Origin: Paenibacillus marchantiae
Lineage (GTDB): Bacteria > Bacillota > Bacilli > Paenibacillales > Paenibacillaceae
DNA: 64,000 nucleotides
Direction of reading: 5' to 3'
Assembly (NCBI RefSeq): GCF_028771845.1
Contig: NZ_CP118270.1
Coordinates: forward strand, 2,480,001-2,544,000
Each line of letters begins with the position of its first letter. Position 1 is the stretch's first letter. The notes under the pieces were generated by a model that saw only the letters and a program-made list of their open reading frames with translations, had not been told where the DNA came from and ran no database searches. Shown one piece after another: positions 1-64,000 of this stretch. The position numbers and the translations under genes are program-made.

Positions 1-213
1 AAACGAAATCCATCCGATCTGTGTATACGTGAGATGCATGGAGTCTTTCAGAATTGGAAAAATAGCTGGAATGACAGATTGGATTGAATCGTTGAACAAA
101 TGGACCAGACTGATGGCAATTAAGATCCGATAAACGGTACCTTGAGCATCCAATCCGGGTGGAGCTTTTGAACGCGCAGCGGCGTCTTTGGATAATGAAT
201 TTTGCATGGACAT
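1..213 (-). CDS. MFS transporter, N-terminal part (fosmidomycin-resistance-like)
   Basis: The first 71 codons of a gene running off the left edge are readable on the minus strand. After a polar start of about 25 residues comes a hydrophobic segment with the pattern LVHLFNDSIQSVIPAIFPIL, followed by YTQIGWISF. This is the typical first transmembrane helix and loop of Fsr-type major facilitator exporters. The start at 213 is supported by AAGGAG at 222-227, eight bases upstream; a second Met lies two codons in. Function as a drug exporter is inferred from the family; most of the protein lies outside the window. Confidence 0.7.
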   Translation of the reverse strand, partial: MSMQNSLSKDAAARSKAPPGLDAQGTVYRILIAISLVHLFNDSIQSVIPAIFPILKDSMHLTYTQIGWISF

Positions 214-424
214 GAACAGTTCTCCTTTGGTCGCGGTCACGAGGGATCAGCGCCTGATGATGTGATGTGCCTAAGCATATTGTTACATAATAGGACAGAT
301 TTGAAAGGTCGACAAGGGGAACAGGGGAAATTAACGTTCTCATTTTAATGTAAACTATTGATATACTTTAAAGAATCTACTATTAAATTTCTACTAAATC
401 AGAAATGATAAAGGACTGATCCAT

Positions 425-637
425 ATGAAATCGCTATCACCATATGTTCTTGCCAAACGTAATTTGGCGATGACCATTCTATTTATGGCAGTCATGACTT
501 TTCTGGCTATCTATGTTGCATCGACGTCTCTGTACTTTGCTATCGGATTTTTTGTGGTTGTTCAGTCTATAGGTGTACTTATGCTGAGACATTACATCAA
601 AAAAGTGAAAGAACTGAAGGAAGACAGTAACCCTTGA
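425..637 (+). CDS. small two-helix membrane protein, unknown function
   Basis: A 70-residue protein with two hydrophobic segments (about residues 14-30 and 35-53) separated by a short polar turn, then a basic, charged tail (HYIKKVKELKED). An AAAGGA sequence precedes the ATG and an intrinsic terminator follows at 699-736. It is divergent from the exporter gene to its left. I do not recognise the family; a role in the membrane is all that can be inferred. Confidence 0.6.
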   Translation: MKSLSPYVLAKRNLAMTILFMAVMTFLAIYVASTSLYFAIGFFVVVQSIGVLMLRHYIKKVKELKEDSNP

Positions 638-698
638 ATGCTAGTCCAATCCATACGATTGGTTGCAAACGCCCACGTTCCATAGCATACAAAAAAAC

Positions 699-736
699 AA
701 AAGCCGAACTTCTTCAGATCGAAGAGTTCGGCTTTT
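699..736. terminator. bidirectional intrinsic terminator
   Basis: A 12-bp stem (AAAAGCCGAACT / AGTTCGGCTTTT) with a loop of about 14 bases. It has T-rich flanks on both strands, so it can end the small membrane-protein gene from the left and the queuosine operon from the right. Confidence 0.85.
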
Positions 737-788
737 GTGTGTTCAATAATTTTATTTTGTACAAAGCATAATTGGTGTATCTACCAAA

Positions 789-1280
789 TTAACGATTATC
801 TATCGTCTCTGGATACATATCATGGTTCATCATGCGGTGCTCGGCCATTTGCTCATACTTCGTCCCCGGTTTACCGTAGTTGGTGTACGGATCGATGGAA
901 ATGCCGCCGCGCGGCGTGAATTTGCCCCATACTTCAATGAAGCGTGGGTCCATCAGCTTAATCAGGTCGTTCATGATGATGTTCACACAATCCTCGTGGA
1001 AATCACCATGGTTGCGGAAGCTGAACAGGTACAGCTTAAGTGACTTGCTCTCCACCATTTTCACATCAGGGATGTAGCTGATATAGATCGTTGCAAAGTC
1101 CGGCTGACCCGTGATCGGGCACAGGCTGGTGAACTCCGGGCAGTTGAATTTGACAAAATAATCCCGGTACGGGTGTTTGTTATCGAAGTTTTCCAGAATA
1201 CCTGGATCATATTCAAACGTATATTTTACGCCCTGGTTACCCAGCAACGTTAGATCTTGCATTTCATCAGGTTGTCTCAT
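789..1280 (-). CDS. queF: NADPH-dependent 7-cyano-7-deazaguanine (preQ0) reductase
   Basis: QueF reduces preQ0 to preQ1, the last soluble step before the base is inserted into tRNA. The 163-residue length and single domain are those of the short (YkvM-type) QueF. The active-site stretch [11 protein letters not shown] carries the nucleophilic Cys54 and Asp61, and the family motif [16 protein letters not shown] follows at 77-92, with the catalytic-region His95-Glu96 after it. The start is an ATG with AAGGAG about 12 bases upstream. It is the last gene of the cluster, separated from queE by 126 bases, and ends before the bidirectional terminator. Confidence 0.95.
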
Positions 1281-1406
1281 GGATTCGTAAACGCTCCTTA
1301 TTTCCGGCGACGCACGAAGCTTACCGGTATATATGATAGGCCATCTTAGCCTCTGGTTGTTCCCAAAATTACATCATGCCGCCCATTATTCCATCCAAAT
1401 AGCCCA

Positions 1407-2159
1407 TCAGACGCCGCGTTTGTTGCCCCAAACAAGGGTATGCAGCTGTGGCAGCACACGAACGTCGTTCAGATCATCGGATGCACTGACTTGATCAATC
1501 AGCCACTCATAACGGGCAAGCAGCGAAGTCGCCAGATCTGGGGTATCAGCAGAAGTGACATCCGGGTTCCCGGTTTGCAAAAATAAATCTGTGCCCGGAT
1601 ACCGTGCATGCACACGGCGGGCATAGTCCAAGTCTGTCTCATCGAAAATTACGATCTTCAGACTGTGACTTCGTTCCACCGGGCGAGCAGCCAGGCGATG
1701 GATCAGATCATCCAGCACAGCCCAGTCGGTGTTCATGCCTGAGCTGGGAGGCTTGGGCGAGACGGTGACTTCGTCAATGTCCGCCAGCCAAGACTGCCAA
1801 CGGGAGCCCTGCGTTTCTACCGCGGTGCGGATGCCGTTCTCCCGAAGCAGCTTAACCAATCCGCCCAGCGAAGCGAGCAGGGCAGGGTTGCCGCCTGAGA
1901 TGGTCACATGAGAGAAGCGTGAGCCGCCAACACGACGCAATTCCTCCCACACATCCTCCGGAGTAATCATCCGAATCAGGTCCTTGCCACTGCCGTCCCA
2001 AGTAAAGGCCGAGTCACACCAGGAACAGCGATAATCGCAGCCCGCGGTGCGGACGAACATCGTTTTCTGCCCGATAACCATGCCTTCACCTTGAACCGTC
2101 GGGCCGAAGATTTCCATCACAGGAATACGAGCCTCTATGCTACGTTCCACACTACTCAT
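1407..2159 (-). CDS. queE: 7-carboxy-7-deazaguanine synthase (radical SAM)
   Basis: QueE converts 6-carboxytetrahydropterin to 7-carboxy-7-deazaguanine. The 250-residue protein has the N-terminal GPTVQGEG substrate motif and the cluster-binding Cys41, Cys45 and Cys48 in the CX3CX2C spacing (CDYRCSWC), followed by ISGGNPAL, the glycine-rich SAM-contacting strand. The ATG overlaps the end of queD by 8 bases, which implies translational coupling. Family and pathway position agree with the neighbours. Confidence 0.95.
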   Translation of the reverse strand: MSSVERSIEARIPVMEIFGPTVQGEGMVIGQKTMFVRTAGCDYRCSWCDSAFTWDGSGKDLIRMITPEDVWEELRRVGGSRFSHVTISGGNPALLASLGGLVKLLRENGIRTAVETQGSRWQSWLADIDEVTVSPKPPSSGMNTDWAVLDDLIHRLAARPVERSHSLKIVIFDETDLDYARRVHARYPGTDLFLQTGNPDVTSADTPDLATSLLARYEWLIDQVSASDDLNDVRVLPQLHTLVWGNKRGV

Positions 2160-2643
2160 CGATCATCCACTCCCGTCTGGCCTCAGCGTAACTGGTCGGC
2201 GTCTCGTATAAGCGGACAAACTCTGTTCGACCACCCTCGGTAAGTGCAGCATACGGTTCGGTTTGCAAGGCATGCTCCATCTGCTCGAACAACCAGACGA
2301 CCATATTTTCAGCAGTTGTGTTCATGAGGGGAAGGGTTTCGTTCAAATACTGATGATCCAGATACCCTTCAATTTGTGTTTTCCATATATCCTTGATATG
2401 TCCAAAATCAACAGTCAGTCCGGTCTCACCCGGGTAACCGCTAATGCCAAAAACAACTTTATACGTATGTCCGTGCAAGTTCTTGCACTTGCCTTCATAA
2501 CAATGCAGATGATGCGCAGCGTCAAACGTAAACTCCTTGCTGACAAGCACACGTTTGCGATGATAGCGAAGCTGGGCAGGAAGGATATCTTCTCCAATCC
2601 GCTGCAACCGTTCCACAATACGAAATGTTCCCGGTTCTCTCAT
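2152..2643 (-). CDS. queD: 6-carboxy-5,6,7,8-tetrahydropterin synthase
   Basis: QueD makes 6-carboxytetrahydropterin from dihydroneopterin triphosphate. Zinc ligands are recognisable as His44 (FDAAHHL), His57 and His59 (LHGH), with the catalytic Cys53 just before them. The protein is 163 residues and has about 30 residues ahead of the usual start of the fold ([11 protein letters not shown]), longer than many QueD proteins. The ATG overlaps the queC stop by 4 bases (ATGA). Confidence 0.94.
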
Positions 2644-3332
2644 CGTACGTCCGCTCCTGGAGTTCCAACAGTAGTAGAATCAGTGCGTTGCTCCAGATAG
2701 CGATCCAGTCCGGCTTTGCGCAGTTTGCAGGCAGGACATTCTCCGCAGCCATCGCCGATAATTCCGTTATAACAGGTCAGTGTGCGCTCCCGCACATAAT
2801 CGAAGGCACCGAGCTCATCCGCCATTTTCCACGTCTGGGCTTTGTCCAGCCACATCAGTGGGGTGTGAATGACAAATGGGTAGTCCATCGATAGATTCAG
2901 CGTAACATTCATCGACTTTACAAACGAATCCCGACAATCCGGGTATCCGCTGAAATCCGTTTCGCATACACCTGTGACGAGGTGACGAGCCCCTTTTTGC
3001 TTCGCCATAATGGCTGCAAAACTGAGGAACAGCAGATTCCGTCCATCGACAAACGTACTTGGCAGTTCGCCTTCTTCATGCGTAATCTCCATATCCGTAC
3101 GGGTGAGTGCATTAGGCGCGAGTTGGTTTAACAAACTCATGTCCAGTACCGTTTGCTGTACACTCAGATCGCGAGCGATCTCTGCGGCGCATTCAATCTC
3201 CAGCTTGTGACGCTGGCCGTAATCGAAGGTAACCACTTCAACCTCGGCAAATTGCTGTTTGGCCCAGAACAAACAAGTTGTACTGTCCTGACCGCCGCTA
3301 AATACAACGACTGCTTTTTCTTCGTTCAACAT
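2640..3332 (-). CDS. queC: 7-cyano-7-deazaguanine (preQ0) synthase
   Basis: QueC turns 7-carboxy-7-deazaguanine into preQ0 using ATP and ammonia. The PP-loop SGGQDSTT lies at residues 12-19, and the C-terminal zinc site has four cysteines spaced C-x8-C-x2-C-x2-C (CYNG...CGECPAC). I place the start at 3332, not at the in-frame Met 33 codons upstream. GGAGAGG at 3341-3347 sits eight bases before it, and the upstream residues are not part of the family and overlap the riboswitch terminator. It is the first gene of queC-queD-queE-queF, behind the preQ1 riboswitch. Confidence 0.95.
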
Positions 3333-3422
3333 AAAAAAACCTCTCCATCTTCTTAAGATCAATCCATGCACATAGGCACAGAGTGTCGGAAGAACAGAGA
3401 AGTTCATGAACTGGCATCCATC

Positions 3423-3519
3423 AAAAAACACACCTTCTCGTAGGCTGCTTCAAAAAAGCAGGACGATCTAGTGTTCTTAGTTTTTTACGTACGTTGTTAC
3501 CTAAAATGTACGCAAGACT
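3423..3519 (-). promoter_or_regulatory. preQ1-I riboswitch with transcription terminator, queC leader
   Basis: On the minus strand, TGCGTAC (3514-3508) pairs with GTACGTA (3492-3486) as stem P1. The enclosed loop contains TTTTAGGTAACAAC, and the tail AAAAACTAAG follows at once. TTAG in the loop can pair with CTAA in the tail, making the class I preQ1 pseudoknot. Downstream, an imperfect hairpin (CTGCTT / AAGCAG core, extended by TCGT / ACGA and CAC / GTG) ends in TGTTTTTT at about 3423, a plausible ligand-controlled terminator. The element lies 90-190 bases ahead of queC, the expected target. Confidence 0.8.
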
Positions 3520-3587
3520 TATTGACCTTAATGAAGGTCGAGTCTTATAGAGGGAGTTCGCGAACCTCTCCCATGCCATAGGCATGG
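3514..3587 (-). other. structured leader upstream of the preQ1 aptamer
   Basis: Three further hairpins precede the aptamer on the minus strand. CCATGCC / GGCATGG is at 3571-3587. AGAGG / CCTCT encloses TTCGCGAACTC near 3549-3569. A nested pair, AAGACT / AGTCTT around GACCTT / AAGGTC, is at 3514-3546. The middle one resembles the class I preQ1 P1-loop architecture, with a possible CGA/TCG pseudoknot. It lacks the A-rich tail, so its function is unclear. Confidence 0.45.
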
Positions 3588-3689
3588 ATTTTCTTCTTCA
3601 ATTGTCCGGTACAGTATATCACATTTCCAATACGGTGAGCATGCTTTCCATGAGAATCCATTTATAACTGAGCCTAACGTCATCTGGAT

Positions 3690-4394
3690 TCATTTAATCA
3701 ATACATTTCCAAAAGGAATGACTTCCTTCAGAATTCGCTTAAATAAGCCTTCATCGTTCATATCCTGTTCCAGTCTATGATTTTCACGACCGGCCTGAAA
3801 GAGTACAGAGCCATGTCCTGTCATCTTCCAATGATAGTTCATATGCTGGCTGGCAAGGTTGTTCCCGTATACGGTAAGTTCCAGCTGCGCGTTCTCAGGA
3901 TAGGCGATAATACTGCCTGCATCCACGTATAGTGGTGCGGTAGGGTGCAGTTCCTGTTGGCAGACCTGACCTTGTGTCAGCAATCCAATCTTGCCTTTGC
4001 CCGAAAATTTCATTTTCACGGCATCCCGAGTGATGAGCATGTTTTTGATTTTCTGAATTTTGGTGTGCATCGTGACGCCGTCGGAGTAGAAGAAAAGGTG
4101 ACGGAAGTCATACAGCAGATCGCTGTTCTCACTCAGTTCAACTTCCTTCATGGTGAATCCGGGAGGCAGGGCGGCCACAAATTGACAAGGACCGGTAATT
4201 TCGGATTTGATGAGCTTTTTTTTGCGATAGATACCCGAAATGTTCATGAATTTATCATTGCGACTGCTGCTTGGGCCGCGAAAAGCGACAATTTGCTGGG
4301 GATGGAGAATATGCAGGCGGTCGTCCTGGATCAACGAGAACGTGACCACTTGTCCGGCTCCGCCAGCTTCGGCATTATTCAGGTGTATGTGCAT
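3690..4394 (-). CDS. AIM24 family protein (DUF124-like)
   Basis: A 234-residue, mostly beta-strand protein. The segments GPCQFVAALPPG, YVDAGSIIAYPENAQLELTVYG and SVLFQAGREN are those of the AIM24/TIGR00266 double-stranded beta-helix family. These proteins are widespread in bacteria and have no settled biochemical role. Start: ATG at 4394 with AGGAG about seven bases upstream. It lies 18 bases after the membrane protein encoded at 4413-4868, so the two are probably co-transcribed. No signal peptide is visible. Confidence 0.75.
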   Translation of the reverse strand: MHIHLNNAEAGGAGQVVTFSLIQDDRLHILHPQQIVAFRGPSSSRNDKFMNISGIYRKKKLIKSEITGPCQFVAALPPGFTMKEVELSENSDLLYDFRHLFFYSDGVTMHTKIQKIKNMLITRDAVKMKFSGKGKIGLLTQGQVCQQELHPTAPLYVDAGSIIAYPENAQLELTVYGNNLASQHMNYHWKMTGHGSVLFQAGRENHRLEQDMNDEGLFKRILKEVIPFGNVLIK

Positions 4395-4412
4395 TCGGTT
4401 GCTCCTGTTCTT

Positions 4413-4868
4413 TTATACTCGGCCAGAACGGCGACGCATTCCCCAGCGCATCACCCGAATCAGAATAAAGTATCCCAATATGAGTGAAACGGCTGTGATA
4501 ATCATCGTTTGAATGCGTTTGGCAGTTGCCGTTTTGGCATCCTGATCATTTTGCAGCTTGCTCACCATGTCGGTCAGTTTTTCGTTTTGTGCCAGCAACA
4601 ACTCGTTCTGGGCCTTGAATGCTTCGACATTTGCCTGGGCTTGTCCCAATTGGGCAGAGGTCTGATTCAACTGCTCCAGCGTCTGTTTATAGCTTTCCTG
4701 CAAGGCGTTCACTTCTCCAGGTAGCTCGGAGACTCGTTCCCATCCACTATAGATATCGGAGAATATATTGGCATTTGCTGCACTGACTGTAGAAGTCAAA
4801 GAAACAGTAAACAATACACATGTGGTGAATAACACCCGAATGAAATAACCCTGAATGGGTTTTGGCAT
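4413..4868 (-). CDS. membrane protein with central coiled coil
   Basis: A 151-residue protein of unknown function. An N-terminal hydrophobic signal (VLFTTCVLFTVSLTS, ending near AANA) is followed by a glutamine- and alanine-rich stretch predicted as a long coiled coil (about residues 50-115). A C-terminal transmembrane helix (MIITAVSLILGYFILI) and a basic tail RWGMRRRSGR end the protein. This suggests a membrane-anchored extracytoplasmic coiled coil with the tail in the cytoplasm. I choose the ATG at 4868 over the GTG three codons upstream because the GTG is inside the AAGAAGGTG ribosome site. It is the first gene of a pair with the AIM24-family gene. Confidence 0.65.
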   Translation of the reverse strand: MPKPIQGYFIRVLFTTCVLFTVSLTSTVSAANANIFSDIYSGWERVSELPGEVNALQESYKQTLEQLNQTSAQLGQAQANVEAFKAQNELLLAQNEKLTDMVSKLQNDQDAKTATAKRIQTMIITAVSLILGYFILIRVMRWGMRRRSGRV

Positions 4869-5087
4869 GAATGGCACCTTCTTTCGGTTACATAATCGTT
4901 TGCCGATTTCGTCGTCATTTGTTGAAATACGGCTCTTACATTATACGTCAAAACCGGGACAATGGGTTCAAGATGATATAGTTTTAATTACCCTATATGA
5001 GAATAAATCAATACATGTGGACAAGTGTTTAATTTTAAGAACGTCGGGGTAATAGAAGGACAGGGCAGCACTCCGGACGGCCTTGAC

Positions 5088-5222
5088 ATGATTCTTTTAC
5101 TTCAGCTCTGGGTGCCTGCTATTCATAATAACGAAATTTGTAATTTAATGAGAGAAAACAATATATCCGATTTTTATGAAGATCGTGAATACGAAGGGGT
5201 AGAAACGTATGTACACAACTAA
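5088..5222 (+). CDS. possible 44-residue protein
   Basis: A short open frame with a protein-like, acidic composition (ENNISDFYEDREYEGVETYVHN) and a hydrophobic start. It overlaps the next small gene by 14 bases. No good ribosome site is visible and I recognise no family, so it may be non-coding or a gene remnant. Confidence 0.25.
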   Translation: MILLLQLWVPAIHNNEICNLMRENNISDFYEDREYEGVETYVHN

Positions 5223-5376
5223 ACAAGCTGCAACAACCAAAACGATTATGATCACTGTAAATGGTGAGCCGATCGGGCGTGAATTGATTATCGACAGTAT
5301 TACTTATGCTCCAATCACAGAACCTGATTCTGTACAAAGTTTACACAAAATGGGAATTGATCCATCTACGATTTAA
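5209..5376 (+). CDS. small protein, unknown function
   Basis: A 55-residue frame too short for many gene callers. It contains ITVNGEPIGRELIIDSITYAPI, reminiscent of a single strand-turn-strand unit of copper-amine-oxidase-N-like (stalk) domains, but it is far shorter than those domains. GAAGGGG stands 8-12 bases ahead of the ATG. An intrinsic terminator follows 30 bases after the stop, which supports a transcribed unit. Function unknown. Confidence 0.5.
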   Translation: MYTTKQAATTKTIMITVNGEPIGRELIIDSITYAPITEPDSVQSLHKMGIDPSTI

Positions 5377-5405
5377 GATAGGACTTGTCATATAAAAGTG
5401 GTCTA

Positions 5406-5432
5406 AAAGCTTGGCATACTGCCAAGCTTTTT
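5406..5432 (+). terminator. intrinsic terminator
   Basis: A 10-bp perfect stem, AAAGCTTGGC / GCCAAGCTTT, with a five-base loop followed by T-rich sequence. It closes the small-gene unit and separates it from the LexA-type site downstream. Confidence 0.8.
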
Positions 5433-5498
5433 CGTCGTTTATTGTCGTAATTACGCGGATTTAGGGATGAGAAACTAATATTATGGAAAAATTTCCTG

Positions 5499-5511
5499 CG
5501 AACATATGTTC
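5499..5511. promoter_or_regulatory. LexA/DinR (SOS) operator
   Basis: CGAACATATGTTC matches the Bacillus LexA/DinR consensus CGAACATATGTTCG in 13 of 14 positions; the last base is C instead of G. It lies about 70 bases ahead of the start of the gene at 5584-6288, the usual position for an SOS operator. Confidence 0.75.
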
Positions 5512-5583
5512 CGTGACAATATAGTGTCCATTTACCCTGATAACTTAGAAGATAATACATATAAATCGGGGGAGAGACTACCA

Positions 5584-6288
5584 GTGAACTCAGTCTTTGA
5601 AGTATCTTATTCGTGGAATAGAGAGGCCATACCGACAGGGGGAGCCGACCCCGTATATATGATGGTGGAGTGGCGTAACGGAGCCCCTGCCAAAAGACTC
5701 AGGAAAATAGCACCCAAAATTGTGTCACGAGACTTGGAACTTTTGCTCAAACCGGAATTTGGAATTCAGCTCAAGGGCATCTACGGCTGTCGTTCCAAAG
5801 AAACGGATATCGGTTGGGTTTTAAGACTTGGTGATGTATACAAGGGAGAGAGTAAACAAATCTTACTCGAATTCGCCATGGGACCGCGTGTATCAGGAAA
5901 AAGTGCCGTATGTTCAGCTTATTGGAGTACGCGAAAGTTGAAACAAAGCCAGAGAGTACTGCTGCGCAGAGAACAGTTGTATATTCAGTATACAAGTCAT
6001 CTGGGCATGCTGCGTCAGCCGGAAGATCCCAAGGTAGAGAAGACAATCAAATTAAACGAAACAGTTCCTCTGATTAAACAAGCTTTGCGTGCTTATGAAA
6101 GAGGCCGTACACAAGAGGGCAGTGATATGCTGCGTCGTCATGCAGATGCTTTGTTAATTGAAGCGGCTCGCAAACAGGATCTAGATTATTATGAGGAAGC
6201 CGAAATATTGGAGAAACTTCGGCACCATTATGGGATTACTTTTAATTCCATGGTTCATAATCGCGGAAAAACGATGTTAGGTGAATAG
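5584..6288 (+). CDS. protein resembling the C-terminal part of VWA-domain proteins; likely SOS-controlled
   Basis: A 234-residue protein. The first half has beta-rich segments (FGIQLKGIYGCRSKETDIGWVLRLGDVYKGESKQILLEF) like the domain after the von Willebrand A domain in Ca-activated-channel-type proteins. The second half is helical (ALRAYERGRTQEGSDMLRRHADALL). The VWA domain and its metal-site motif are absent. I set the start at the GTG at 5584: GGGGGAG lies eight bases upstream, and the earlier in-frame ATG at 5506 is inside the LexA-type operator. Function unknown; DNA-damage induction is inferred from the operator. Confidence 0.55.
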   Translation: MNSVFEVSYSWNREAIPTGGADPVYMMVEWRNGAPAKRLRKIAPKIVSRDLELLLKPEFGIQLKGIYGCRSKETDIGWVLRLGDVYKGESKQILLEFAMGPRVSGKSAVCSAYWSTRKLKQSQRVLLRREQLYIQYTSHLGMLRQPEDPKVEKTIKLNETVPLIKQALRAYERGRTQEGSDMLRRHADALLIEAARKQDLDYYEEAEILEKLRHHYGITFNSMVHNRGKTMLGE

Positions 6289-6450
6289 GGATAAAGAACT
6301 AGGGAAGATGGGGCGGAAAGGAATGTTTCTACATAATTTTTTGAAGGTGAAGTCAAGGAATAAGTCGAATGTACTAAACAACATAATAATAAAAAAATGG
6401 ATGGAGTTGTATCGAATTTATTGAAACAACATCGTGGAGGGTCCGGCAAA

Positions 6451-7416
6451 ATGACAGACCGACTGATCCGATTAATGCGCATTATAACTCTTGTGCAGGC
6501 CAAACCGGGTATTCTGGCCCGTGAGCTTGCCGAGCGGTGCGAAACAACGGAAAGGACGATATACCGCGACATGGAGGCCCTCAGTGCAATGCATATCCCC
6601 ATCGCCAATATGGGACACGGGAGAGGATACATGTTTATCAGCCATTTTGCCATGTATCCGCTGAATTGGTCTGATGAAGAAGCTCAAGCCTTTATGCACC
6701 TGGCAGAAGTCATGGAGAATATTCGTCCGTTGCTGAAGCCTGCTTTTGAGAGCGCGTATGAGAAAGTGGTTGCTTCGAGTCAGAAAAACAAAACAGAGCG
6801 AGTGGAATGGTCTGAGCAAATTAGCGGGTTGTTCAAAGTGGGTACATCTGCTTGGCAAAATGAAAGTACCGAACTTCTGAATCATTCCCTGGTGACCTTG
6901 CTTCAGGCCGGAATTTCCCAGAACACTATTGAAGGAGAATATCTGTTTCAAGGTAAAAAGGGGATTGCGCGAATGGATCCCTACTGTCTTATTCCTCGTG
7001 AATACCGATTTGATCTGTTGGCATATTGTCACCTGTCAGAAAGACTGAGAATATTTCAAGTGAATCGTTTGCACAGGGTTCGGATTTTGCCACGCACGTT
7101 CCGCAAAGATGATTACCTTTTACAATCTCACTTCCGCACGCCACAGGAACTTAGCGGCAGTACGGAGTGGACTGCATTCAAGATCAGATTCTCGCCGCAC
7201 GCCGTGGAGCGTGTGATGCAGGAGCAGTTTTTTGCACGCCCCATCTTGACGATCGAACCGGAGGGTACGCTGTTATTTGAGGCCATACTGAGTGATGAAC
7301 AAGGGTTTCTAACCTGGTTGTCTCAATATGGACCCGATGCCGAAATTCTGGAGCCTCAGAGCTACCGTCTTTTGATGAAGGAACGTCTGGAACGTTGGAG
7401 AGAGATTTACAACTGA
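6451..7416 (+). CDS. HTH/WYL-domain transcriptional regulator (YafY/DeoR-like)
   Basis: 321 residues. The N-terminal winged helix-turn-helix (about residues 5-60: ARELAERCETTERTIYRDMEAL) is the DeoR-type DNA-binding domain. The middle and C-terminal parts (RMDPYCLIPREYRFDLLAYCHLSERLRIFQVNRLHRVRIL) form a WYL ligand-sensing domain, with a C-terminal extension. The ATG at 6451 is preceded by GGAGGG at 6436-6441; the in-frame Met 18 codons upstream has no such site. WYL regulators commonly respond to nucleic-acid-derived or second-messenger ligands. The target here is unknown, as no obvious operon partner adjoins. Confidence 0.85.
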   Translation: MTDRLIRLMRIITLVQAKPGILARELAERCETTERTIYRDMEALSAMHIPIANMGHGRGYMFISHFAMYPLNWSDEEAQAFMHLAEVMENIRPLLKPAFESAYEKVVASSQKNKTERVEWSEQISGLFKVGTSAWQNESTELLNHSLVTLLQAGISQNTIEGEYLFQGKKGIARMDPYCLIPREYRFDLLAYCHLSERLRIFQVNRLHRVRILPRTFRKDDYLLQSHFRTPQELSGSTEWTAFKIRFSPHAVERVMQEQFFARPILTIEPEGTLLFEAILSDEQGFLTWLSQYGPDAEILEPQSYRLLMKERLERWREIYN

Positions 7417-7470
7417 ACGTCAGTGCAGATCATGGCTGGTCTGCCTTTGTTCAACATGCGTTGTATGCAA

Positions 7471-8142
7471 TTACTCTTTGGTCTTGAACAGGTGTGCAAG
7501 GTTACCAAAAGGGGAATCTTTCTCGTCATCTTCTACACTGCTGGAATAGACCACTTTGGATGTGATGCCCTCATCATCTGCGGCGCAATTGGTTTCCAGT
7601 TTGAATTGATCAAATTGATGCATGAATACTTTGGCTGTATTAATCGCATCATCCAAAGCGCGGTGCTGAGTGCCATCGAATTCAATACCACAAAGTTCCA
7701 GAGCCTGAGCGAGTCCAAGCTGACGGAATTTTCCTTCCTTACGCACAGTTCGCGACCATTGCTGCTGAAGATCATTGTGGTTGGTGATCCAGGCTACATC
7801 GAGCTGATGAGTGCGACAATGAGAGATCAGTTTGGTGCGGTCATCCGGTCCCCAGGAGCACATGTAATAGGATTCACTTCCCATCCATGCAATAAATTGA
7901 TTCAGTGCTTCGGGAAAAAGAGGGGCTGCGTCGATGTCTTTCTGCGTAATACCCGTAAACTGAATTGTATCGGCGGATAGCACCGACTTATTGGATGGAC
8001 GAACATAAGTGTGGAACGTATCCGACACGAACAGGCCGTTCTCACCTTCCGTTACTTTGACGGCACCGATATCTATAATTTCAGAAGAGTAACGTGTATT
8101 GCGACTTACCGTGAATTCAAGATCGTAAATAATATATGGCAT
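7471..8142 (-). CDS. DEDDh 3'-5' exonuclease (KapD/DnaQ-like)
   Basis: 223 residues. The three exonuclease motifs are in place: Asp7-x-Glu9 (YDLEF), Asp100 (WGPDD) and His160-x4-Asp165 (HRALDD), the DEDDh arrangement of DnaQ/ERI-type exonucleases. The protein is close in length to Bacillus KapD, a developmental exonuclease relative. The last ~45 residues are an acidic extension (SSVEDDEKDSP) beyond the catalytic fold. It is convergent with the WYL regulator gene and divergent from proS. The substrate, RNA or DNA, cannot be told from sequence. Confidence 0.85.
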   Translation of the reverse strand: MPYIIYDLEFTVSRNTRYSSEIIDIGAVKVTEGENGLFVSDTFHTYVRPSNKSVLSADTIQFTGITQKDIDAAPLFPEALNQFIAWMGSESYYMCSWGPDDRTKLISHCRTHQLDVAWITNHNDLQQQWSRTVRKEGKFRQLGLAQALELCGIEFDGTQHRALDDAINTAKVFMHQFDQFKLETNCAADDEGITSKVVYSSSVEDDEKDSPFGNLAHLFKTKE

Positions 8143-8261
8143 AGGACAAACTCCTTTATCAATTAATACATGGTTTCTATTTCTCTATATTACAGGGAAC
8201 GCACAGCCATGTCAGCCATCGCCCAGCAATTCATTTTAACGTAAAGCTGGCAACAGTGTGG

Positions 8262-8290
8262 TTGACAACTTCTTGTAAATACACTATGGT
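8262..8290 (+). promoter_or_regulatory. sigma-A promoter of the proS T-box leader
   Basis: TTGACA at 8262-8267, a 17-base spacer, and TATGGT at 8285-8290. Initiation near 8297 would give a leader of about 375 bases ahead of proS. Confidence 0.7.
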
Positions 8291-8296
8291 GATCAA

Positions 8297-8620
8297 AAAT
8301 GATAACAGCGATCAACGAGGACATAATTACGTTAGCCAGCTTCTACAGAGAGGAAACCGCTTAGTGCAAGGTTTCTGTTGCTGTTTCGTTATTCCTACCT
8401 CGCGAGCTGCGGAGGAGAAGGCCCGAACGGCCTGTAACCTTCGCCGGATGGGCCCGTTATGCCTTGAAGGACTGCGCGTTCACGTTTTGCATCGGTTGCA
8501 AACGTAGAACCGGTTTATGGCAAATGACCTGATGATTTGAAGTCAGGTCAGCCGGCAAAGTGCAGTTAAATAAGGGTGGTACCACGACACATTCGTCCCT
8601 TGACGGATGTGTTTTTTTGC
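8297..8620 (+). promoter_or_regulatory. T-box leader (proline) with terminator
   Basis: The T-box sequence AATAAGGGTGGTACCACG (8569-8586) runs directly into an 11-bp terminator stem (ACACATTCGTC / GACGGATGTGT) with a run of seven T. Upstream, a long Stem I can be drawn. On its 3' side a loop closed by GAGG/CCTC contains CCT at 8394-8396 followed by A, a fitting proline specifier codon. Uncharged tRNA-Pro would stabilise the antiterminator and switch on proS. The T-box core is unmistakable; the specifier assignment is my own folding by eye. Confidence 0.92.
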
Positions 8621-8672
8621 TGTTTATAACCAGATTTACAATATCGATTAGAAGAATAAGGGGTGTGACAAG

Positions 8673-10442
8673 ATGCGTCAAAGTGAAATGCTTGTTCCAA
8701 CATTACGTGAAGCACCAGCAGAGGCAGATGCAGCAGGGCATCGCTGGTTATTGCGCTCGGGTATGATTCGCCAACTCGCAGCAGGGATATACAGTTATCT
8801 GCCCTTGGGGCGTCGTATCTTGCTGAATGTCGAACGAATCGTTCGGGAAGAAATGGACCGTGCAGGATGTCAGGAAGTATTGCTGCCAATCATGCAGCCT
8901 GCTGAGTTATGGGAAGAATCCGGAAGATATACTCAGTATGGCCCTGAGCTGATGCGTCTGAAGGATCGCCATGCACGAGAATTCGCCTTGGGTCCAACCC
9001 ATGAAGAGGTTGTGACTGCACTGGCTCGTGACGAGGTTAATTCTTATCGGAAGCTGCCGTTTACACTTTATCAGATTGGAACCAAATTCAGAGATGAACG
9101 TCGCCCAAGGTTTGGATTACTGCGGGGACGGGAGTTCATCATGAAGGATGCGTACTCTTTTGCTTCCGATTGGGAAGAGCTGGATCGCACCTATCAGGCC
9201 ATGAATACGGCGTATTCGCGTATTCTGGAGCGTTGTGGACTGGAATATATTCGAGTGGAAGCCGATGCAGGCACTATTGGTGGTCAGGGGGAGACCCACG
9301 AATTCATGGCACTTGCTGATGTGGGAGAAGATACGATCGTAACTTGCAAACATTGTGGATATGCCGCAAATCTGGAGAAGGCGGGGTATCAGACTTCTAA
9401 ATCTTCTACTAAGAATCCAGGACAAGCGGAAGCTTCTGCTGACCTGAAAACGGTTGAAAAAGCTGATGGGAATACCGAGGGTGACACGTTGGTTCGTATC
9501 CAAACGCCAGGTGTACGTACGATCAATGAGTTAAGCGCCTTTGTGGGCAAGGATGCCCAGCATATGATCAAAACATTGCTTTATCAGGCTGATGGTCAAC
9601 TGGTCGCTGCGCTTGTTCGTGGGGATCATGAAGTGAATGATATCGCGCTGAAGCAGGTATTGGGTGCAGAAGAGCTAATTCTGGCTGATGAAACTGCCCT
9701 TGCAAGTCATCCGAATTTAACTGTAGGTTTCCTGGGTCCTATTGGACTGGATCTGCCGATTGTAGTAGATGCGGATGTAGCTGCAATGGAATATGCCATT
9801 ACAGGAGCGAATGAAGTTGATGTACACTATTCGAATGTACGTCCGGGTAAAGATTTTGCTTTGGACAAAGTAGATCGAATCCGTTTTGCTGCTGAAGGTG
9901 ACGGCTGCCCAACCTGTGGAGAATCGCTTGTATTCACAAAAGGAATAGAAGTCGGGCATATCTTCAAACTGGGAACCAAGTACAGTGACGCCATGGGAGC
10001 ATCCTTCCTGGATCGCAATGGACGACAGTGCGCACCTGTAATGGGTTGTTACGGTATCGGTGTGTCTCGTCTGATGGCCGCTATTGCGGAACAATACGCC
10101 GGAGAAGATGGTATCCGTTGGCCAGCAGCCATTGCGCCTTATCATGTACATCTGATCCCAATGAGCTGGAAGGACGAACAGCAACGCGAACTCACGTTGG
10201 AACTGGAACAACAACTAGTAGATGCCGGATACAGTGTACTGATCGATGATCGGGATGAACGGCCAGGGGTGAAGTTCAAGGATTCGGAATTGATCGGATT
10301 GCCTGTCCAGATTGTTATTGGCCGAGGTGCGGCAGAGGGACAGGTGGAATTTGGATCGCATGTTCTTGCAGCACAAGGCGAATCCAAACGAATCAGTATG
10401 ACGGCACAAGAGGCTGTAAGTCAGGTGAAGGAACAACTATAG
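8673..10442 (+). CDS. proS: prolyl-tRNA synthetase, bacterial type with editing domain
   Basis: 589 residues. The class II catalytic core has motif 2 near residue 137-160 (FRDERRPRFGLLRGREFIMKD split over strand and loop) and motif 3 near 455-470 (GCYGIGVSRL). Between them lies the inserted editing domain (about 230-400) that hydrolyses Ala-tRNA-Pro, which marks the bacterial form. The anticodon-binding domain occupies the last ~110 residues. An extra polar stretch near residues 240-265 (SSTKNPGQAEAS) sits at the edge of the insertion. AAGGGGTG precedes the ATG, and expression is governed by the T-box upstream. Confidence 0.97.
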   Translation: MRQSEMLVPTLREAPAEADAAGHRWLLRSGMIRQLAAGIYSYLPLGRRILLNVERIVREEMDRAGCQEVLLPIMQPAELWEESGRYTQYGPELMRLKDRHAREFALGPTHEEVVTALARDEVNSYRKLPFTLYQIGTKFRDERRPRFGLLRGREFIMKDAYSFASDWEELDRTYQAMNTAYSRILERCGLEYIRVEADAGTIGGQGETHEFMALADVGEDTIVTCKHCGYAANLEKAGYQTSKSSTKNPGQAEASADLKTVEKADGNTEGDTLVRIQTPGVRTINELSAFVGKDAQHMIKTLLYQADGQLVAALVRGDHEVNDIALKQVLGAEELILADETALASHPNLTVGFLGPIGLDLPIVVDADVAAMEYAITGANEVDVHYSNVRPGKDFALDKVDRIRFAAEGDGCPTCGESLVFTKGIEVGHIFKLGTKYSDAMGASFLDRNGRQCAPVMGCYGIGVSRLMAAIAEQYAGEDGIRWPAAIAPYHVHLIPMSWKDEQQRELTLELEQQLVDAGYSVLIDDRDERPGVKFKDSELIGLPVQIVIGRGAAEGQVEFGSHVLAAQGESKRISMTAQEAVSQVKEQL

Positions 10443-10941
10443 TCCAGAATTAAAAAAAATCCTTATGAAAACCATGCTACGTGTCTCTATATAATAGAGC
10501 GATGTATAATAGGTCCAGATATTATGCGGTAAGAGATGTTTGTGGTTATGTAACGGATTAAAGCGTTAAAAAGAGGGCTATAGTCATATAAGTATGCAAC
10601 ACTATTTGCGTATTGTCATACCAAATTACTAGAATTTGAAAAATTGTATTCTGTATACAGTCGGTTTGTCCATAAGAGCTTCTGGCGAATCATGTCAGGA
10701 ATCTATGCATGTGCAAATACGCAAATCATGGAACGAGAAATATATCGTTTGAATGTGAAATAACCGCATGAGAGTGGCAATTTTGGAGATATCTTCTATA
10801 GTCCATGGTAGAGGGCATGGGATGAAGTGATTTCTTAAAGTGGCTTTGGGGATTTATTTTTGCAGCAAAGCTATATTCATGTAAACATGGAGTGTGCAAC
10901 TCGGTAGGTTAACTACTGAGTGATGTAATTTGTAAAATAAA
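10443..10941. other. gene-free stretch
   Basis: About 500 AT-rich bases between proS and the convergent nucleotidase gene. I see no credible coding frame, no RNA gene and no clear terminator for proS. The first good hairpin is the shared terminator at 10942-10984. Confidence 0.5.
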
Positions 10942-10984
10942 AAAGGGTGTCCATCAGCCAGTTATGGCTTGAGGGACACCCTTT
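10942..10984. terminator. bidirectional intrinsic terminator
   Basis: An 11-bp stem (AAAGGGTGTCC / GGACACCCTTT) with an inner AGCCA / TGGCT hairpin, flanked by A-rich and T-rich runs so that it works from both sides. It ends the nucleotidase transcript and probably read-through from proS. Confidence 0.85.
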
Positions 10985-11026
10985 CTTTGAATTTTAATTG
11001 GTACAACTATCTGCTCTTCTCAGAAC

Positions 11027-12826
11027 TTAAGAGGCTGCAGGCAGTTTCAATTGTTGGCCTGGATAAATCCAGTGTGGATTTTTGATCTTATTCAGCTTTT
11101 GCAGAGCTTGCCAAGTGGTACCGTATTGTTTGGAGATGGAATACAGGGAATCTCCGGATTTTACAACATGCACTTTGGCTGGAGCTGGTTTACTTGGCGT
11201 CGGTTTCGACGGTGTTTCTGGTTTTGGTGTCTCTGGTTTCGGTGTAGTTGGAGCTGGTGTTTCCGTTACTGGAGCTTCCGGTTCAACCGCAGGAGCCTTT
11301 GCTTCCTTGATTCGACCGTCTGTTTTGATTTCTACAGCGCCCAGTTTTTGCATGTATTCTATCAACGCTTCATCCATAGCACCGTACATGCCGGACGTTG
11401 TGTATTTCGCAAACATCGTGTACTCGTCACCACCAACAGCAGTGAAATCATTCGTAGCCATTGTGTACGTTGCTTTTGGATCAAGGGCTTTATCTCCGAT
11501 CATGACGGAGTGTACACGGCTGCCTTTTGCAGCGGAAGAATCAATGCTGAATGTCATGCCGGATACTTGTGGGAATCCGCCACTTGGTTCTGGATAAGAT
11601 CCTACACCGTTTTCAAGGGCTGCGAGTACATCGGAGCCTTTTACTTCAAGCGTTACAACCTGATTACCAAAAGGAAGTACAGTAATGATATCCCCTTTAG
11701 TTACGATACCTTTTTCAATGGAAGAACGAATACCGCCACCGTTTGTGAGTGCGATATCGGCTTTGCTGATGTCACGGATGGCATCTGCCAGCAGATCACC
11801 CAGGTTCGTTTCACCTGCGCGTACTTGTTCACGTTTGCCGTCCAGCAGAATCGCTGTATTGGCTACTTCTTCTTTCAAAATGGGTTCTTGTTCTTTCAGA
11901 ATGGAGTTCACCAATGCGGCAACTTTCTCATTCGGTTTGATGTCTTTTGCTTCCGTTTCATCAATCAGTGTTGCTTGTTTTTTCGTTACTTTGCCGCCGT
12001 CAACCCACAGGTCGATCACGCCTACAAAGTTTGTATACTCTCCAGCGCTGGCGATCAGTGTTCCGTTATCCGATACAAGTCCATCTTGCAGAACCGTATG
12101 GCTATGACCGTCGATGAATACATCAATGCCAGGAACTTCTTTTACAACTTTGAAGCTAGTATCGGTGCTGGACGCGTCTTGTCCAAGGTGTCCCAATACA
12201 ACAACAACATCTACTTTGCTGCGAATTTCGTTCACGAGAACTTTGGCTTCTGCAGTTGGGTCTGTAATATCAAGACCTTCCACATTTATCGGATTCGTTT
12301 TATACATCGTTTCCGGTGTAGTCAGCGCAATGATACCGATCTTCACGCCGTCTACTTCTTTAATGAGGTAAGGATCGAAGAGACGAGTTCCGTCTTTCTT
12401 TTTCACATTGGCACTGAGCATGGGGAAGTTCATCATATCCGCAAGTTCGATGAGGCGCTCGGAACCGTAGTTGAATTCGTGGTTACCCGGTACAATCGCC
12501 TGATAACCGATTTCATTCATTACTTTGACAATGCTCTCACCGTTAACGAGTGTAGCAAAGGTTGTACCATGCACTGCATCTCCGGCATCCAGCAGAAGGG
12601 TATTTGGGTTTTCGCTACGGTATTTGTCCGCAATTCCAGCAACTTTGGCGAAACCCATCGCAGGTGAGGACTCAACTGCGCGTGCGTGTGTGTCATTCGT
12701 ATGTAGAATAGTAATGTGCTTACCTGTGCCCGGAGTGGTATCCGTTGCAGCAGCGGCAATGCCCACACTGCCAAACAGCAGACAGAGCGTTAGCACAAGT
12801 GAAACATAAGTCTTCCAGATTTTCAT
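11027..12826 (-). CDS. secreted 5'-nucleotidase / 2',3'-cyclic phosphodiesterase with C-terminal LysM
   Basis: 599 residues. A signal peptide ends near residue 28 (GIAAAA). The calcineurin-like metallophosphatase domain follows: HTNDTHA with Asp45 and His47, then [22 protein letters not shown] and DGHSH. The UshA-type C-terminal substrate domain has [10 protein letters not shown] threonine/proline/lysine-rich linker ([20 protein letters not shown]) leads to one LysM domain in the last ~48 residues. The enzyme should act outside the cell while bound to peptidoglycan. The start is the ATG at 12826; the TTG seven codons upstream lies in the GGGGAGG ribosome site. Confidence 0.9.
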
Positions 12827-12996
12827 ATGAATCAGTAACCTCCCCAAAATAATAATCTACCTGAGCGTTTGCACAACTCATGTTGTATTTTACCAGACTA
12901 CTATTAGGAAATCTCGTGATTTGTGTAAAAATAGGTAACCTGAAAGTGACATCTGATTTTCATAGTGGAAGATTAAGAGAGAACTTCACTTGTGAG

Positions 12997-13008
12997 GAAC
13001 GTATGTTC
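12997..13008. promoter_or_regulatory. LexA/DinR-like palindrome
   Basis: GAACGTATGTTC fits the GAAC-N4-GTTC core of the Bacillus LexA operator. It lies about 170 bases upstream of the nucleotidase start and 10 bases beyond the end of the ImmA-type gene. No convincing promoter overlaps it, so its role is uncertain. Confidence 0.4.
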
Positions 13009-13017
13009 TTAAAAAGG

Positions 13018-13425
13018 CTAAAAAAAATGCTGCACTTCACGTGGCAGTCCAGTACGCAAACAAAATTTCTCCAGTGATTCATCCGGCTCTGGCATCACCC
13101 CTGAAGTTAGAAGCTGTATGGCAAAACGATTGGCCTGTCTTTCCAGCTTGCCTGGGGCAAAATAGGAGTGTTCCTCCAGAAAGAACCGGTTTATGCCTTT
13201 GTGCAATCGGTCATGTCCAAGTTCATGGGCACACACAAAACGCTGCCATTCCGGCGGTAAATCATTGTGAATGACGATAAATCTGCGACGGAGCTTTCGG
13301 AAATACAGTCCTTTGGTGGACTTGCCCAGATTGGTGAACCGGATCTGTATTCCAATGGCTCTGGCAATGCTGAAAGGGCAGTTTGTCCGGTGTTTTCGAA
13401 TCAGCTTTGTTACAATGTCATCCAT
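13018..13425 (-). CDS. ImmA/IrrE-type metallopeptidase (XkdA-like)
   Basis: 135 residues with the zinc motif HELGH (His67, Glu68, His71) and a downstream Glu95 in LERQANRFA as third ligand, the standard IrrE N-terminal fold. In ICEBs1 the ImmA protease cleaves the neighbouring ImmR repressor after DNA damage; PBSX has a similar xre-xkdA pair. Here the gene lies 42 bases after an XRE repressor gene on the same strand, the same order, so cleavage of that repressor is the natural inference. Confidence 0.85.
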   Translation of the reverse strand: MDDIVTKLIRKHRTNCPFSIARAIGIQIRFTNLGKSTKGLYFRKLRRRFIVIHNDLPPEWQRFVCAHELGHDRLHKGINRFFLEEHSYFAPGKLERQANRFAIQLLTSGVMPEPDESLEKFCLRTGLPREVQHFF

Positions 13426-13467
13426 ATCATCTCACCTGCTGCTTTAGTTTGTTCAGCTTGAAATGCT

Positions 13468-13914
13468 TCATGGGCGCTTGTCCGGATCGTTCGTTTTTTT
13501 TCGTTTGTTCATCTGTTTGGCTTCCCAGAACAGACCTGTCAGGACATCCTTAATTCGTTTCTTATCCTCATCATCCAGCGGGATGCCGTCAAACATCAGA
13601 TCATCCTCGTCCTCGAGCATCTTTTTAAAGTCCCGACGGTCCTTATAAGTTGCCCATTCTGGAGCGTCATGGAGCTCACTTGCTGTATTTCCGGTTTCCA
13701 GATAGTCGGCCTGTTTCATCATATCCGCGTAGGGAACCGAGAGTGCGTCCGAGATTTTGCGGATGGTAGCAGGCTTGGGAACTCCGCGAACCCCATTCTC
13801 AATGCGTGAAATTTGCGAGTTGCTGATTCCTGCTGCTTCGGCGAGCTGATTGATACTGTATCCCTGTTGCTCGCGCAGTTGTTTCAGATAAGGACCAAAA
13901 GCGTGCTCCACCAT
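13468..13914 (-). CDS. XRE-family repressor, partner of the ImmA-type protease
   Basis: 148 residues. A helix-turn-helix of the Cro/C1 type fills residues 7-62 (YLKQLREQQGYSINQLAEAA, ISNSQISRIENG). A charged C-terminal half follows (KKMLEDEDDLMFDGIPLDDEDKKRIKDVL), ending in a lysine-rich tail. AAAGGAG lies eight bases before the ATG. It heads a two-gene unit with the ImmA-type gene and is preceded, in the same orientation, by one copy of the multi-hairpin repeat. By analogy with PBSX Xre it may repress the distant tail operon; there is no direct proof. Confidence 0.8.
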   Translation of the reverse strand: MVEHAFGPYLKQLREQQGYSINQLAEAAGISNSQISRIENGVRGVPKPATIRKISDALSVPYADMMKQADYLETGNTASELHDAPEWATYKDRRDFKKMLEDEDDLMFDGIPLDDEDKKRIKDVLTGLFWEAKQMNKRKKTNDPDKRP

Positions 13915-13993
13915 TCATTCCACTCCTTTGATTCGTACAAGTGCTTGAATTATAAAGAAGCTAGTTGGATGAGGGAGATAGATGTGCGTTCTA

Positions 13994-14127
13994 TGCCCGT
14001 TCCGGATTCGGATCGTTCTTTTGATCGCTGTTATCCCCGGATTTCCTATTTCACTTTCTAAAGGGAGAAATCCGGGGATAAAGGCGAACGCTTCGCTTCT
14101 TCAGAATCGATTCCGTCTCCTTCACTG
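13994..14127 (-). repeat. multi-hairpin repeat family 1, copy 1
   Basis: Read on the minus strand: GAATCGATTCTGAAGAAGCG, a GCGAA/TTCGC hairpin, then the long stem TTATCCCCGGATTT / AAATCCGGGGATAA, then GATC/GATC, then a degenerate form of the CCGTAACCGGAACGG end hairpin. It is 80 bases upstream of the XRE gene and in its orientation. Near-identical modules occur at 21582, 53593 and 56005. Copy 1 lacks the 40-base AAGCTTTCTG module seen in copies 2 and 4. Confidence 0.85.
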
Positions 14128-14706
14128 CGTATGCGCGTGACCATACTTCTAGCCCATCGTCCAAAACGGAGTAGCTTCTTTATAAAAGTCAAATGACTTA
14201 TACGAGGATCTTTAATTATCTGTACTATATCGTATATATACCATTAGGTAAAGGGATATGAAACAATTATGCCAAAAGGTAAAGAAAACGAGAGCGCGGG
14301 TTTTATTTTATAGTTAAAACGACCCAAAATGAAGGTTTACGCCGATCCCCAGAAAGTGGTATCCTCAAATAGAAATACGAACAAAATACGAACAAAATGT
14401 AAAGTTGAGACAAGTTGGATGATGAGGAAAATGAATTATTCCTGCTTCATACCTGACTTTAACTGATTCCAAAAGGCAACAGAAAAAACTTAGAAAAATG
14501 CCGTTACTATTTGAGAGAACTGGATAACTCTAATAAAAGGAGTATTTTGTATTAATCCCAAAAGCGATTCAAATTAGCAATAGGTAGATAGAAAAGCTTC
14601 TATTCGTCTAACTATTGTACCCGTAAGCGACTGGAACCGAATAATACAAAATACCAAAGATGAGATGAATGCGAGTTTAACTGACCCTTTAAGGAGGAGA
14701 ATGAAT
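14128..14706. other. gene-free stretch ahead of the ArpU-type gene
   Basis: AT-rich, without a credible coding frame. It holds an 11-base direct repeat (AAATACGAACA twice, at about 14373 and 14384) that may be a protein-binding site for the divergent or downstream genes. No operator of known type is recognised. Confidence 0.4.
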
Positions 14707-15189
14707 ATGGAACTGATGCTGCCCGAATTGGACCGACGCAAAACACAGACTGCTGTTGAAGCCGCGCTGGAAAAATACCGGATTTATAAAACGATTGCTT
14801 TTGAAGAACGAGAGGTGATGGTGACGGCGAGTTACGCTGAGCGTTTCCATGGTGCAACGAATGTGACCGGGGATTCCACTGCCAGAACGGCAATCTATAA
14901 TGTGGATGTACAGCGCGCACGTCAGGCGTACTGCGATACGATTGATTTTGTGGTATCTCGACTGAGCGAGAAGGAACGTGTACTTGTCAGCGAACGTTAT
15001 CTGAAGGATGACGATGTATTTGACTATAAAGTGTATAACCATGTGTTTGACCCGCCTGTCAGCAAGGATACGTATACGAAGATTCGGACACGTGCTTTCT
15101 ATAAAATGGCGCTGGCTCTGTCGGATCGGGGTCTGATTAATATGGAGCCTTTATCTGCATCTCGCAAAGAGCGACAGAAGCTGGGCTAG
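14707..15189 (+). CDS. ArpU-family phage-type late transcription regulator (Xpf-like)
   Basis: 160 residues. The pattern LEKYRIYKTIAF near the start, VSRLSEKERVLVSERYL in the middle and a C-terminal sigma-region-4-like helix pair (SKDTYTKIRTRAFYKMALAL) are those of the ArpU family, which activate phage late genes. The start is the ATG at 14707, not 14701, because AAGGAGGAG at 14691-14699 almost touches the earlier codon. It has no phage neighbours downstream: the next genes are chromosomal. The tail operons 9 kb further on are an obvious possible target (inference). Confidence 0.8.
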   Translation: MELMLPELDRRKTQTAVEAALEKYRIYKTIAFEEREVMVTASYAERFHGATNVTGDSTARTAIYNVDVQRARQAYCDTIDFVVSRLSEKERVLVSERYLKDDDVFDYKVYNHVFDPPVSKDTYTKIRTRAFYKMALALSDRGLINMEPLSASRKERQKLG

Positions 15190-15284
15190 AGGTGAAGCAA
15201 GAAGTTCATCCTTTTATATCCTTCGCTGATTGTATACAATAATTGAAAACAATATTAAGGATCAGTCAAAGGAGAGGAATCCGC

Positions 15285-16955
15285 ATGACGGAACAAGCCG
15301 GAATGCAGGAGATGTACACACTGAAGACGATCGCGGAAACGCTCAACACATCCAACGACCTGAATCTGATGCTGGATACGGTACTCGGCAAACTGTTGGA
15401 ACTGACGGGATTGACTACGGGCTGGGTATTCCTGATCAATAATCAGGGAGAGTACTCCTGTATTGCTGATTACAGTTTGCCTCCTGCTCTGCTGCATCAT
15501 GACAAGGAGCCGATGCGCTGTGGGTCTTGCTGGTGCGTGAATCGCTTCCGGGACGGGAGATTGGATAATGCCGTCAATATTATTAATTGCAAACGCCTGG
15601 AGGATGCCGTCGATCATCAATGGGGAGATACCCATGACATCACCCATCATGCAACGGTTCCGCTCCGCTCGGGGGAAAAGATGCTGGGACTGCTGAATGT
15701 TGCTGCACCCGGGAAAGAGCATTTCAGTGATAGTGAGCTGGCGCTTTTGCAGGCTGTAGCTTATCAGATAGGTAGTGCAATGGAGCGGATGCGATTATAT
15801 AGCGCAGAGCAAAGGCGAGCGGATCTGTATGTCAGGCTGGGGGAGTTCAGCCGATCGCTGGGCGTGACGGTCAACGATTGCAGCAGTGGAGACGATATGG
15901 CCAAGATGGTTGTAAAGCTGCTTGGGCATCATTACGATTGGCCTTTTGCCGCACTGTTATCCCAGAAAAACGGAAGTTTTATGGTACAGGCGGCTTATGC
16001 TCATGGCAGGTCCGAAATGATGACAATATCTGGACTCTCTCCAGAGTTGCAGACTCGCATGCATCGTGTGATTGATTCTCATCGGGCTATGGTATTGTCG
16101 GCAACGGAAATCCAAGATGTTTCTGCCATCTGCAATACCGGGCTCCCTAAGTCTGTTTTGGCTTCGGGCTTGGCTGCTCCCATCCCATTAAGTTCTCCTG
16201 GCGAAACGGCAGTACTGGTGGTTGGATTGGGCTCGGCCAATGGCTTCCTTCAGGCAGATCGTGAGGTTTTCGATGCACTCGCTGAACATATTACAGCCTC
16301 GTGGGAGAGTCTGAGACTGGTATACAAACGGCGGGAATTGACCCGACTGGAGGAACGAAACCGTTTGGCTCGTGATTTGCATGATTCGGTGAACCAAATT
16401 TTGTTCTCCCTGTCTCTCACAGCCAAAGGGGCAGAGAGCATGTTAGCCGGATCACTACAGCTGCATCCGGCTGCGGATGCGATGAAGGATATACGTTCCT
16501 TGTCGCAGGAAGCATTGAAGGAAATGCGTGCCTTGATTATGCAGCTTCGTCCGGCGGGTTTGGAGTCTGGTCTGCTCAGTGCATTGCAGGAATATGGTAC
16601 AGGACAGGGATTGCAGGTCGTTGTACATCGGACGGGTATGCGCTCCTTGCCTCAAAGTATTGAGGAAGGCTTATGGCGTATTGGACAGGAAGCACTCAAT
16701 AATGTGCGTAAACATGCGGGAGTCCCTTCCGCTGAGATATCCCTCCAGCTAAGCGATCAGGAAGCGATATTAATCGTTACAGATCGAGGAAAAGGGGGGG
16801 CTAAAAAGCGTGAGGCTTTGCCTGCCAGTTCACTTGGTCTGTCCATCATGAGGGAACGGGCCCAGTCACTGGGCGGCAGACTTGAACTTGTGAGTTCATC
16901 CCGTAAGGGAACATCGGTAACGGTCGTCATTCCACTTCCGTCCGAATCTGTATAA
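15285..16955 (+). CDS. GAF-domain sensor histidine kinase (NarL-system type)
   Basis: 556 residues, no transmembrane segment, so a cytoplasmic sensor. Two GAF-like domains (about 25-175 and 190-350) precede the HisKA_3 dimerisation helix with phospho-acceptor His366 (LARDLHDSVNQ) and a HATPase domain (EALNNVRKHAG, DRGKGG, LGLSIMRERA). The first GAF contains CGSCWCVNRF and a nearby NCK, cysteines that could bind a metal or sense redox (inference). AAAGGAGAGG precedes the ATG at 15285. It is co-transcribed with the response regulator 18 bases downstream. Confidence 0.88.
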   Translation: MTEQAGMQEMYTLKTIAETLNTSNDLNLMLDTVLGKLLELTGLTTGWVFLINNQGEYSCIADYSLPPALLHHDKEPMRCGSCWCVNRFRDGRLDNAVNIINCKRLEDAVDHQWGDTHDITHHATVPLRSGEKMLGLLNVAAPGKEHFSDSELALLQAVAYQIGSAMERMRLYSAEQRRADLYVRLGEFSRSLGVTVNDCSSGDDMAKMVVKLLGHHYDWPFAALLSQKNGSFMVQAAYAHGRSEMMTISGLSPELQTRMHRVIDSHRAMVLSATEIQDVSAICNTGLPKSVLASGLAAPIPLSSPGETAVLVVGLGSANGFLQADREVFDALAEHITASWESLRLVYKRRELTRLEERNRLARDLHDSVNQILFSLSLTAKGAESMLAGSLQLHPAADAMKDIRSLSQEALKEMRALIMQLRPAGLESGLLSALQEYGTGQGLQVVVHRTGMRSLPQSIEEGLWRIGQEALNNVRKHAGVPSAEISLQLSDQEAILIVTDRGKGGAKKREALPASSLGLSIMRERAQSLGGRLELVSSSRKGTSVTVVIPLPSESV

Positions 16956-16973
16956 AATCAGGGGGAAGAAGAC

Positions 16974-17696
16974 ATGCCGATTACGATTTTACTCGCGGAC
17001 GATCATGCAATGGTGAGGCGTGGGTTACACGTTTTTTTGTCCACTCAGCCAGATATGGAAGTCGTCGGAGAAGCCTCGAATGGACAGGAAGCACTGGAAC
17101 AAGCAGAACAACTGCATCCGGATGTGGTATTAATGGATCTGCATATGCCCGTGCTTGACGGGATCGAGACGGCGAGAAGGCTTCGTGCGATCTTGCCTGG
17201 AATCCGTATCATCGTACTTACGTCCTTTTCCGATCAGGATCATGTCGTACCGGCCGTACGCGCAGGAGTGAAGGGATATCTGCTAAAAGATATTGAGCCA
17301 GAGGATCTTGCCGTTGCCATTCGTAATGTGCATGCAGGTCAGGTAGAGCTTCATCCTGCAGCAGCAGGACAATTAATGCATGTGATGGCATCGTCTGAAC
17401 TGTCGATGAATGAAGCGCATGAGCGTGCAAATCCCCATTCGTCTACTCGGCTTCCAGAGCAAGAGCGGATAGGGCTGGGAAAAGAAACTTCTCATAGACC
17501 GGACATGCTTACTCGCCGGGAACGAGAGGTTCTGGGGCTGATTGCACAAGGATTGAGTAATAAAGAGATCGCCATAAAGTTAATCATTACCGAGAAAACA
17601 GTGAAAACCCACGTCAGTCATCTTTTAGACAAATTGGGACTGGCAGACCGGACACAAGCAGCGCTTCATGCCGTAAGAAATGGTTGGGTCGTCTGA
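16974..17696 (+). CDS. NarL/FixJ-family response regulator
   Basis: 240 residues. The receiver domain has the acidic pair DD (9-10), phospho-acceptor Asp55 (VLMDLHMP), Thr in VLTSF and the conserved Lys in GYLLKD. A polar linker of about 50 residues (140-180), longer than usual, leads to the LuxR-type helix-turn-helix (LTRREREVLGLIAQGLSNKE). GGGGGAAG precedes the ATG. It is the partner of the preceding kinase and ends at an intrinsic terminator. Targets unknown. Confidence 0.92.
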   Translation: MPITILLADDHAMVRRGLHVFLSTQPDMEVVGEASNGQEALEQAEQLHPDVVLMDLHMPVLDGIETARRLRAILPGIRIIVLTSFSDQDHVVPAVRAGVKGYLLKDIEPEDLAVAIRNVHAGQVELHPAAAGQLMHVMASSELSMNEAHERANPHSSTRLPEQERIGLGKETSHRPDMLTRREREVLGLIAQGLSNKEIAIKLIITEKTVKTHVSHLLDKLGLADRTQAALHAVRNGWVV

Positions 17697-17730
17697 TCCA
17701 TCTTCCCATATTCTCAGACTAAAGTTGTAG

Positions 17731-17758
17731 AAACTCAACCCAAAGGTTGAGTTTTTTT
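17731..17758 (+). terminator. intrinsic terminator
   Basis: The stem AAACTCAACC / GGTTGAGTTT with a four-base loop and a run of seven T ends the two-component operon. Confidence 0.9.
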
Positions 17759-17878
17759 GTGCTGCAAGTTAAGTCTATCTGCCGACGATTCCGAGGTAGA
17801 AGCAAGGTAAGATGAGAGTAGAGAAAGTTGAATCGAAGAGAAAGAATGTTTTTATAAAATCGAAGGAGAGTGACATAG

Positions 17879-18454
17879 ATGAATATTATCATTTTGGCAG
17901 GCAGTAATCGGAAAAATGCAACCAGTACACGTTTAGGGGAATATGCAGTGGAGGTAATCAGCGGTCAGGGGCATGAAGCCAGCTTGTTCGATTTATATCA
18001 GACACCGCTCCCATTCTACGCACCGGATGAAAAACAGAATGAAGATCAGAATCTGTCTGACCTGAACACACGTATGCTCGCCGCAGATGCCATTATTCTG
18101 TCTACGCCAGAGTATCATGGCAGCATCAGCGGTGTACTCAAAAATGCATTGGATCACCTGAGTCAGGCTCATTTCAGTGGTAAACCGGTATTGTCCATCA
18201 GCTCAGCAGGAGGTGCGGTAGGCGTAAGCTCGCTTTTGCAGCTGCAGGTGATTATTCGCAATTTGCACGGTATTAACGCGCAGGAGTGGATTTCCATTGG
18301 TGGTGCACAGCGCAGAAGATTTGAAGCAACGTTTGACGGATACGAAGAATTTGAAGGCAGTCAGGACATTGAGGATCGGATCAAACGCGTGATTGGTTCA
18401 TTTTTACACCTTGCCGAGACGTTAACTGCAGTACGGAAGCCGTCCGTGAGTTAA
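17879..18454 (+). CDS. NADPH-dependent FMN reductase
   Basis: 191 residues with a flavodoxin-like fold. The phosphate-binding loop is AGSNRKNATSTRLGEY near the N terminus, and the flavin-contacting motif STPEYHGSISGVLKNALDHL lies near residues 79-98, both diagnostic of the FMN_red family (azoreductase/chromate reductase relatives). AAGGAG precedes the ATG. It is the first gene of a three-gene unit with two VOC proteins, suggesting a small-molecule detoxification or redox role (inference). Confidence 0.87.
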   Translation: MNIIILAGSNRKNATSTRLGEYAVEVISGQGHEASLFDLYQTPLPFYAPDEKQNEDQNLSDLNTRMLAADAIILSTPEYHGSISGVLKNALDHLSQAHFSGKPVLSISSAGGAVGVSSLLQLQVIIRNLHGINAQEWISIGGAQRRRFEATFDGYEEFEGSQDIEDRIKRVIGSFLHLAETLTAVRKPSVS

Positions 18455-18472
18455 GAGAAAGAGGTTTTCATC

Positions 18473-18943
18473 ATGATTAAAGGCATATTTGAGACTCATC
18501 TGAACGTAACGGATCTGGAGAGATCCCATCATTTTTATGAACAGATTGTTGGATTGCAGCATGCTTATGGGCAGAAGGAACGTGGAAACTCCTTTTACTG
18601 GATTGGCGGTGTAGGCAACGCGATGCTCGGACTGTGGCAAAAGGACCCTTCCGAGGTGCAGCGACAGCATTTTGCTTTTCAGGTATCGTTGGAGGACATG
18701 AAGCAAGCTGTCACTTACCTAGAGGATGAAGGGATCAAGACGCATAACTTTCAGGATGATGATATTGGCGAGTTATATGTATTTGGATGGATGCCGGCTG
18801 TGTCCGTGTATTTTACCGATCCGGATGGTCATTCTCTGGAATTCATATCGATGCTCCCGGATGAAGCGAAGCCGGAACTTGGCATGGTGCCTTGGAGTGA
18901 GTGGGAGAAGATGAACGGTCGGGTGAAGGAGGACACAGCATGA
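18473..18943 (+). CDS. VOC-superfamily protein (glyoxalase/bleomycin-resistance type)
   Basis: 156 residues built from two beta-alpha-beta-beta-beta modules. Candidate metal ligands fall at the family positions: His9 (ETHLNV), His66 (RQHFAF) and Glu123 (DPDGHSLEFI). It starts 18 bases after the flavin-reductase gene and overlaps the next VOC gene by four bases. Substrate unknown; FosB-like thiol transferase or dioxygenase activity cannot be told apart here. Confidence 0.8.
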   Translation: MIKGIFETHLNVTDLERSHHFYEQIVGLQHAYGQKERGNSFYWIGGVGNAMLGLWQKDPSEVQRQHFAFQVSLEDMKQAVTYLEDEGIKTHNFQDDDIGELYVFGWMPAVSVYFTDPDGHSLEFISMLPDEAKPELGMVPWSEWEKMNGRVKEDTA

Positions 18944-19575
18944 TTTTTGAAGAGGTCAAATTATATACAGCACGATTGGAAGACATTAAGCACTTTTATA
19001 TCAACACACTGGGTTTGAACATGGCTGAAGAGTCCGAGCATGCCTTCACGCTACAGATTGGTTTAACGAAAATGATATTCATGCGAAGTGAAACAGACCA
19101 GAATCCGTTTTACCACCTGGCCTGGATGATTCCAACCAATCGTTTTCAGGAGGCCAAGGCATGGGCAGCGGCACGTGTCCGTCTAAGTAGGCATGAAGGT
19201 GATGATGAGACCTATTCAACGAATTGGAACTCGAATTCGCTCTATTTCGAAGATCCTGTCGGTAACATTCTGGAGCTGATTGCTCATCATACCGTTCATA
19301 ACGAGAGTGATCACGCCTTTTCGGAGAAAGATCTACTGCAGGTGTGTGAGGTGGGACTTGTCACGGAAGATGTGCTTTCTGCGGTAGATGAACTTGAGCA
19401 GATGGGATTGAAACGATGGAGAGCGATAAGTGATACCTTTGCCCCTATAGGGGATGTGAACGGTCTGTTCATTGTGGTGAAGAAGGAGCGAACCTGGTTC
19501 TTTTCGGAGCAAAAAGCAAACATCTATCCGCTGGAAGTGTCCATACGTGATGTTGGGAGACTTCGAATCGGCTAA
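18940..19575 (+). CDS. VOC-superfamily protein, two-domain
   Basis: 211 residues. The first ~125 residues form a VOC domain (VKLYTARLEDIKHFYINTLG, then FEDPVGNILELIAHH). A second, shorter half (LLQVCEVGLVTEDVLSAVDELEQMG) looks like another VOC module lacking a full ligand set. The ATG at 18940 overlaps the preceding stop (ATGA) and is preceded by GAAGGAGG. Translationally coupled to the upstream VOC gene; function unknown. Confidence 0.72.
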   Translation: MIFEEVKLYTARLEDIKHFYINTLGLNMAEESEHAFTLQIGLTKMIFMRSETDQNPFYHLAWMIPTNRFQEAKAWAAARVRLSRHEGDDETYSTNWNSNSLYFEDPVGNILELIAHHTVHNESDHAFSEKDLLQVCEVGLVTEDVLSAVDELEQMGLKRWRAISDTFAPIGDVNGLFIVVKKERTWFFSEQKANIYPLEVSIRDVGRLRIG

Positions 19576-19719
19576 AATGCGCGGAACAGCAGGCAAAACG
19601 GTCATATGTGCACCATTTGAATCATCTTATAGAAGTAAACGCTTTAAAAAGAGTGTTTTGCTAAAAAACTGTTGCTGGTCGTGTGTATATCAGGATTCGC
19701 ATCGATGAAGGGTGGTGGC

Positions 19720-20673
19720 ATGTTGGATCGACGTTTGTTGGAAGAAGGGCTGGCTGTTATTGTGTCCAGTCGGGAGCGTACAGGAGATTTGTGGCATGCC
19801 CATTATGGGGCGGGAGCTATTGCGGCTTATTTTTGGTTGCGGGAAAATCGCCTCACTGCCCTTGCGGCGGGCAGTGTTACGGCTGAAGCGAAAGCCATGC
19901 TTCGCCAGCACGGGTTGAATGATGGCTTGAACTCCCGGAAGGGAGAGGTTTTGCCAAGGGAAGAGGCCGAAGCGCGTATTACAGCAGCGCTGGATCGAAC
20001 CATCGGAGAGCTACACTGGGTGGGTCATCAGGCCATCTATGGTGCCCTAAGTCTAAAAGCCATTCGTGAACTGGATGGTTGGGGCACGGAGCATGACATG
20101 GATCAGATGGTTGAACTTATTGATTCTTTTGAACGAACCATTCCAGGTAGATCCTGGGTAAACACAACGGTGAAAGAAATTCGCAGCTTGAAGTTAAGTG
20201 AGGCAGACGGATTCCCTGATATAGAACGCCCGGAACAATTGTCCCGGCTGATTCTGGATGAGCTTGGTGCATTTCGTACCATCTATCAGGCAGAAGCACA
20301 TCATGATCTGATCGGCCACATGCTAACCTACGGGCACGCGCTTAATATATTATTTGAACTGGATTACCCTGCTTTGTTCCATAAAGGCGTTCCACCTTTT
20401 CTCAGGATGGTCAAGGCGCTGCGATTGAGCCGGGATGTGGATGCCGACCAGGAGATGCCAACACTGCAATCTCCAGTTGATCGTCTGCCATTGATCCGTG
20501 CAGAACGCTCTGTTGCACTTCCACATGAACTGGAGTACTGGCTCACCGACAGACGTTCCCGCGATTGGCATGGAGGTCATCTGTTCAAATTTCCATTCAG
20601 CTTCTACCATCATGCCAGAAACGGAAATTCAGTTCCGGAAAGCTGGGAAAACTTCCGCTATATTATCGCGTGA
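19720..20673 (+). CDS. conserved-looking protein of unknown function
   Basis: 317 residues, mostly helical, with several histidines in clusters: HAHYGAGA near the start, HWVGHQAIYGALSLKAI in the first half, and AEAHHDLIGHMLTYGHA in the second. The spacing suggests a metal- or cofactor-binding helical bundle, but I do not recognise the family and no catalytic motif is certain. The start at 19720 follows GAAGGGTGG; earlier in-frame starts lack a ribosome site. It stands alone, with a terminator hairpin after it at 20692-20720. Confidence 0.6.
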   Translation: MLDRRLLEEGLAVIVSSRERTGDLWHAHYGAGAIAAYFWLRENRLTALAAGSVTAEAKAMLRQHGLNDGLNSRKGEVLPREEAEARITAALDRTIGELHWVGHQAIYGALSLKAIRELDGWGTEHDMDQMVELIDSFERTIPGRSWVNTTVKEIRSLKLSEADGFPDIERPEQLSRLILDELGAFRTIYQAEAHHDLIGHMLTYGHALNILFELDYPALFHKGVPPFLRMVKALRLSRDVDADQEMPTLQSPVDRLPLIRAERSVALPHELEYWLTDRRSRDWHGGHLFKFPFSFYHHARNGNSVPESWENFRYIIA

Positions 20674-20691
20674 GCAAAATACGTTTAAGAG

Positions 20692-20720
20692 AGCACAGCC
20701 TGAGATGGCTGTGCTATTTT
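20692..20720 (+). terminator. intrinsic terminator
   Basis: The stem AGCACAGCC / GGCTGTGCT with a six-base loop and ATTTTAT tail, between the convergent unknown gene and the membrane-protein gene. Confidence 0.7.
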
Positions 20721-20728
20721 ATATCTTT

Positions 20729-21211
20729 TTAACGGAGCCATATTTCAAGGATAAACACGATCAAAATGACTCTGGATGCCAGCATGTATGGTGATTTTCG
20801 TATGGGCTGACGCGCTGTCCATATTCCCCAGGAACTCATAAGTGCAATACTTACCCAGAACATCCATAAGGGAATGCCTTCAGGCGTAAATGGAAAGGAC
20901 AGCGAGGGCAGACCTGTATTGCCAGCCCCAAGAAGAACAATGGTCATATAGACGAGCAGAAGGAAAAGTAACTCAAATAGCAGGGTTTGCAGCCAGAAAT
21001 AATAGATGTGCAGCACTCGAAGCAGAATGACTGTGACCAGGATAAACAGGATACCAACGGATGAGAATGTTGCAGCGGTCCATCCAATGAGTGAAGTAGT
21101 TAGAACATCTGTTTCCTGATAAAAGGTGTACATTGTCAAAGCGTACATAACGGGGCCAGCCATATAACTGGTAATAGCGATCCACAGATAGAACCAGAGC
21201 TTTTTTTTCAT
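20729..21211 (-). CDS. four-helix membrane protein, unknown function
   Basis: 160 residues with four hydrophobic segments (about 5-28, 42-65, 70-92 and 115-133) and a basic loop after the last (TARQPIRKSPY). A further hydrophobic segment is near the C terminus. The ATG at 21211 is preferred over 21223, which abuts the AAAGG ribosome site. No family recognised; integral membrane location is the only inference. Confidence 0.6.
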   Translation of the reverse strand: MKKKLWFYLWIAITSYMAGPVMYALTMYTFYQETDVLTTSLIGWTAATFSSVGILFILVTVILLRVLHIYYFWLQTLLFELLFLLLVYMTIVLLGAGNTGLPSLSFPFTPEGIPLWMFWVSIALMSSWGIWTARQPIRKSPYMLASRVILIVFILEIWLR

Positions 21212-21400
21212 GGTCGTATCCATCCTTTATCGTAAATAAGGTTTGAAAGGCTACTTATTATCATATAAACAGCATCAGGAATGGATTTGTTGGGTTATCC
21301 GGCAAAAGTCTCTGCAAGAAACCGACGTTTAACCGCCATGATTGCGACAACAAATAGACGTAATCCATACGGACAACCGTCAGCGCGACCGATTTAAACA

Positions 21401-21502
21401 TGTAAGATTATATTATCGGATCAGTAGCAAATGACATATCCCGATAAGCACATACGCTAATGTACATGCCGGCCAGGGGCCGGTTTTTTGATGCGGTGAT
21501 TG
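21401..21502 (+). repeat. terminator-bearing repeat family 2, copy A
   Basis: It starts TGTAAGATT, then TATTATCGGATCA-TAGCAA, then GCACATACGCTAATGTACA (an ACAT/ATGT hairpin), and ends in a CCGGCC / GGCCGG stem followed by six T and TGCGGTGA. TTATCGG and CCGATAA can pair around the variable middle. The same order occurs at 23720-23821. The final hairpin has the form of an intrinsic terminator on the plus strand, so the unit may be a small RNA or an attenuator. Confidence 0.75.
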
Positions 21503-21581
21503 CACACTTGCTCTGATCGGGTACTAAAGAAAGACTGAATATATCATTATAAGTTGAATTTAATTTTTACACCAAAACGGA

Positions 21582-21730
21582 GAGTGCAGAACCAATCTGA
21601 AGAAGCGAAGTTAAAAGCTTTCTGCAAGAAAGCTACTTCGTAAGCATACTCTGGCCTTTATCCCCGGATTTTACCCTTGAACTAAGGGATCAAGAAAATC
21701 TGGGGATAAGAGCGATCGGAAGATGGTACT
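21582..21730 (+). repeat. multi-hairpin repeat family 1, copy 2
   Basis: It has CTGAAGAAGCGAAG, the optional module AAGCTTTCTGCAAGAAAGCT...TAAGCATA, then the main stem TTATCCCCGGATTTT / AAAATCTGGGGATAA with an inner CCCTT/AAGGG-like loop, then AGCGATCGGAAGA. The right end is degenerate and lacks the CCGGAACGGC terminus. It is 63 bases upstream of the DUF4127 gene and in its orientation. Confidence 0.8.
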
Positions 21731-21792
21731 GCAATCGCAGTGACAAGGTGTAACATCTCTAGTTCAACTTATCTAACAGGAGGTTTTAGGAT

Positions 21793-23613
21793 ATGAAAAC
21801 AGTATTGTATGTTCCACTGGATGATCGTCCAGCGAATCTGGATGACGTCGTTGTACAAGGAAAAGCAGCCGGTATCCATATCATTACACCGCACCTGGGT
21901 GACATTCAAAATCGTCTGGATTCCGAGAAAACGGTAGAAGGCACCACATTGCTTGGAACGTCTACACCTACGTATGGGAAACCGTCCAATATTCATAATT
22001 TCATTTTGAAAAATGCGGCTAAAGTGGATGGCTTCATCATCTCTTCGGATATGCTGGCTTATGGTGGTCTGATCGGCAGTCGTCAGCTTCGTGAAGATGG
22101 AGGCGGAACATATCCTGATTACGATCAGGACACCACCCGTTTGCTCGATGTGATCAAAACCATTAAAGAGAAATATCCATGTAAACCGGTGTTTGTGATG
22201 GATACCATTATGCGACTCGCCACCACCTCATTTGCAGATGGTCTCGCATTGGATGCCTACAACGAGTCACGTGCACTGATGCAGCAGCCACGCCGGTCCT
22301 TTACGGCATTCGAGGATATTGTGAACGGGTACAACCTTTCTCCAGAGTCTACGGAATATGGGGAAACGACGTATTTTAATAAAGAACAGTACTACAACGC
22401 CAGACAACATAAATTCAAAACGAATCTGTACATTCTGGATAAGCTTGCTCGCAAAGGATATATCGACTTCCTCGCCGTAGGCGTCGACGATGCGAATACG
22501 CAAGGCGTTCAGATTAATGAGATCAATTATGTGGAAGCACGAATCAATGAATGGCTCGGTGGGACGGATGGACAAAATCCCGAACGGGCGATTATCCTTC
22601 CAGATGCGGATGGCCTGGGTCACGCGCTGGTGGCACGTATGGCTAACCAACTGCTTCGTGGTGGGAAGAAGACGCGTTATGAAGTGAAATATTTTGGCCC
22701 GCATGGTTCCACGATTATCAATGCCTATGAATATATGAATGTGCACGAGAATGTGGTGCGTCATGTGGATATTGTTGGTGGTGTGGTTGTAACGGATACA
22801 ACTCCCGATGTGGAAAATGGAAATGAATTAACGAATGCTACATCTGTGAATGAAGCTTCTTCGTTTGATATGGCGTCTGAGTTGGATCGCATGACGAACC
22901 GTCATCCAGGCAAACCGGGTAAAAAACCGGTGAACATTGAGATTGTTGCCATTACGGCGCTGGATCAGGTGCAGGCGGCTGTGGCGCAATTGACGAGTAA
23001 TAGTGAGAAGGGGCTGCCTTCGGTCCTGATTGATTTTGTAGGAAAAGGTCCAGCCAACGTCGATGTAGCCGAAGCACTCCTGAACAGTCCGTATACGGGT
23101 CGGGTTCTGGGTTACAGTGCATGGAATACGCCGGGGAACAAAATCGGTATGGCTGTGGGTATGGGACAATCCCGTTATGCTCTGATTACAACAGAAACCC
23201 ATACCCATGCGTTGCGAGATGCCATGAATGCACAGGGGTCATTGTTGTTCAAACGTTTCCTGAAAGATTACTACTACAAAGCAGTAGCAATTGCAGATAT
23301 CCGTACGTATTCCAGAGCACATGCGCTCTATACCAATGTGGCAACTCTAGCGGATCAGAATATGGTGTTGTTTAACTCAGAAGAAGATTATGCTCATTTG
23401 CAGACTTTACTCAGGGATCTGATGCAGACCCACACCACGGCACTGGCGAACAAAACAGCATTTGCTCAAGGGTACGTAGCGATAAAGCAAATCTGTAATG
23501 GGGAAGCAGCTTATGCGGAGTATTGCAGTGCACTGCTGGATTATGCGAACCCCGATTTCATCTGGGGACGTGCGTTTGAGATCACGTTGAATCCGAAAGT
23601 TACGCTGAAATAG
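21793..23613 (+). CDS. DUF4127 family protein
   Basis: 606 residues. The opening TVLYVPLDDRPANLDDVV, SSDMLAYGGLIGSR and later DVVEALLN-like and GYSAWNTPGNKIGMAVG segments are characteristic of DUF4127, a family common in Paenibacillus and relatives with no proven activity. No signal peptide is visible, so it is probably cytoplasmic. An AACAGGAGG ribosome site lies eight or so bases before the ATG. The gene is flanked by the two copies of repeat family 2, and a copy of family 1 sits in its leader. Confidence 0.85.
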   Translation: MKTVLYVPLDDRPANLDDVVVQGKAAGIHIITPHLGDIQNRLDSEKTVEGTTLLGTSTPTYGKPSNIHNFILKNAAKVDGFIISSDMLAYGGLIGSRQLREDGGGTYPDYDQDTTRLLDVIKTIKEKYPCKPVFVMDTIMRLATTSFADGLALDAYNESRALMQQPRRSFTAFEDIVNGYNLSPESTEYGETTYFNKEQYYNARQHKFKTNLYILDKLARKGYIDFLAVGVDDANTQGVQINEINYVEARINEWLGGTDGQNPERAIILPDADGLGHALVARMANQLLRGGKKTRYEVKYFGPHGSTIINAYEYMNVHENVVRHVDIVGGVVVTDTTPDVENGNELTNATSVNEASSFDMASELDRMTNRHPGKPGKKPVNIEIVAITALDQVQAAVAQLTSNSEKGLPSVLIDFVGKGPANVDVAEALLNSPYTGRVLGYSAWNTPGNKIGMAVGMGQSRYALITTETHTHALRDAMNAQGSLLFKRFLKDYYYKAVAIADIRTYSRAHALYTNVATLADQNMVLFNSEEDYAHLQTLLRDLMQTHTTALANKTAFAQGYVAIKQICNGEAAYAEYCSALLDYANPDFIWGRAFEITLNPKVTLK

Positions 23614-23719
23614 GGTGTTAATGGCATGAGCCACGCTGAGTCGTCTTTTTTCCACCCCAGATGCACCCTTATTCGCACCTAAGTCGTACGAATCACCATC
23701 CGCGCTAGGGATGAAAGGG

Positions 23720-23821
23720 TGTAAGATTGTATTATCGGATCAATAGCAAGGATACACACCGAAAGCACATACGCTAATGTACAGATCGGCCACAAGGGGC
23801 CGGTCTTTTTTGTTGCGGTGA
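23720..23821 (+). repeat. terminator-bearing repeat family 2, copy B
   Basis: Same order as copy A: TGTAAGATTGTATTATCGGATCAATAGCAA is shared with two substitutions, and GCACATACGCTAATGTACA is identical. The closing CGGCC / GGCCGG hairpin is followed by TCTTTTTTG and TTGCGGTGA. The variable middle still allows TCGG / CCGA pairing. It lies about 120 bases ahead of the first gene of tail cassette A, a fitting place for an attenuator of the operon. Confidence 0.75.
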
Positions 23822-23942
23822 ATGGTGTCCAGCTTTGGCGCCGGTAGATACGCAGAGGTTGAACTAAAGGGGGAATTCGCTGCTGCAGCATTGTCGCTGC
23901 ACAATGTGGGCAGATCGCACACTTGCAGCTGAAGGGGGCGAA

Positions 23943-24854
23943 ATGAATGTGTCTATGAGTAGTGGGTTAAACAACACGGCCAACACAGGGCAAGTGAGCA
24001 ATGTCATCAGGCATACGCTGAAGCAGAAGCTGGAGGCTCTTGTTCCGGCATGGAATGGCCGAGTAAAGGACATCCCTGCACCGGGAGAGGTGTTAGCCGG
24101 ACCCTGTGCCGTGATTGCTTTTGCAGAAGAAGTACCGAAGTCTGCTTGGGCGGGGTATAGGAGGATTATCAAAATCTCTTCGTACGCCCCCCCCGAAGAT
24201 GGAGGTGCTGAACAAGTAGAGACTTGGTCAGCAGCGCTGATGGAAGGACTACACCAGGTCAGGCTGGAGGATAAAGAAGGTGGGGCATTTACCTGTATTT
24301 ATCTGGGTTCTTCGGATGGTGATCGTGTGGACGCCAGTTCTGGACTGGTTACGCGCAGCCTACGGTTTGGGGTGTATGTTCCGGAAACGGTGGAATACGC
24401 TCAGGCTGAAACCACAGATTCGTGGATGGATGCACTTCGTGGTTGGACACGAACTCAGCTCGGACAGGAATGGTCCGTATATGGGGATGTGTGGCCTGGA
24501 GGTTATAAGGCCAAGTCCGTACTGTGGCGATTGACGGGATGCAGTACAACCACCGCAGGGACTTCTGCGCTGGAGGTTCGTAAGCAATGGATCGGGCATG
24601 TGCTGGCTGCAAATGTAGCAGATGTCCGTCAAACGGTCACACATCTTGTCGAACAACTGGCTGTGCAGACCCGGATTGCTTTGACGGATACAGACGGTAC
24701 GCGATATGTGACGGTGGACGAAGTTTCAGCCGACTTGCAGGCAGATGCTTACTTGAACGGACAGATTCGTCTAACGTTGCAGCAGCGTATTCGCCGTCCG
24801 GGTACAGAAGCGCCATTGATCCGTGAGATTCACCATAACAAAGGGATAGAGTAA
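23943..24854 (+). CDS. first gene of tail cassette A; probable tail-terminator/neck protein
   Basis: 303 residues. The two halves look like tandem versions of one fold. Residues 1-145 open with IRHTLKQKLEALVPAW and end RSLRFGVYVPE. Residues 150-300 open with WMDALRGWTRTQLG and end GQIRLTLQQRIRRP. This is the strand-helix pattern of small tail-terminator proteins, but doubled. The position ahead of the YqzN/YkzM and sheath genes matches that of xkdI/xkdJ in PBSX and of the 143-residue gene heading cassette B. GGGGGCG precedes the ATG. The identification rests mainly on position. Confidence 0.5.
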   Translation: MNVSMSSGLNNTANTGQVSNVIRHTLKQKLEALVPAWNGRVKDIPAPGEVLAGPCAVIAFAEEVPKSAWAGYRRIIKISSYAPPEDGGAEQVETWSAALMEGLHQVRLEDKEGGAFTCIYLGSSDGDRVDASSGLVTRSLRFGVYVPETVEYAQAETTDSWMDALRGWTRTQLGQEWSVYGDVWPGGYKAKSVLWRLTGCSTTTAGTSALEVRKQWIGHVLAANVADVRQTVTHLVEQLAVQTRIALTDTDGTRYVTVDEVSADLQADAYLNGQIRLTLQQRIRRPGTEAPLIREIHHNKGIE

Positions 24855-24922
24855 GCGTTAATCGAGAGGAACTGTTGATGGGGTTCCAGATGAGAAAGTC
24901 GATATCATACTTTAGCTTCAAA

Positions 24923-24980
24923 TTCATAGGATCATAGGGACAATGTTCGTAGGTTCATAGGGACAAAAATTCATAGGTCA
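24923..24980 (+). repeat. short tandem direct repeat
   Basis: Three units of about 23 bases: TTCATAGGATCATAGGGACAA, TTCGTAGGTTCATAGGGACAA, and a shortened TTCATAGGTC. It lies between the first and second genes of cassette A. It is not coding; role unknown. Confidence 0.7.
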
Positions 24981-25042
24981 AAATTATGGTGCAAAAATCA
25001 GGTTCAACGAATTCAGTAGTCAAACAATGAGGTGAGATGGTC

Positions 25043-25243
25043 ATGGCAAGCTCAGTGAAAAAAAATAAACAGGCTGCCCCGCAATACACGCGGGCCGAGC
25101 TGATGAATCATGCCGAAGCCCTCTTTGCCGTTAAGGTAGAGGTGCTGTATGGTGCGCTGTACGAAGCAGCGCAAGAGACGTTTTCCATTGAGGAAGCGAA
25201 GGAACGCATCAACCAATTTATGAAAGCGAAGGTGAAGGGATAA
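25043..25243 (+). CDS. YqzN/YkzM-like small tail protein, cassette A
   Basis: 66 residues. A lysine-rich start leads to YTRAELMNHAEALFAVKVEVLYGAL and FSIEEAKERINQFMKAKVKG, a helical pattern typical of the YqzN/YkzM proteins that sit just before the sheath gene in PBSX and skin. The start at 25043 is chosen over 25037, which touches the AGGTGAG ribosome site. Its stop overlaps the sheath ATG (TAATG). The precise role in assembly is not known. Confidence 0.75.
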   Translation: MASSVKKNKQAAPQYTRAELMNHAEALFAVKVEVLYGALYEAAQETFSIEEAKERINQFMKAKVKG

Positions 25244-26706
25244 TGGCAGGCGGAACTTGGGAGCAAACGAATCGTCCGGTACTTCCGGGCTTATATATGA
25301 ATTTTCAGGCGGCGGCGTCTTCGGCCATTCAGGCTGGTAATCGCGGAACGGTTGTTGTGCCGATCAAGGCCAACTGGGGTCCGGTGGGCACTTTTGTAGA
25401 AGTCGGCAGTGAAACTGCAATTGAGCGTGTTTTCTCGGCGCATGCCCTGGATAACGGGACGGCCTATACATCCTTGAAGCTCGCTCTGCTAGGAGGACCG
25501 AAAAAGCTGCTCGCTTATCGGGTAGCCGGAGAATCGGCGAAAGCAGCTACGCTTACGCTGAAAGACAGCAGTGATGCAGCCGTTCTGCAACTGGACGCCA
25601 AGTATCCGGGTGACCGAGGTAACGGGTTCTATGTCACCATTCAACCGGGTGTAATTGATAATACGAAGCATGAAGTGCGCTTGTTTGAAGGCAACCGTAT
25701 GCTGTATGCACTGCTGACTGCGGATATTTCGGCAGCGTCGCTGGCGAAAGAGATCAACGCGGATGAAAGCAACATTTGGATTAACGCGCAGGCGATTGGC
25801 GAGGGTACAGGTGTTGTTGCAACCGTTGCGGGAGCGGCGTTCAAAGGTGGTGCAAGTGGCAACGATGGACTGACCAATGCGGAGTATATCGCCGTGCAGG
25901 GCGCGCTGGAAGGTGAGCAATTTGACGTTTTGGCACTGGATCATGCGGCGGATGCACCTTTGCTGGCGAGCTTTGCAGCTTGGGTGAAACGTGTGCGCAA
26001 TGAGGGTAAACCCGTGATGGCTGTATTCGGTGGTACTACGGCAGACGATACCTCTGCGACTGCAGCACAGAAGGCGGCGGCACGTTCACTCACATTGAAT
26101 CATGAGGGTGTAATCAATGTTGGTACGGGTGTGCGCTTGGGAGATGCATTCTACAGCTCGGCGGAAACGTCTGCTTATGTCGCGGGTCTGATCGCAGGAC
26201 AACGTCTGAATGAATCCACCACATACGCACCTTCTCCGTTCGATGACGTGACGCGTCGCTGGACTCGTGCAGAACAGGAGCAGGCGGTACAGAATGGCGT
26301 ATTTATTTTCTTCCATGATGGACGTCAGGTGAAGGCGCTTCGCGGAGTGAATACACTCGTGACCCCTGCTGCAGGACAGAATAATGCCTGGAAAAAAATC
26401 CGTTCCATTCGTGTGATGGATGCAATTAATACGGATTTGCAGCGCTCTGCTGAAGATACGTATATCGGTAAAGTAAACAATACGGAAGAAGGACGTCAGG
26501 CGCTGATCGGTGCGATGAAAGCCTATCTGGCGCTGCTCGCACAGAGCAATGTCATTGAAGCTGAGGGATACGATGTCGTTCTTGACCCGGCGTATTATGG
26601 TGCTGCACCCATTCTCAAGCCGGAGGCGGATCAGGTATTCCTGCAATGGAATGTGAAGCTGACGGATGTAATGGAGCAGTTGTTTGGAACGTTTTACGTG
26701 CAATAA
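25243..26706 (+). CDS. contractile tail sheath protein, cassette A (XkdK-like)
   Basis: 487 residues. The start AGGTWEQTNRPVLPGLYMNF, the central GDRGNGFYVTIQ, and the C-terminal VMDAINTDLQRSAEDTYIGK and NTEEGRQALIGAMKAYL are sheath hallmarks: the C-terminal domain that locks onto neighbours and the inner strand-exchange arms. A sheath is the defining part of a contractile (myovirus-like) tail. It is translationally coupled to the preceding gene by a 1-base overlap (TAATG). It is about 50 residues longer than the sheath of cassette B (438), with which it shares its order of motifs. Confidence 0.95.
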   Translation: MAGGTWEQTNRPVLPGLYMNFQAAASSAIQAGNRGTVVVPIKANWGPVGTFVEVGSETAIERVFSAHALDNGTAYTSLKLALLGGPKKLLAYRVAGESAKAATLTLKDSSDAAVLQLDAKYPGDRGNGFYVTIQPGVIDNTKHEVRLFEGNRMLYALLTADISAASLAKEINADESNIWINAQAIGEGTGVVATVAGAAFKGGASGNDGLTNAEYIAVQGALEGEQFDVLALDHAADAPLLASFAAWVKRVRNEGKPVMAVFGGTTADDTSATAAQKAAARSLTLNHEGVINVGTGVRLGDAFYSSAETSAYVAGLIAGQRLNESTTYAPSPFDDVTRRWTRAEQEQAVQNGVFIFFHDGRQVKALRGVNTLVTPAAGQNNAWKKIRSIRVMDAINTDLQRSAEDTYIGKVNNTEEGRQALIGAMKAYLALLAQSNVIEAEGYDVVLDPAYYGAAPILKPEADQVFLQWNVKLTDVMEQLFGTFYVQ

Positions 26707-26799
26707 GGTTTGTGTAGAAGAGAATGGGTTTTAAAAGAAACTACTGTTCGTTGAACGGATGGTATATACGATATTTTCTAATTTCAAGGAGGAATTGTC

Positions 26800-27207
26800 A
26801 TGTTGGATGCGTCAAGAGTCATTCTCGGTACCCATGGTCAGCTGCATATCGATGGTGTGTGGCAGACGAATATTAATAAGCTGGAGGCCAGCGTTGAAAT
26901 TGAGAAGCGTGAGCTGAATCTGGTCGGCAACGATTGGAAAGTACACAAAAATGGTGCGAAAAAAGGAACAGGTACCATGACAGGCTATAAAGTCACTTCG
27001 GACATGATCCAGCGCGGTTTTACCAAGTTCCAAATTATCTCCAAGCTGAACGATCCAGAGTCTTACGGACATGAAAGTGTCTTATTGAAGGGTTGCATGG
27101 TGGACAAAATCCAGCTTGCCAATTGGACAGCGGGCGAGGAAGTGCCGGAGGAAACAAGTTTTACATTTGAAGGATTTGAATTGTTGAACCCGATTGTAGC
27201 GAATTAA
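26800..27207 (+). CDS. tail tube protein, cassette A (XkdM-like)
   Basis: 135 residues. The pattern INKLEASVEIEKRELNLVGNDWKVHKNGAKKGTGTMTGYKVT, split around a beta-sandwich core, and the C-terminal PEETSFTFEGFELLNP are those of the XkdM/DUF2001 inner tube subunit, which stacks as hexamer rings inside the sheath. AAGGAGGAATT precedes the ATG. A hairpin (CCGAGAA / TTCTCGG, about 27304-27320) lies in the 179-base gap after the gene, perhaps protecting a high-level sheath/tube message. Confidence 0.92.
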   Translation: MLDASRVILGTHGQLHIDGVWQTNINKLEASVEIEKRELNLVGNDWKVHKNGAKKGTGTMTGYKVTSDMIQRGFTKFQIISKLNDPESYGHESVLLKGCMVDKIQLANWTAGEEVPEETSFTFEGFELLNPIVAN

Positions 27208-27386
27208 AATGGAATGACTTCAAACTTCGGAAAGGCCTCGTAAGCTACTTGTCTAATCAGGCGCCGGGCAACGAGACTTAACAGAAGTGGGATACACAGG
27301 CAGGCCGAGAAATTCTCGGTCTCTTTGTTGTCCCTGAATATGGAGATATTTTAACCAATTGTGAAATGAGAAGGAGATCGCACCCC

Positions 27387-27821
27387 ATGAGTATGAATGA
27401 AAATATGTCCGAAGAACAAATTTTGGATCAGTTGTTTGAAGCAGCAGAACGTTTGCCGGAAGAGAATGTACGCATTCAACGTTTGGATCTGTTGTTAACC
27501 TTGCGTGGATTGACATCCTCCAAAGTGGATCAGATCCGAGAACGCTGTACGATTCGCAAAACGGTCAAAGGCCGCACCGAGGAAAAGGTGGATACCGAAA
27601 CGTTTAACGCGCTGCTGATCTCTGAAGCAACGGTGAAAATGAATGTTCGCGGCCTTGAATTGTCCGGTTGGGGAGATAACCGTATTACTGGACGCATGAA
27701 ACTGTCCGGTGGGGAACAAGCGGTTCGCCGCATGCTGCTCGCGGGTGAACTGGATGCCGTAGGCGATAAGGTACTTGAGCTGTCCGGCTTCGGTGTGGAG
27801 ATTGAAGACCTAAAAAACTGA
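27387..27821 (+). CDS. tail assembly chaperone, zero-frame product, cassette A (XkdN-like)
   Basis: 144 residues from the ATG at 27387 (AAGGAGAT at 27371-27378). The acidic N-terminal helix (SEEQILDQLFEAAERLPEEN) and the C-terminal AVRRMLLAGELDAVGDKVLELSG fit the small chaperones that load tube and tape-measure proteins. Immediately before the stop is A AAA AAC (27812-27818), a canonical -1 slippery heptamer in the correct phase, opening a 48-codon extension. Confidence 0.82.
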   Translation: MSMNENMSEEQILDQLFEAAERLPEENVRIQRLDLLLTLRGLTSSKVDQIRERCTIRKTVKGRTEEKVDTETFNALLISEATVKMNVRGLELSGWGDNRITGRMKLSGGEQAVRRMLLAGELDAVGDKVLELSGFGVEIEDLKN

Positions 27822-27964
27822 TTCACTCCGGCGGGATGACCACGTTTCTGTACCACATGTGGGTTCGTCATCATCTACGGCCCGGAGAATTCTGGTCTTT
27901 GCCACGCGGGGAGCGCTCGCTGTTGATTGCTTTCTCCGAAGAGGAAATGGCAGCGATCACCTAG
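27812..27964 (+). CDS. -1 frameshift extension of the tail assembly chaperone, cassette A
   Basis: After a -1 slip on A AAA AAC the ribosome reads KKLIHSGGMTTFLYHMWVRH and continues through LPRGERSLLIAFSEEEMAAIT to the TAG at 27962-27964. The product resembles the T part of G/GT chaperones. The frame has no start of its own and lies exactly between the chaperone and tape-measure genes, the classical position. A CCAC/GTGG hairpin may be drawn downstream of the slip site. Confidence 0.75.
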   Translation, partial: KKLIHSGGMTTFLYHMWVRHHLRPGEFWSLPRGERSLLIAFSEEEMAAIT

Positions 27965-28004
27965 CAAATGAATCGATAACTAGATTGGACAGGGGGTGAA
28001 AGAA

Positions 28005-29816
28005 ATGGCAGAAATGATTGTGGGCTTGTCCAAATCAAACGCGGAAATGCGAACGACCATCCAATATCTGGATCAGATACAGCGTTCTACGGAACGACTG
28101 GGCAGAGTTCGCTATCAGAGTCTAATCAAGGTGAACAATGAGCTGAGGACAACCGGGCGCAGGCTGGAGAGCATTTATAGTACGGCTGTGCGAATCAGCA
28201 GGCTGCGAATTACACCGACGATTGGGTTGATTGATAAGCTCAGTCCAGCATTGGATCGCGCTTTGGTAAAACTGAATAGTTTCCGAAATCAGATGGTGAA
28301 GGCTTCGGGGACGGTGTCTGTGGAGGTGAAGCAGAAGGTCGAAGTGGCGATGGGGAAGATGAGTCCTGCGAGCGGGCCTTCGCTGTCACTTAACATTGGG
28401 AGCAACAATAATACGGTAAAGAACGCACCAAAGGAAGAAGAAATAAGTTGGATACGGGAAATGGCACAAAAAAGTAATGATTTTCTTGATCCATTAAATA
28501 ATGCAACGGACTTGCTCGGAAAGCTTGGGAGTGGTGTTAAGTTCTTCTATGAAAAAATCAAAGGGAAATCAAGTTCAAGCAATACTTCCCAATGTTGCTG
28601 CTGCTCTGGTGGAAGCCTTGTAGGGAGGATTTCAAAAGGCCGGGCTAAAGGTGGAAAAACCAAAAATGCAGGTGGTGGCAATGCTAAAACTGTAGCCGCA
28701 ACAGAGGGCGGAAAAAAAGGTCCTTACAAGAGCGGTTCTAGGTCCTACCAGGAACGTGCACCTGGAACTGTAAAAACGTCTGCTTCCGATCGTGCGAAAA
28801 AAATCATTACCAACATGCCTCATGCAGAAGAGAAAAAGCTGAAAATGGACTTTGATCAAAAATTGAATCCGAATCGACATGGCTTTAGCGCAAATTTGCC
28901 TGGTTCGCCAATGTCCAATATGTTTTCGGGTAATGGTATGTTCGGCAAACTGAGTGGGGGACTTGCGAAGGGAGCGGGTAAACTGCTTGGACCGATTAGT
29001 ATGCTTGCTGATGTAGCGAATGTTGCCACTGCTTCTCCCGAGCAGCGTGGGAGAGCTGTTGGATCCATGATCGGTGGGACTGCTGGTACCGCGATTGGTA
29101 GTGCTATTGGCAGTTTTATTTTACCTGGAATCGGCACGTATATTGGTGGAGCTTTAGGTGGATGGGCTGGCAGTTCGGCGGGAGGCTGGATTGGGGACAA
29201 AGCGAAAGATATTGGAAACTTCATGTCCAATGCCACGGAAGGTGCAGGCAAAGCGTTGTCGACTGCAGCCGATTTTGTTTCTGAAAAAACGAAGAACATT
29301 GCAAGTGGCATATCCAATTTCTTCAGCTTTGGTTCCAAAAAAGAAGAAAAAACCGTCTCAGCAACAACGGCGGTTGCTAATCCTACACCAGTACCCTCTG
29401 GTCCGTCAATGCCACCTGCCTATATTCCATCTGTGCTCACAACAACTGGTCCTATGGCTTATGCGAACAGCAATGGTGGTCAATCTACGACAGCCGCTCT
29501 CTTGGGAACAAGCGTGATGCAGTCCCAAGCCATGGGTCTAGGTAACGGAGCGCAAACTGCTGGAAATGCCAATGGCAAATCATCCACGATGACGGTACAA
29601 ATATCCGAAGACCAGATGAGTAGTCTGTCCGGTTACCTGAAGGATTTCAAAACTGAGACGACCAACCAGATCTCCGTAAACGTACCACAAGGAGCTGTGC
29701 AGGTGACTGTCCGGGAGAATGCTATCGACTACGATGCCATCTCACATCAGGTTGGAATGAGATTTGCAGGCGAAGTGCGCCGTGCGATGGAGAATCGCAA
29801 AACCATTATGGCCTAA
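28005..29816 (+). CDS. tape-measure protein, cassette A
   Basis: 604 residues, placed as tape measure by position and build. The N-terminal 110 residues are helical and basic. A four-cysteine run (QCCCCSGG) and lysine/glycine-rich stretch follow near 200. A long glycine-zipper-like hydrophobic zone lies at about 350-400 (GGTAGTAIGSAIGSFILPG). The C-terminal part carries SSTMTVQISEDQMSSLSGYL and ends with a helical VGMRFAGEVRRAMENRK. It is shorter than typical myoviral tape measures, implying a short tail. The ATG at 28005 follows AGGGGGTG. Confidence 0.75.
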   Translation: MAEMIVGLSKSNAEMRTTIQYLDQIQRSTERLGRVRYQSLIKVNNELRTTGRRLESIYSTAVRISRLRITPTIGLIDKLSPALDRALVKLNSFRNQMVKASGTVSVEVKQKVEVAMGKMSPASGPSLSLNIGSNNNTVKNAPKEEEISWIREMAQKSNDFLDPLNNATDLLGKLGSGVKFFYEKIKGKSSSSNTSQCCCCSGGSLVGRISKGRAKGGKTKNAGGGNAKTVAATEGGKKGPYKSGSRSYQERAPGTVKTSASDRAKKIITNMPHAEEKKLKMDFDQKLNPNRHGFSANLPGSPMSNMFSGNGMFGKLSGGLAKGAGKLLGPISMLADVANVATASPEQRGRAVGSMIGGTAGTAIGSAIGSFILPGIGTYIGGALGGWAGSSAGGWIGDKAKDIGNFMSNATEGAGKALSTAADFVSEKTKNIASGISNFFSFGSKKEEKTVSATTAVANPTPVPSGPSMPPAYIPSVLTTTGPMAYANSNGGQSTTAALLGTSVMQSQAMGLGNGAQTAGNANGKSSTMTVQISEDQMSSLSGYLKDFKTETTNQISVNVPQGAVQVTVRENAIDYDAISHQVGMRFAGEVRRAMENRKTIMA

Positions 29817-29834
29817 GCAGAAAGGAGGCCTGTC

Positions 29835-30500
29835 ATGACTGTTTTTAAAGATAACGTGGAAGGTGTCAAAATGGAATTTACCCTGATCGATGGGAAAACG
29901 AAGTTTCAATTCCCGGTGAAACCGGAAGAACTGACGATCTCCCGATCCAAGGGATACGAAACGATTAATATGCTGGAATATGGCGAGTTTGATTTTGCTC
30001 AGGGAGAGAAGGTGAAGGAGATCACCTTCTCTTCTTTTTTTCCAAAAGAATATGATGCGTCCTATTGCATGTACGAGCCTTTGCCTGATCCGCGTGTAGC
30101 GATGAATATGCTGAATACGTTTCTGGTATCGAAAAAACCGCTGCGCTTCATCATTACCAACACAGGGGTGAACGTGCCCGTGTATCTGATCTCACACAAT
30201 ACGACCTTTCGAGGCGGTGAGAGCGGGGATATTTACTTTGACATTACGCTGCGAACGTGGCGGGATTCCAAAGTGGAGAAGGTTGGAGGCGCACCATCCG
30301 CAAGCAAATCGGGTTCCCGTACGGATCTGAAAACGAGCAGCAAAACCTACACCGTCAAATCTGGCGACTCTCTGTCCAAAATTGCAAAGCTTGAGCTGGG
30401 CAGCAGTTCCAAATGGAACGAGATTTATAAGCACAATGTAAAGACCATCGGCAGTGATCCAAACCGGATCAAGCCAGGACAAAAGCTGGTGATGCCATGA
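29835..30500 (+). CDS. LysM-containing baseplate/hub protein, cassette A (XkdP-like)
   Basis: 221 residues. The first ~150 residues are the gp53-type fold (KFQFPVKPEELTISRSKGYE, EITFSSFFP, RFIITNTGVNVPVYLIS, YFDITLRTWRD). A short serine-rich linker leads to one LysM domain (YTVKSGDSLSKIAKLELG to GQKLVMP) near 170-221. In PBSX and T4-like tails such proteins sit between the tape measure and hub and contact peptidoglycan. AAAGGAGG precedes the ATG. The stop overlaps the XkdQ start (ATGA). Confidence 0.9.
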   Translation: MTVFKDNVEGVKMEFTLIDGKTKFQFPVKPEELTISRSKGYETINMLEYGEFDFAQGEKVKEITFSSFFPKEYDASYCMYEPLPDPRVAMNMLNTFLVSKKPLRFIITNTGVNVPVYLISHNTTFRGGESGDIYFDITLRTWRDSKVEKVGGAPSASKSGSRTDLKTSSKTYTVKSGDSLSKIAKLELGSSSKWNEIYKHNVKTIGSDPNRIKPGQKLVMP

Positions 30501-31483
30501 CCTACAAGGTCATTGTGGACGACAAATATGACATCACCAAATTGGTGGAGACGATTACGCTGAAGGACTCGCTCGACCAGATTGCGTATCAGGCCAACAT
30601 CCGGTTGACGGTGTCTGCTTCTTCGGGTCTGCCTGCGATTTCACCGGGTATGGCGGTGAGGATCAGCGGGATTCCTTTTGGCGAAAAATCAATGGTCCAC
30701 TTGCTGCATCCTGCGGTCATCTGGGAAGTGGAAAGCTCCAACAGCGGTACCAAGCGACTGTCCCTGACTGTCTACGACCGGATGATTTATCTGGAAAAAT
30801 CAGAGGACGAGTTCCTATTGCCAAAGGATCAGACGGCCACGCAGCGACTCAAAACGTACGCCAAGGAATGGAAAATTCCATACGCCGCGCTGCCGGATAC
30901 CAAAACAAAGCTGAGCAAAGCGGTTTATCGGCCGCAGACGATTTTTTCGATGATGTTTGCCGATCTGAAGGAAACGGTGAAGTCTGGTGGGGATATGTTT
31001 CATCCACGAATGACGCCCGGCGGGTTGCAGTTGTTCAAGGTAGGCAGTAATGCGAAGGTGCACGAGCTGGATCGGCTGATCGATCTGACTCAGATGCGTA
31101 CGCTCGAAGGCGCGGTTACGAAAGTTAAAGTGATGGCGGCCTCAGAGTCCAGCAGCGGCAAAGAGGTTCCTTCCAAAGTGCTAGCGATTGAGCAGGCTGG
31201 TGTAGCCGAGCTGGGCACGCTGCAAAAGCTGATCGAAGACGATCAGGTCAAAACAGCGACTGCGGCCAAGAAGCTGGCGAAAAGCCGTCTGACGGGTATT
31301 CAGGAGACCTTTACCGTATCTGCACCAGATGTGAATACAATTCGTGCCGGAGACGCGGTGCTGCTCAAAGGGCTGAAGCTGATCGTCATGTCGGTCAGCC
31401 GTGATCTGTCTGCCGGACCTGGAACAATGACATTGGAACTGGGGACAGCCGAGCTGGTGAAAAGGAGGGTTTATCTTGAATAA
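30497..31483 (+). CDS. baseplate hub protein, cassette A (XkdQ/gpD-like)
   Basis: 328 residues. The N-terminal strand KVIVDDKYDITKLVETITLKD and beta-barrel segments, then SKAVYRPQTIFSMMFADL and the final FTVSAPDVNTIRAGDAVLLKG, match the XkdQ family, relatives of the phage late-control gene D/T4 gp27 hub that caps the tube. The ATG overlaps the upstream stop by four bases and the stop overlaps the next gene by eight, so the run XkdP-Q-R-S is tightly coupled. Confidence 0.85.
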   Translation: MTYKVIVDDKYDITKLVETITLKDSLDQIAYQANIRLTVSASSGLPAISPGMAVRISGIPFGEKSMVHLLHPAVIWEVESSNSGTKRLSLTVYDRMIYLEKSEDEFLLPKDQTATQRLKTYAKEWKIPYAALPDTKTKLSKAVYRPQTIFSMMFADLKETVKSGGDMFHPRMTPGGLQLFKVGSNAKVHELDRLIDLTQMRTLEGAVTKVKVMAASESSSGKEVPSKVLAIEQAGVAELGTLQKLIEDDQVKTATAAKKLAKSRLTGIQETFTVSAPDVNTIRAGDAVLLKGLKLIVMSVSRDLSAGPGTMTLELGTAELVKRRVYLE

Positions 31484-31886
31484 AGAAGATCCGTACGGGC
31501 ATTTTGCCGAGGTCATGCGGGGTGCGATGAGCACACAAACCCGTCAGGCTGTGAGCGGCATGGGAGCGGTGCTAGGTACGATGACTTCATCCGGCGTAAA
31601 GCTGGATGATTTCAAGCACGAAGTGCAGGACTATCTCGTGGCCGAGCTGCCGGGCACGCTTGGACTGCCGGAGCGCGAGGCTGCTGGCTCGATTTCCGGT
31701 ATACCTGACGTGGCAAACGGCGGAACGACGGGAACGGGACGGTTTCTTTTGCAAAAAGGGGAAGTGGAAGAAGCGGTGTGGTCTCTTGGTAAAGGATTGA
31801 AAGCTGGAGACCGTGTGCTGGCGATGCGGGTGAATGGCGGTAACGACATTGTGGTGCTGTGTAAGGTGGTGAGTGCGAATGCCTAG
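31476..31886 (+). CDS. DUF2577 baseplate protein, cassette A (XkdR-like)
   Basis: 136 residues. TTG at 31476 is the likely start: AAAGGAGGG at 31460-31468 is at ideal spacing and no ATG is near. The C-terminal GKGLKAGDRVLAMRVNGGNDIVVLCKVV is the beta-barrel signature shared with the cassette B counterpart (85 residues); the extra ~50 residues are in the middle. In contractile systems the DUF2577 gene lies between hub and gp25-like genes; spike or adaptor functions are inferred. Confidence 0.8.
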   Translation: MNKEDPYGHFAEVMRGAMSTQTRQAVSGMGAVLGTMTSSGVKLDDFKHEVQDYLVAELPGTLGLPEREAAGSISGIPDVANGGTTGTGRFLLQKGEVEEAVWSLGKGLKAGDRVLAMRVNGGNDIVVLCKVVSANA

Positions 31887-32334
31887 TTTGTTCCCGGAAA
31901 CGGGTGTGGTATGGGGAGATGAGGAAGATCTGTCGGGGGCGGCTTCGGAAGAGGTGAGGTTTGGACGGAGCTGGCGATTCGATTACGATGCGGGGGATTT
32001 TGTGCTGACCCCAAGTGGCAAAGTCGCTGCGGCGGGTGCGCATGAAGCCTGGGTACAGTGGTGTATCAAAGCAGTGAAGACGCCGCGGTACAGACATGTG
32101 ATCTACTCCCGAAACTATGGCTCGGAGCTGGATGAGTTGGTTGGTCAGGGGGACAGCCGGGGTGTGATGGAAAGTGAGATAACCCGGATGGTTACGGAGA
32201 CGCTGCTGGCTGATCCTCGCACGGATGTGGTGGACCAGTTTACGTTCGATTGGAATCGGGAGCAGTGCATGTTCTCGTGTCGTGTGGCGAGTGTGCAGGA
32301 AGAGATGTTTATTTTGGAAAGTGAGGTGATCTGA
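31879..32334 (+). CDS. gp25-like sheath initiator, cassette A (XkdS/DUF2634)
   Basis: 152 residues. The core SRNYGSELDELVGQGDSRGVMESEITRMVTE (split over helix and loop) is the GPW/gp25 lysozyme-like fold that nucleates sheath assembly on the baseplate. The N-terminal LFPETGVVWG is typical for DUF2634. I take the ATG at 31879; a GTG two codons earlier is possible. The start overlaps the XkdR stop by eight bases. Confidence 0.9.
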   Translation: MPSLFPETGVVWGDEEDLSGAASEEVRFGRSWRFDYDAGDFVLTPSGKVAAAGAHEAWVQWCIKAVKTPRYRHVIYSRNYGSELDELVGQGDSRGVMESEITRMVTETLLADPRTDVVDQFTFDWNREQCMFSCRVASVQEEMFILESEVI

Positions 32335-32338
32335 CGGG

Positions 32339-33478
32339 ATGGCTGAGATTCCGCGTTATTTGGAGGACCAGACGGAGGAACAGATTATGCAGCGTATGCT
32401 GGATCGTCTGCCCGCGGATCTGGACAAGTCGGAGGGTTCATTTTTGTGGGATGCGGAGGCTCCGGTAGCGTTTATGCTGTCTGAGGCTGCATTGTGGGCG
32501 CAGGAATTACTGCGGCGTGGCTTTGCGAGTACTGCGGCGAGCAGTGATCCGAATTTTCGTTCGGAAGAGCTGGATCTGCGGGCGGGAGAGCATGGCCTTA
32601 CGCGGCGGGCTGCGGTGGCGGCACAAGGTACGGTTAGATTCGTGGGTACGCCGGGCAAGGTGATTCCTGTGGGGACGGTTGTGGCTACGTTGGCCGATGA
32701 AATCTCCGGCGAGGCTTCCCTCGAATATGAAACCGTTGGTCGTGTGGAACTGGATGCAGAGGGCTCCGGGGTGGTAGGCGTGCGAGCGCTTATTGCCGGA
32801 AAAGAGAGCAATATGCCTGCGGGCACGGTAACTGTGCTGTCTACACCTGTAAGTGGCGTTACCTCTGTAACCAACGTTGAGTTGATCAAAGGCGGTGCAG
32901 ATATTGAGGCAGACACGGCGTTGTTGGAACGCTTTTATGCCAAAGTCCGCAACCAAGGAACTAGCGGCAACAAGTCGCAATATGTGCAATGGGCCAGTGA
33001 GGTACCAGGTGTTGGTGCAACGCGGGTTATTCCGTTATGGCAAGGGCCGGGCACGGTGGCATTGTATTTGCTGGATACGGACAAACGTGCCGCGGGGAGC
33101 GATCTGGTGGCGGCTGTGCAGAAATACGTGGATCCGACGCAGGATGGTCAGGGTGAAGGCGTTGCACCGGCTGGGCCAGTGGTGTCCGTGATACCAGCCA
33201 AGGAAGTACCGTTGAACATTCAGGTGAAGCTGACGCTGGCAAGTGATGCAACGTTGGCAGATGTACGGGCGTTGATCGAACGCGGGGTGACCGCGTATTT
33301 GAAGCAGTTGGCTTTTGACGATCCGCTTGTGCGTTATACCCGTATTGCAGCGATCCTGCTGGACATTCCGCCGATTATCGACTATTCGGAGCTGACCGTG
33401 AACGGTGTGAGTGACCAGAATATTGAGATGAAAGTGAGTCAGGTGGCGGTGCTGGGGACGGTGGATGTGCATGAGTAG
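32339..33478 (+). CDS. baseplate J wedge protein, cassette A (XkdT-like)
   Basis: 379 residues. EEQIMQRMLDRLPADLDKSEGS at the N terminus, ASSDPNFRSEELDLRAGEHGL, and GATRVIPLWQGPGTVALYLLD then YVDPTQDGQGEGVAPAGPVV are hallmarks of the Baseplate_J/gp47 family, the main wedge subunit. It is four bases after the gp25-like gene. Its counterpart in cassette B is 352 residues with the same landmarks. Confidence 0.95.
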   Translation: MAEIPRYLEDQTEEQIMQRMLDRLPADLDKSEGSFLWDAEAPVAFMLSEAALWAQELLRRGFASTAASSDPNFRSEELDLRAGEHGLTRRAAVAAQGTVRFVGTPGKVIPVGTVVATLADEISGEASLEYETVGRVELDAEGSGVVGVRALIAGKESNMPAGTVTVLSTPVSGVTSVTNVELIKGGADIEADTALLERFYAKVRNQGTSGNKSQYVQWASEVPGVGATRVIPLWQGPGTVALYLLDTDKRAAGSDLVAAVQKYVDPTQDGQGEGVAPAGPVVSVIPAKEVPLNIQVKLTLASDATLADVRALIERGVTAYLKQLAFDDPLVRYTRIAAILLDIPPIIDYSELTVNGVSDQNIEMKVSQVAVLGTVDVHE

Positions 33479-33612
33479 TGTTGGGCAGATGGTGGATGAG
33501 GAAGTAATTGGGGAGTGCGGAGACCAAGGAAGATTGGGAGAACGCCGATCCGGATTGAAGTTGGTGAGCGAGACGCTCCATGATGATGTGCAAGGAAGGG
33601 AGGGGACAGGGC

Positions 33613-34203
33613 ATGAGTGCTCCTTCTATTGTAGATGTTGGACTGACGAGTGAGAAAGGGCGGGAGTTGTTCTCGTATTTGCCACGGTATTACGAGACTT
33701 CGCGCGTCATGCAGGCGGATATGCAGACCAAAGGTACCGAGATGGATCTGCTGTATCAGGCGTTGGATGAGACGCTGGAGCAGTTTTTTGTCCGCACGGC
33801 GACGTGGGGGCTGGACTTTTGGGAGCAGGAGCTTGGTATTGAGACGGATCGTCTCAAGCCCGTGGAACAGCGGCGTGCCGTGGTGGAGTCAAAGCTGCGT
33901 GGTGCCGGGAAGTTCTCTGGCAGGCTGGTTGCGAATGTGGCTGAGGCGTATGCCGGGGGCAAGGTGGATGTAACTTTTCAGCCCGAAGCGTGGAGTTTTA
34001 CAGTGAGGTTTGTGGATACGATGGGCATCCCGCCCAATATCGATGATCTCAAACGTGCCATCGAAGAATTGAAACCGGCCCATATGGCCGTGGAATATGA
34101 GTATCGCTATCTGGTGTGGGACGATTTGGATAAGAAACAAAAAACTTGGGACGAACTGGACGCTGCGTCTTTGACGTGGAATGAACTGGAGGTGTGGGCG
34201 TAA
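33613..34203 (+). CDS. DUF2313 baseplate protein, cassette A (XkdU/YmfQ-like)
   Basis: 196 residues. GRELFSYLPRYYETSRVMQADM, the central LDFWEQELGIETD and VRFVDTMGIPPNIDDLKRAI, and ELKPAHMAVEYEYRYLVW are the standard DUF2313 landmarks, the protein that links wedge and fibre. The end has an acid-aromatic repeat (WDDLDKK, WDELDA, WNELEV) absent from the cassette B homologue. The ATG follows GGGAGGGGAC. A 134-base gap separates it from XkdT, unlike the tight packing elsewhere. Confidence 0.9.
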   Translation: MSAPSIVDVGLTSEKGRELFSYLPRYYETSRVMQADMQTKGTEMDLLYQALDETLEQFFVRTATWGLDFWEQELGIETDRLKPVEQRRAVVESKLRGAGKFSGRLVANVAEAYAGGKVDVTFQPEAWSFTVRFVDTMGIPPNIDDLKRAIEELKPAHMAVEYEYRYLVWDDLDKKQKTWDELDAASLTWNELEVWA

Positions 34204-35348
34204 TGCCACAAGAAACCGATCGATTGAAGTTACCTCTTCCCTTGGGGAACGAAAATGTAACCCGGGAGAGTATTAACGGGATTTTTGAAAAGATTGATGC
34301 TGGTGTTGCGACAAAGGCGGATTTGGATACGCTTCGTGAAGCGGTGAGCAAGATGGATATTCCCGATGCGTCGTTGACGCAGAAAGGGAAGGTGCAGTTG
34401 TCGAGTAAGACGGATGGCACATCTGAGACGGTGGCGGCGACGGAGAAGGCGGTAAGTGATGCGAGGGTGGCGGCTGAGACGAATGCGAAGAATGTGAGTT
34501 TGCCGCGTACAGGAGGCTCTCTAATAGGCGATGCTGGAGTATTACACCTTGTCGGGTCAACTCATGTATACCAAGGCTTTTTACCTGCTGGGACCAACGA
34601 AGGTAGAAAGGGTTACCTTGGATTTGGCACTCCTGGTGGGAAGGACTTCACAATCGCAAACGAATATGGGGGAGAATTGATTTTTAGGGATAAGAGTGGG
34701 GCTACAAGCCTTTCAGATTTAAAGTCATCTGTCAGTGACGGAAAAGCAAGTATTGCTGCCGCCATTACTGGCAAGGGAGTAGAAACATCAGGCAGTGAAA
34801 CATTTTCTACATTGTCTAATAACATTTCTAAAATAAGGACAGGTGTTATATTTAATAATTTATCATACGGGAAAACTCAAACAGGAACTGTACAGGGGAC
34901 TAATGGCTTTTTTGTTACAGATAATATTATTACGATACCATCAGGGGTTGAGAGAGTTAGTTTTATAAGTAGACAAAAAAACACATCTAAAATTTCTGTG
35001 TCTTATTCTTCTGATTCTGACACTTTATTGCAAGGAATCATAGCTATAAGAAATATAGATGCTCCTGCAAATCCTTATACTTCTGGAAATTCTTTTTTAT
35101 ACTCAGTTTCTGGATCCAGCTCATATCCTCTAAGACTTCTTGATATTGATTTTGTGAATCGTGAAATTACTATACAAACAGAGGATGACAGTCAGTATAC
35201 TTCTACTTCACGTATGGATAACAGTTTAAATAATAAATCACCCCTAATTATATATGCCGCGTTCTATTTTAGAAATGCTGCAGGAGGATCATATTATGTC
35301 AATCGTAGTATCTCAGTTTCCTTAATTGGACGTCTATATTTTGGGTGA
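34203..35348 (+). CDS. tail fibre, cassette A
   Basis: 381 residues. The first ~100 residues (ETDRLKLPLPLGNENVTRES, a coiled helix, then DASLTQKGKVQLSSKTDG and ATEKAVSDARVAAETNAK) are the phage-fibre repeat region and are close to the cassette B fibre. After residue ~100 the sequence is different, beta-rich and AT-rich, as expected for a receptor-binding end exchanged by recombination. GGAGGTG precedes the ATG, which overlaps the XkdU stop. This tip would decide which bacteria the particle binds. Confidence 0.85.
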   Translation: MPQETDRLKLPLPLGNENVTRESINGIFEKIDAGVATKADLDTLREAVSKMDIPDASLTQKGKVQLSSKTDGTSETVAATEKAVSDARVAAETNAKNVSLPRTGGSLIGDAGVLHLVGSTHVYQGFLPAGTNEGRKGYLGFGTPGGKDFTIANEYGGELIFRDKSGATSLSDLKSSVSDGKASIAAAITGKGVETSGSETFSTLSNNISKIRTGVIFNNLSYGKTQTGTVQGTNGFFVTDNIITIPSGVERVSFISRQKNTSKISVSYSSDSDTLLQGIIAIRNIDAPANPYTSGNSFLYSVSGSSSYPLRLLDIDFVNREITIQTEDDSQYTSTSRMDNSLNNKSPLIIYAAFYFRNAAGGSYYVNRSISVSLIGRLYFG

Positions 35349-35395
35349 AATTTTGTTTGAATACGATTTTTTTTCTAAAAAGAGGGAGGTGAATT

Positions 35396-35827
35396 ATGAC
35401 CACAAACCAACTAACCAGAGCCATCGCAACTACACTCACGCAACATTTCCCTAACATCCCGATCCATCCTACTAATAGCATCACCAGCCCCGTCCCGGAA
35501 ACTATAGGCATCACCTACAGCTTGCTTTCTGCCCAACTCACCCGGGAACGAAGCGATCGCTTCGTGCAATCTCACGCCTTTGAAATCCGGTGGCTCGATC
35601 CAAACGATATCCCAGCCACCCTACCGGACGAGTTGTTCGAAGCATTGGAAACCATCGACGTAGAAGGCGTAACCTATCGAGCAACGGAACTGCGCTGGGA
35701 GACGGAGAACAATACGCCTCGAATGCTGGTGTACTATACCATGCGAACCACCAAAGTGTCAGAGTCGGCTACGACCATGCAACATCTGGATCAGCGACCC
35801 ACCGCACTTAAAGCTGTTAACGAATAA
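35396..35827 (+). CDS. tail terminator-like protein, cassette B (DUF6838-like)
   Basis: 143 residues. TTNQLTRAIATTLTQHFPNI, then PETIGITYSLLSAQLTRERSDRFVQSHAFEIRWL and a C-terminal helix, is the strand-helix build of small tail-terminator proteins. It heads the second cassette, matching the position of the 303-residue gene in cassette A. GAGGGAGGTG precedes the ATG. Its DNA begins right after the AT-rich fibre end of cassette A, marking the junction. Confidence 0.75.
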   Translation: MTTNQLTRAIATTLTQHFPNIPIHPTNSITSPVPETIGITYSLLSAQLTRERSDRFVQSHAFEIRWLDPNDIPATLPDELFEALETIDVEGVTYRATELRWETENNTPRMLVYYTMRTTKVSESATTMQHLDQRPTALKAVNE

Positions 35828-35848
35828 CAACCAAATGAGGGGATATCC

Positions 35849-36085
35849 ATGAAAGGAATGGGAGGCGTACTCGCGATGTTTACGAAAAAGGAACCGGACC
35901 CTAAAAAGCAGGAAGCTCAACAGAAAAACAACCAGAAATATAGCAAAGCACAGTTCTCTGAATCCTGGCAGCTCAGCCGGATAGAGAAAGACATTTTGGT
36001 AGCCGTGCTGCTGGAACAAGAAACGTACACAATGGAAGAAGCACAGGGACATATCCAACAATTTATGAATGGGGAGGCACAATAA
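35849..36085 (+). CDS. YqzN/YkzM-like small tail protein, cassette B
   Basis: 78 residues. A lysine- and glutamine-rich start leads to YSKAQFSESWQLSRIEKDILVAVL and YTMEEAQGHIQQFMNGEAQ, the same two-helix end as the cassette A counterpart. The stop overlaps the sheath ATG (TAATG), again as in cassette A. Confidence 0.75.
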   Translation: MKGMGGVLAMFTKKEPDPKKQEAQQKNNQKYSKAQFSESWQLSRIEKDILVAVLLEQETYTMEEAQGHIQQFMNGEAQ

Positions 36086-37401
36086 TGGCTGGAGGAACAT
36101 GGACGACTCAAAACAAGGTACGCCCGGGAGTATATATGAATTTTGCATCAGAGGGCTCATTGCCGGGTACGGTAGGGGAGCGGGGAACAGTGGCTTTGGC
36201 TCTTCCATTGTCATGGGGCCAAGCTGGCACCATCCTGACCGTGCAAACAGGGGAAGATGTACAAGCCAAACTCGGCTATGACTGGACAGCACCGCAATTG
36301 CTGCTCATCCGCGAGGCATTGAAACGGGCACAGACACTACTTCTTTACAGATTAAATGCAGGGACCAAAGCCAAGGCAACCTTAGACAAACTGACAGTGA
36401 CAGCCCAACACGACGGTGTGCGTGGCAATGATCTGGCAGTTATAATCTCAGCGAATATCAATGATCCAGATCAATTGGACGTCTCCACCCTGCTTGCGGG
36501 TAAGGAAGTGGACAAACAAACCGTGTCCACCATCCAAGCGCTTGAATCCAACGCATACATTGCTTTCACTGGCGAAGGTGCACTCACAGCTACAGCTTCA
36601 CTTCCACTAACAGGTGGATTGGATGGCACTGCAACCAACCAGGAGCATGCCGATTTCCTGACCAAGCTAGAGGTGCTGGATTTTAACACGGTTGGTCTGA
36701 TCTCAGATGATGCTACACTCAAGTCAGTCTACACGGCCTACATCAAGCGTTTGCGCAACACCGAAGGCAAAAAGGTACAACTGGTGCTGTCGGATTACCC
36801 CGCTGCGGATCATGAAGGCGTGATTAGCGTTAAAAATGGTGTTGTGCTCGCAGACGGTACCGTTCTTACGTCAAAACAAACCGTAGCATGGACTGCCGGT
36901 GCAACAGCGGGAGCTAACCTGAATGAATCTCTGACCTTCCGCGCCTATGACGATGCCGTGGATGTGAATGGCAGATTGACACATACCGAGACAGAAGCAG
37001 CATTGCGTAATGGCGAGTTTGTGTTTACGGCGAGTAGCAACCGTGCGGTGGTAGAGCAGGATGTGAATACATTCCGTTCGGTGACACCGGATAAGGCACG
37101 TCATTTTGCCAAAAACCGTGTTGTCCGTGTTCTCGATGGTATCGCTAACGATATGAAACGGATTTTCGAGTCCTATTACATCGGCAAAGTGAACAACAAC
37201 GAAGATGGGCGCAGCCTGTTCCGTTCCCAATGTGTTACTTACCTCAAGCAGCTTCAGGATATTGGGGCGATTCAGAATTTTGATTCGAAAACTGATATCA
37301 CTGTTGCTCCTGGCAATGAAACCGACAGCATTTTGATCGAGATTCAGGTCCAACCTGTAGATTCCGTTGAAAAAGTATACATGAAAGTGAAGGTGGTTTA
37401 A
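36085..37401 (+). CDS. contractile tail sheath protein, cassette B (XkdK-like)
   Basis: 438 residues. AGGTWTTQNKVRPGVYMNFA at the start, DGVRGNDLAVIIS in the middle, and VRVLDGIANDMKRIFESYYIGK then NNEDGRSLFRSQCVTYLKQL near the end are the sheath landmarks in the same order as in cassette A, with a shorter N-terminal insertion. The two sheaths are diverged homologues, not a recent duplication. The ATG is at a 1-base overlap with the preceding gene. Confidence 0.95.
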   Translation: MAGGTWTTQNKVRPGVYMNFASEGSLPGTVGERGTVALALPLSWGQAGTILTVQTGEDVQAKLGYDWTAPQLLLIREALKRAQTLLLYRLNAGTKAKATLDKLTVTAQHDGVRGNDLAVIISANINDPDQLDVSTLLAGKEVDKQTVSTIQALESNAYIAFTGEGALTATASLPLTGGLDGTATNQEHADFLTKLEVLDFNTVGLISDDATLKSVYTAYIKRLRNTEGKKVQLVLSDYPAADHEGVISVKNGVVLADGTVLTSKQTVAWTAGATAGANLNESLTFRAYDDAVDVNGRLTHTETEAALRNGEFVFTASSNRAVVEQDVNTFRSVTPDKARHFAKNRVVRVLDGIANDMKRIFESYYIGKVNNNEDGRSLFRSQCVTYLKQLQDIGAIQNFDSKTDITVAPGNETDSILIEIQVQPVDSVEKVYMKVKVV

Positions 37402-37402
37402 G

Positions 37403-37861
37403 ATGGCATTTTTGAAAGCAAGCGATACAATCTCCGGCCAGGAAGGCCGCGCATACGCAACGATTAACGGACAGACGGAAGAAATGTTCTATGTGAAGAC
37501 ACTTGAAGCAACCGTGGAAAAGCAAAAAGCAGAGGTCAAAACCCTCGGACGACGCGGTGTACAGCACAAAGCAACTGGTTGGTCTGGCTCAGGTTCTATG
37601 ACGATCTTTTATACCACTTCCCGTTTCCGCGAGCTGATGCTTCAGTACATGCAAAATGGTGTCGACACTTACTTCGACATTGAAGTGACCAACGAAGATC
37701 CTTCGTCTACCATTGGCAAACAGACCGTGACCCTCAAAGGCGTCAATCTTGACAGTGTGATCATGGCATCCCTGGATACCGAGGCCGAGGCGTTGGAGGA
37801 AGAAGTGAGCTTTACTTTTGAAGATGTGGATATGCCTGTATCGTTTAATCTGCCGAAGTAA
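37403..37861 (+). CDS. tail tube protein, cassette B (XkdM-like)
   Basis: 152 residues. GQEGRAYATINGQTEEMFYV, TLEATVEKQKAEVKTLGRRG and the terminal EVSFTFEDVDMPVSFNLP give the XkdM/DUF2001 tube pattern. It follows the sheath by one base pair beyond its stop. In the 180-base gap after it a GC hairpin (CGCCGC / GCGGCG, about 37997-38012) stands before the chaperone gene, as a hairpin does in cassette A. Confidence 0.92.
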   Translation: MAFLKASDTISGQEGRAYATINGQTEEMFYVKTLEATVEKQKAEVKTLGRRGVQHKATGWSGSGSMTIFYTTSRFRELMLQYMQNGVDTYFDIEVTNEDPSSTIGKQTVTLKGVNLDSVIMASLDTEAEALEEEVSFTFEDVDMPVSFNLPK

Positions 37862-38042
37862 TATAGAAGTTGCGACATATGAACCATAAATGAATAACGA
37901 GTTTGACTTTAGAGTGGGTTTGTAAAATAAAATAAAAGAAACCTGTTCAACTTGCCTGTGTTACGGGCTATTTGGCGTGTCAAAATACTGTTCTTCGCCG
38001 CTTCGTGCGGCGGGGGACCTAACTTTAGAGGAGGAACAATAC

Positions 38043-38465
38043 ATGAGTGGATTGAGTATGTTTTTTGCCCAAAATGCAGCAACTGATACAACGGAGGAGT
38101 TTATCGTATCTCCCCGTTTCAAAGATGAGAAAGGCGAGCCGGTTGCCTGGAAACTGCGAAGCATGACCGAGGACGAGAACCAGGAATGCCGCAAGGCGGC
38201 TACCCGCAAAATCAAGGGCAAGAACGGTGTCTACACACCCGACATCGATGCGAATGATTACATGGCTCGCCTGATGAGTGCCAGTGTCGTGTATCCAGAT
38301 TTGAAAAATGCAGAACTCCAGCGTTCATATGGCGTAATGGGGGCAGAGTCGCTTTTGCGGAAAATGCTGTTGCCTGGGGAATTTGCTTCGCTCGGCGAAC
38401 AGGTTCAGAAGCTGAACGGCTTCAATCAGGACATGAACGAACTGGTGGATGACGTAAAAAACTAA
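38043..38465 (+). CDS. tail assembly chaperone, zero-frame product, cassette B (XkdN-like)
   Basis: 140 residues from the ATG at 38043 (GAGGAGGAAC upstream). FIVSPRFKDEKGEPVAWKLRSM, then DANDYMARLMSASVVYPDLKN and GAESLLRKMLLPGEFASLGE are XkdN hallmarks. The last codons are GTA AAA AAC TAA, so A AAA AAC (38456-38462) forms the slippery heptamer in the correct phase, just as in cassette A. Confidence 0.9.
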   Translation: MSGLSMFFAQNAATDTTEEFIVSPRFKDEKGEPVAWKLRSMTEDENQECRKAATRKIKGKNGVYTPDIDANDYMARLMSASVVYPDLKNAELQRSYGVMGAESLLRKMLLPGEFASLGEQVQKLNGFNQDMNELVDDVKN

Positions 38466-38644
38466 TTAAAGAGGGCGATTCCGAAGCCAACCTGGCTTAT
38501 TACGCTCTCCATGAATTGAACATTTTGCCTCATGAGCTAATGGCCTTCTCCATGCGAGAACGAGCGGCCATCTATGCAATGATATCCATCCGGGTGGAGG
38601 AAGAGAAGAAAGAACGGTCCAAGAATCGCGCCCGGAAAAAATAA
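38456..38644 (+). CDS. -1 frameshift extension of the tail assembly chaperone, cassette B
   Basis: After a -1 slip the frame reads KLIKEGDSEANLAYYALHEL and goes on through LMAFSMRERAAIYAMISIRVE to a lysine/arginine-rich end, stopping at 38642-38644. The protein-like composition, absence of its own start and position directly before the tape measure match the GT arrangement. Sixty-odd codons are added. Confidence 0.8.
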   Translation, partial: KKLIKEGDSEANLAYYALHELNILPHELMAFSMRERAAIYAMISIRVEEEKKERSKNRARKK

Positions 38645-38666
38645 AAGGGAAAGGAGGGAGAAATGA

Positions 38667-40655
38667 ATGTATGCCATGTTTGCAAGACTGTATATCATGT
38701 CAAACAATATGGTTCAGCAATTTCAAAATCTGCCTACCGTAATCAATTCGGTATTCAACCCTGGAAATCTGAGCCGAATTCAGTTGGCAGGCAACTTACT
38801 CCAAGGTGTGTCAGAAGAACAGGCTAAGGTAAACGCAGCTTTTGCAGAAGGAGCCCAGCGCGTGCGATCCTGGATCAGCATGATGAAATCAGCAGGACAA
38901 GCGGTTCTTGTACCAGCGGCGCAGGAAGAGGATCTGAAGCATCGCTATATGGCTACTACGGGTGATGATGCTCAAGGGGAGACGATCTTTAATCGGTACC
39001 GTTCGGAAGCGTTCAAGAGCGGACAGAATGTTACTGATGCTTTGAAAGGTGCGCTATCGCTCATCCCATATGCACAGAATACGGATCAGGTTGACCAACT
39101 GAGAGATATGACTAAACGGTTGAGTATGCTTTCTCCAGATGGAAAAAGTATGTCAGATGCATCCAGTGCCTTGGTCGCTGCCATGAACGGAGACAACGGT
39201 GAACTTGCCAATTCTTTTAACATTCCTGCAGAAGCTCTTAGCGGAGCGGGTCTGCAACAAACCATTGATTCATCCAATCTGGATGGGTTTATCACAAAGC
39301 TTGATGTCATTCTACAAAAACAAGGCTATACTCAACAGGCTTTCGACACCATGTTGGATTCACCGTTGCAGAAGTGGAATGCATTAGTTAATCAGTTTAA
39401 TGGGGTTCTCGGCCAGATTGGACAGGCAGCTCTTGTTGCGTTGACGCCTTTACTTGATCGATTAAATGAAGCCTTTGCAAATGGGGAGTTCACGGTCATT
39501 ATTGAGTGGATTAGTAATGCATTTACTGTTGCGGCAAACGCGTTGACGATGCTGGTAAACGGTATTTTATACCTTGCAGCCGTGATTCAGCAGAACTGGG
39601 ATATCATTCAGCCTATCCTGATGGCATTGGCAATTGTTGTACTGGCATTGGTCATCGCACAAGTCTATAGTCTAGTTGCTGCGTGGTTATTGTTGAATTG
39701 GCCGATTCTTTTGGCAATTGCTGCGATTGCGGCAGTTATTGGAATCCTGAACATGATGGGGATGTCAGGTACACAGATCCTGGGAGTTATTATTGGTTCA
39801 TTTATGATGCTTGGAGAAATCGTACGCGTAGTTGTGGCTACAGTGTGGAACCTGTTTGCTTCGCTGGGGGAGGCTATTGTTAACTTTTTCATAGACCCAG
39901 TATATGCCATACAGAAGTTATTTAAAGACATGGGGATTTTCATACTTGATATATTCTATAATGTCGTAACTGTAATTGAAGATGCCATGGAACGAATTAA
40001 TGGTGGGCTTAACAGTCTGATCAAACTGGTTAACAAAACTTTTGGCTTTAATATTGGTTTGTTTCAAGAGTCAGATATTAATTTAGGTGGCAAGCAAATA
40101 AAGGAGTGGAAGAAAGGCCTGGAATCCTGGGAGCCTACGAGTGACAAAGATGTGAAGACATTTTTCAAAATGGACGGAGAATACAATCCTAAAGCTTTTG
40201 AAGATGGTCAGCAGGTTGCGGAGGATTTAATTTCTGGTTTCTCTTCAACCTCGAATGCGGATTCCAAGGATAAAGGTCTACCAGGCGGTAATTTTGGCAA
40301 AGACTTCACACCCGAAATACCCAAAACACCTCCTATGCCTTCCATACCAACTGCACCTGCTCCCACGGTCGTTCCCAACAACAACATGAGTAACATCAAC
40401 AAAATCAACAATATCGGACAGGTGGACAAGATCGGTGATGTGGATGGTACAGTGGATGTCACCAGTGAAGATCTAAAACTGATGCGTGAGCTTGCTGAGA
40501 TGCAGGCGATTCAGCGATTTGTCAGTCTGACACCAACTGTTCAGGTCACGACCGGGGATATCAACAGCGGACATGATGTGGACAGCATCATCAGCAAAAT
40601 CACCGATGGACTGAACAGTCAGATCGTTTCCAGTGCCCAGGGGGTGTATGGATAA
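38667..40655 (+). CDS. tape-measure protein, cassette B
   Basis: 662 residues. The N-terminal ~280 residues are helical. Next comes a stretch of strongly hydrophobic helices (about residues 285-425, such as PILMALAIVVLALVIAQVYS and WPILLAIAAIAAVIG), the part that may insert in the target membrane. A proline/asparagine-rich tail (PKTPPMPSIPTAPAPTVV) follows. The 662-residue length implies a short tail. AAAGGAGGGAG precedes the ATG. It shows little resemblance to the cassette A tape measure, unlike the other pairs. Confidence 0.88.
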   Translation: MYAMFARLYIMSNNMVQQFQNLPTVINSVFNPGNLSRIQLAGNLLQGVSEEQAKVNAAFAEGAQRVRSWISMMKSAGQAVLVPAAQEEDLKHRYMATTGDDAQGETIFNRYRSEAFKSGQNVTDALKGALSLIPYAQNTDQVDQLRDMTKRLSMLSPDGKSMSDASSALVAAMNGDNGELANSFNIPAEALSGAGLQQTIDSSNLDGFITKLDVILQKQGYTQQAFDTMLDSPLQKWNALVNQFNGVLGQIGQAALVALTPLLDRLNEAFANGEFTVIIEWISNAFTVAANALTMLVNGILYLAAVIQQNWDIIQPILMALAIVVLALVIAQVYSLVAAWLLLNWPILLAIAAIAAVIGILNMMGMSGTQILGVIIGSFMMLGEIVRVVVATVWNLFASLGEAIVNFFIDPVYAIQKLFKDMGIFILDIFYNVVTVIEDAMERINGGLNSLIKLVNKTFGFNIGLFQESDINLGGKQIKEWKKGLESWEPTSDKDVKTFFKMDGEYNPKAFEDGQQVAEDLISGFSSTSNADSKDKGLPGGNFGKDFTPEIPKTPPMPSIPTAPAPTVVPNNNMSNINKINNIGQVDKIGDVDGTVDVTSEDLKLMRELAEMQAIQRFVSLTPTVQVTTGDINSGHDVDSIISKITDGLNSQIVSSAQGVYG

Positions 40656-41351
40656 GTGGAATATTATATTCAACTAAGCTTCAATAACCGCTCCGAATAC
40701 ATGTTTTTCCCGGTGACACCAGAGAGCATTGAGTTTTCGGATTCGGGAGACGGCAGTACGTTTAACGTGAGCGCTTTGGGTGAAATTAACGTGATCAAAT
40801 CGCCCAAGCTGCGTGAAGTCAGTTTCAGCGGGATTTTTCCGGCGGACTACAGTCCGTATCATCTGAATTACGATGCAATCCATCCAGCAGTTCAGAAGCA
40901 ATTTTACCGTGATCCGTATGAATATGTGAAAAAGATTATTCGTTGGATGCAGACGGGCAGACCCGTCAGGCTGTTCTTTTCCAGCGCAAGGTACACCATT
41001 AATATGGCTGTTTCCATTGAGAGCTTTGACTGGAAGGAGACAGCGGGTACGGTGGGCGATATCCAGTATGATATTAAGCTGAAGCAGTTCATTTTTTATT
41101 CTGCCAAAAAAGTAGTGCCACTCAAGGACAGCAAGGATACGGCTACTTCAAAAACAAAAACCAAAGCCTCCCGGCCCAATGAAAAAATCCAGGCCAAGAC
41201 CGTGACGCTCATAGCCGGAGACTCCTTGTGGTCTGTAGCTAAAGCCCATCTGGGAGATGGATCTCGCTGGAAAGAGCTGCAGAAGCTGAATAGCATCAAA
41301 GATGCACAACTGAAGAAGCTGACGATTGGACTTGTGATCAAGCTTCCGTGA
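40656..41351 (+). CDS. LysM-containing baseplate/hub protein, cassette B (XkdP-like)
   Basis: 231 residues from a GTG start directly after the tape-measure stop, with GGGGGTG upstream. YMFFPVTPESIEFSDSGDGS, EVSFSGIFPADY and VRLFFSSARYTINMAVSIES form the gp53-like part. Then come a charged linker (residues ~155-180) and a LysM domain (TLIAGDSLWSVAKAHLGDGS to LTIGLVIKLP). The role should equal that of the cassette A protein. Confidence 0.9.
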   Translation: MEYYIQLSFNNRSEYMFFPVTPESIEFSDSGDGSTFNVSALGEINVIKSPKLREVSFSGIFPADYSPYHLNYDAIHPAVQKQFYRDPYEYVKKIIRWMQTGRPVRLFFSSARYTINMAVSIESFDWKETAGTVGDIQYDIKLKQFIFYSAKKVVPLKDSKDTATSKTKTKASRPNEKIQAKTVTLIAGDSLWSVAKAHLGDGSRWKELQKLNSIKDAQLKKLTIGLVIKLP

Positions 41352-41364
41352 AAGGAGAGGGAAT

Positions 41365-42375
41365 ATGCAAGAGCAGATCAGGCTGGATGATAAGCTGGCA
41401 AACATGAAGGAACGGTTATTACTGGATGACAAACAGGGCAACATCTGGGACATTAGCGAGATTGCCGGCGACATTACGTACAAAACCTCCCGCATCGGCA
41501 AGCCTTCCTCTCTGGAATTCACGTTGATCAAGGGCAGTCTGTACCAAAATAAGAAATTCACATATGAGAATGGTTATGTCGTGAAATATATCAGCAACGA
41601 GTTAGGCATATTTTACGGATATATCTTTTCGGTGGATAGCGGCAAGGACGAAAGTGTCAAAATCAAAGCCTATGACCAGACACGTTATCTGACCGCGAAT
41701 CAGACGTACAAATTCGTTAACGCAACGGCTACGGATGTGATCAAACGAATTGCTACCGACTTTCAGTTAAAGGTAGGCGAGCTGATCCAGCCGAAATATG
41801 TTATTCCGCGTATGTTATTTGATAACAAAAAGCTGATCGATATGATCTGTGAGGCGCTCGACCGAACGTTGATCTATGGCGGCAAAAACTACATCTTCTA
41901 CGATGATTTCGGCAAGCTTGTGCTTCGGGATGTGGAAGAGATGCCTTACGGCTTTGTCATTGGGGATAACAGTCTGCTCACGGATTACAGCTATACAAGG
42001 TCTATTGACGACCAGACGTATAACAAGATCAAGCTGTACCGGGATAACAAGGATACGGGAAAAAGAGAAACGTTTGTACATCAGGATTCAGGCAGCATCC
42101 GTCAATGGGGGCTGCTTTTTTTGTACCAAAAAGCGGATGATGGCCTGAATGAAGGTCAGATCGATGCCATGCTGAAGACCCTGATGACCCTCCGTAACCG
42201 CGAGATGCAAACGTTGAAAGTGGATGCGCTTGGCGATTTCAAGGTGAGGGCGGGTAGTTTTGTCAACATTCAGATCGATGAACTGAAGATCAATCAATAT
42301 TTTCTGGTAGACGAATGTACGCATAAGGTACAAAGCGGCGTGCATACGATGTCGCTGGATTTGAAGGTGGTGTAA
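41365..42375 (+). CDS. baseplate hub protein, cassette B (XkdQ-like)
   Basis: 336 residues. IWDISEIAGDITYKTSRIGKP near the start, VKIKAYDQTRYLTANQTYKF, FYDDFGKLVLRDVEEMPYG and the end FKVRAGSFVNIQIDELKI follow the XkdQ pattern. AAAGGAGAGGG precedes the ATG. The N-terminal region differs from the cassette A hub, in line with the difference of the XkdP partner. Confidence 0.85.
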   Translation: MQEQIRLDDKLANMKERLLLDDKQGNIWDISEIAGDITYKTSRIGKPSSLEFTLIKGSLYQNKKFTYENGYVVKYISNELGIFYGYIFSVDSGKDESVKIKAYDQTRYLTANQTYKFVNATATDVIKRIATDFQLKVGELIQPKYVIPRMLFDNKKLIDMICEALDRTLIYGGKNYIFYDDFGKLVLRDVEEMPYGFVIGDNSLLTDYSYTRSIDDQTYNKIKLYRDNKDTGKRETFVHQDSGSIRQWGLLFLYQKADDGLNEGQIDAMLKTLMTLRNREMQTLKVDALGDFKVRAGSFVNIQIDELKINQYFLVDECTHKVQSGVHTMSLDLKVV

Positions 42376-42381
42376 CGATAA

Positions 42382-42639
42382 ATGATGCTGGACGTGATTA
42401 AAAAGGCGGCAGTGGCCGCTGTAGATGCCAAGTCTCCCGTTCAGATAATGTACGGAAGCGTGACAAACACCCAGCCTCTGGAGATCACCGTTGAACAACG
42501 GCTGGCATTGGCTGAGCCTTTTCTGGTACTGCCGGAATCCGTAATGCAAAAAACTTGGACCGTGGGTGACCATGTTCTGTTGTTACGTGTTCAAGGTGGA
42601 GACAGCTTTGTCGTGCTGGATCGGCTGGTGAAGCCATGA
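42382..42639 (+). CDS. DUF2577-like baseplate protein, cassette B (XkdR-like)
   Basis: 85 residues. PVQIMYGSVTNTQPLEITVEQ, then WTVGDHVLLLRVQGGDSFVVLDRL is the compact beta-barrel of short DUF2577 proteins. It starts seven bases after the hub gene and overlaps the next gene by four bases. Confidence 0.82.
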   Translation: MMLDVIKKAAVAAVDAKSPVQIMYGSVTNTQPLEITVEQRLALAEPFLVLPESVMQKTWTVGDHVLLLRVQGGDSFVVLDRLVKP

Positions 42640-43049
42640 TTCCACAGGGTGCGCAGATTAGTGCAGAAGATCAGGAAGAAGCTGCCGTGTTTCCAAGTCT
42701 GACGTATGTACTTCAAGCCTCAGGACAGCGAATTGGAAGATTGCAACTGAATGGAAAAGATGCGGTAAAACAGGCGGTGTATAAAGCGTTGTCCACACGC
42801 CGCTACGAACATCTAATCTATTCTTCGGATTACGGCATGGAATGGTCCTGGGAAGGAATGGCCGGGAGATCCATGGTTGAATCGGAACTGGAACGCTGGA
42901 TTCGCGAAGCGTTGCTTCCGGATGATCGTATTTCGGATGTAACGGAGTTCGATTTTGTCCACGAGGCGGACAGTGTAAAGGTTTCTTTTACCGCGGAAAC
43001 GGATTTTGGCAGCTTTAGGCAAGAGACGGAGGTGAACATGGATGTATAA
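42636..43049 (+). CDS. gp25-like sheath initiator, cassette B (XkdS/DUF2634)
   Basis: 137 residues. FPSLTYVLQASGQRIGRLQ at the start and the central HLIYSSDYGMEWSWEGMAGR, SMVESELERWIREALL are the GPW/gp25 features. It overlaps XkdR by four bases and XkdT by eight. Confidence 0.9.
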   Translation: MIPQGAQISAEDQEEAAVFPSLTYVLQASGQRIGRLQLNGKDAVKQAVYKALSTRRYEHLIYSSDYGMEWSWEGMAGRSMVESELERWIREALLPDDRISDVTEFDFVHEADSVKVSFTAETDFGSFRQETEVNMDV

Positions 43050-44100
43050 AGAGCAGACGTTTGAAGTCATTTTAAACCGAATGCTGGACAGAGTGCCGGA
43101 TGGGGTGGATAAACGTGAAGGCAGCATTATCTATGATGCGCTTGCGCCAGCGGCTGTGGAAATGGCTCAGATGTATATTGAGTTGGATGTGAACGCCAAC
43201 CTGAAGTTTGCGGATACAGCCTCTGGAGAGTATCTGGATCGCGCGGTGGCTTGGTCGGGCATTCATCGGAAGGCGGCTACGAAGGCGCGTTGGATTGGAA
43301 CTTTCCGAGATAACGAAGGTAAGCCTGTTGAGGTTCCTTTGGAGAGTCGTTTTTCCACGGGAGATCGGGTGTATGTTGTTGTGGAGCGCATCGCGGCAGG
43401 GCAATATGCGTTGGAATGTGAAGTCGCGGGAGCGGAAGGTAATGAGTATACAGGGGCACTGCTGCCCATCGATTATATTGCCGGCCTGACGACGGCTGAA
43501 TTGACACAGTTGCTGGTTCCTGGCGAAGACGAGGAAACCGATCAGGCCTTGTATGACCGATATCAGGACAAAGTATCCCGTCCGGTCACGAGTGCCAACA
43601 AATATCAGTATGAATTATGGGCACGGGAAAACTCCGGGGTTGGCAAAGCGAAGGCTTTTCCACTATGGGACGGGCCAGGTACAGTCAAGGTGGCGTTGCT
43701 GAATAACGAAATGCAAACACCTGCTGAGGCGGTCATTAAGGCGGTGCAAGAATATATCGATCCAACCCAGGATGGAATGGGCGAAGGTGCAGCACCAATC
43801 GGACCCGTGGTCAGAGTAGTGGGAGCGGAAGAGGTTCCTATTGATGTTGAGGTACAGGTCACGCTTGCTTCCGGCTCAACGTACGAGGGCGTGAAGACAC
43901 TGATTGAAACGGGAGTTACGGCATATCTGAAAGAACTGGCTTTTGCCGATCCGTTGGTTCGTTGGACACGGATTGCGAATGTCATTCTGGATATCCCGCC
44001 TGTGATCGATTATAGCGATCTGCTGGTGAATGGTGGGATGTCCAATCTGGAGATCGCCCCCGGCGCAGTAGCCGTTCTTGGGACGGTGAAGGTGACATGA
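43042..44100 (+). CDS. baseplate J wedge protein, cassette B (XkdT-like)
   Basis: 352 residues. FEVILNRMLDRVPDGVDKREGS, TASGEYLDRAVAWSGIHR, GVGKAKAFPLWDGPGTVKVALL and YIDPTQDGMGEGAAPIGPVV are the gp47/Baseplate_J landmarks, alignable by eye with the cassette A protein. It overlaps its neighbours at both ends (8 and 4 bases). Confidence 0.95.
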   Translation: MYKEQTFEVILNRMLDRVPDGVDKREGSIIYDALAPAAVEMAQMYIELDVNANLKFADTASGEYLDRAVAWSGIHRKAATKARWIGTFRDNEGKPVEVPLESRFSTGDRVYVVVERIAAGQYALECEVAGAEGNEYTGALLPIDYIAGLTTAELTQLLVPGEDEETDQALYDRYQDKVSRPVTSANKYQYELWARENSGVGKAKAFPLWDGPGTVKVALLNNEMQTPAEAVIKAVQEYIDPTQDGMGEGAAPIGPVVRVVGAEEVPIDVEVQVTLASGSTYEGVKTLIETGVTAYLKELAFADPLVRWTRIANVILDIPPVIDYSDLLVNGGMSNLEIAPGAVAVLGTVKVT

Positions 44101-44642
44101 GTAAAGTAGAGGTATTAATGACTCTTTTGCCACCGTTGTATGAGAATGTGCTGGAGATGCAGCTTCTTACGGAGACCGAAGGTGTTGAGCTGGACCGGCT
44201 TATGGTGGGTTTGGAAAGTGTGCTGGATCAATTCTACCCGGAGTCTGCGACTTGGGCGTTGGATCGGTATGAGCGGGATCTGCAAATTACTACGAATCAA
44301 GCCAAGCCGGACGACCAGCGGAGATCCGTGATTATCTCCAAAATGCGTGGAAGTGGTAAGGTTTCCGGTTCGATGCTCAAAAATGTGGCACAGGCGTATG
44401 AGAGTGGCGGCATTGAGGTAGCAGTTGAGCCAAGCGAATACCGGATTATGATCCGTTTTGTGGACACGTACGGTCTGCCGCCCAATCTGGACGATCTGAA
44501 GGCAGCGATTGAGGATATTAAACCCGCACATATGACCGTGGAATATCGTCTGCGGTACTTGACGATTGCCGAAGTGGAGAGCATGACGCTGGAAGAGATT
44601 GAACAGACCCGGCAGGATAAATTTGCAGGAGGTGGAGCATAA
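44097..44642 (+). CDS. DUF2313 baseplate protein, cassette B (XkdU/YmfQ-like)
   Basis: 181 residues. LLPPLYENVLEMQLLTETEG, LDRYERDLQITTNQAKPDDQ, IRFVDTYGLPPNLDDLKAAI and DIKPAHMTVEYRLRYLTI follow the DUF2313 pattern. The ATG overlaps the XkdT stop by four bases. The C terminus lacks the W-D/E-E-L repeats of the cassette A protein. Confidence 0.9.
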   Translation: MSKVEVLMTLLPPLYENVLEMQLLTETEGVELDRLMVGLESVLDQFYPESATWALDRYERDLQITTNQAKPDDQRRSVIISKMRGSGKVSGSMLKNVAQAYESGGIEVAVEPSEYRIMIRFVDTYGLPPNLDDLKAAIEDIKPAHMTVEYRLRYLTIAEVESMTLEEIEQTRQDKFAGGGA

Positions 44643-46364
44643 ATGAATGAACCAAAGACACCGAATCTTGGATTGAATAAAATTGATCGTTCCTCACCCT
44701 CGACAACCTATTTTGATCTGGATAAGTATTTGGATCAGAACTGGGAGAAGGTTGATGAGGGTGTAGCAACTAAGCAGGATTTAGAGGAGCTTCGTGAAGC
44801 AGTAGGGGAGATAGATGTTCCCGATGCGTCTTTGACGCAGAAGGGGAAGGTCCAGTTATCGAATAAGGTGGATGGGATATCTGAGACGATGGCGGCGACT
44901 GAGAGGGCAGTTAGTGATGCACGTAAAGCTGCTGAAACTAGTGCCAAAAATGCTAGTCTTTCAAGGAATGGAGGTACTCTCACTGGGAGTGGTGGAATAC
45001 TATCAATTGTAAATGAAACCCCTGAACTTGATGGACTGTACGCTCAATTATATCCCGAAGGTATAGAGGCTGGAAGGAAAGCATGGTTTGGTTTTGGTGA
45101 TAAATACAGTCGTAGCCTTACTTTGACAAATGAATTTTTAGACGGTGATATAGTATTTCGTGATCGCACGGGCACTACATCTATTGCTGATTTAAAGCAA
45201 TCTGGCGTTAAGGCTAAGCAACGTATCGTAGACTCGCTTAACGTCTTAGGTGAATCAGCGTCTACGAGTGATGATTGGGAACAACTAGAACATAAACTTC
45301 GTGTAGGGAAGATATATGGCCCGAACAAGAAAGTCCCAATTGAGAAAGTGAAAGATATGCAAATAACATTGGCTGCCACTTTTTCGAATACCCAACCTGA
45401 TATAAAATACGGAGTGGATATCGAAGGAAACATAACTTTTGGTAGTATCATATCAGGAACAAATTTATATAAGCTAACCAACATTAATCCTGCTGGAGTA
45501 GAAAGATGGACCACATCTATGAATAATGGATGGACTTTATCCGCTCTAACAGTTAATAGTATTAGACTGGAAATAGCTACTATATTTAGTCGAAGCGTAA
45601 ATAATGTTACTGAATCTCAGGTTTACATTTTTGATTGTAGGAATGGAGTTCAGCTAAGGAGTTTTCAGATTGAACCTCTTGGTTATAGTAGTTTGGAGCT
45701 TGATGATGATGGATTAGTTTATGTTAAGGAAAGCTATAGAGTTAATGTTTATGACGCTTCTGGTGGAATACGCACAACTATTTCATATTATTATTCAGGA
45801 AAAGAAGCTGTATGTGTGGATAGAAAGAATGGTGAAATATATTTTCATGCTAATTTCAACGGTAAAACGGGTGTTCACAAATTTTCAAATAATGGAACAT
45901 ATTTATGGTATTGTCCTGTTACTTTCTTTGGAGGATTTGCAATTGGGATGCAAAACGGGGTGACTATGTTACATGTTCGGACAACTGGTTCATCAAATGT
46001 CACTCTAATTAATGCTAAAACAGGGGAAAAAAATCTACAAATCACTAATGTATTACCACGTAGTTTTAATCCTCGATCAATCATTATGTATAGCGATAGC
46101 ATCTTGGCTGATGATAATGGTATGGGTATTTTGTATGGTGCTGAAGAAGAAAGCTCAGGTTCGAATTATTGTAAGTTGGCTCTTGGTATATATTCTGAAG
46201 GTGGAAAATACAAGAGATCATTGGACTTTTCTGATTCGTTGTATGCATTCATTAATGTAAAAGGAATATTTGCAAGCGGTGATGGAAGCAGACCTGATAA
46301 AATACTATTTATTTTTTCGAGTCGGATAAATGTGTACAATATTAATGCAGAAATACTAGGCTAG
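44643..46364 (+). CDS. tail fibre with beta-propeller-like tip, cassette B
   Basis: 573 residues. Residues 1-110 repeat the cassette A fibre base (DASLTQKGKVQLSNKVDG, ATERAVSDARKAAETSAK). Residues ~235-573 consist of repeated strand units such as VYIFDCRNGVQLRSFQI, VNVYDASGGIRTT, VHKFSNNGTYLWYC and VTLINAKTGEKNLQIT. Their spacing of 40-50 residues suggests a beta-propeller (PQQ/WD-like) as receptor-binding tip. The 3' two thirds are AT-rich compared with the other tail genes. The propeller is inferred by eye. Confidence 0.82.
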   Translation: MNEPKTPNLGLNKIDRSSPSTTYFDLDKYLDQNWEKVDEGVATKQDLEELREAVGEIDVPDASLTQKGKVQLSNKVDGISETMAATERAVSDARKAAETSAKNASLSRNGGTLTGSGGILSIVNETPELDGLYAQLYPEGIEAGRKAWFGFGDKYSRSLTLTNEFLDGDIVFRDRTGTTSIADLKQSGVKAKQRIVDSLNVLGESASTSDDWEQLEHKLRVGKIYGPNKKVPIEKVKDMQITLAATFSNTQPDIKYGVDIEGNITFGSIISGTNLYKLTNINPAGVERWTTSMNNGWTLSALTVNSIRLEIATIFSRSVNNVTESQVYIFDCRNGVQLRSFQIEPLGYSSLELDDDGLVYVKESYRVNVYDASGGIRTTISYYYSGKEAVCVDRKNGEIYFHANFNGKTGVHKFSNNGTYLWYCPVTFFGGFAIGMQNGVTMLHVRTTGSSNVTLINAKTGEKNLQITNVLPRSFNPRSIIMYSDSILADDNGMGILYGAEEESSGSNYCKLALGIYSEGGKYKRSLDFSDSLYAFINVKGIFASGDGSRPDKILFIFSSRINVYNINAEILG

Positions 46365-46376
46365 GGGGATATGCAT

Positions 46377-46724
46377 ATGTACGTTTTTTATGAAGATATT
46401 AGTAAAGATACTGGAAGGGTTACCACGATCCTTTTTGACGATAGTCTATTTGACCCATTGGATAAAAGGCAGTACTTTAAATTGGATACATTGCCCAGTC
46501 CTGAAGAGATTGTTGGAAAAGAACCGATTATGTTTATAAAGAAGGACGATAAAGAAATTTACTATGAATATGAAAATACTCCAGCTATCGTTGATCCAGT
46601 TAAAGAAATTAAGGCCTTGCAGCAAGAAAACAATACCCTTAGAAACGAAATTGAGATTAATCAACTTGCCCTTATAGAGTTACACAGCATTATTTTAGAG
46701 TTAAAAGGAGGGAGAAACGTATGA
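46377..46724 (+). CDS. small fibre-associated protein (XkdW position)
   Basis: 115 residues, AT-rich. YVFYEDISKDTGRVTTILFDD opens the protein. A coiled-coil (IKALQQENNTLRNEIEINQLAL) fills the C-terminal third. It has the position and build of the small proteins after the fibre in PBSX-like clusters (XkdW). The start at 46377 is eight bases after the GGGGG ribosome site; 46371 is too close. It overlaps the next small gene by four bases (ATGA). Confidence 0.65.
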   Translation: MYVFYEDISKDTGRVTTILFDDSLFDPLDKRQYFKLDTLPSPEEIVGKEPIMFIKKDDKEIYYEYENTPAIVDPVKEIKALQQENNTLRNEIEINQLALIELHSIILELKGGRNV

Positions 46725-46825
46725 AATCTCTTTATATTAGATTGATTCAAAAGAGTTTGATTAGCATTGAAGATGTCCCAGAAGAATTGAGAAAAGATGT
46801 GCAAGAAGAGCTCGTAAATTTGTAA
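46721..46825 (+). CDS. 34-residue CD1375/XkdX-like protein
   Basis: A very short gene with a strong AAAAGGAGGGAG ribosome site, overlapping the previous stop by four bases. LIQKSLISIEDVPEELRKDV resembles the CD1375 family of tiny proteins found beside tail fibres in Firmicute phages. Function unknown. Confidence 0.65.
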   Translation: MKSLYIRLIQKSLISIEDVPEELRKDVQEELVNL

Positions 46826-46959
46826 TTTAGGTACATTTAGGAGTTCTATAACTTGAGAGACACGTTTCATTACAATATGGAGTAATGAAAATAGTTATAT
46901 GCTTCAAAATATATTATTGAAATAAAATATTATTTATTTTTATGCATGGAGGTGAAACC

Positions 46960-47454
46960 ATGGAACAGGAAACCCTATGGAAATGGCTCCTCGCCCTAAT
47001 AACCAGCTCAGTAACCTACTTCTTCGGAGGTTGGTCAGGCGTACTCGGCGTACTACTCGTGTTCGTCATACTCGATTACCTAACGGGCATCGCAGCGGCG
47101 GGTATGAGTGGCAAGTTAGAAAGTAATGTTGGCATGTTCGGCATTGCACGAAAGGTATTTATATTTGCAATGGTATCGGTGGCTCATCTGGTGGACGGTG
47201 TTCTGGGAGACGGACATTTGTTCAGGGATGCGGTCGCCTTTTTTTATATCGCAAATGAGTTATTGTCTATAATTGAAAATGGGGGCAAATTGGGAGCGCC
47301 GATCCCGCCTGTGATCCGGCAGGCTATTGAAGTGCTCAAGGGCAAGGGAGGAACCGGGGAACTCCCCGGTAACTTCTCCCCAAGTGCCAAAGACTCTTTT
47401 TCACAGGCAGATTCAGATGATACAGATTCACAAACAAGAGATGGCACTAAGTAG
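46960..47454 (+). CDS. holin (phage holin 4_1 / TcdE-like family)
   Basis: 164 residues. A short polar start leads to hydrophobic helices (LLALITSSVTYFFGGW, VLGVLLVFVILDYLTG, VFIFAMVSVAHLVDGV) and the family motif IANELLSIIENGGKLGAPIP. A polar serine/aspartate-rich tail is cytoplasmic. Holins of this family open the membrane for the lysozyme that follows. The start is the ATG at 46960 with GGAGGTG at the proper distance. Confidence 0.92.
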   Translation: MEQETLWKWLLALITSSVTYFFGGWSGVLGVLLVFVILDYLTGIAAAGMSGKLESNVGMFGIARKVFIFAMVSVAHLVDGVLGDGHLFRDAVAFFYIANELLSIIENGGKLGAPIPPVIRQAIEVLKGKGGTGELPGNFSPSAKDSFSQADSDDTDSQTRDGTK

Positions 47455-47577
47455 CTCCACCATAGCCATCCGAACTTACCTTTTACCAACAATCAGGACA
47501 CGCACACAAGCAACCCCTTATCCAACCGCATTAACTATATACAAACGGCAATTTGCCGCATAAAGGGTGTGAGAAAC

Positions 47578-48516
47578 ATGCAAACGAGAAGCTCGGGCAA
47601 TACGCAGGGCATTGACGTCTCCCGGTATCAGGGAACAATCGATTGGGCCAAAGTGAAGGCAAGCGGCATGACTTTTGTGTTCATTAAGGCTACAGAAGGG
47701 CAGACGTACACCGACCCAAATTTCCAAAAAAACGTAACTGGCGCACTGGCAGCGGGTATGCTGGTAGGGACGTATCATTTCTTCCGCGCGACGTCCACTG
47801 AAGCAGCCAAGGCCGAAGCAGCGCATTATGCCACGACACTGCAAAAAGTAGGAGGCGCCAAGGCGCTGCAATTACCTCCTGTCATGGACTACGAGAACAA
47901 TCCAGGTAACCTGAGCAAAGCTCAGATCAACACGGTAGCTAAGGCTTTTTTAACCGAATTGCAACGTCTTACTGGTGTGAAACCGATCATATACACAGGA
48001 AATTCATTTGCCGACAATTTTGATACTTCAATGAGCTCATACGATCTATGGATTGCGCGTTACAGCAACACACGTGTACCGGATGACCAGCCGGCATGGA
48101 AACGTTGGACGTTCTGGCAGTATACGGACTCGGGCAAGGTGAACGGAATCAGCGGCAATGTGGATATGAACGAGTTCCAAGGATCTGCAGTGGAATTGAA
48201 AGCAAGATATGCAACAGCAACACCAAAGCCGCCAGAGCCATCCGAACCGACCAATCCCACCAATCCAACCGAACCACCGAAAGGGGGCGAACCGATGACA
48301 GCCGAAGAGAAAGCAGCGTTTGATACGCTCAAATCCCAGGTCGATAAACTGCAGGCGCGCCAACAGATGGAAGTTCCAGTCTGGGCAAAAGCTGCCGTTG
48401 ACGCAGCACTGGCATACGACACCAAAAATCCGTTGTTCAGCATCGATAGTGGGGCGAGTTATGATTTTTACCGTTTTATCACGGTCATGTACCGCAGAGG
48501 TTTATTCAAAAAATAA
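47578..48516 (+). CDS. GH25 lysozyme (endolysin)
   Basis: 312 residues. The glycosyl hydrolase 25 domain (about 1-205) has GIDVSRYQGTIDWAKVK with Asp13, the DxE pair in PVMDYEN near 104-106, and WTFWQYTDSG. A proline/threonine linker (PPEPSEPTNPTNPTEPPKG) leads to an ~80-residue C-terminal domain (VPVWAKAAVDAALAYD, FYRFITVMYRRGLF) found in several Firmicute endolysins. It cleaves peptidoglycan to free the particles; it may serve both cassettes. ATG at 47578 with AAAGGG upstream. Confidence 0.95.
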   Translation: MQTRSSGNTQGIDVSRYQGTIDWAKVKASGMTFVFIKATEGQTYTDPNFQKNVTGALAAGMLVGTYHFFRATSTEAAKAEAAHYATTLQKVGGAKALQLPPVMDYENNPGNLSKAQINTVAKAFLTELQRLTGVKPIIYTGNSFADNFDTSMSSYDLWIARYSNTRVPDDQPAWKRWTFWQYTDSGKVNGISGNVDMNEFQGSAVELKARYATATPKPPEPSEPTNPTNPTEPPKGGEPMTAEEKAAFDTLKSQVDKLQARQQMEVPVWAKAAVDAALAYDTKNPLFSIDSGASYDFYRFITVMYRRGLFKK

Positions 48517-48570
48517 GACGACCTAACTTAAAATATAAGTTGTTCCTGGTTTTAAAGAGGGAGCACAACA

Positions 48571-48612
48571 AGGGACACACGACGCTTTTTGTCGAATAGT
48601 GTTCCTTTTTTG
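48571..48612 (+). terminator. intrinsic terminator after the lysis genes
   Basis: AAGGGACAC / GTGTTCCTT (one G-T pair) with an inner CGAC / GTCG hairpin and a run of six T. It marks the end of the tail locus. Confidence 0.85.
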
Positions 48613-49328
48613 TGTTTTATGTAAATGATATTAACATATATAATAAAGTTGAAGACTTATGTCCGTAAATCTCTTGTCTATTTGATGAATGTGATGTAAA
48701 GTTAGTTACACGAAATCGATTTTCACCACTGTTTATTTACACAATCCTCCTCATCATGACAAGACTTTAACATCAAAAGTTATTGTAATGTCTCCCTGTT
48801 GTAAAATCCAACATCTCTAGATCAATTTCACAACGTTTTGAAACAATCCAATCCAACCTGCTTGAGAAACCACTAAAATGTTCTGTTTACCAACTTTCTG
48901 TTACAGCTAATTGCCACCATTGGATTTTAAGCCATTACATTTTAGCCTTGACGTTTAACTCTAAGTCAAACATTAAGCCAAACTCCATACCAAACAACGC
49001 CACCATTCTCTCTAAATCAGCCTTGTTGGCCGCCACCAAGTCCGTACCCTTCTACTGTTGCTTATTGACCTAAGTTCAATTATTACGCAACAACCACAGG
49101 CATTTACAACTCGTCACATCATCCGAAAAAACTTACAAAATGTGTACGGTTACATCCGTTTTTACATTTCATATATACTCCTCAACTTATCTAAACATCC
49201 ATCCCAGGTATCAAAGGCACCTAAAGCCTTTCATATGATACAAAGCACCAAACCGATCGATTGTAAACATTGGAGTTTTTTCACGCCAGTATCACACACA
49301 TTATGAGACAGGGAAGGGTGTTGTACGT
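48613..49328. other. gene-free stretch ahead of the transporter operon
   Basis: About 700 AT-rich bases without a credible gene. The 82-residue frame at 49058-49306 has no ribosome site and an unlikely composition. No terminator, attachment-site repeat or known operator is recognised by eye. Confidence 0.5.
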
Positions 49329-50987
49329 ATGCGAATGAGAAAAAAGTGGTTATCCGGGGTCATGGCAATGGCCATGAGTACAGTGTTGATTCTATCGGGC
49401 TGCTCCAGCGCCAGTAATGAGGGTACAGGCAATTCACCCGCTCCGGCGGAAGGTAGCGAGCCTCCGGCAGAAGTGGCAGCACAAGATACGATGATAATGG
49501 GACGCGGCGGAGATTCGGTGGCGCTGGACCCGGCAATCGTAACAGATGGGGAGTCGCTGAAGATTGGACATCAGGTATTCGACTCATTGCTGGACTACAA
49601 GGAAGGTGGAACCGAGGTTGTTCCGGGACTGGCTGAGAGCTGGGAGATTTCGGCGGATGGACTCAAGTATGACTTCAAGCTGAAGTCCGGTGTGAAATTC
49701 CACGATGGTACTGACTTCAACGCAGAGGCTGTGGTGTTTAACTTCAACCGTTGGAGTGATCCGGCCAGTGAATATAAATTTGAGGGAGATTCCTTCGACT
49801 ATTATGACTCTATGTTTGGTCCAGAAGACGGACGCGTGATCAAGGAGGTAAAGGCGATTGACGAGACAACGGTTGAGTTCACCCTGAACCAGCCACAAGC
49901 GCCTTTCCTGCAAAACATTGCGATGACACCATTTGGCATTGCAAGTCCAACCGCGATTCAGGAGAAAAAGGAAAATTTCAAGAGCGAGCCAGTAGGCACA
50001 GGCCCATTTGTATTCAAAGAGTGGAAGCGGAACGACTCCATCACCCTGGAGAAGAATCCGACTTATTGGAAAGAGGGATTGCCGAAGCTGAACAAAGTGA
50101 TTGTACGTTCCATTCCGGATAACACGGCTCGCTTCAATGCGCTGCAAAACGGCGAGATTGATATCATGGAGGATCTGAACCCGGACGATCTGTCCATCCT
50201 TGAGGGAAATAGTGAGCTGCAAAAAATTGAGCGTCCACCATTTAACGTTTCATACATTGGTTTCAACTTTAAGAAAAAACCGTTTGATAACGTGAAAGTA
50301 AGACAAGCGCTCAACCACGCGGTAAACAAACAGGGCATTATTGATGCTTTCTTTGCGGGACAAGCGCAGCCAGCGGTGAACCCGATGCCGCCAACACTGT
50401 GGGGGTATAACGATAGTATTGCGGACTATGCTTACGATCTGGAAAAAGCAAAAGCATTACTTGCCGAAGCCGGCTACCCTGACGGATTGCCTGACCCGGT
50501 AACATTCTATGCAATGCCAGTATCCCGGCCGTATATGCCTGACGGCAAGAAGGTTGCCGAAGCGATCCAGGCCGATTTTGAGAAAATCGGAGTGACCGTC
50601 AACATCGAATCACCGGAGTGGGCGACGTACTTGGATGATGCCAAAGCTGGAGAGAAAGACGACATTTACATGCTCGGCTGGACTGGTGATAACGGTGACC
50701 CGGATAACTTCCTGTACACGCTGCTGGATAAGGATGCAATCCCGGGCAACAACCGCAGCTTCTACGTAAACGAAGAATTGCATACGTTGCTGACGAGTGC
50801 GCAGAAAGAAACGGATCAGGACAAACGTGCGGAACTGTACAAGCAAGCGCAAGTGATTATTAAGGAAGATGCTCCATGGATTCCACTTGTGCACACCACT
50901 CCTATTCTGGCAGGTAAAGCGAACCTGAAGGATTTCGTACCGTCCCCATTGGGCACGGAATCTTATGCTAATGCCTACTTCGAATAA
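49329..50987 (+). CDS. oligopeptide/nickel-type ABC transporter substrate-binding lipoprotein
   Basis: 552 residues. The lipoprotein signal ends LILSGC with Cys25 as the acylated residue. SBP_bac_5 features follow: PAIVTDGESLKIGHQVFDSL, ESWEISADGLKYDFKLKSGVKFHDG, VGTGPFVFKEW and VRQALNHAVNKQGII. The protein binds a small peptide or similar ligand outside the membrane. Start at ATG 49329 with AAGGGTG upstream. It is the first gene of an SBP-permease-permease unit. Confidence 0.93.
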   Translation: MRMRKKWLSGVMAMAMSTVLILSGCSSASNEGTGNSPAPAEGSEPPAEVAAQDTMIMGRGGDSVALDPAIVTDGESLKIGHQVFDSLLDYKEGGTEVVPGLAESWEISADGLKYDFKLKSGVKFHDGTDFNAEAVVFNFNRWSDPASEYKFEGDSFDYYDSMFGPEDGRVIKEVKAIDETTVEFTLNQPQAPFLQNIAMTPFGIASPTAIQEKKENFKSEPVGTGPFVFKEWKRNDSITLEKNPTYWKEGLPKLNKVIVRSIPDNTARFNALQNGEIDIMEDLNPDDLSILEGNSELQKIERPPFNVSYIGFNFKKKPFDNVKVRQALNHAVNKQGIIDAFFAGQAQPAVNPMPPTLWGYNDSIADYAYDLEKAKALLAEAGYPDGLPDPVTFYAMPVSRPYMPDGKKVAEAIQADFEKIGVTVNIESPEWATYLDDAKAGEKDDIYMLGWTGDNGDPDNFLYTLLDKDAIPGNNRSFYVNEELHTLLTSAQKETDQDKRAELYKQAQVIIKEDAPWIPLVHTTPILAGKANLKDFVPSPLGTESYANAYFE

Positions 50988-51029
50988 CTATATACGAGCT
51001 GAGTTAGTACTATCATGATTCATTAGTTC

Positions 51030-51113
51030 AAAGCGCTGGCGTACACGCAATGCTTGGCAGAACCCACATCAGGATGTAACGATCTAAAGCATGCATGTCT
51101 GCCAGCGCTTTTT
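51030..51113 (+). other. long-range hairpin between binding protein and permeases
   Basis: AAAGCGCTGGC at 51030-51040 can pair perfectly with GCCAGCGCTTT at 51101-51111, followed by TT. It encloses a 60-base loop. This probably acts as a partial terminator or message stabiliser giving more binding protein than permease. Confidence 0.65.
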
Positions 51114-51139
51114 ATACGTTAAAGGCAGGTGAATGAGGA

Positions 51140-52144
51140 GTGAACAGTTACATCGTCAAACGTGTACTCGTGTTACTGCCCGTGCTGCTGGGCATGACCC
51201 TGATCGTCTTTTCCATTATCCACGCCATTCCGGGTGATCCGGCCGAGACCATACTCGGGCAAAAGGCAACCGAACAATCCAAGCAAGCTTTGCGTGACCA
51301 GCTCGGACTGGACAAACCATGGTTTCAACAATATTTCGCTTATCTGGGCGACCTGTTTAAGGGAGATCTGGGCACATCCATCCGCACCAAGGTTCCCATT
51401 GCCCAGGAAATTGTGCCCTATCTGACAGCGACCCTTGAATTAACGATGGCGAGTATGCTGTTTGCGATCATTATTGGCGTGAATGCAGGGATCGTCAGTG
51501 CGTGGAAACATAACTCGTGGTTCGATTACTGCTGCATGGTCATTGCATTGGTGGGTGTATCGATGCCGATCTTCTGGCTTGGGTTGATGGAGCAGTGGTT
51601 ATTTGCGAACAAACTGCACTGGCTGCCATCCATCGGCAGAATGAATGCGCGTGATCCCATTGAAGCCATTACGGGCTTGTATGTGCTGGATACGATGATT
51701 GCCGGACGCTGGGATCAGTTGTGGACGGTAACGAAACATTTGCTGCTGCCAAGTATCGCGCTCGGTACAATTCCGATGGCCGTTATTGCTCGGATGACGC
51801 GTTCCAGCATGCTCGAAGTAATGAGTTCGGATTATATCCGTACTGCGAAGGCGAAGGGACTCGGCCCGTTTTTTGTTGTATATGGACATGCGTTGAAAAA
51901 TGCGTTTATACCCGTGCTCACCGTCATCGGCATACAGACCGGATCTTTGCTGGGTGGAGCTGTACTGACCGAAACGATCTTTGCCTGGCCCGGTGTAGGT
52001 CGCTATATATATGAAGCAATTAGTTCGCGGGACTATCCGGTAATCCAGAGCGGCATTCTGATCGTCGCATTCTTTTTCGTAGTGATCAACTTGATTGTGG
52101 ACTTGCTGTACGCCGTATTCGATCCGCGTATTAGTTATAAGTGA
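51140..52144 (+). CDS. ABC transporter permease (DppB/OppB-like)
   Basis: 334 residues from a GTG start (AGGTG upstream). VKRVLVLLPVLLGMTLIVFS is the first helix, then HAIPGDPAETILGQKATEQSK and a set of about six membrane helices with the EAA-type loop (RTAKAKGLGPFFVVYGHALKN) that contacts the ATPase. It fits DppB-type peptide transporters. Confidence 0.93.
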   Translation: MNSYIVKRVLVLLPVLLGMTLIVFSIIHAIPGDPAETILGQKATEQSKQALRDQLGLDKPWFQQYFAYLGDLFKGDLGTSIRTKVPIAQEIVPYLTATLELTMASMLFAIIIGVNAGIVSAWKHNSWFDYCCMVIALVGVSMPIFWLGLMEQWLFANKLHWLPSIGRMNARDPIEAITGLYVLDTMIAGRWDQLWTVTKHLLLPSIALGTIPMAVIARMTRSSMLEVMSSDYIRTAKAKGLGPFFVVYGHALKNAFIPVLTVIGIQTGSLLGGAVLTETIFAWPGVGRYIYEAISSRDYPVIQSGILIVAFFFVVINLIVDLLYAVFDPRISYK

Positions 52145-52168
52145 GTATGAACAGAAGGGAGACGCCGC

Positions 52169-53068
52169 ATGGCCAAATTATCGACCAATACCGGAGCACC
52201 TATTGACGCCGCGTCGGCACCTGCATCAGGTCCATGGCGGGAAGCCTGGAGAACGTTTCGGAAAAATCGACTTGCGCTGGCAGGTTTGATCATTATCGTT
52301 TTTTTCATCCTGTTGGCCTTTGCTGCCCCGTATATTGCCCCGTATGACTACAAAGAGCAGGTGCTCGCAGATCGTCTGCAAGCCCCTTCGGCAGAGCATT
52401 GGTTTGGTACCGATGATCTCGGACGTGACGTATTTTCCAGAGTGCTGCATGGAGCGCGCATTTCATTGTGGGTTGGTTTCTTTTCTGTTATTGGCTCTAT
52501 TATTGCGGGCGCATTGCTCGGTCTGATTGCTGGATATTATGGAAAATGGGCAGACATGCTCATCTCGCGTTTGTTCGATATCTTGCTTGCTTTCCCCGCT
52601 ATCCTGTTGGCAATTGCCATTGTGGCGATTCTCGGTCCGTCTTTGCAAAATGCACTGCTCGCGATAGCGATCGTGAACATCCCGACCTACGGACGACTGG
52701 TGCGATCAAGGGTACTTAGCTTGAGGCAGGAGGAATTCATTACGTCTGCTCGTACGCTTGGGGCTAGCAATATGCGAATTCTGTTCCGGCACATCTTGCC
52801 CAATAGCCTCACCCCGCTCATCGTACAAGGCACACTTGGAATTGGAACAGCGATTATTGAAGCAGCTGCGCTTGGGTTCCTCGGCATGGGGGCGCAACCA
52901 CCTGACCCGGAGTGGGGAAAAATGCTGTCGGATTCCCGCCAGTTTCTGCAAAAAGCACCGTGGACGCTGATTTTCCCCGGACTTTCCATCATGTTCACCG
53001 TGCTCGGTTTCAACTTGCTCGGGGACGGCTTGCGCGACACCCTTGATCCAAGGATGGCCAAAAAGTAG
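52169..53068 (+). CDS. ABC transporter permease (DppC/OppC-like)
   Basis: 299 residues. A cytoplasmic N terminus (WREAWRTFRKNRLALAGL) is followed by membrane helices, HWFGTDDLGRDVFSRVLHGAR, and the EAA loop ITSARTLGASNMRILFRHILP. ATG with AAGGGAG upstream, 25 bases after DppB. A terminator follows, and no DppD/DppF ATPase genes are present in the window. Confidence 0.93.
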   Translation: MAKLSTNTGAPIDAASAPASGPWREAWRTFRKNRLALAGLIIIVFFILLAFAAPYIAPYDYKEQVLADRLQAPSAEHWFGTDDLGRDVFSRVLHGARISLWVGFFSVIGSIIAGALLGLIAGYYGKWADMLISRLFDILLAFPAILLAIAIVAILGPSLQNALLAIAIVNIPTYGRLVRSRVLSLRQEEFITSARTLGASNMRILFRHILPNSLTPLIVQGTLGIGTAIIEAAALGFLGMGAQPPDPEWGKMLSDSRQFLQKAPWTLIFPGLSIMFTVLGFNLLGDGLRDTLDPRMAKK

Positions 53069-53215
53069 AAGATTGCATCTCTGGTTGCTTTTCTAGTTTC
53101 AGCTCTAGTTGCATCTCTAACTAAGTCTACAACTCTGTTCCAATCTAACGAACCTAGGATGCCTTATTCTGCGATTTCTTGCCAATGCTGCCCGTACTCA
53201 TTACAATTTGTATCC

Positions 53216-53249
53216 AAGCCGGTTCGAACTTTGGTTCGAGGCGGCTTTT
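53216..53249 (+). terminator. intrinsic terminator of the transporter operon
   Basis: AAGCCG / CGGCTT with an inner GTTCGAAC-like stem and TTTTG end. The only good hairpin after the permease genes. Confidence 0.65.
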
Positions 53250-53339
53250 GTGTTGCATGATGTATTGCGCTAAAATGGTTAGAGATGTGCAAAACTTAAA
53301 GTGTTACTCGATGATTTTGTTAAAATAACCGCCATCGTA

Positions 53340-53368
53340 TTGACACCCAATTTTCCCATATGTTATAT
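53340..53368 (+). promoter_or_regulatory. sigma-A promoter of htpG
   Basis: TTGACA at 53340-53345, 17-base spacer, TTATAT at 53363-53368. Initiation near 53375 would place the CIRCE inverted repeat just downstream of the start point, as in class I heat-shock genes. Confidence 0.75.
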
Positions 53369-53380
53369 AAAAGGAAGGGT

Positions 53381-53407
53381 TTAGCACTCCAATCATCAGA
53401 GTGCTAA
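53381..53407. promoter_or_regulatory. CIRCE operator (HrcA site)
   Basis: TTAGCACTC, nine bases, GAGTGCTAA: a perfect match to the CIRCE consensus, directly downstream of the promoter. The HrcA repressor would bind here and release on heat stress. The next gene is htpG, 500 bases away, with no gene between. Confidence 0.93.
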
Positions 53408-53592
53408 TAAATGATATTTTTACTACACGACTACATATGGAATGATTGTGTTATTGAATATGGATATTAAATCTGAATAGGACATGCGAGTGGAATGGGC
53501 TGGAAAAGGCCTGGCAGCGAAAGATTGATCAATAGATTTTCAATTGATTAAAAATCTCAATGTTTAAAATCAGTTGGTGAATGGTGCGGCAA

Positions 53593-53727
53593 TAGTGAAG
53601 GGAACGAAATCGATTCTGTAGAAGCGATGCGTTCGCCTTTATCCCCTAATTTCACCCTTTTTAGAAGGGAATCAAGGAAATTAGAGGGTAACAGCGATCG
53701 GAAGAACGATTCGTAACCGGAACGGCT
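53593..53727 (+). repeat. multi-hairpin repeat family 1, copy 3
   Basis: AACGAAATCGATTCTGTAGAAGCG, GCGA/TTCGC hairpin, the main stem TTATCCCCTAATTT / AAATTAGAGGGTAA with inner CCCTT/AAGGG, GATCG/CGAT, and AACCGGAACGG end. Against copy 1 the main stem changes GG to TA on the left and CC to TA on the right, keeping the pairing. It lies in the htpG leader, 180 bases ahead of the start, in the same orientation. It lacks the 40-base module, as copy 1. Confidence 0.85.
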
Positions 53728-53908
53728 AGACCGCAGAAAATCATGCACTTATTTTAAATGAACGATTGATTGAATCAAAATAATCTAGTGATCAAAGCGA
53801 TTAAAGGTTTTTCTAGTAACGTAATATTCTGCATGGGAGTATTCAAAGGTTTACTTTCTATATTCAACCCAATCATTCTATCCCCAATTTGAAAGGAGAC
53901 ACCCATTC

Positions 53909-55789
53909 ATGGCTAAAAAAGAATTCCAGGCTGAATCCAAACGCTTGCTAGATATGATGATCAACTCCATTTACACCCAAAGAGAAATCTTTTTGAGAGA
54001 ACTGATCTCCAACTCCAGTGACGCCATTGACAAAATATATTACAAAGCACTGACTGACGATACACTCGTCTTCAACAAAGAGGACTACTACATCAAGCTC
54101 ACCATCGACAAAGAGAACCGCACACTTACGCTGACCGATACAGGAATCGGTATGACCCAGGAAGAGCTGGAGAACAATCTGGGGGTTATCGCGAAGAGTG
54201 GCTCGCTGGCGTTCAAGAAAGAGAATGAAGCCAAAGACGGCCACAACATCATCGGACAATTCGGGGTTGGTTTCTACTCCGCATTTATGGTGGCGGACAA
54301 GCTGACGGTAACGAGTAAAACGCTGGGCAGCGACGAAGCATGGAAATGGGAATCCGAAGGTGCGGACGGATACACGATCTCTCCAGCCGAGAAAGATTCC
54401 GTGGGTACGGAAATCGTCCTGACGATCAAACAAAATACCGAAGAAGATTCGTATGACGAATTTTTGGAAGAGTACCGCCTGAGATCCATCGTCAAGAAAT
54501 ACTCCGATTTCATTCGCTACCCGATCAAGATGGATGTGACAGGTCAGCGTCCAAAAGAGGGTACGGAGAACGAGTTCGAGGAGTACAAAGAAGAGCAAAC
54601 CGTGAACAGCATGGTGCCGATCTGGCGTAAAAATAAAAGCGAACTGACCGAAGAAGACTACAACAACTTCTATATGGAAAAACGCTACGGTTTTGACAAA
54701 CCGCTCAAACACTTGCACATCAGCGCTGATGGCGCAGTGGTATATAATGCGATCCTGTTTATTCCGGAGAACACACCGTTTGATTATTATACAAAAGAGT
54801 ATGAAAAAGGGCTTGAACTGTACTCTAACGGTGTATTGATCATGGATAAATGCGGTGATTTGCTGCCAGATTACTTCGGATTTGTAAAAGGTATGGTTGA
54901 TTCCGAGGATCTGTCTCTGAACATCTCCCGTGAAATGCTGCAACATGACCGTCAACTCAGCCTGATTGCGAAGAACATCAAGAACAAGATCAAGAGCCAA
55001 CTGCAAAGCTTGCTCAAGGACGAGCGTGAGAATTACGAGAAATTCTATCAAGCGTTTGGCCGTCAGCTGAAGTATGGCGTATATAGCGACTATGGCGTGA
55101 ATAAGGATACCCTGCAGGATCTGCTTTTGTTCTCTTCTTCCAAAGAGAAGAAATTGGTTAGTCTGGACGAGTACGTTTCCAGAATGCCGGAAGATCAGAA
55201 GTACATCTACTACGCATCCGGTGAATCCATTGAACGGATTGAGAAGCTGCCACAGATCGAGGGTGTACTCGACAAAGGTTTTGAAGTATTGTACTTCACC
55301 GACGACATTGATGAGTTTGCAATCAAGATGATCACGAATTATAAAGAGAAAGAATTCAAATCCATCTCCAGCGGTGACCTGGGCATCGAGGACAGTGCAG
55401 ACAAAGAAGAAACAGACGCACAGGACAACGACAACAAAGAGTTGTTCGAAGCGATGCAGGCGCAGCTTGGCGGCAAAGTAAAAGCTGTTAAAGCTTCCAA
55501 ACGCCTGAGAAGCCACCCGGTATGTTTGTCCACTGAAGGTGAGCTGACGATTGAGATGGAGAAAATCCTGAAAGCCATGCCGAACAGCGAAAATGTACAG
55601 GCAGATAAAGTGCTGGAGATCAACGTAAATCACGATGTCTTCAAATCCCTCAAAGACGCATTCGCACAGGATAAAGAAAAACTAAGCCTTTACACAAGCT
55701 TGCTGTATCATCAAGCATTGCTGATCGAAGGACTACCAATTCAAGACCCGGTAGAGTTCACCAACGATATCTGCAAGGTTATGGTGTAA
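53909..55789 (+). CDS. htpG: molecular chaperone HtpG (Hsp90)
   Basis: 626 residues. The N-terminal GHKL ATPase has [28 protein letters not shown] and [18 protein letters not shown] middle domain and a C-terminal dimerisation domain follow ([23 protein letters not shown]), with an acidic patch between ([13 protein letters not shown]). It is the bacterial Hsp90, which remodels client proteins with DnaK. GAAAGGAGAC precedes the ATG. The promoter carries a CIRCE element, so heat control by HrcA is expected. Confidence 0.97.
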
Positions 55790-55803
55790 ACTACCTTCTT
55801 CAC

Positions 55804-55834
55804 CCGACAGGGCATTTGCCCTGTCGGTTTTTTT
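55804..55834 (+). terminator. intrinsic terminator of htpG
   Basis: The perfect 10-bp stem CCGACAGGGC / GCCCTGTCGG with loop ATTT and a run of seven T. Confidence 0.95.
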
Positions 55835-56004
55835 AATTTTACCTCCTCACCCATACAGCGGAGGGGACGGGGGAGACAGACTATCATTGAAGTAATGAAT
55901 GAACAATTTAATGGTATTCTTTAGCCTCTCAAAGTCTTGTTTGAAGTCCCCCTTTATAGGGGATGTAATGTCATTTTAGATTGGGTGTGAATCAAACAGC
56001 GAAA

Positions 56005-56177
56005 GTAGTGAAGGGGACGGAATCGATTCTGAAGAAGCGGAGCGTTCGCCTGAAAGCTTTCTGTAAGAGAGCTGCATCGGAAGCATAATCTATTCCCGGG
56101 TTTTCCCCTTTGAAAAGGGAATTCAGAAAACCTGGAGACAACAGCGATCGAAAGAACGATCCGTAACCGGAACGGCT
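56005..56177 (+). repeat. multi-hairpin repeat family 1, copy 4
   Basis: GTAGTGAAGGGGACGGAATCG opens the copy in register with copies 1 and 3. It then has GCGTTCGCC, the 40-base AAGCTTTCTGTAAGAGAGCT module shared with copy 2, the main stem TATTCCCGGGTTTT / AAAACCTGGAGAC, the inner CCCTTT/AAAGGG, and the CGATCCGTAACCGGAACGGC end. It lies 250 bases ahead of the dGTPase gene, in its orientation. Confidence 0.85.
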
Positions 56178-56425
56178 ACAAGGCACAGCGAGTACTTATT
56201 GTTTCTGCCATCGAAGCGAGCTTATGTGAATCAAAGAGTTCATTTTATATCATTATCATTTAGGTGCACGGATGATAGCCTGGCAGGGTATAATAAGAGT
56301 AGACGACTGTGCATCACAAGTTGATGTGAGAAGAGATGACAATCGCAGACAGGTTTTGCTTTTCGAAACTGCAGAATATGTGTATAATCACTCAAAATAG
56401 AGACAGTCGGCTAGGAGTGATCAAC

Positions 56426-57841
56426 ATGCAATGGAACGATCTGAGAGAACATAGACAATACCCTGAACTAACCAAACTGGATGGGGCTCGTGCAGCCTAT
56501 GAGCGCGACTATTCCAGACTGATACATTCACCGACCTTTCGTCGGCTGCAAGGCAAATCGCAGGTGTTTGGCGCAGGAACGGGCGATTATTATCGCACAC
56601 GATTGACCCACTCCCTGGAGGTGGCGCAGATTGCACGAGAAGCGGCAAGAAGCTTACTGCGTCGCTACCCGGAGGTGGAGTTGAATCAGGCAGACAGCCC
56701 CGGACTGATTATTGATTCGGAAGTGGTGGAGTGTGCTGCGATTGCGCATGACTTCGGCCACCCGCCTTTTGGGCATAAAGGGGAAGAAGTGCTGGATGGC
56801 ATCCTCGATGATCTCATTAACACAGAGGCCAAGAAAATCATGAAGAAAAATCGCGGGGCCAAATCACCTCAACCGGAACCGGAAATTCGTGCAGAGCTCA
56901 AGCGGAAGTATGAGCACTTTGAAGGCAACGCGCATAACTTCCGTCTCATTATGTATTTGGAAAAACGGGAAGATATCGATGGGCTGAACCTGTCGGATGC
57001 GGTGCTGCTGGGCATCAATAAGTACCCGTATCCTGGCACGGAGAGCAAGAAAGGTATGTATCATCATGAATGGCAGTATATCCGCGAGATTCGCGATCGT
57101 TGGAACATTCCTGCTGGAAAAAAGACGCTTGAAGCGCAGCTTATGGACCTCTGCGACGATATTGCGTATTCCGCACATGATCTGGAAGATGGCATCAAAG
57201 CAGGTAAAATTGAAGTACACGAGCATTTCCTGCAAGATCCGCATATCAATCGACTGATTGTGGATAAGATTACGACACTGGAGGATCTGTTCTGGAACGG
57301 ATGGACAAAGGAAGCGATTGGCAAAAAAGTTGAAGAAGTCCTCGCTTCGTTCCTGCGCATCTGGAATGAAAAGATGCCGTTCTGCGAGCATGATTACTCA
57401 CGTACCCGCCGTGAGGTCAAGGCTTACTGGGTCAGCCTTTTTGTCGCTAGCCTGGGGGTTATTGATAACGGAGACTGGAAAAAGGTGACGTTTGTCCGTG
57501 AAGGCGCCGAGGATCTCGATATGCTGCGTACGGTAAGTGTGCTTAAGAGCTTTGCCTGGGTGACCATGATTCGTGACCTGCGTGTGCAAAGGTTGCAAAA
57601 GCGCAGTGAATGGATGATTAAGCGTCTGTGGGATGCTTTTCTTGACCCGGAAACGTCCAAATCCATTATTCCGTCCGATTGGCTGCAACGCTATGAGAAG
57701 GATCAGGCGAAGGCGAATCCGATCTGGACTTGGGAGCACATGGTGATTGATTATATAGCCGGGATGACGGATGCTTTTGCCGAGAAAATATACAATGAAC
57801 TATACGGTCTCAAGGTCGGTTCCATCTACGATCTAGATTAG
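56426..57841 (+). CDS. deoxyguanosinetriphosphate triphosphohydrolase (HD domain)
   Basis: 471 residues. The HD metal site is split over RTRLTHSLEVAQIAREAAR (His) and AAIAHDFGHPPFGHKGEE (HD), with a later Asp in DLCDDIAYSAHDLEDG, the order in dGTPases of the Dgt family. The enzyme hydrolyses dNTPs to deoxynucleosides and tripolyphosphate, controlling the dNTP pool. The start is the ATG at 56426 (AGGAGTGATC upstream); an in-frame ATG 30 codons earlier has no ribosome site. A TATAAT box stands about 40 bases before the start, but its -35 is weak. Confidence 0.92.
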   Translation: MQWNDLREHRQYPELTKLDGARAAYERDYSRLIHSPTFRRLQGKSQVFGAGTGDYYRTRLTHSLEVAQIAREAARSLLRRYPEVELNQADSPGLIIDSEVVECAAIAHDFGHPPFGHKGEEVLDGILDDLINTEAKKIMKKNRGAKSPQPEPEIRAELKRKYEHFEGNAHNFRLIMYLEKREDIDGLNLSDAVLLGINKYPYPGTESKKGMYHHEWQYIREIRDRWNIPAGKKTLEAQLMDLCDDIAYSAHDLEDGIKAGKIEVHEHFLQDPHINRLIVDKITTLEDLFWNGWTKEAIGKKVEEVLASFLRIWNEKMPFCEHDYSRTRREVKAYWVSLFVASLGVIDNGDWKKVTFVREGAEDLDMLRTVSVLKSFAWVTMIRDLRVQRLQKRSEWMIKRLWDAFLDPETSKSIIPSDWLQRYEKDQAKANPIWTWEHMVIDYIAGMTDAFAEKIYNELYGLKVGSIYDLD

Positions 57842-57871
57842 AGATAAGCATGACGAAGGGAGATGAGACGC

Positions 57872-58873
57872 TTGGGTGCGAACATCAGTGGAAAATACAA
57901 TCTGGGCGTACTTGACCTTGTTCCAAGGTTGAACGGCGCCACAGCAGAACAGGCGCTACAACAATCCGTTACACTTGCGCAGCATGCTGAAGCCTGGGGC
58001 TATTCAAGGTACTGGACGTCGGAGCACCATGACATGGACGAACTTGCATCAGCATCACCGGAAGTGTTGCTTGCCCATATTGGCGCGCGAACGAACACGA
58101 TCCAGCTTGGCTCCGGTGCCGTACTGTTACCTCACTATAGCCCGCTTAAGGTAGCGGAGTCGTTCCGACTGTTGGCGGCGCTCTACCCGGGGCGCATTGA
58201 GTTAGGCTTGGGACGTGCTCCTGGGGGCGGTCCCCATGCAACGATGGCCTTGAGTGGCAATTACTTGCAGCATGTGTCCAAGTTGCCTGAATCGCTCGCG
58301 GCACTAACCGAACTACTGGAAGATCGATACACTTATGAGGAACATCCGGTGACGGCCCGTCCGATTCCGGAGCTTCCATTATCCTTATGGATGTTGGGTA
58401 CCAACGTGAAGAGTGCTGAGTTTGCCGCTCGCTTCGGTATGGGATATGTATTCGGACAATTCATGAGTGATGCGGATGGTACGGAAGCTGTGCGGCGTTA
58501 TCGGGAGGGTTTTATCCCCAGCGCCAATAGGAAAGAGCCGGAGGTTATGGTTGCTGTAAGTGTGCTGTGTGCGGAGACGCAGGAAGAGGCGTTGTCCTGG
58601 AGCCGCGAAATGGCGGAGAAACGCAGAGCTGTTGGGAAAGAGATTCCAACGCAATCTGACAACATCAACACAAGTACCAGCGCCAGCGCCAACGCCGATA
58701 CCGATGCCAATGAGAATGAAGTACAACGACATTACGCCGGTACACCTGAACAGGTCTGGAATCAGTTGCAGCAGGTGTGCCAAAGGCTAAATACGGATCG
58801 GCTGCTTGTGGTGACAACTGGACCAGATTACGAGCGAAGGTTGGCCTCATACAAGCTACTGGCGAACGCATAA
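57872..58873 (+). CDS. luciferase-like (LLM class) flavin-dependent oxidoreductase
   Basis: 333 residues. LGVLDLVPRLNGATAEQALQ, YWTSEHHDMDELASASPEVL, RTNTIQLGSGAVLLPHYSPL and PGRIELGLGRAPGG are typical of the bacterial luciferase-like monooxygenase fold (FMN/F420). A low-complexity stretch, NTSTSASANADTDANENE, lies near residue 270. I prefer the TTG at 57872, nine bases after GAAGGGAG; the ATG at 57863 abuts that site. It starts 30 bases after the dGTPase gene, possibly co-transcribed. Substrate unknown. Confidence 0.88.
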   Translation: MGANISGKYNLGVLDLVPRLNGATAEQALQQSVTLAQHAEAWGYSRYWTSEHHDMDELASASPEVLLAHIGARTNTIQLGSGAVLLPHYSPLKVAESFRLLAALYPGRIELGLGRAPGGGPHATMALSGNYLQHVSKLPESLAALTELLEDRYTYEEHPVTARPIPELPLSLWMLGTNVKSAEFAARFGMGYVFGQFMSDADGTEAVRRYREGFIPSANRKEPEVMVAVSVLCAETQEEALSWSREMAEKRRAVGKEIPTQSDNINTSTSASANADTDANENEVQRHYAGTPEQVWNQLQQVCQRLNTDRLLVVTTGPDYERRLASYKLLANA

Positions 58874-58947
58874 GAGGGCGACTGTTAGCCGTTATGATAC
58901 AAAGAATGGCTGGTTTCATACCCGCCATCTGCATGGAGTCAAATCGT

Positions 58948-58992
58948 AAGAGCTGCAGATCGGATATTTGCCGTATGCTGCAGCTCTTTTTT
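58948..58992 (+). terminator. intrinsic terminator
   Basis: AAGAGCTGCAG / CTGCAGCTCTT with a 19-base loop and T-run, after the luciferase-like gene. The rest of the 360-base gap up to the chemoreceptor gene holds no other feature I can support. Confidence 0.85.
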
Positions 58993-59235
58993 GCTTCATT
59001 TTAGTCTTAATTTTACATCATTCGATTCCGTTCAGCAGATGATGTGAAATAATCACAAGATTTTACAAAATAAAGCATGACTAAAACAAAAGAATGTTAT
59101 AATACTTTACGTCTCTTTTCCTATAGATATAATATAGAAAAGAGTATTTTGCAAGATGCCAAAAGAAGGGTAAAACAACGACAAAAGCACCTAAAATACG
59201 GAAGTGGCCGAAGATGGGCACAAGGGGGAAATCAC

Positions 59236-60948
59236 ATGTTCAGCAGATTCAGGATCAAGAGTATCGGTCTGCGTATCAGCATCGCGTTCTATCTATTAAT
59301 CCTCTGTTTAATTCTTCTTAGTGTCACGATTGTTACACAAATGAACTCGATGGAAAAAAACACGAATATGATCACCAATAACTGGATGCCCTCCATCCAG
59401 CAGATTAACCGATTGAATTATACAACAGAACATATTCTGTCATTGAGCTATCGTCACTTTGATGCACAGGCAGGGGCTAAAGCGGACCTTGCTGAAGAGC
59501 GCACCAAATACATTCGCGAAACGGCTCAGGCTATTAAAATATATGATCAACAGCAAAAGACGGCTGAAGAAAAAGAACATTGGGAAGCATTAAAGACCAA
59601 GTGGGAAGCTTACCTCAAAATCAACACGCAATCCATCAAGCTGAGTGATGAAGGTCAGGAACAACTGGCTAAGGAAGTATCTGAAAAAGGGGCGGCCTCC
59701 TTCGATGCCATGCAAGTCCATCTGGACTATCTGGTAGATTACAATCAGGAGCAGTCCGATCTCTCTGCGGCTCAGACGATCAGATCCGTCCAGGATGGCC
59801 GAATCATTATCGTCATTGGTGTTCTCGTGATGATTATCATTACAGCAATTGCGATCCCTATTATCCGTTCACAAGTCGTTAAACCGCTGCTTCGGGTGAT
59901 CAGTGCCGTGAAGCTGATTGCGGAAGGTCAATTGAATGTCCAGGACATACATACCAAACATGAAGACGAAGTTGGTGTACTTGCCAAAGCCGTGAATGAC
60001 ATGAAAGGTAATCTGACCTCGATGGTATTGAATGTCAGACGAATCGCTGAAGCCGTCAATCGTCAAAGCAGCGAACTGGCCATTTCCTCTGAAGAGGTTA
60101 AGATCGGCAGTCGCCAAATTGCCATAACGATGGAAGAGTCGGCAAAAGCGGCAGAGAGTCAGGCGGAAACGGCTGTTGAATCCGCCCGTACCGTCGAGGG
60201 GCTGAACGCAAATATTCAGCAACATTCGGAACAGGGGAATCAGCTTCGACTGATGTCAGAACTGATTCTGAAACAAGGACAGACAGGTCGCGAGTCCATG
60301 GAGCAATCCGTGAACCAAATGCTACAGATTGCTGGCGCAGTTTCCTCTTCCATGAACAAGATGGAACAGCTGGACCGCAAAAACGAAGATATTTCGCAGT
60401 TGGTTCAAGTTATTCATGACATTGCGCGCCAGACCAACCTGCTCGCATTGAATGCTTCCATTGAAGCTGCCCGTGCAGGAGAGAGTGGACGCGGATTTGC
60501 AGTTGTTGCAGCAGAAGTGCGGAAGTTGTCCGAAGCCGTTCGGACTTCTGTAGAAGAGATTACCGTCATCACCGAGGATATCCAGAAGGATTCTCAGGGT
60601 GTTGTTGAGGAATTGCGAACAGGTGTACTGGAAACAGAACGAGGGCAGCAGCAAGTACGTAATTCCGGCAATCTGTTCCGTACCATTAATGAGTCGGTAG
60701 AGGGTATGGTTCAAGTCATTGGTACAATGACGGATGGTCTGGAAGGCATGCAGGAAGCGAGCGGACGCATGAATGATTTCAGTCAACAAATCTCGGCAGT
60801 GTCAGAGGAATCCGCGGCAAGTGTTGAGGAAGTGTCAGCGTCAGCCGAAGAACAGGTGAGTTCAATGGAAACGATTAGCGGCAATATTCAATCCCTAAAA
60901 GATCTGTCCGAGGATCTGCTTTCTTCCATTGAAAAATTAAAAATATAA
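59236..60948 (+). CDS. methyl-accepting chemotaxis protein
   Basis: 570 residues. TM1 is near 13-35 ([17 protein letters not shown]). A periplasm-facing four-helix-bundle sensor domain (4HB_MCP type, rich in Glu/Gln/Lys) runs to ~188, and TM2 is near 190-211. A HAMP domain ([20 protein letters not shown]) and a long coiled-coil signalling domain follow, whose tip reads [20 protein letters not shown] at about 395-415. GGGGGAAATCAC precedes the ATG at 59236; the upstream frame is not protein-like. The ligand is not known. Confidence 0.93.
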
Positions 60949-60992
60949 AACCTCTTCTTATAATAGAAGAAACATGAAGGACGGCTACCATA

Positions 60993-61967
60993 TTGAGCTC
61001 TACAAACAGCAAAGATTCAGTTGTCGGAAGTTACGTATATACCTTCGCTTGCCATGAGAATGAACGTGCCTTATGTGAATTGGAATTGGAAACGATGCTC
61101 GTTCCTGGGACAGATATTGGTTCAGGAGATCACGCCTATGTTTGCTCCAATATTTGCATTCCACCAGGTAGAAGTCCGTTTGTCCGGGGCAGACTGGATG
61201 TGATGGCCGAAGCGGATACAGTGGCAGGTCTGAAACCTGTCGCTTCACAAATCGACCTGTCATCTGGTGAAACGTTCAAGGTTGTCTGCTTGAAAGAGGG
61301 CGATGACATGCCGGATTATGCGCATTCCCGTCTGCTGGAAAAAGAGCTGGGCATGTGCATTCAAGGCAAAGCTATGATGAAACAGCCTGCCGTGACTTTT
61401 GGACTAATGCTATTGAATGGAAAATGGCTCTTCGGTCAATGGACAGAAGCCGATCGCTCGTGGCAAACCCATCATCAGAAGCCGCAAAATTACTCCACAG
61501 GCCTTGGTGTTACGTTAGCCAGAGCGTTAGTCAATATTGCTATTCCGCAAGTGGAGGGGCATCAGTTGCTCGATCCATGCTGCGGAATGGGAACCGTTGT
61601 AATTGAGGCATTGTCGATGGGAATTGAGGCCAAAGGAAATGATTTGAACCCTTTGGCAGTACAGGGTGCTCGCATTAATCTTCCTCATTATGGGTATGAT
61701 TCAGCCAGAATTACCCTCGGGGATATGAATGATCTGGAAGGTTTCTACGATGCAGTTATTCTGGACATGCCATATAATCTCTGTTCTGTTCTTCCGGATG
61801 AGGAACAACTTGCCATGTTGACAAGTTTGAAGAGACTTGCAGGACGGGCAGTGATCGTTTCCACCGAATGGGTGGAGGGGCACATTCTGGATGCCGGATG
61901 GAACATCGATCAGTATCGAACGGTGAGCAAAGGTACGTTTATACGTCACATTTGGCTATGCACTTAG
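60993..61967 (+). CDS. Trm11/RlmL-like SAM-dependent RNA methyltransferase (putative)
   Basis: 324 residues from a TTG start (GAAGGACGG upstream). The C-terminal half is a Rossmann methyltransferase: LLDPCCGMGTVVIEAL near 192-207 binds SAM, and the catalytic DMPYN near 258-262 is of the (D/N)PPY type used for N2-guanosine methylation. The N-terminal half is an RNA-binding, THUMP-like portion (YTFACHENERALCELELETM). The family suggests tRNA modification, but the target nucleotide is not certain. Confidence 0.8.
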   Translation: MSSTNSKDSVVGSYVYTFACHENERALCELELETMLVPGTDIGSGDHAYVCSNICIPPGRSPFVRGRLDVMAEADTVAGLKPVASQIDLSSGETFKVVCLKEGDDMPDYAHSRLLEKELGMCIQGKAMMKQPAVTFGLMLLNGKWLFGQWTEADRSWQTHHQKPQNYSTGLGVTLARALVNIAIPQVEGHQLLDPCCGMGTVVIEALSMGIEAKGNDLNPLAVQGARINLPHYGYDSARITLGDMNDLEGFYDAVILDMPYNLCSVLPDEEQLAMLTSLKRLAGRAVIVSTEWVEGHILDAGWNIDQYRTVSKGTFIRHIWLCT

Positions 61968-61992
61968 AACGACTGCGCTGAAAATAACTGAA

Positions 61993-62041
61993 AAAAACCT
62001 CCGTACCGGAAAAAATCCATTTTCCGGTACGGAGGTTTTTG
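61993..62041. terminator. bidirectional intrinsic terminator
   Basis: The near-perfect stem AAAACCTCCGTACCGGAAAA / TTTTCCGGTACGGAGGTTTT, between convergent genes. Confidence 0.92.
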
Positions 62042-62104
62042 ATTTTCGTAGGGAAACTACCTTACATGAATTTGTACAATTTCACATAGGAACATCTAGC
62101 ATTT

Positions 62105-63061
62105 TTAGTATTTATGACTATAATTCACCAGATTGAGCGGGAGGGTTTTTCCGGCGATATATGCTTCCAAATTTTGAACAAAAATATCAAGTGCCCGCTC
62201 GGTGTATTGCTCTGTACTGCCTGCAATATGTGGAGTAATCAAAACGTTATCCTTACCCCATAGTGGATGGTCGGCAGGGAGCGGCTCCTCCTCGAATACG
62301 TCAAGTGCAGCAAAGGCTAACTGTCCACTGTCCAGTGCACCCAGCAGAGCTTCCGTATTCACGCTTGGGCCACGTCCCACGTTGACGAAACAGGAACCGG
62401 ATTTGAAATGCTCAAATGCAGACTGATTATAGATATGATGCGTTTCATCTGTGAGTGGCAAAATATTGATAACGTAATCGCCTTGCCCTAGTGCTTCGTG
62501 TAAGCCGGACATATTGTACATTTGGTCTACATTTGGAACGTCTTTTCCGGAGCGCCGAACCCCAATGACGTTCATGCCCAGTGCTTTGAGAATGCGCGCA
62601 GTTTCTGATCCAATCTCTCCCACACCGACGATAACCGCTGTTTTGCCATGCAGTTCAGGAAGTGGTTTGCCTGGGGATTTCCACTCTGCCTGCTGCTGGT
62701 GCAGCATTGCTTGTCTGAGCCAGCGGCTGTGGGACAACATCATGCCCAGAATAATTTCGGTAATGGGAATGGCGTGTACGCCATTAGCACTGGTTACCAA
62801 TATACTTTTTTGTTCCAAATCTGAGAAAGGAAGGTTGTCCACACCTGCGGACCAGACCTGAACCCATTTCAATGGGCTGTTTTCTTCAAGTGCATGTTCA
62901 GTTACCAGAGGAGACCAGCCTAAGATAATTTCGGCTTCTTTTAACTCCGATGTGTCAATCTCTTTGGCTTTGCCAACCGTAAGTGTATAACCTGGTGCTG
63001 CATCCAGAATACGGTTTTGCTGCTTTGTCGACAAGGATGGAAAACATACAATTTTACCCAT
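62105..63061 (-). CDS. D-2-hydroxyacid dehydrogenase (NAD-binding)
   Basis: 318 residues. The nucleotide-binding motif GVGEIG lies at 146-151. The catalytic set is Arg230 (NVGRGP), Glu259 (DVFEEEPLP) and His278 (ITPHIAG), as in the D-isomer-specific dehydrogenase family. Substrate not identifiable (glyoxylate/hydroxypyruvate or 2-ketoacid). ATG at 63061 with AGGAGGCC upstream. Stand-alone gene. Confidence 0.92.
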   Translation of the reverse strand: MGKIVCFPSLSTKQQNRILDAAPGYTLTVGKAKEIDTSELKEAEIILGWSPLVTEHALEENSPLKWVQVWSAGVDNLPFSDLEQKSILVTSANGVHAIPITEIILGMMLSHSRWLRQAMLHQQQAEWKSPGKPLPELHGKTAVIVGVGEIGSETARILKALGMNVIGVRRSGKDVPNVDQMYNMSGLHEALGQGDYVINILPLTDETHHIYNQSAFEHFKSGSCFVNVGRGPSVNTEALLGALDSGQLAFAALDVFEEEPLPADHPLWGKDNVLITPHIAGSTEQYTERALDIFVQNLEAYIAGKTLPLNLVNYSHKY

Positions 63062-63250
63062 AGTTAGTGGCCTCCTGAATTGAAATAAGTTGTGGTATTA
63101 GTGTAGCAGAAAAGAAGGTGATGTGCGTAAAAGGCAGGAATACAGCCTCTTGTGCAAATCCCAAAAATTGTGTCACTCTATACTTAACCAGCTTGAAACC
63201 ATAGAGACGACTGTGAAATAATAAAACGAACTTTAGATGAGGTGTATACT

Positions 63251-63859
63251 ATGAATAACTATTTAAATTCACATACGGATCTTCCATCCCGACGGGAACG
63301 ATTATTTATTGCACTCCGGGTGCCTGCACATATTCAGAATTCACTTCGGATGTCTGCGGAACAGGTGCAAGGAAAGCTAGATTTTCGCAAATGGACGGAC
63401 TACCGGGATTATCATATTACATTGCAATTTCTGGGAGATATCCTTGTTAGTGACATTGGACAACTTCGGAAAGCGCTGCGTTCGGTAACGGCCGGGTTCC
63501 AGCCTTTTGAACTGCAATTATCCGGTTGGGGAACGTTCGGTTTGGAAGAGGCGCCAAAGGTGCTGTGGAAAGGTGTTGAAGGAGAAACGGATCAACTTCA
63601 TCTTCTGCAAAAACGGATCGTCGACGCAACTTCCTCCCTTGGATTCGAGGCCGAATTAAGACCTTATTCTCCTCATATTACGATTGCGCGTAAATTTCTG
63701 GGTCAGGACCCAGGAAATGAAGATAAAGGGATATTTAAAGTGCTTCCAGGACAATTTTTAGGTGTTAATTCTTGGATGGTGCAAGATTTTGTGCTTTATG
63801 TGACACAGCCAGGTCAGGCGCCGATGTATGGGGTTGTGGATATGTTTTCTTTTTCCTGA
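63251..63859 (+). CDS. thpR: RNA 2',3'-cyclic phosphodiesterase (2H family)
   Basis: 202 residues. The two catalytic tetrapeptides are HITL with His55 and Thr57 and HITI with His142 and Thr144, the 2H-phosphoesterase arrangement of ThpR/LigT. It hydrolyses 2',3'-cyclic ends to a 2'-phosphate. The ATG at 63251 follows GATGAGGTG; the GTG three codons upstream is inside this site. Confidence 0.9.
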   Translation: MNNYLNSHTDLPSRRERLFIALRVPAHIQNSLRMSAEQVQGKLDFRKWTDYRDYHITLQFLGDILVSDIGQLRKALRSVTAGFQPFELQLSGWGTFGLEEAPKVLWKGVEGETDQLHLLQKRIVDATSSLGFEAELRPYSPHITIARKFLGQDPGNEDKGIFKVLPGQFLGVNSWMVQDFVLYVTQPGQAPMYGVVDMFSFS

Positions 63860-63886
63860 AACTCATTGATATGACATAAAATCACA

Positions 63887-63915
63887 TTGACATTACGTTA
63901 TTCCCTATGTAATAT
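63887..63915 (+). promoter_or_regulatory. sigma-A promoter of the right-edge gene
   Basis: TTGACA at 63887-63892, exactly 17 bases, and TAATAT at 63910-63915. A gene starts at 63990. Confidence 0.8.
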
Positions 63916-63989
63916 TAGCCATCGTTATTCAAATTCTTTTTTTGTGGTTACTTAGATTAGGGAATTGTTTCGACAGGAGGAATCTTCGA

Positions 63990-64000
63990 ATGGATATTAT
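63990..64000 (+). CDS. start of a gene continuing past the right edge
   Basis: ATG GAT ATT AT behind a perfect AGGAGG (63975-63980), nine bases upstream, and a good promoter at 63887-63915. Too little sequence for identification. Confidence 0.7.

Follow-up and report, generated by a model that had tools for sequence, protein, structure and literature searches.

The locus raises the question of whether a small set of phage-type control genes governs phage tail genes from which it is separated by other genes. In the window (the whole 64,000-nucleotide stretch of Paenibacillus marchantiae DNA analyzed here) the two groups of genes are arranged as follows.

13018..13425, minus strand: immA-type M78 metalloprotease gene (PF06114 Peptidase_M78, 65.3 bits, cut-off 22)
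13468..13914, minus strand: XRE/Cro-CI-type repressor gene xre (PF01381 HTH_3, 62.4 bits)
14701..15189 (start 14701 or 14707), plus strand: ArpU-family late activator (TIGR01637 phage_arpU, 76.1 bits, cut-off 43.1)
23943..35348, plus strand: tail cassette 1 (PHROG 2146 protein, sheath, tube, XkdN, tape measure, LysM, XkdQ, baseplate, fibre)
35396..46364, plus strand: tail cassette 2 (tail terminator, sheath, tube, XkdN, tape measure, baseplate, fibre)
46942..48516, plus strand: lysis pair of holin and GH25 lysin

We propose that the control module probably acts as a lysogeny-type switch for a domesticated phage-tail (tailocin-like) locus, in which an XRE/ImmA/ArpU circuit, as read from the sequence and its relatives, would drive two leaders. 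None of the titles and abstract openings listed by literature searches describes this Paenibacillus locus.

The initial annotation had placed an XRE repressor, an ImmA-type protease and an ArpU-type activator here, and the profile matches confirm all three. The ArpU score exceeds the curated TIGR01637 cut-off, which places the protein in the ArpU family, and a PHROGs scan matches it to PHROG 248 (transcriptional activator) and the 13018-13425 protein to PHROG 87 (metallo-protease). Residues H67, E68 and H71 of HELGH are invariant in an alignment of 14 M78 protease sequences, the window's included. The arpU open frame reaches back to 14665, but judging from the alignment and an AAGGAGG the gene more likely begins at 14701 or 14707. 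An AlphaFold model of ArpU has sigma factors, for the most part their region 4, as its top structure matches, at a level that is not significant (best E 0.087), and PDB sequences searched with the ArpU profile contained no match below E 0.68.

On the minus strand xre is followed by immA, 42 bp apart, and arpU is divergent, so that an XRE repressor and then an HExxH M78 protease are encoded on one strand, as in ImmR/ImmA-type pairs. This order had been predicted and is borne out, as is the statement that no phage structural gene adjoins the module. In ICEBs1 the ImmR repressor is likewise followed by the ImmA protease in one operon; the pair described here lies beside a tail locus and not in a conjugative element. 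PBSX carries a protease, XkdA, in the gene order Xre-XkdA-Xpf, and has genes between the divergent repressor and activator. The proposed equivalence with PBSX holds for the set of repressor, protease and positive factor, PBSX being induced by DNA damage, but not for the layout, since here no genes separate the divergent pair. The activator also differs, belonging here to the ArpU family, whereas Xpf is called sigma-like in the part of the PBSX literature drawn on (PMC4243946). Unlike in the PBSX element, with its downstream head and packaging genes, portal, terminase or capsid is the best match of none of the 26 proteins of 23943-48516 scanned against PHROGs.

The gap between xre and arpU holds several sites that would suit such a switch.

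14224..14252, minus strand: candidate xre promoter TTTACC-17-TATAGT, its -35 inside operator-like site O1 (from a promoter consensus scan that yields fewer sites than its own shuffles)
14238..14251, no strand: operator-like site O1, ATACCATTAGGTAA, pattern WTRCCN4GGYAW, a putative repressor binding site
14269..14282, no strand: operator-like site O2, ATGCCAAAAGGTAA, same pattern, 31 bp from O1
14336..14365, plus strand: candidate arpU promoter TTTAC-N-TGGTATCCT, a conserved pattern
14377..14394, plus strand: conserved direct repeat ACGAACAAAATACGAACA, directly 3' of the candidate arpU promoter, seen in 35 of 38 loci
14467..14479, plus strand: third operator-like site, TTCCAAAAGGCAA, between the candidate promoter and arpU, with similar sites seen by eye in relatives

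The pattern WTRCCN4GGYAW, which was drawn up after inspecting the gaps, occurs 61 times in 18.8 kb of xre-arpU gaps and 5 times in the remaining 794 kb of the same 38 loci (3.25 vs 0.01 per kb), with two or more sites in 30 of the 38. The strict form was not found in the gaps of the seven Saccharibacillus loci; the arpU promoter pattern is present in 34 of 38 loci, including all seven from Saccharibacillus. XRE would bind the paired operators and thereby control itself and silence arpU.

If the module serves the tail genes, the two should be found together across the genus. Among 75 genus genomes surveyed, xre matches at E 1e-15 or better occur in 70 and this arpU (E 1e-60 or better) in 66. 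In 65 of these 66 a sheath gene starts 2.0-13.0 kb downstream of arpU on the same contig, at 2.0-5.3 kb in 18 genomes (8 of them opened gene by gene: L075-L081, L084) and at 9.0-13.0 kb in 47; distances run from one match start to the other, and sheath matches that were weak (E above about 1e-22) or unlinked were left out. The sole exception, G032, is broken by a contig end. A module without tail genes, or the reverse, is therefore not the common case, contrary to the pattern that the initial annotation had named as speaking against a link. An xre-immA pair without arpU lies in G014, beside a lysin gene and with no tail, and more distant pairs without arpU are present in G009, G030 and G065. 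A further, unlinked sheath gene (48-59% identity) is carried by eight genomes (G007, G008, G045, G046, G050, G067, G068, G069). Control of the tail genes by the module is well supported by this comparison, and we infer the regulatory steps.

The genes that lie between the module and the tail operon had been described as chromosomal, either inserted or retained.

15243..20673, plus strand: inserted block of histidine kinase, response regulator, FMN reductase, two glyoxalase-type proteins and a 333-aa protein
21793..23613, plus strand: DUF4127 protein, putative regulon member (PF13552, 226.6 bits)

Insertion fits better than retention, because the kinase and regulator directly follow arpU in all 27 window-clade loci (a tail gene is visible beyond them in 22), while the 8-kb block from kinase-regulator to DUF4127 is absent from 14 examined Paenibacillus loci, where 0.4-2.9 kb separate arpU from the first gene of the tail operon. 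The other 21 arpU loci mapped have no such pair behind arpU. In 19 genomes compared (10 with arpU close to the tail and 9 without arpU), DUF4127 finds matches of 25-27% identity only, and none in two. The position of the two-component pair directly after arpU in the window clade invites the thought that module and tail genes are neighbours by history only, with the tail operon answering to the kinase and response regulator. We regard this as extremely unlikely, as neither those 14 loci, which belong to the other Paenibacillus clade, nor three Saccharibacillus loci with module, leader motif and tail have the pair.

The link between the module and the tail genes is instead drawn closer by a promoter-like unit, GTAAGATTRTATYATCGG, of which the 7-Mb genome has exactly two copies, one ahead of the first tail gene and one ahead of DUF4127; two further sites with 2 mismatches to the leader core lie elsewhere. 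Each copy opens a predicted leader RNA.

21402..21419, plus strand: leader promoter-like core copy 1, GTAAGATTATATTATCGG, before DUF4127 (exact copy)
21415..21522, plus strand: predicted structured leader RNA copy 1, terminator-like hairpin at 21468-21484 (fold -37.1 kcal/mol, z -2.29)
23721..23738, plus strand: leader promoter-like core copy 2, GTAAGATTGTATTATCGG, before the tail operon (exact copy)
23734..23845, plus strand: predicted structured leader RNA copy 2, terminator-like hairpin at 23783-23806 (fold -39.2 kcal/mol, z -2.42; hairpin alone -15.9, z -4.54)

DUF4127 appears to be part of the ArpU/tail regulon, and the description of the intervening genes as chromosomal holds in part: the exception is DUF4127, which has in front of it a second copy of the unit that precedes the tail operon. 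Regulation of both cassettes is likewise supported by comparison, control itself being our proposal, with the amendment that one leader motif would serve both, as none was found before cassette 2.

The leader motif occurs in 62 of the 75 genus genomes at 86 places, 85 of which (regardless of motif strand) lie between arpU and a sheath gene, and the reversed motif in none of the 75. It is in none of the nine genus genomes without arpU, and its exact form was not found in G016, G022, G052 and G074, though arpU and tail are present. A scan of the family found it in 43 of 245 genomes and 3 of 19 genera (2 of 245 genomes for the reversed control), the result for other genera being motif presence alone. 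Searches elsewhere returned nothing comparable: blastn of the leader region against INPHARED phages gave chance matches of 20-25 bases only, and Rfam 15 (4227 models) gave no hit at gathering over the window and none up to E 10 over 21350-24000. The predicted leader RNA is the novel part of the locus.

The leader core contains a -10-like TAAGAT without a recognisable -35. In relatives, CCGTC/CGTCC repeats are found upstream of it (112 vs 26 expected, 84 regions), with peaks at positions -25 and -36/-37 relative to the G of GTAAGAT; they are weak at the window's tail copy, which has one CCATCC-type site. The activators Ltr, RinA and Alt offer the closest parallel, with direct repeats that, in the sections of the source used here, span -76 to -32 for Alt and -107 to -42 for phi13 Ltr, upstream of the -10 (PMC13123087). 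As with these (same source sections), a small activator is encoded upstream of its presumed target promoter, a likeness by position; repeats before the -10 are a feature of relatives, weak at the window's tail copy. The promoters described in those sections adjoin the gene of their activator, and packaging and structural genes are expressed from them (PMC13123087), whereas the present promoters would lead, through a structured leader, into tail, lysis and DUF4127 genes at distances of up to 8.5 kb. ArpU need not act on the motif, since the P. larvae phage HB10c2, whose ArpU is 62% identical, shows no such motif in 8.7 kb around arpU and terS (the final 5.7 kb and initial 3.0 kb of its record); a search there that allowed up to 4 mismatches returned a single 4-mismatch site, inside arpU.

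Within the predicted leader, the presumed first nucleotide opens a helix that closes beyond the hairpin, joining sequence 5' of the hairpin to sequence 3' of it. RNAalifold on a MAFFT alignment of 50 leaders (A1) gave 8 pairs only; because the arms are unequal in length and the 3' side aligns poorly, we used alignment-free arm swapping and an anchored register. Among the matches listed, cognate arms pair at -28.4 kcal/mol, swapped arms at -19.2 and shuffled arms at -14.5 (101 distinct arm pairs), and cognate arms are better than every swap in only 57 of 101. When the outer four pairs were used to fix the register, 56 of 135 cognate arms and 313 of 4050 swaps formed 7 or more of the 10 inner pairs, and two-sided changes such as A-T/C-G and A-T/T-A are seen across relatives. 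The leader collection draws on at least 120 IMG/VR stretches, 15 of which were excluded from leader counts as chance matches (L102, L104, L107, L123, L124, L133, L137, L142, L173, L177, L181, L186, L188, L189, L210), and L142 and other stretches between L139 and L167 were judged on leader sequence. The leaders of L050 and L053 carry repeat insertions.

The hairpin might simply be the terminator of an upstream gene, with the conserved motif a part of the terminator region that is unrelated to arpU. In the window the unit comes directly after DUF4127, where a terminator would be ordinary. This reading is nevertheless very unlikely: from clade to clade the unit stands behind different genes (arpU, DUF4127 or others), the two arms of the helix lie on either side of the hairpin, and the genome contains no further exact copy of the motif.

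A stronger competitor, to which we give somewhat less than an even chance, is that ArpU acts as a plain promoter activator, the hairpin being non-regulatory and the long helix only protecting the mRNA 5' end or folding the leader away. It is in keeping with a helix that runs from the presumed first nucleotide to beyond the hairpin, with the use of upstream repeats and a -10 by Ltr-type activators (in the sections of PMC13123087 cited), and with L113, which keeps the long helix without hairpin and T-run. Against it, among the matches listed, the GC hairpin with T-run is kept in 141 of 165 leaders, with stem sequences that differ between clades, and the hairpin sits at 67-75 nt in 94 of 101 distinct leaders; by our criterion it is absent from the other 24 of the 165. 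Leaders without hairpin and T-run include L119, L168, L202 and L207 besides L113.

We put forward more tentatively, as a possibility that we rather doubt, that the leader is a new structured RNA and late-operon attenuator. Its hairpin would stop polymerase from the ArpU promoter unless ArpU, or a factor loaded by it, gave read-through; the helix, formable only in read-through RNA, would keep the long tail mRNA productive, and the unit would have been copied once onto DUF4127, a tailocin accessory. In the lambda Q leader the late promoter pR' is closely followed by the terminator tR' before the late operon. A promoter and then a terminator-like hairpin before the late operon are both predicted here from sequence only; ArpU, by contrast, belongs to a different family from Q, and to our knowledge a long-range helix around the hairpin is not a feature of the lambda leader.

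One more element lies at the far end of the module.

12997..13008, no strand: LexA/SOS-type box GAACGTATGTTC, 9 bp past the immA stop codon (exact match, putative function)

The site matches the LexA-regulon box GAACRNRYGTTC. An alternative built on it is a noncontiguous operon, in which damage would act through the box and a plus-strand transcript, antisense through immA and xre into arpU, would silence the repressor and express the activator. In 41 of 43 loci, the window included, the immA stop is followed at 7-10 bp by a box, exact in 34 and with one mismatch in 7, its position fixed although the left flanks are unrelated between clades; the survey left out L077, L078, L079, L081 (minus orientation), L082 and L083, as well as L038 and L043, which have no immA. 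The lexA gene of the same genome has a one-mismatch box, GAACGGAGGTTC, 5 nt before TATAAT, and in 56 of 145 distinct regions, compared with 0.5% of shuffles, the leader core has a second LexA-type box 69-91 bp upstream. We nevertheless consider this arrangement improbable, given that no -10 is recognisable by eye beside the box on either strand, that the C-prefixed box is not enriched genome-wide (4 vs 10 in the reversed control), that two of the 43 loci lack the box, and that the second box is in no window-clade leader.

In the XRE/ImmA/ArpU circuit that we favor, DNA damage would lead ImmA to remove XRE, by the precedents of ImmA and MpaR, perhaps assisted by release of LexA from the box at the immA end. 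ArpU, like Ltr, RinA and Alt, would then bind upstream of an activator-dependent promoter and start transcription at the leaders before DUF4127 and the tail operon. The terminator-like hairpin some 70 nt from the leader start lies inside the long-range helix, so that tail expression may, tentatively, need read-through. The block between arpU and leader would have been inserted in one clade without necessarily breaking the circuit, because ArpU can act in trans.

The monocin of Listeria, a non-contractile tail element, is similarly organized. In the portion of the monocin study drawn on, its control region (cI-like, mpaR / lmaD, lmaC) has a repressor and a DUF955 metalloprotease in one direction and divergent genes in the other, the element is phage-derived with lysis genes, and MpaR promotes repressor cleavage (PMC6872733). 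The present locus shares the repressor and metalloprotease on one strand, the divergent gene opposite, the phage-derived element and the lysis genes (same portion of PMC6872733). It differs in its sheathed tails, its two cassettes, the 8 kb of other genes between switch and tails, and its predicted leader RNA, which that portion of the study does not mention for monocin (PMC6872733). Two baseplate proteins of the tail region have a 'head and packaging, virion structural' family as a lower match.

These results propose a concrete circuit for the phage-tail locus of 65 of 75 genomes of a soil genus, and, from sequence comparison, a regulon of tail operon, lysis and DUF4127 genes. The predicted leader RNA, which has no counterpart in Rfam, lends itself to testing for antitermination or attenuation in the late control of Gram-positive systems, and knowledge of the switch would allow such particles to be induced and studied.

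The three module genes are what the initial annotation had called them, with matches to the curated models Peptidase_M78 (immA), HTH_3 (xre) and TIGR01637 phage_arpU, and they lie in a locus with the following layout (window coordinates):

Left part, minus strand, in this order: proS, a 5'-nucleotidase-like gene, immA (13018-13425) and xre (13468-13914)
Between xre and arpU: a gap of 786 bp
14238-14251 and 14269-14282: operator-like sites O1 and O2
14336-14365: candidate arpU promoter, past O1
14377-14394: conserved direct repeat ACGAACAAAATACGAACA
14467-14479: third similar operator-like site
14701 or 14707 to 15189, plus strand: arpU
After arpU, in this order: kinase-regulator block (15243-20673), DUF4127 gene (21793-23613, plus), two tail cassettes (23943-35348 and 35396-46364, plus), holin, GH25 lysin and a DppA-like binding protein gene

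The genome is a single contig of 7.0 Mb, and we judge it to belong to the Paenibacillus pabuli/amylolyticus group from the named relatives, P. xylanivorans and P. taichungensis among them, whose ArpU is 99-100% identical.

An arpU homolog (E 1e-60 or better) is found in 66 of the 75 genomes searched in the genus, and in 65 of these the contig also carries a sheath gene downstream, whose start is 2.0-5.3 kb away in 18 genomes and 9.0-13.0 kb away in 47; in the 66th, G032, the locus is broken by a contig end. The initial annotation had proposed that the module regulates the tail cassettes across intervening chromosomal genes, and the synteny in related genomes supports this, with module and tails travelling together. 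The nine genomes that do not carry this arpU (G009, G014, G023, G030, G031, G038, G044, G047 and G065) also gave no match in the search for the leader motif described below. One of them, G014, keeps xre and immA beside a lysin, with arpU and the tail missing there; this locus (L082, G014:C48:55000-72000), in which proS is also still present and both cassettes are gone, is a natural deletion of the element. On another contig of G014 there are matches resembling ArpU (29%) and the sheath (28%), the pattern expected of a prophage. More distant xre-immA pairs are present in G009, G030 and G065, so the pair alone does occur, and in eight genomes an additional sheath gene of 48-59% identity is not linked to arpU.

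Gene maps drawn for 50 loci agree with this linkage. A kinase and a regulator directly follow arpU in all 27 loci of the window clade, and in 22 of them the PHROG 2146 tail gene can be seen past the block, the other five stretches ending earlier or not showing it. In 14 loci from other Paenibacillus (P. lautus, P. glucanolyticus, P. solani, P. pini, P. chibensis, strain EZ-K15 and eight genomes of the genus) the block is absent, and a distance of 0.4-2.9 kb separates arpU from the start of the PHROG 2146 gene. Tail genes fall within the stretch at three of the seven Saccharibacillus loci; S. sacchari (L069:10013-15468) has the switch, the leader motif, a holin and, judged by eye, an amidase with no tail genes between, and what by eye resembles an ECF-sigma gene pair between arpU and the leader motif. 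DNA was probably inserted between arpU and the leader on more than one occasion, as would fit an activator that can diffuse. Cassette 2 of the window is found alone elsewhere, since a cassette-2-type tail directly follows arpU and the leader in five loci (L113, L119, L168, L191 and L202).

Sequence comparison identified one unit common to the clades upstream of the first tail gene, a leader whose core, GTAAGATTRTATYATCGG, occurs exactly twice in the window, at 21402 before DUF4127 and at 23721 before the tails (chance expectation 0.13 with up to three mismatches). The rest of the genome holds no further exact copy and two copies with two mismatches. A slightly looser core is present at 86 places in 62 of the 75 genus genomes (reversed control, 0 of 75), and 85 of these lie between arpU and a sheath gene, the other being on a separate contig; an exact match is absent from four arpU genomes (G016, G022, G052 and G074). 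Across the family (245 genomes, 19 genera) the core occurs in 43 genomes from 3 genera, against 2 genomes for the reversed control. At least 120 IMG/VR stretches carry it, and 15 of the 120 listed look like chance, having no tail genes or no leader. DUF4127, for which 19 other genomes gave no close orthologue, apparently joined the regulon through a copied leader. In L053 (at 18354), L114, L144 and L149 another sequence, which recurs in these loci and is about 150 bases long in L053, breaks into the leader after CATACGCTA.

The core may comprise a -10 element (TAAGAT) with a start near ATCGG. There is no recognizable -35, and a consensus promoter scan listed nothing at either window copy. CCGTC/CGTCC repeats are concentrated 25 and 36-37 bp upstream, counted from the G of GTAAGAT (112 hits versus 26 expected in 84 non-redundant regions), the window tail copy having a single CCATCC-type repeat only. 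The same layout of direct repeats and a -10 is described for the Ltr and Alt promoters in PMC13123087. The AlphaFold model of ArpU (pLDDT 75) has sigma factors, mostly region 4, as its top matches in a PDB structure search, none significant (best E 0.087), and it is a fair guess that ArpU activates by taking the place of sigma at the -35.

Folding of the transcript predicted from ATCGG gives a helix whose 3' arm lies past a GC hairpin with a T-run, the hairpin and T-run being present in 141 of 165 leaders by a criterion of our own. Over 101 distinct pairs, the mean pairing of the arms is -28.4 kcal/mol for cognate arms, -19.2 when arms are exchanged between sequence types and -14.5 for shuffled arms, and cognate arms are better than every swap in 57 pairs. 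The outer helix shows paired changes by position (A-T to C-G, A-T to T-A, G-C to C-G); RNAalifold, run on a plain alignment, missed the helix, and Rfam gave no match to the leader even at E 10. In the window, the leaders fold with z -2.42 (23734) and -2.29 (21415), and the hairpins alone with z -4.54 and -2.31, respectively. Because one arm precedes the hairpin and the other follows it, the helix could form only in read-through RNA, and tail expression may therefore require passage of a terminator. A role of the same helix in stabilizing the mRNA is at least as likely.

On the repressor side, the xre-arpU gap of the window has two palindromes (O1 and O2) of the form WTRCCN4GGYAW at a spacing of 31 bp, and O1 shares sequence with the -35 of a candidate xre promoter. 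This pattern, which was drawn up after the gaps were inspected, matches 61 times in the gaps (18.8 kb in all) versus 5 times in the remaining 794 kb of the same loci; at least two sites occur in 30 of 38 loci and one in L061, and the strict pattern is absent from all seven Saccharibacillus loci. The gap also contains a MITE-like hairpin repeat (13915-14220), and the gap has at least 43 genome matches, its own included, with 40 of 106 candidates scored; inspection by eye showed related sequence ahead of DUF4127 (about 21590-21760) and close to the L050 leader.

On the SOS side, 41 of the 43 loci examined have a LexA-type box, GAACRNRYGTTC (up to one mismatch), 7-10 bp beyond the stop codon of immA. 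Because the sequence to its left varies between clades, this box has the look of the element's left boundary. Other Paenibacillus have a second box, which is found 69-91 bp ahead of the leader core in 56 of 145 distinct regions (versus 0.5% of shuffles), and lexA in this genome is preceded by a box with one mismatch, 5 nt from TATAAT. GAACN4GTTC is the Bacillus-type LexA site. Counting against a simple LexA reading, the genome shows no enrichment of the C-prefixed box (4 copies, versus 10 for the reversed control), and next to the immA box we saw no promoter; antisense transcription from this box, as in a noncontiguous operon, is kept as a rival. An exact GAACATATGTTC box (5500-5511) also overlaps the beginning of an open frame of 260 aa that has no Pfam match, and 19 of 50 loci share a box some 3.0-3.2 kb ahead of proS.

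Among worked-out systems, the Listeria monocin switch comes nearest; there, according to PMC6872733, a DUF955 protease promotes repressor cleavage and the divergent genes follow. We propose that the present locus works like this switch and like the Ltr-controlled phage late operons, but it has features of its own, namely two contractile cassettes, an inserted block, a leader RNA and a DUF4127 gene apparently within the regulon. Sequence comparison gives good support to the proposal that the module controls the tails.
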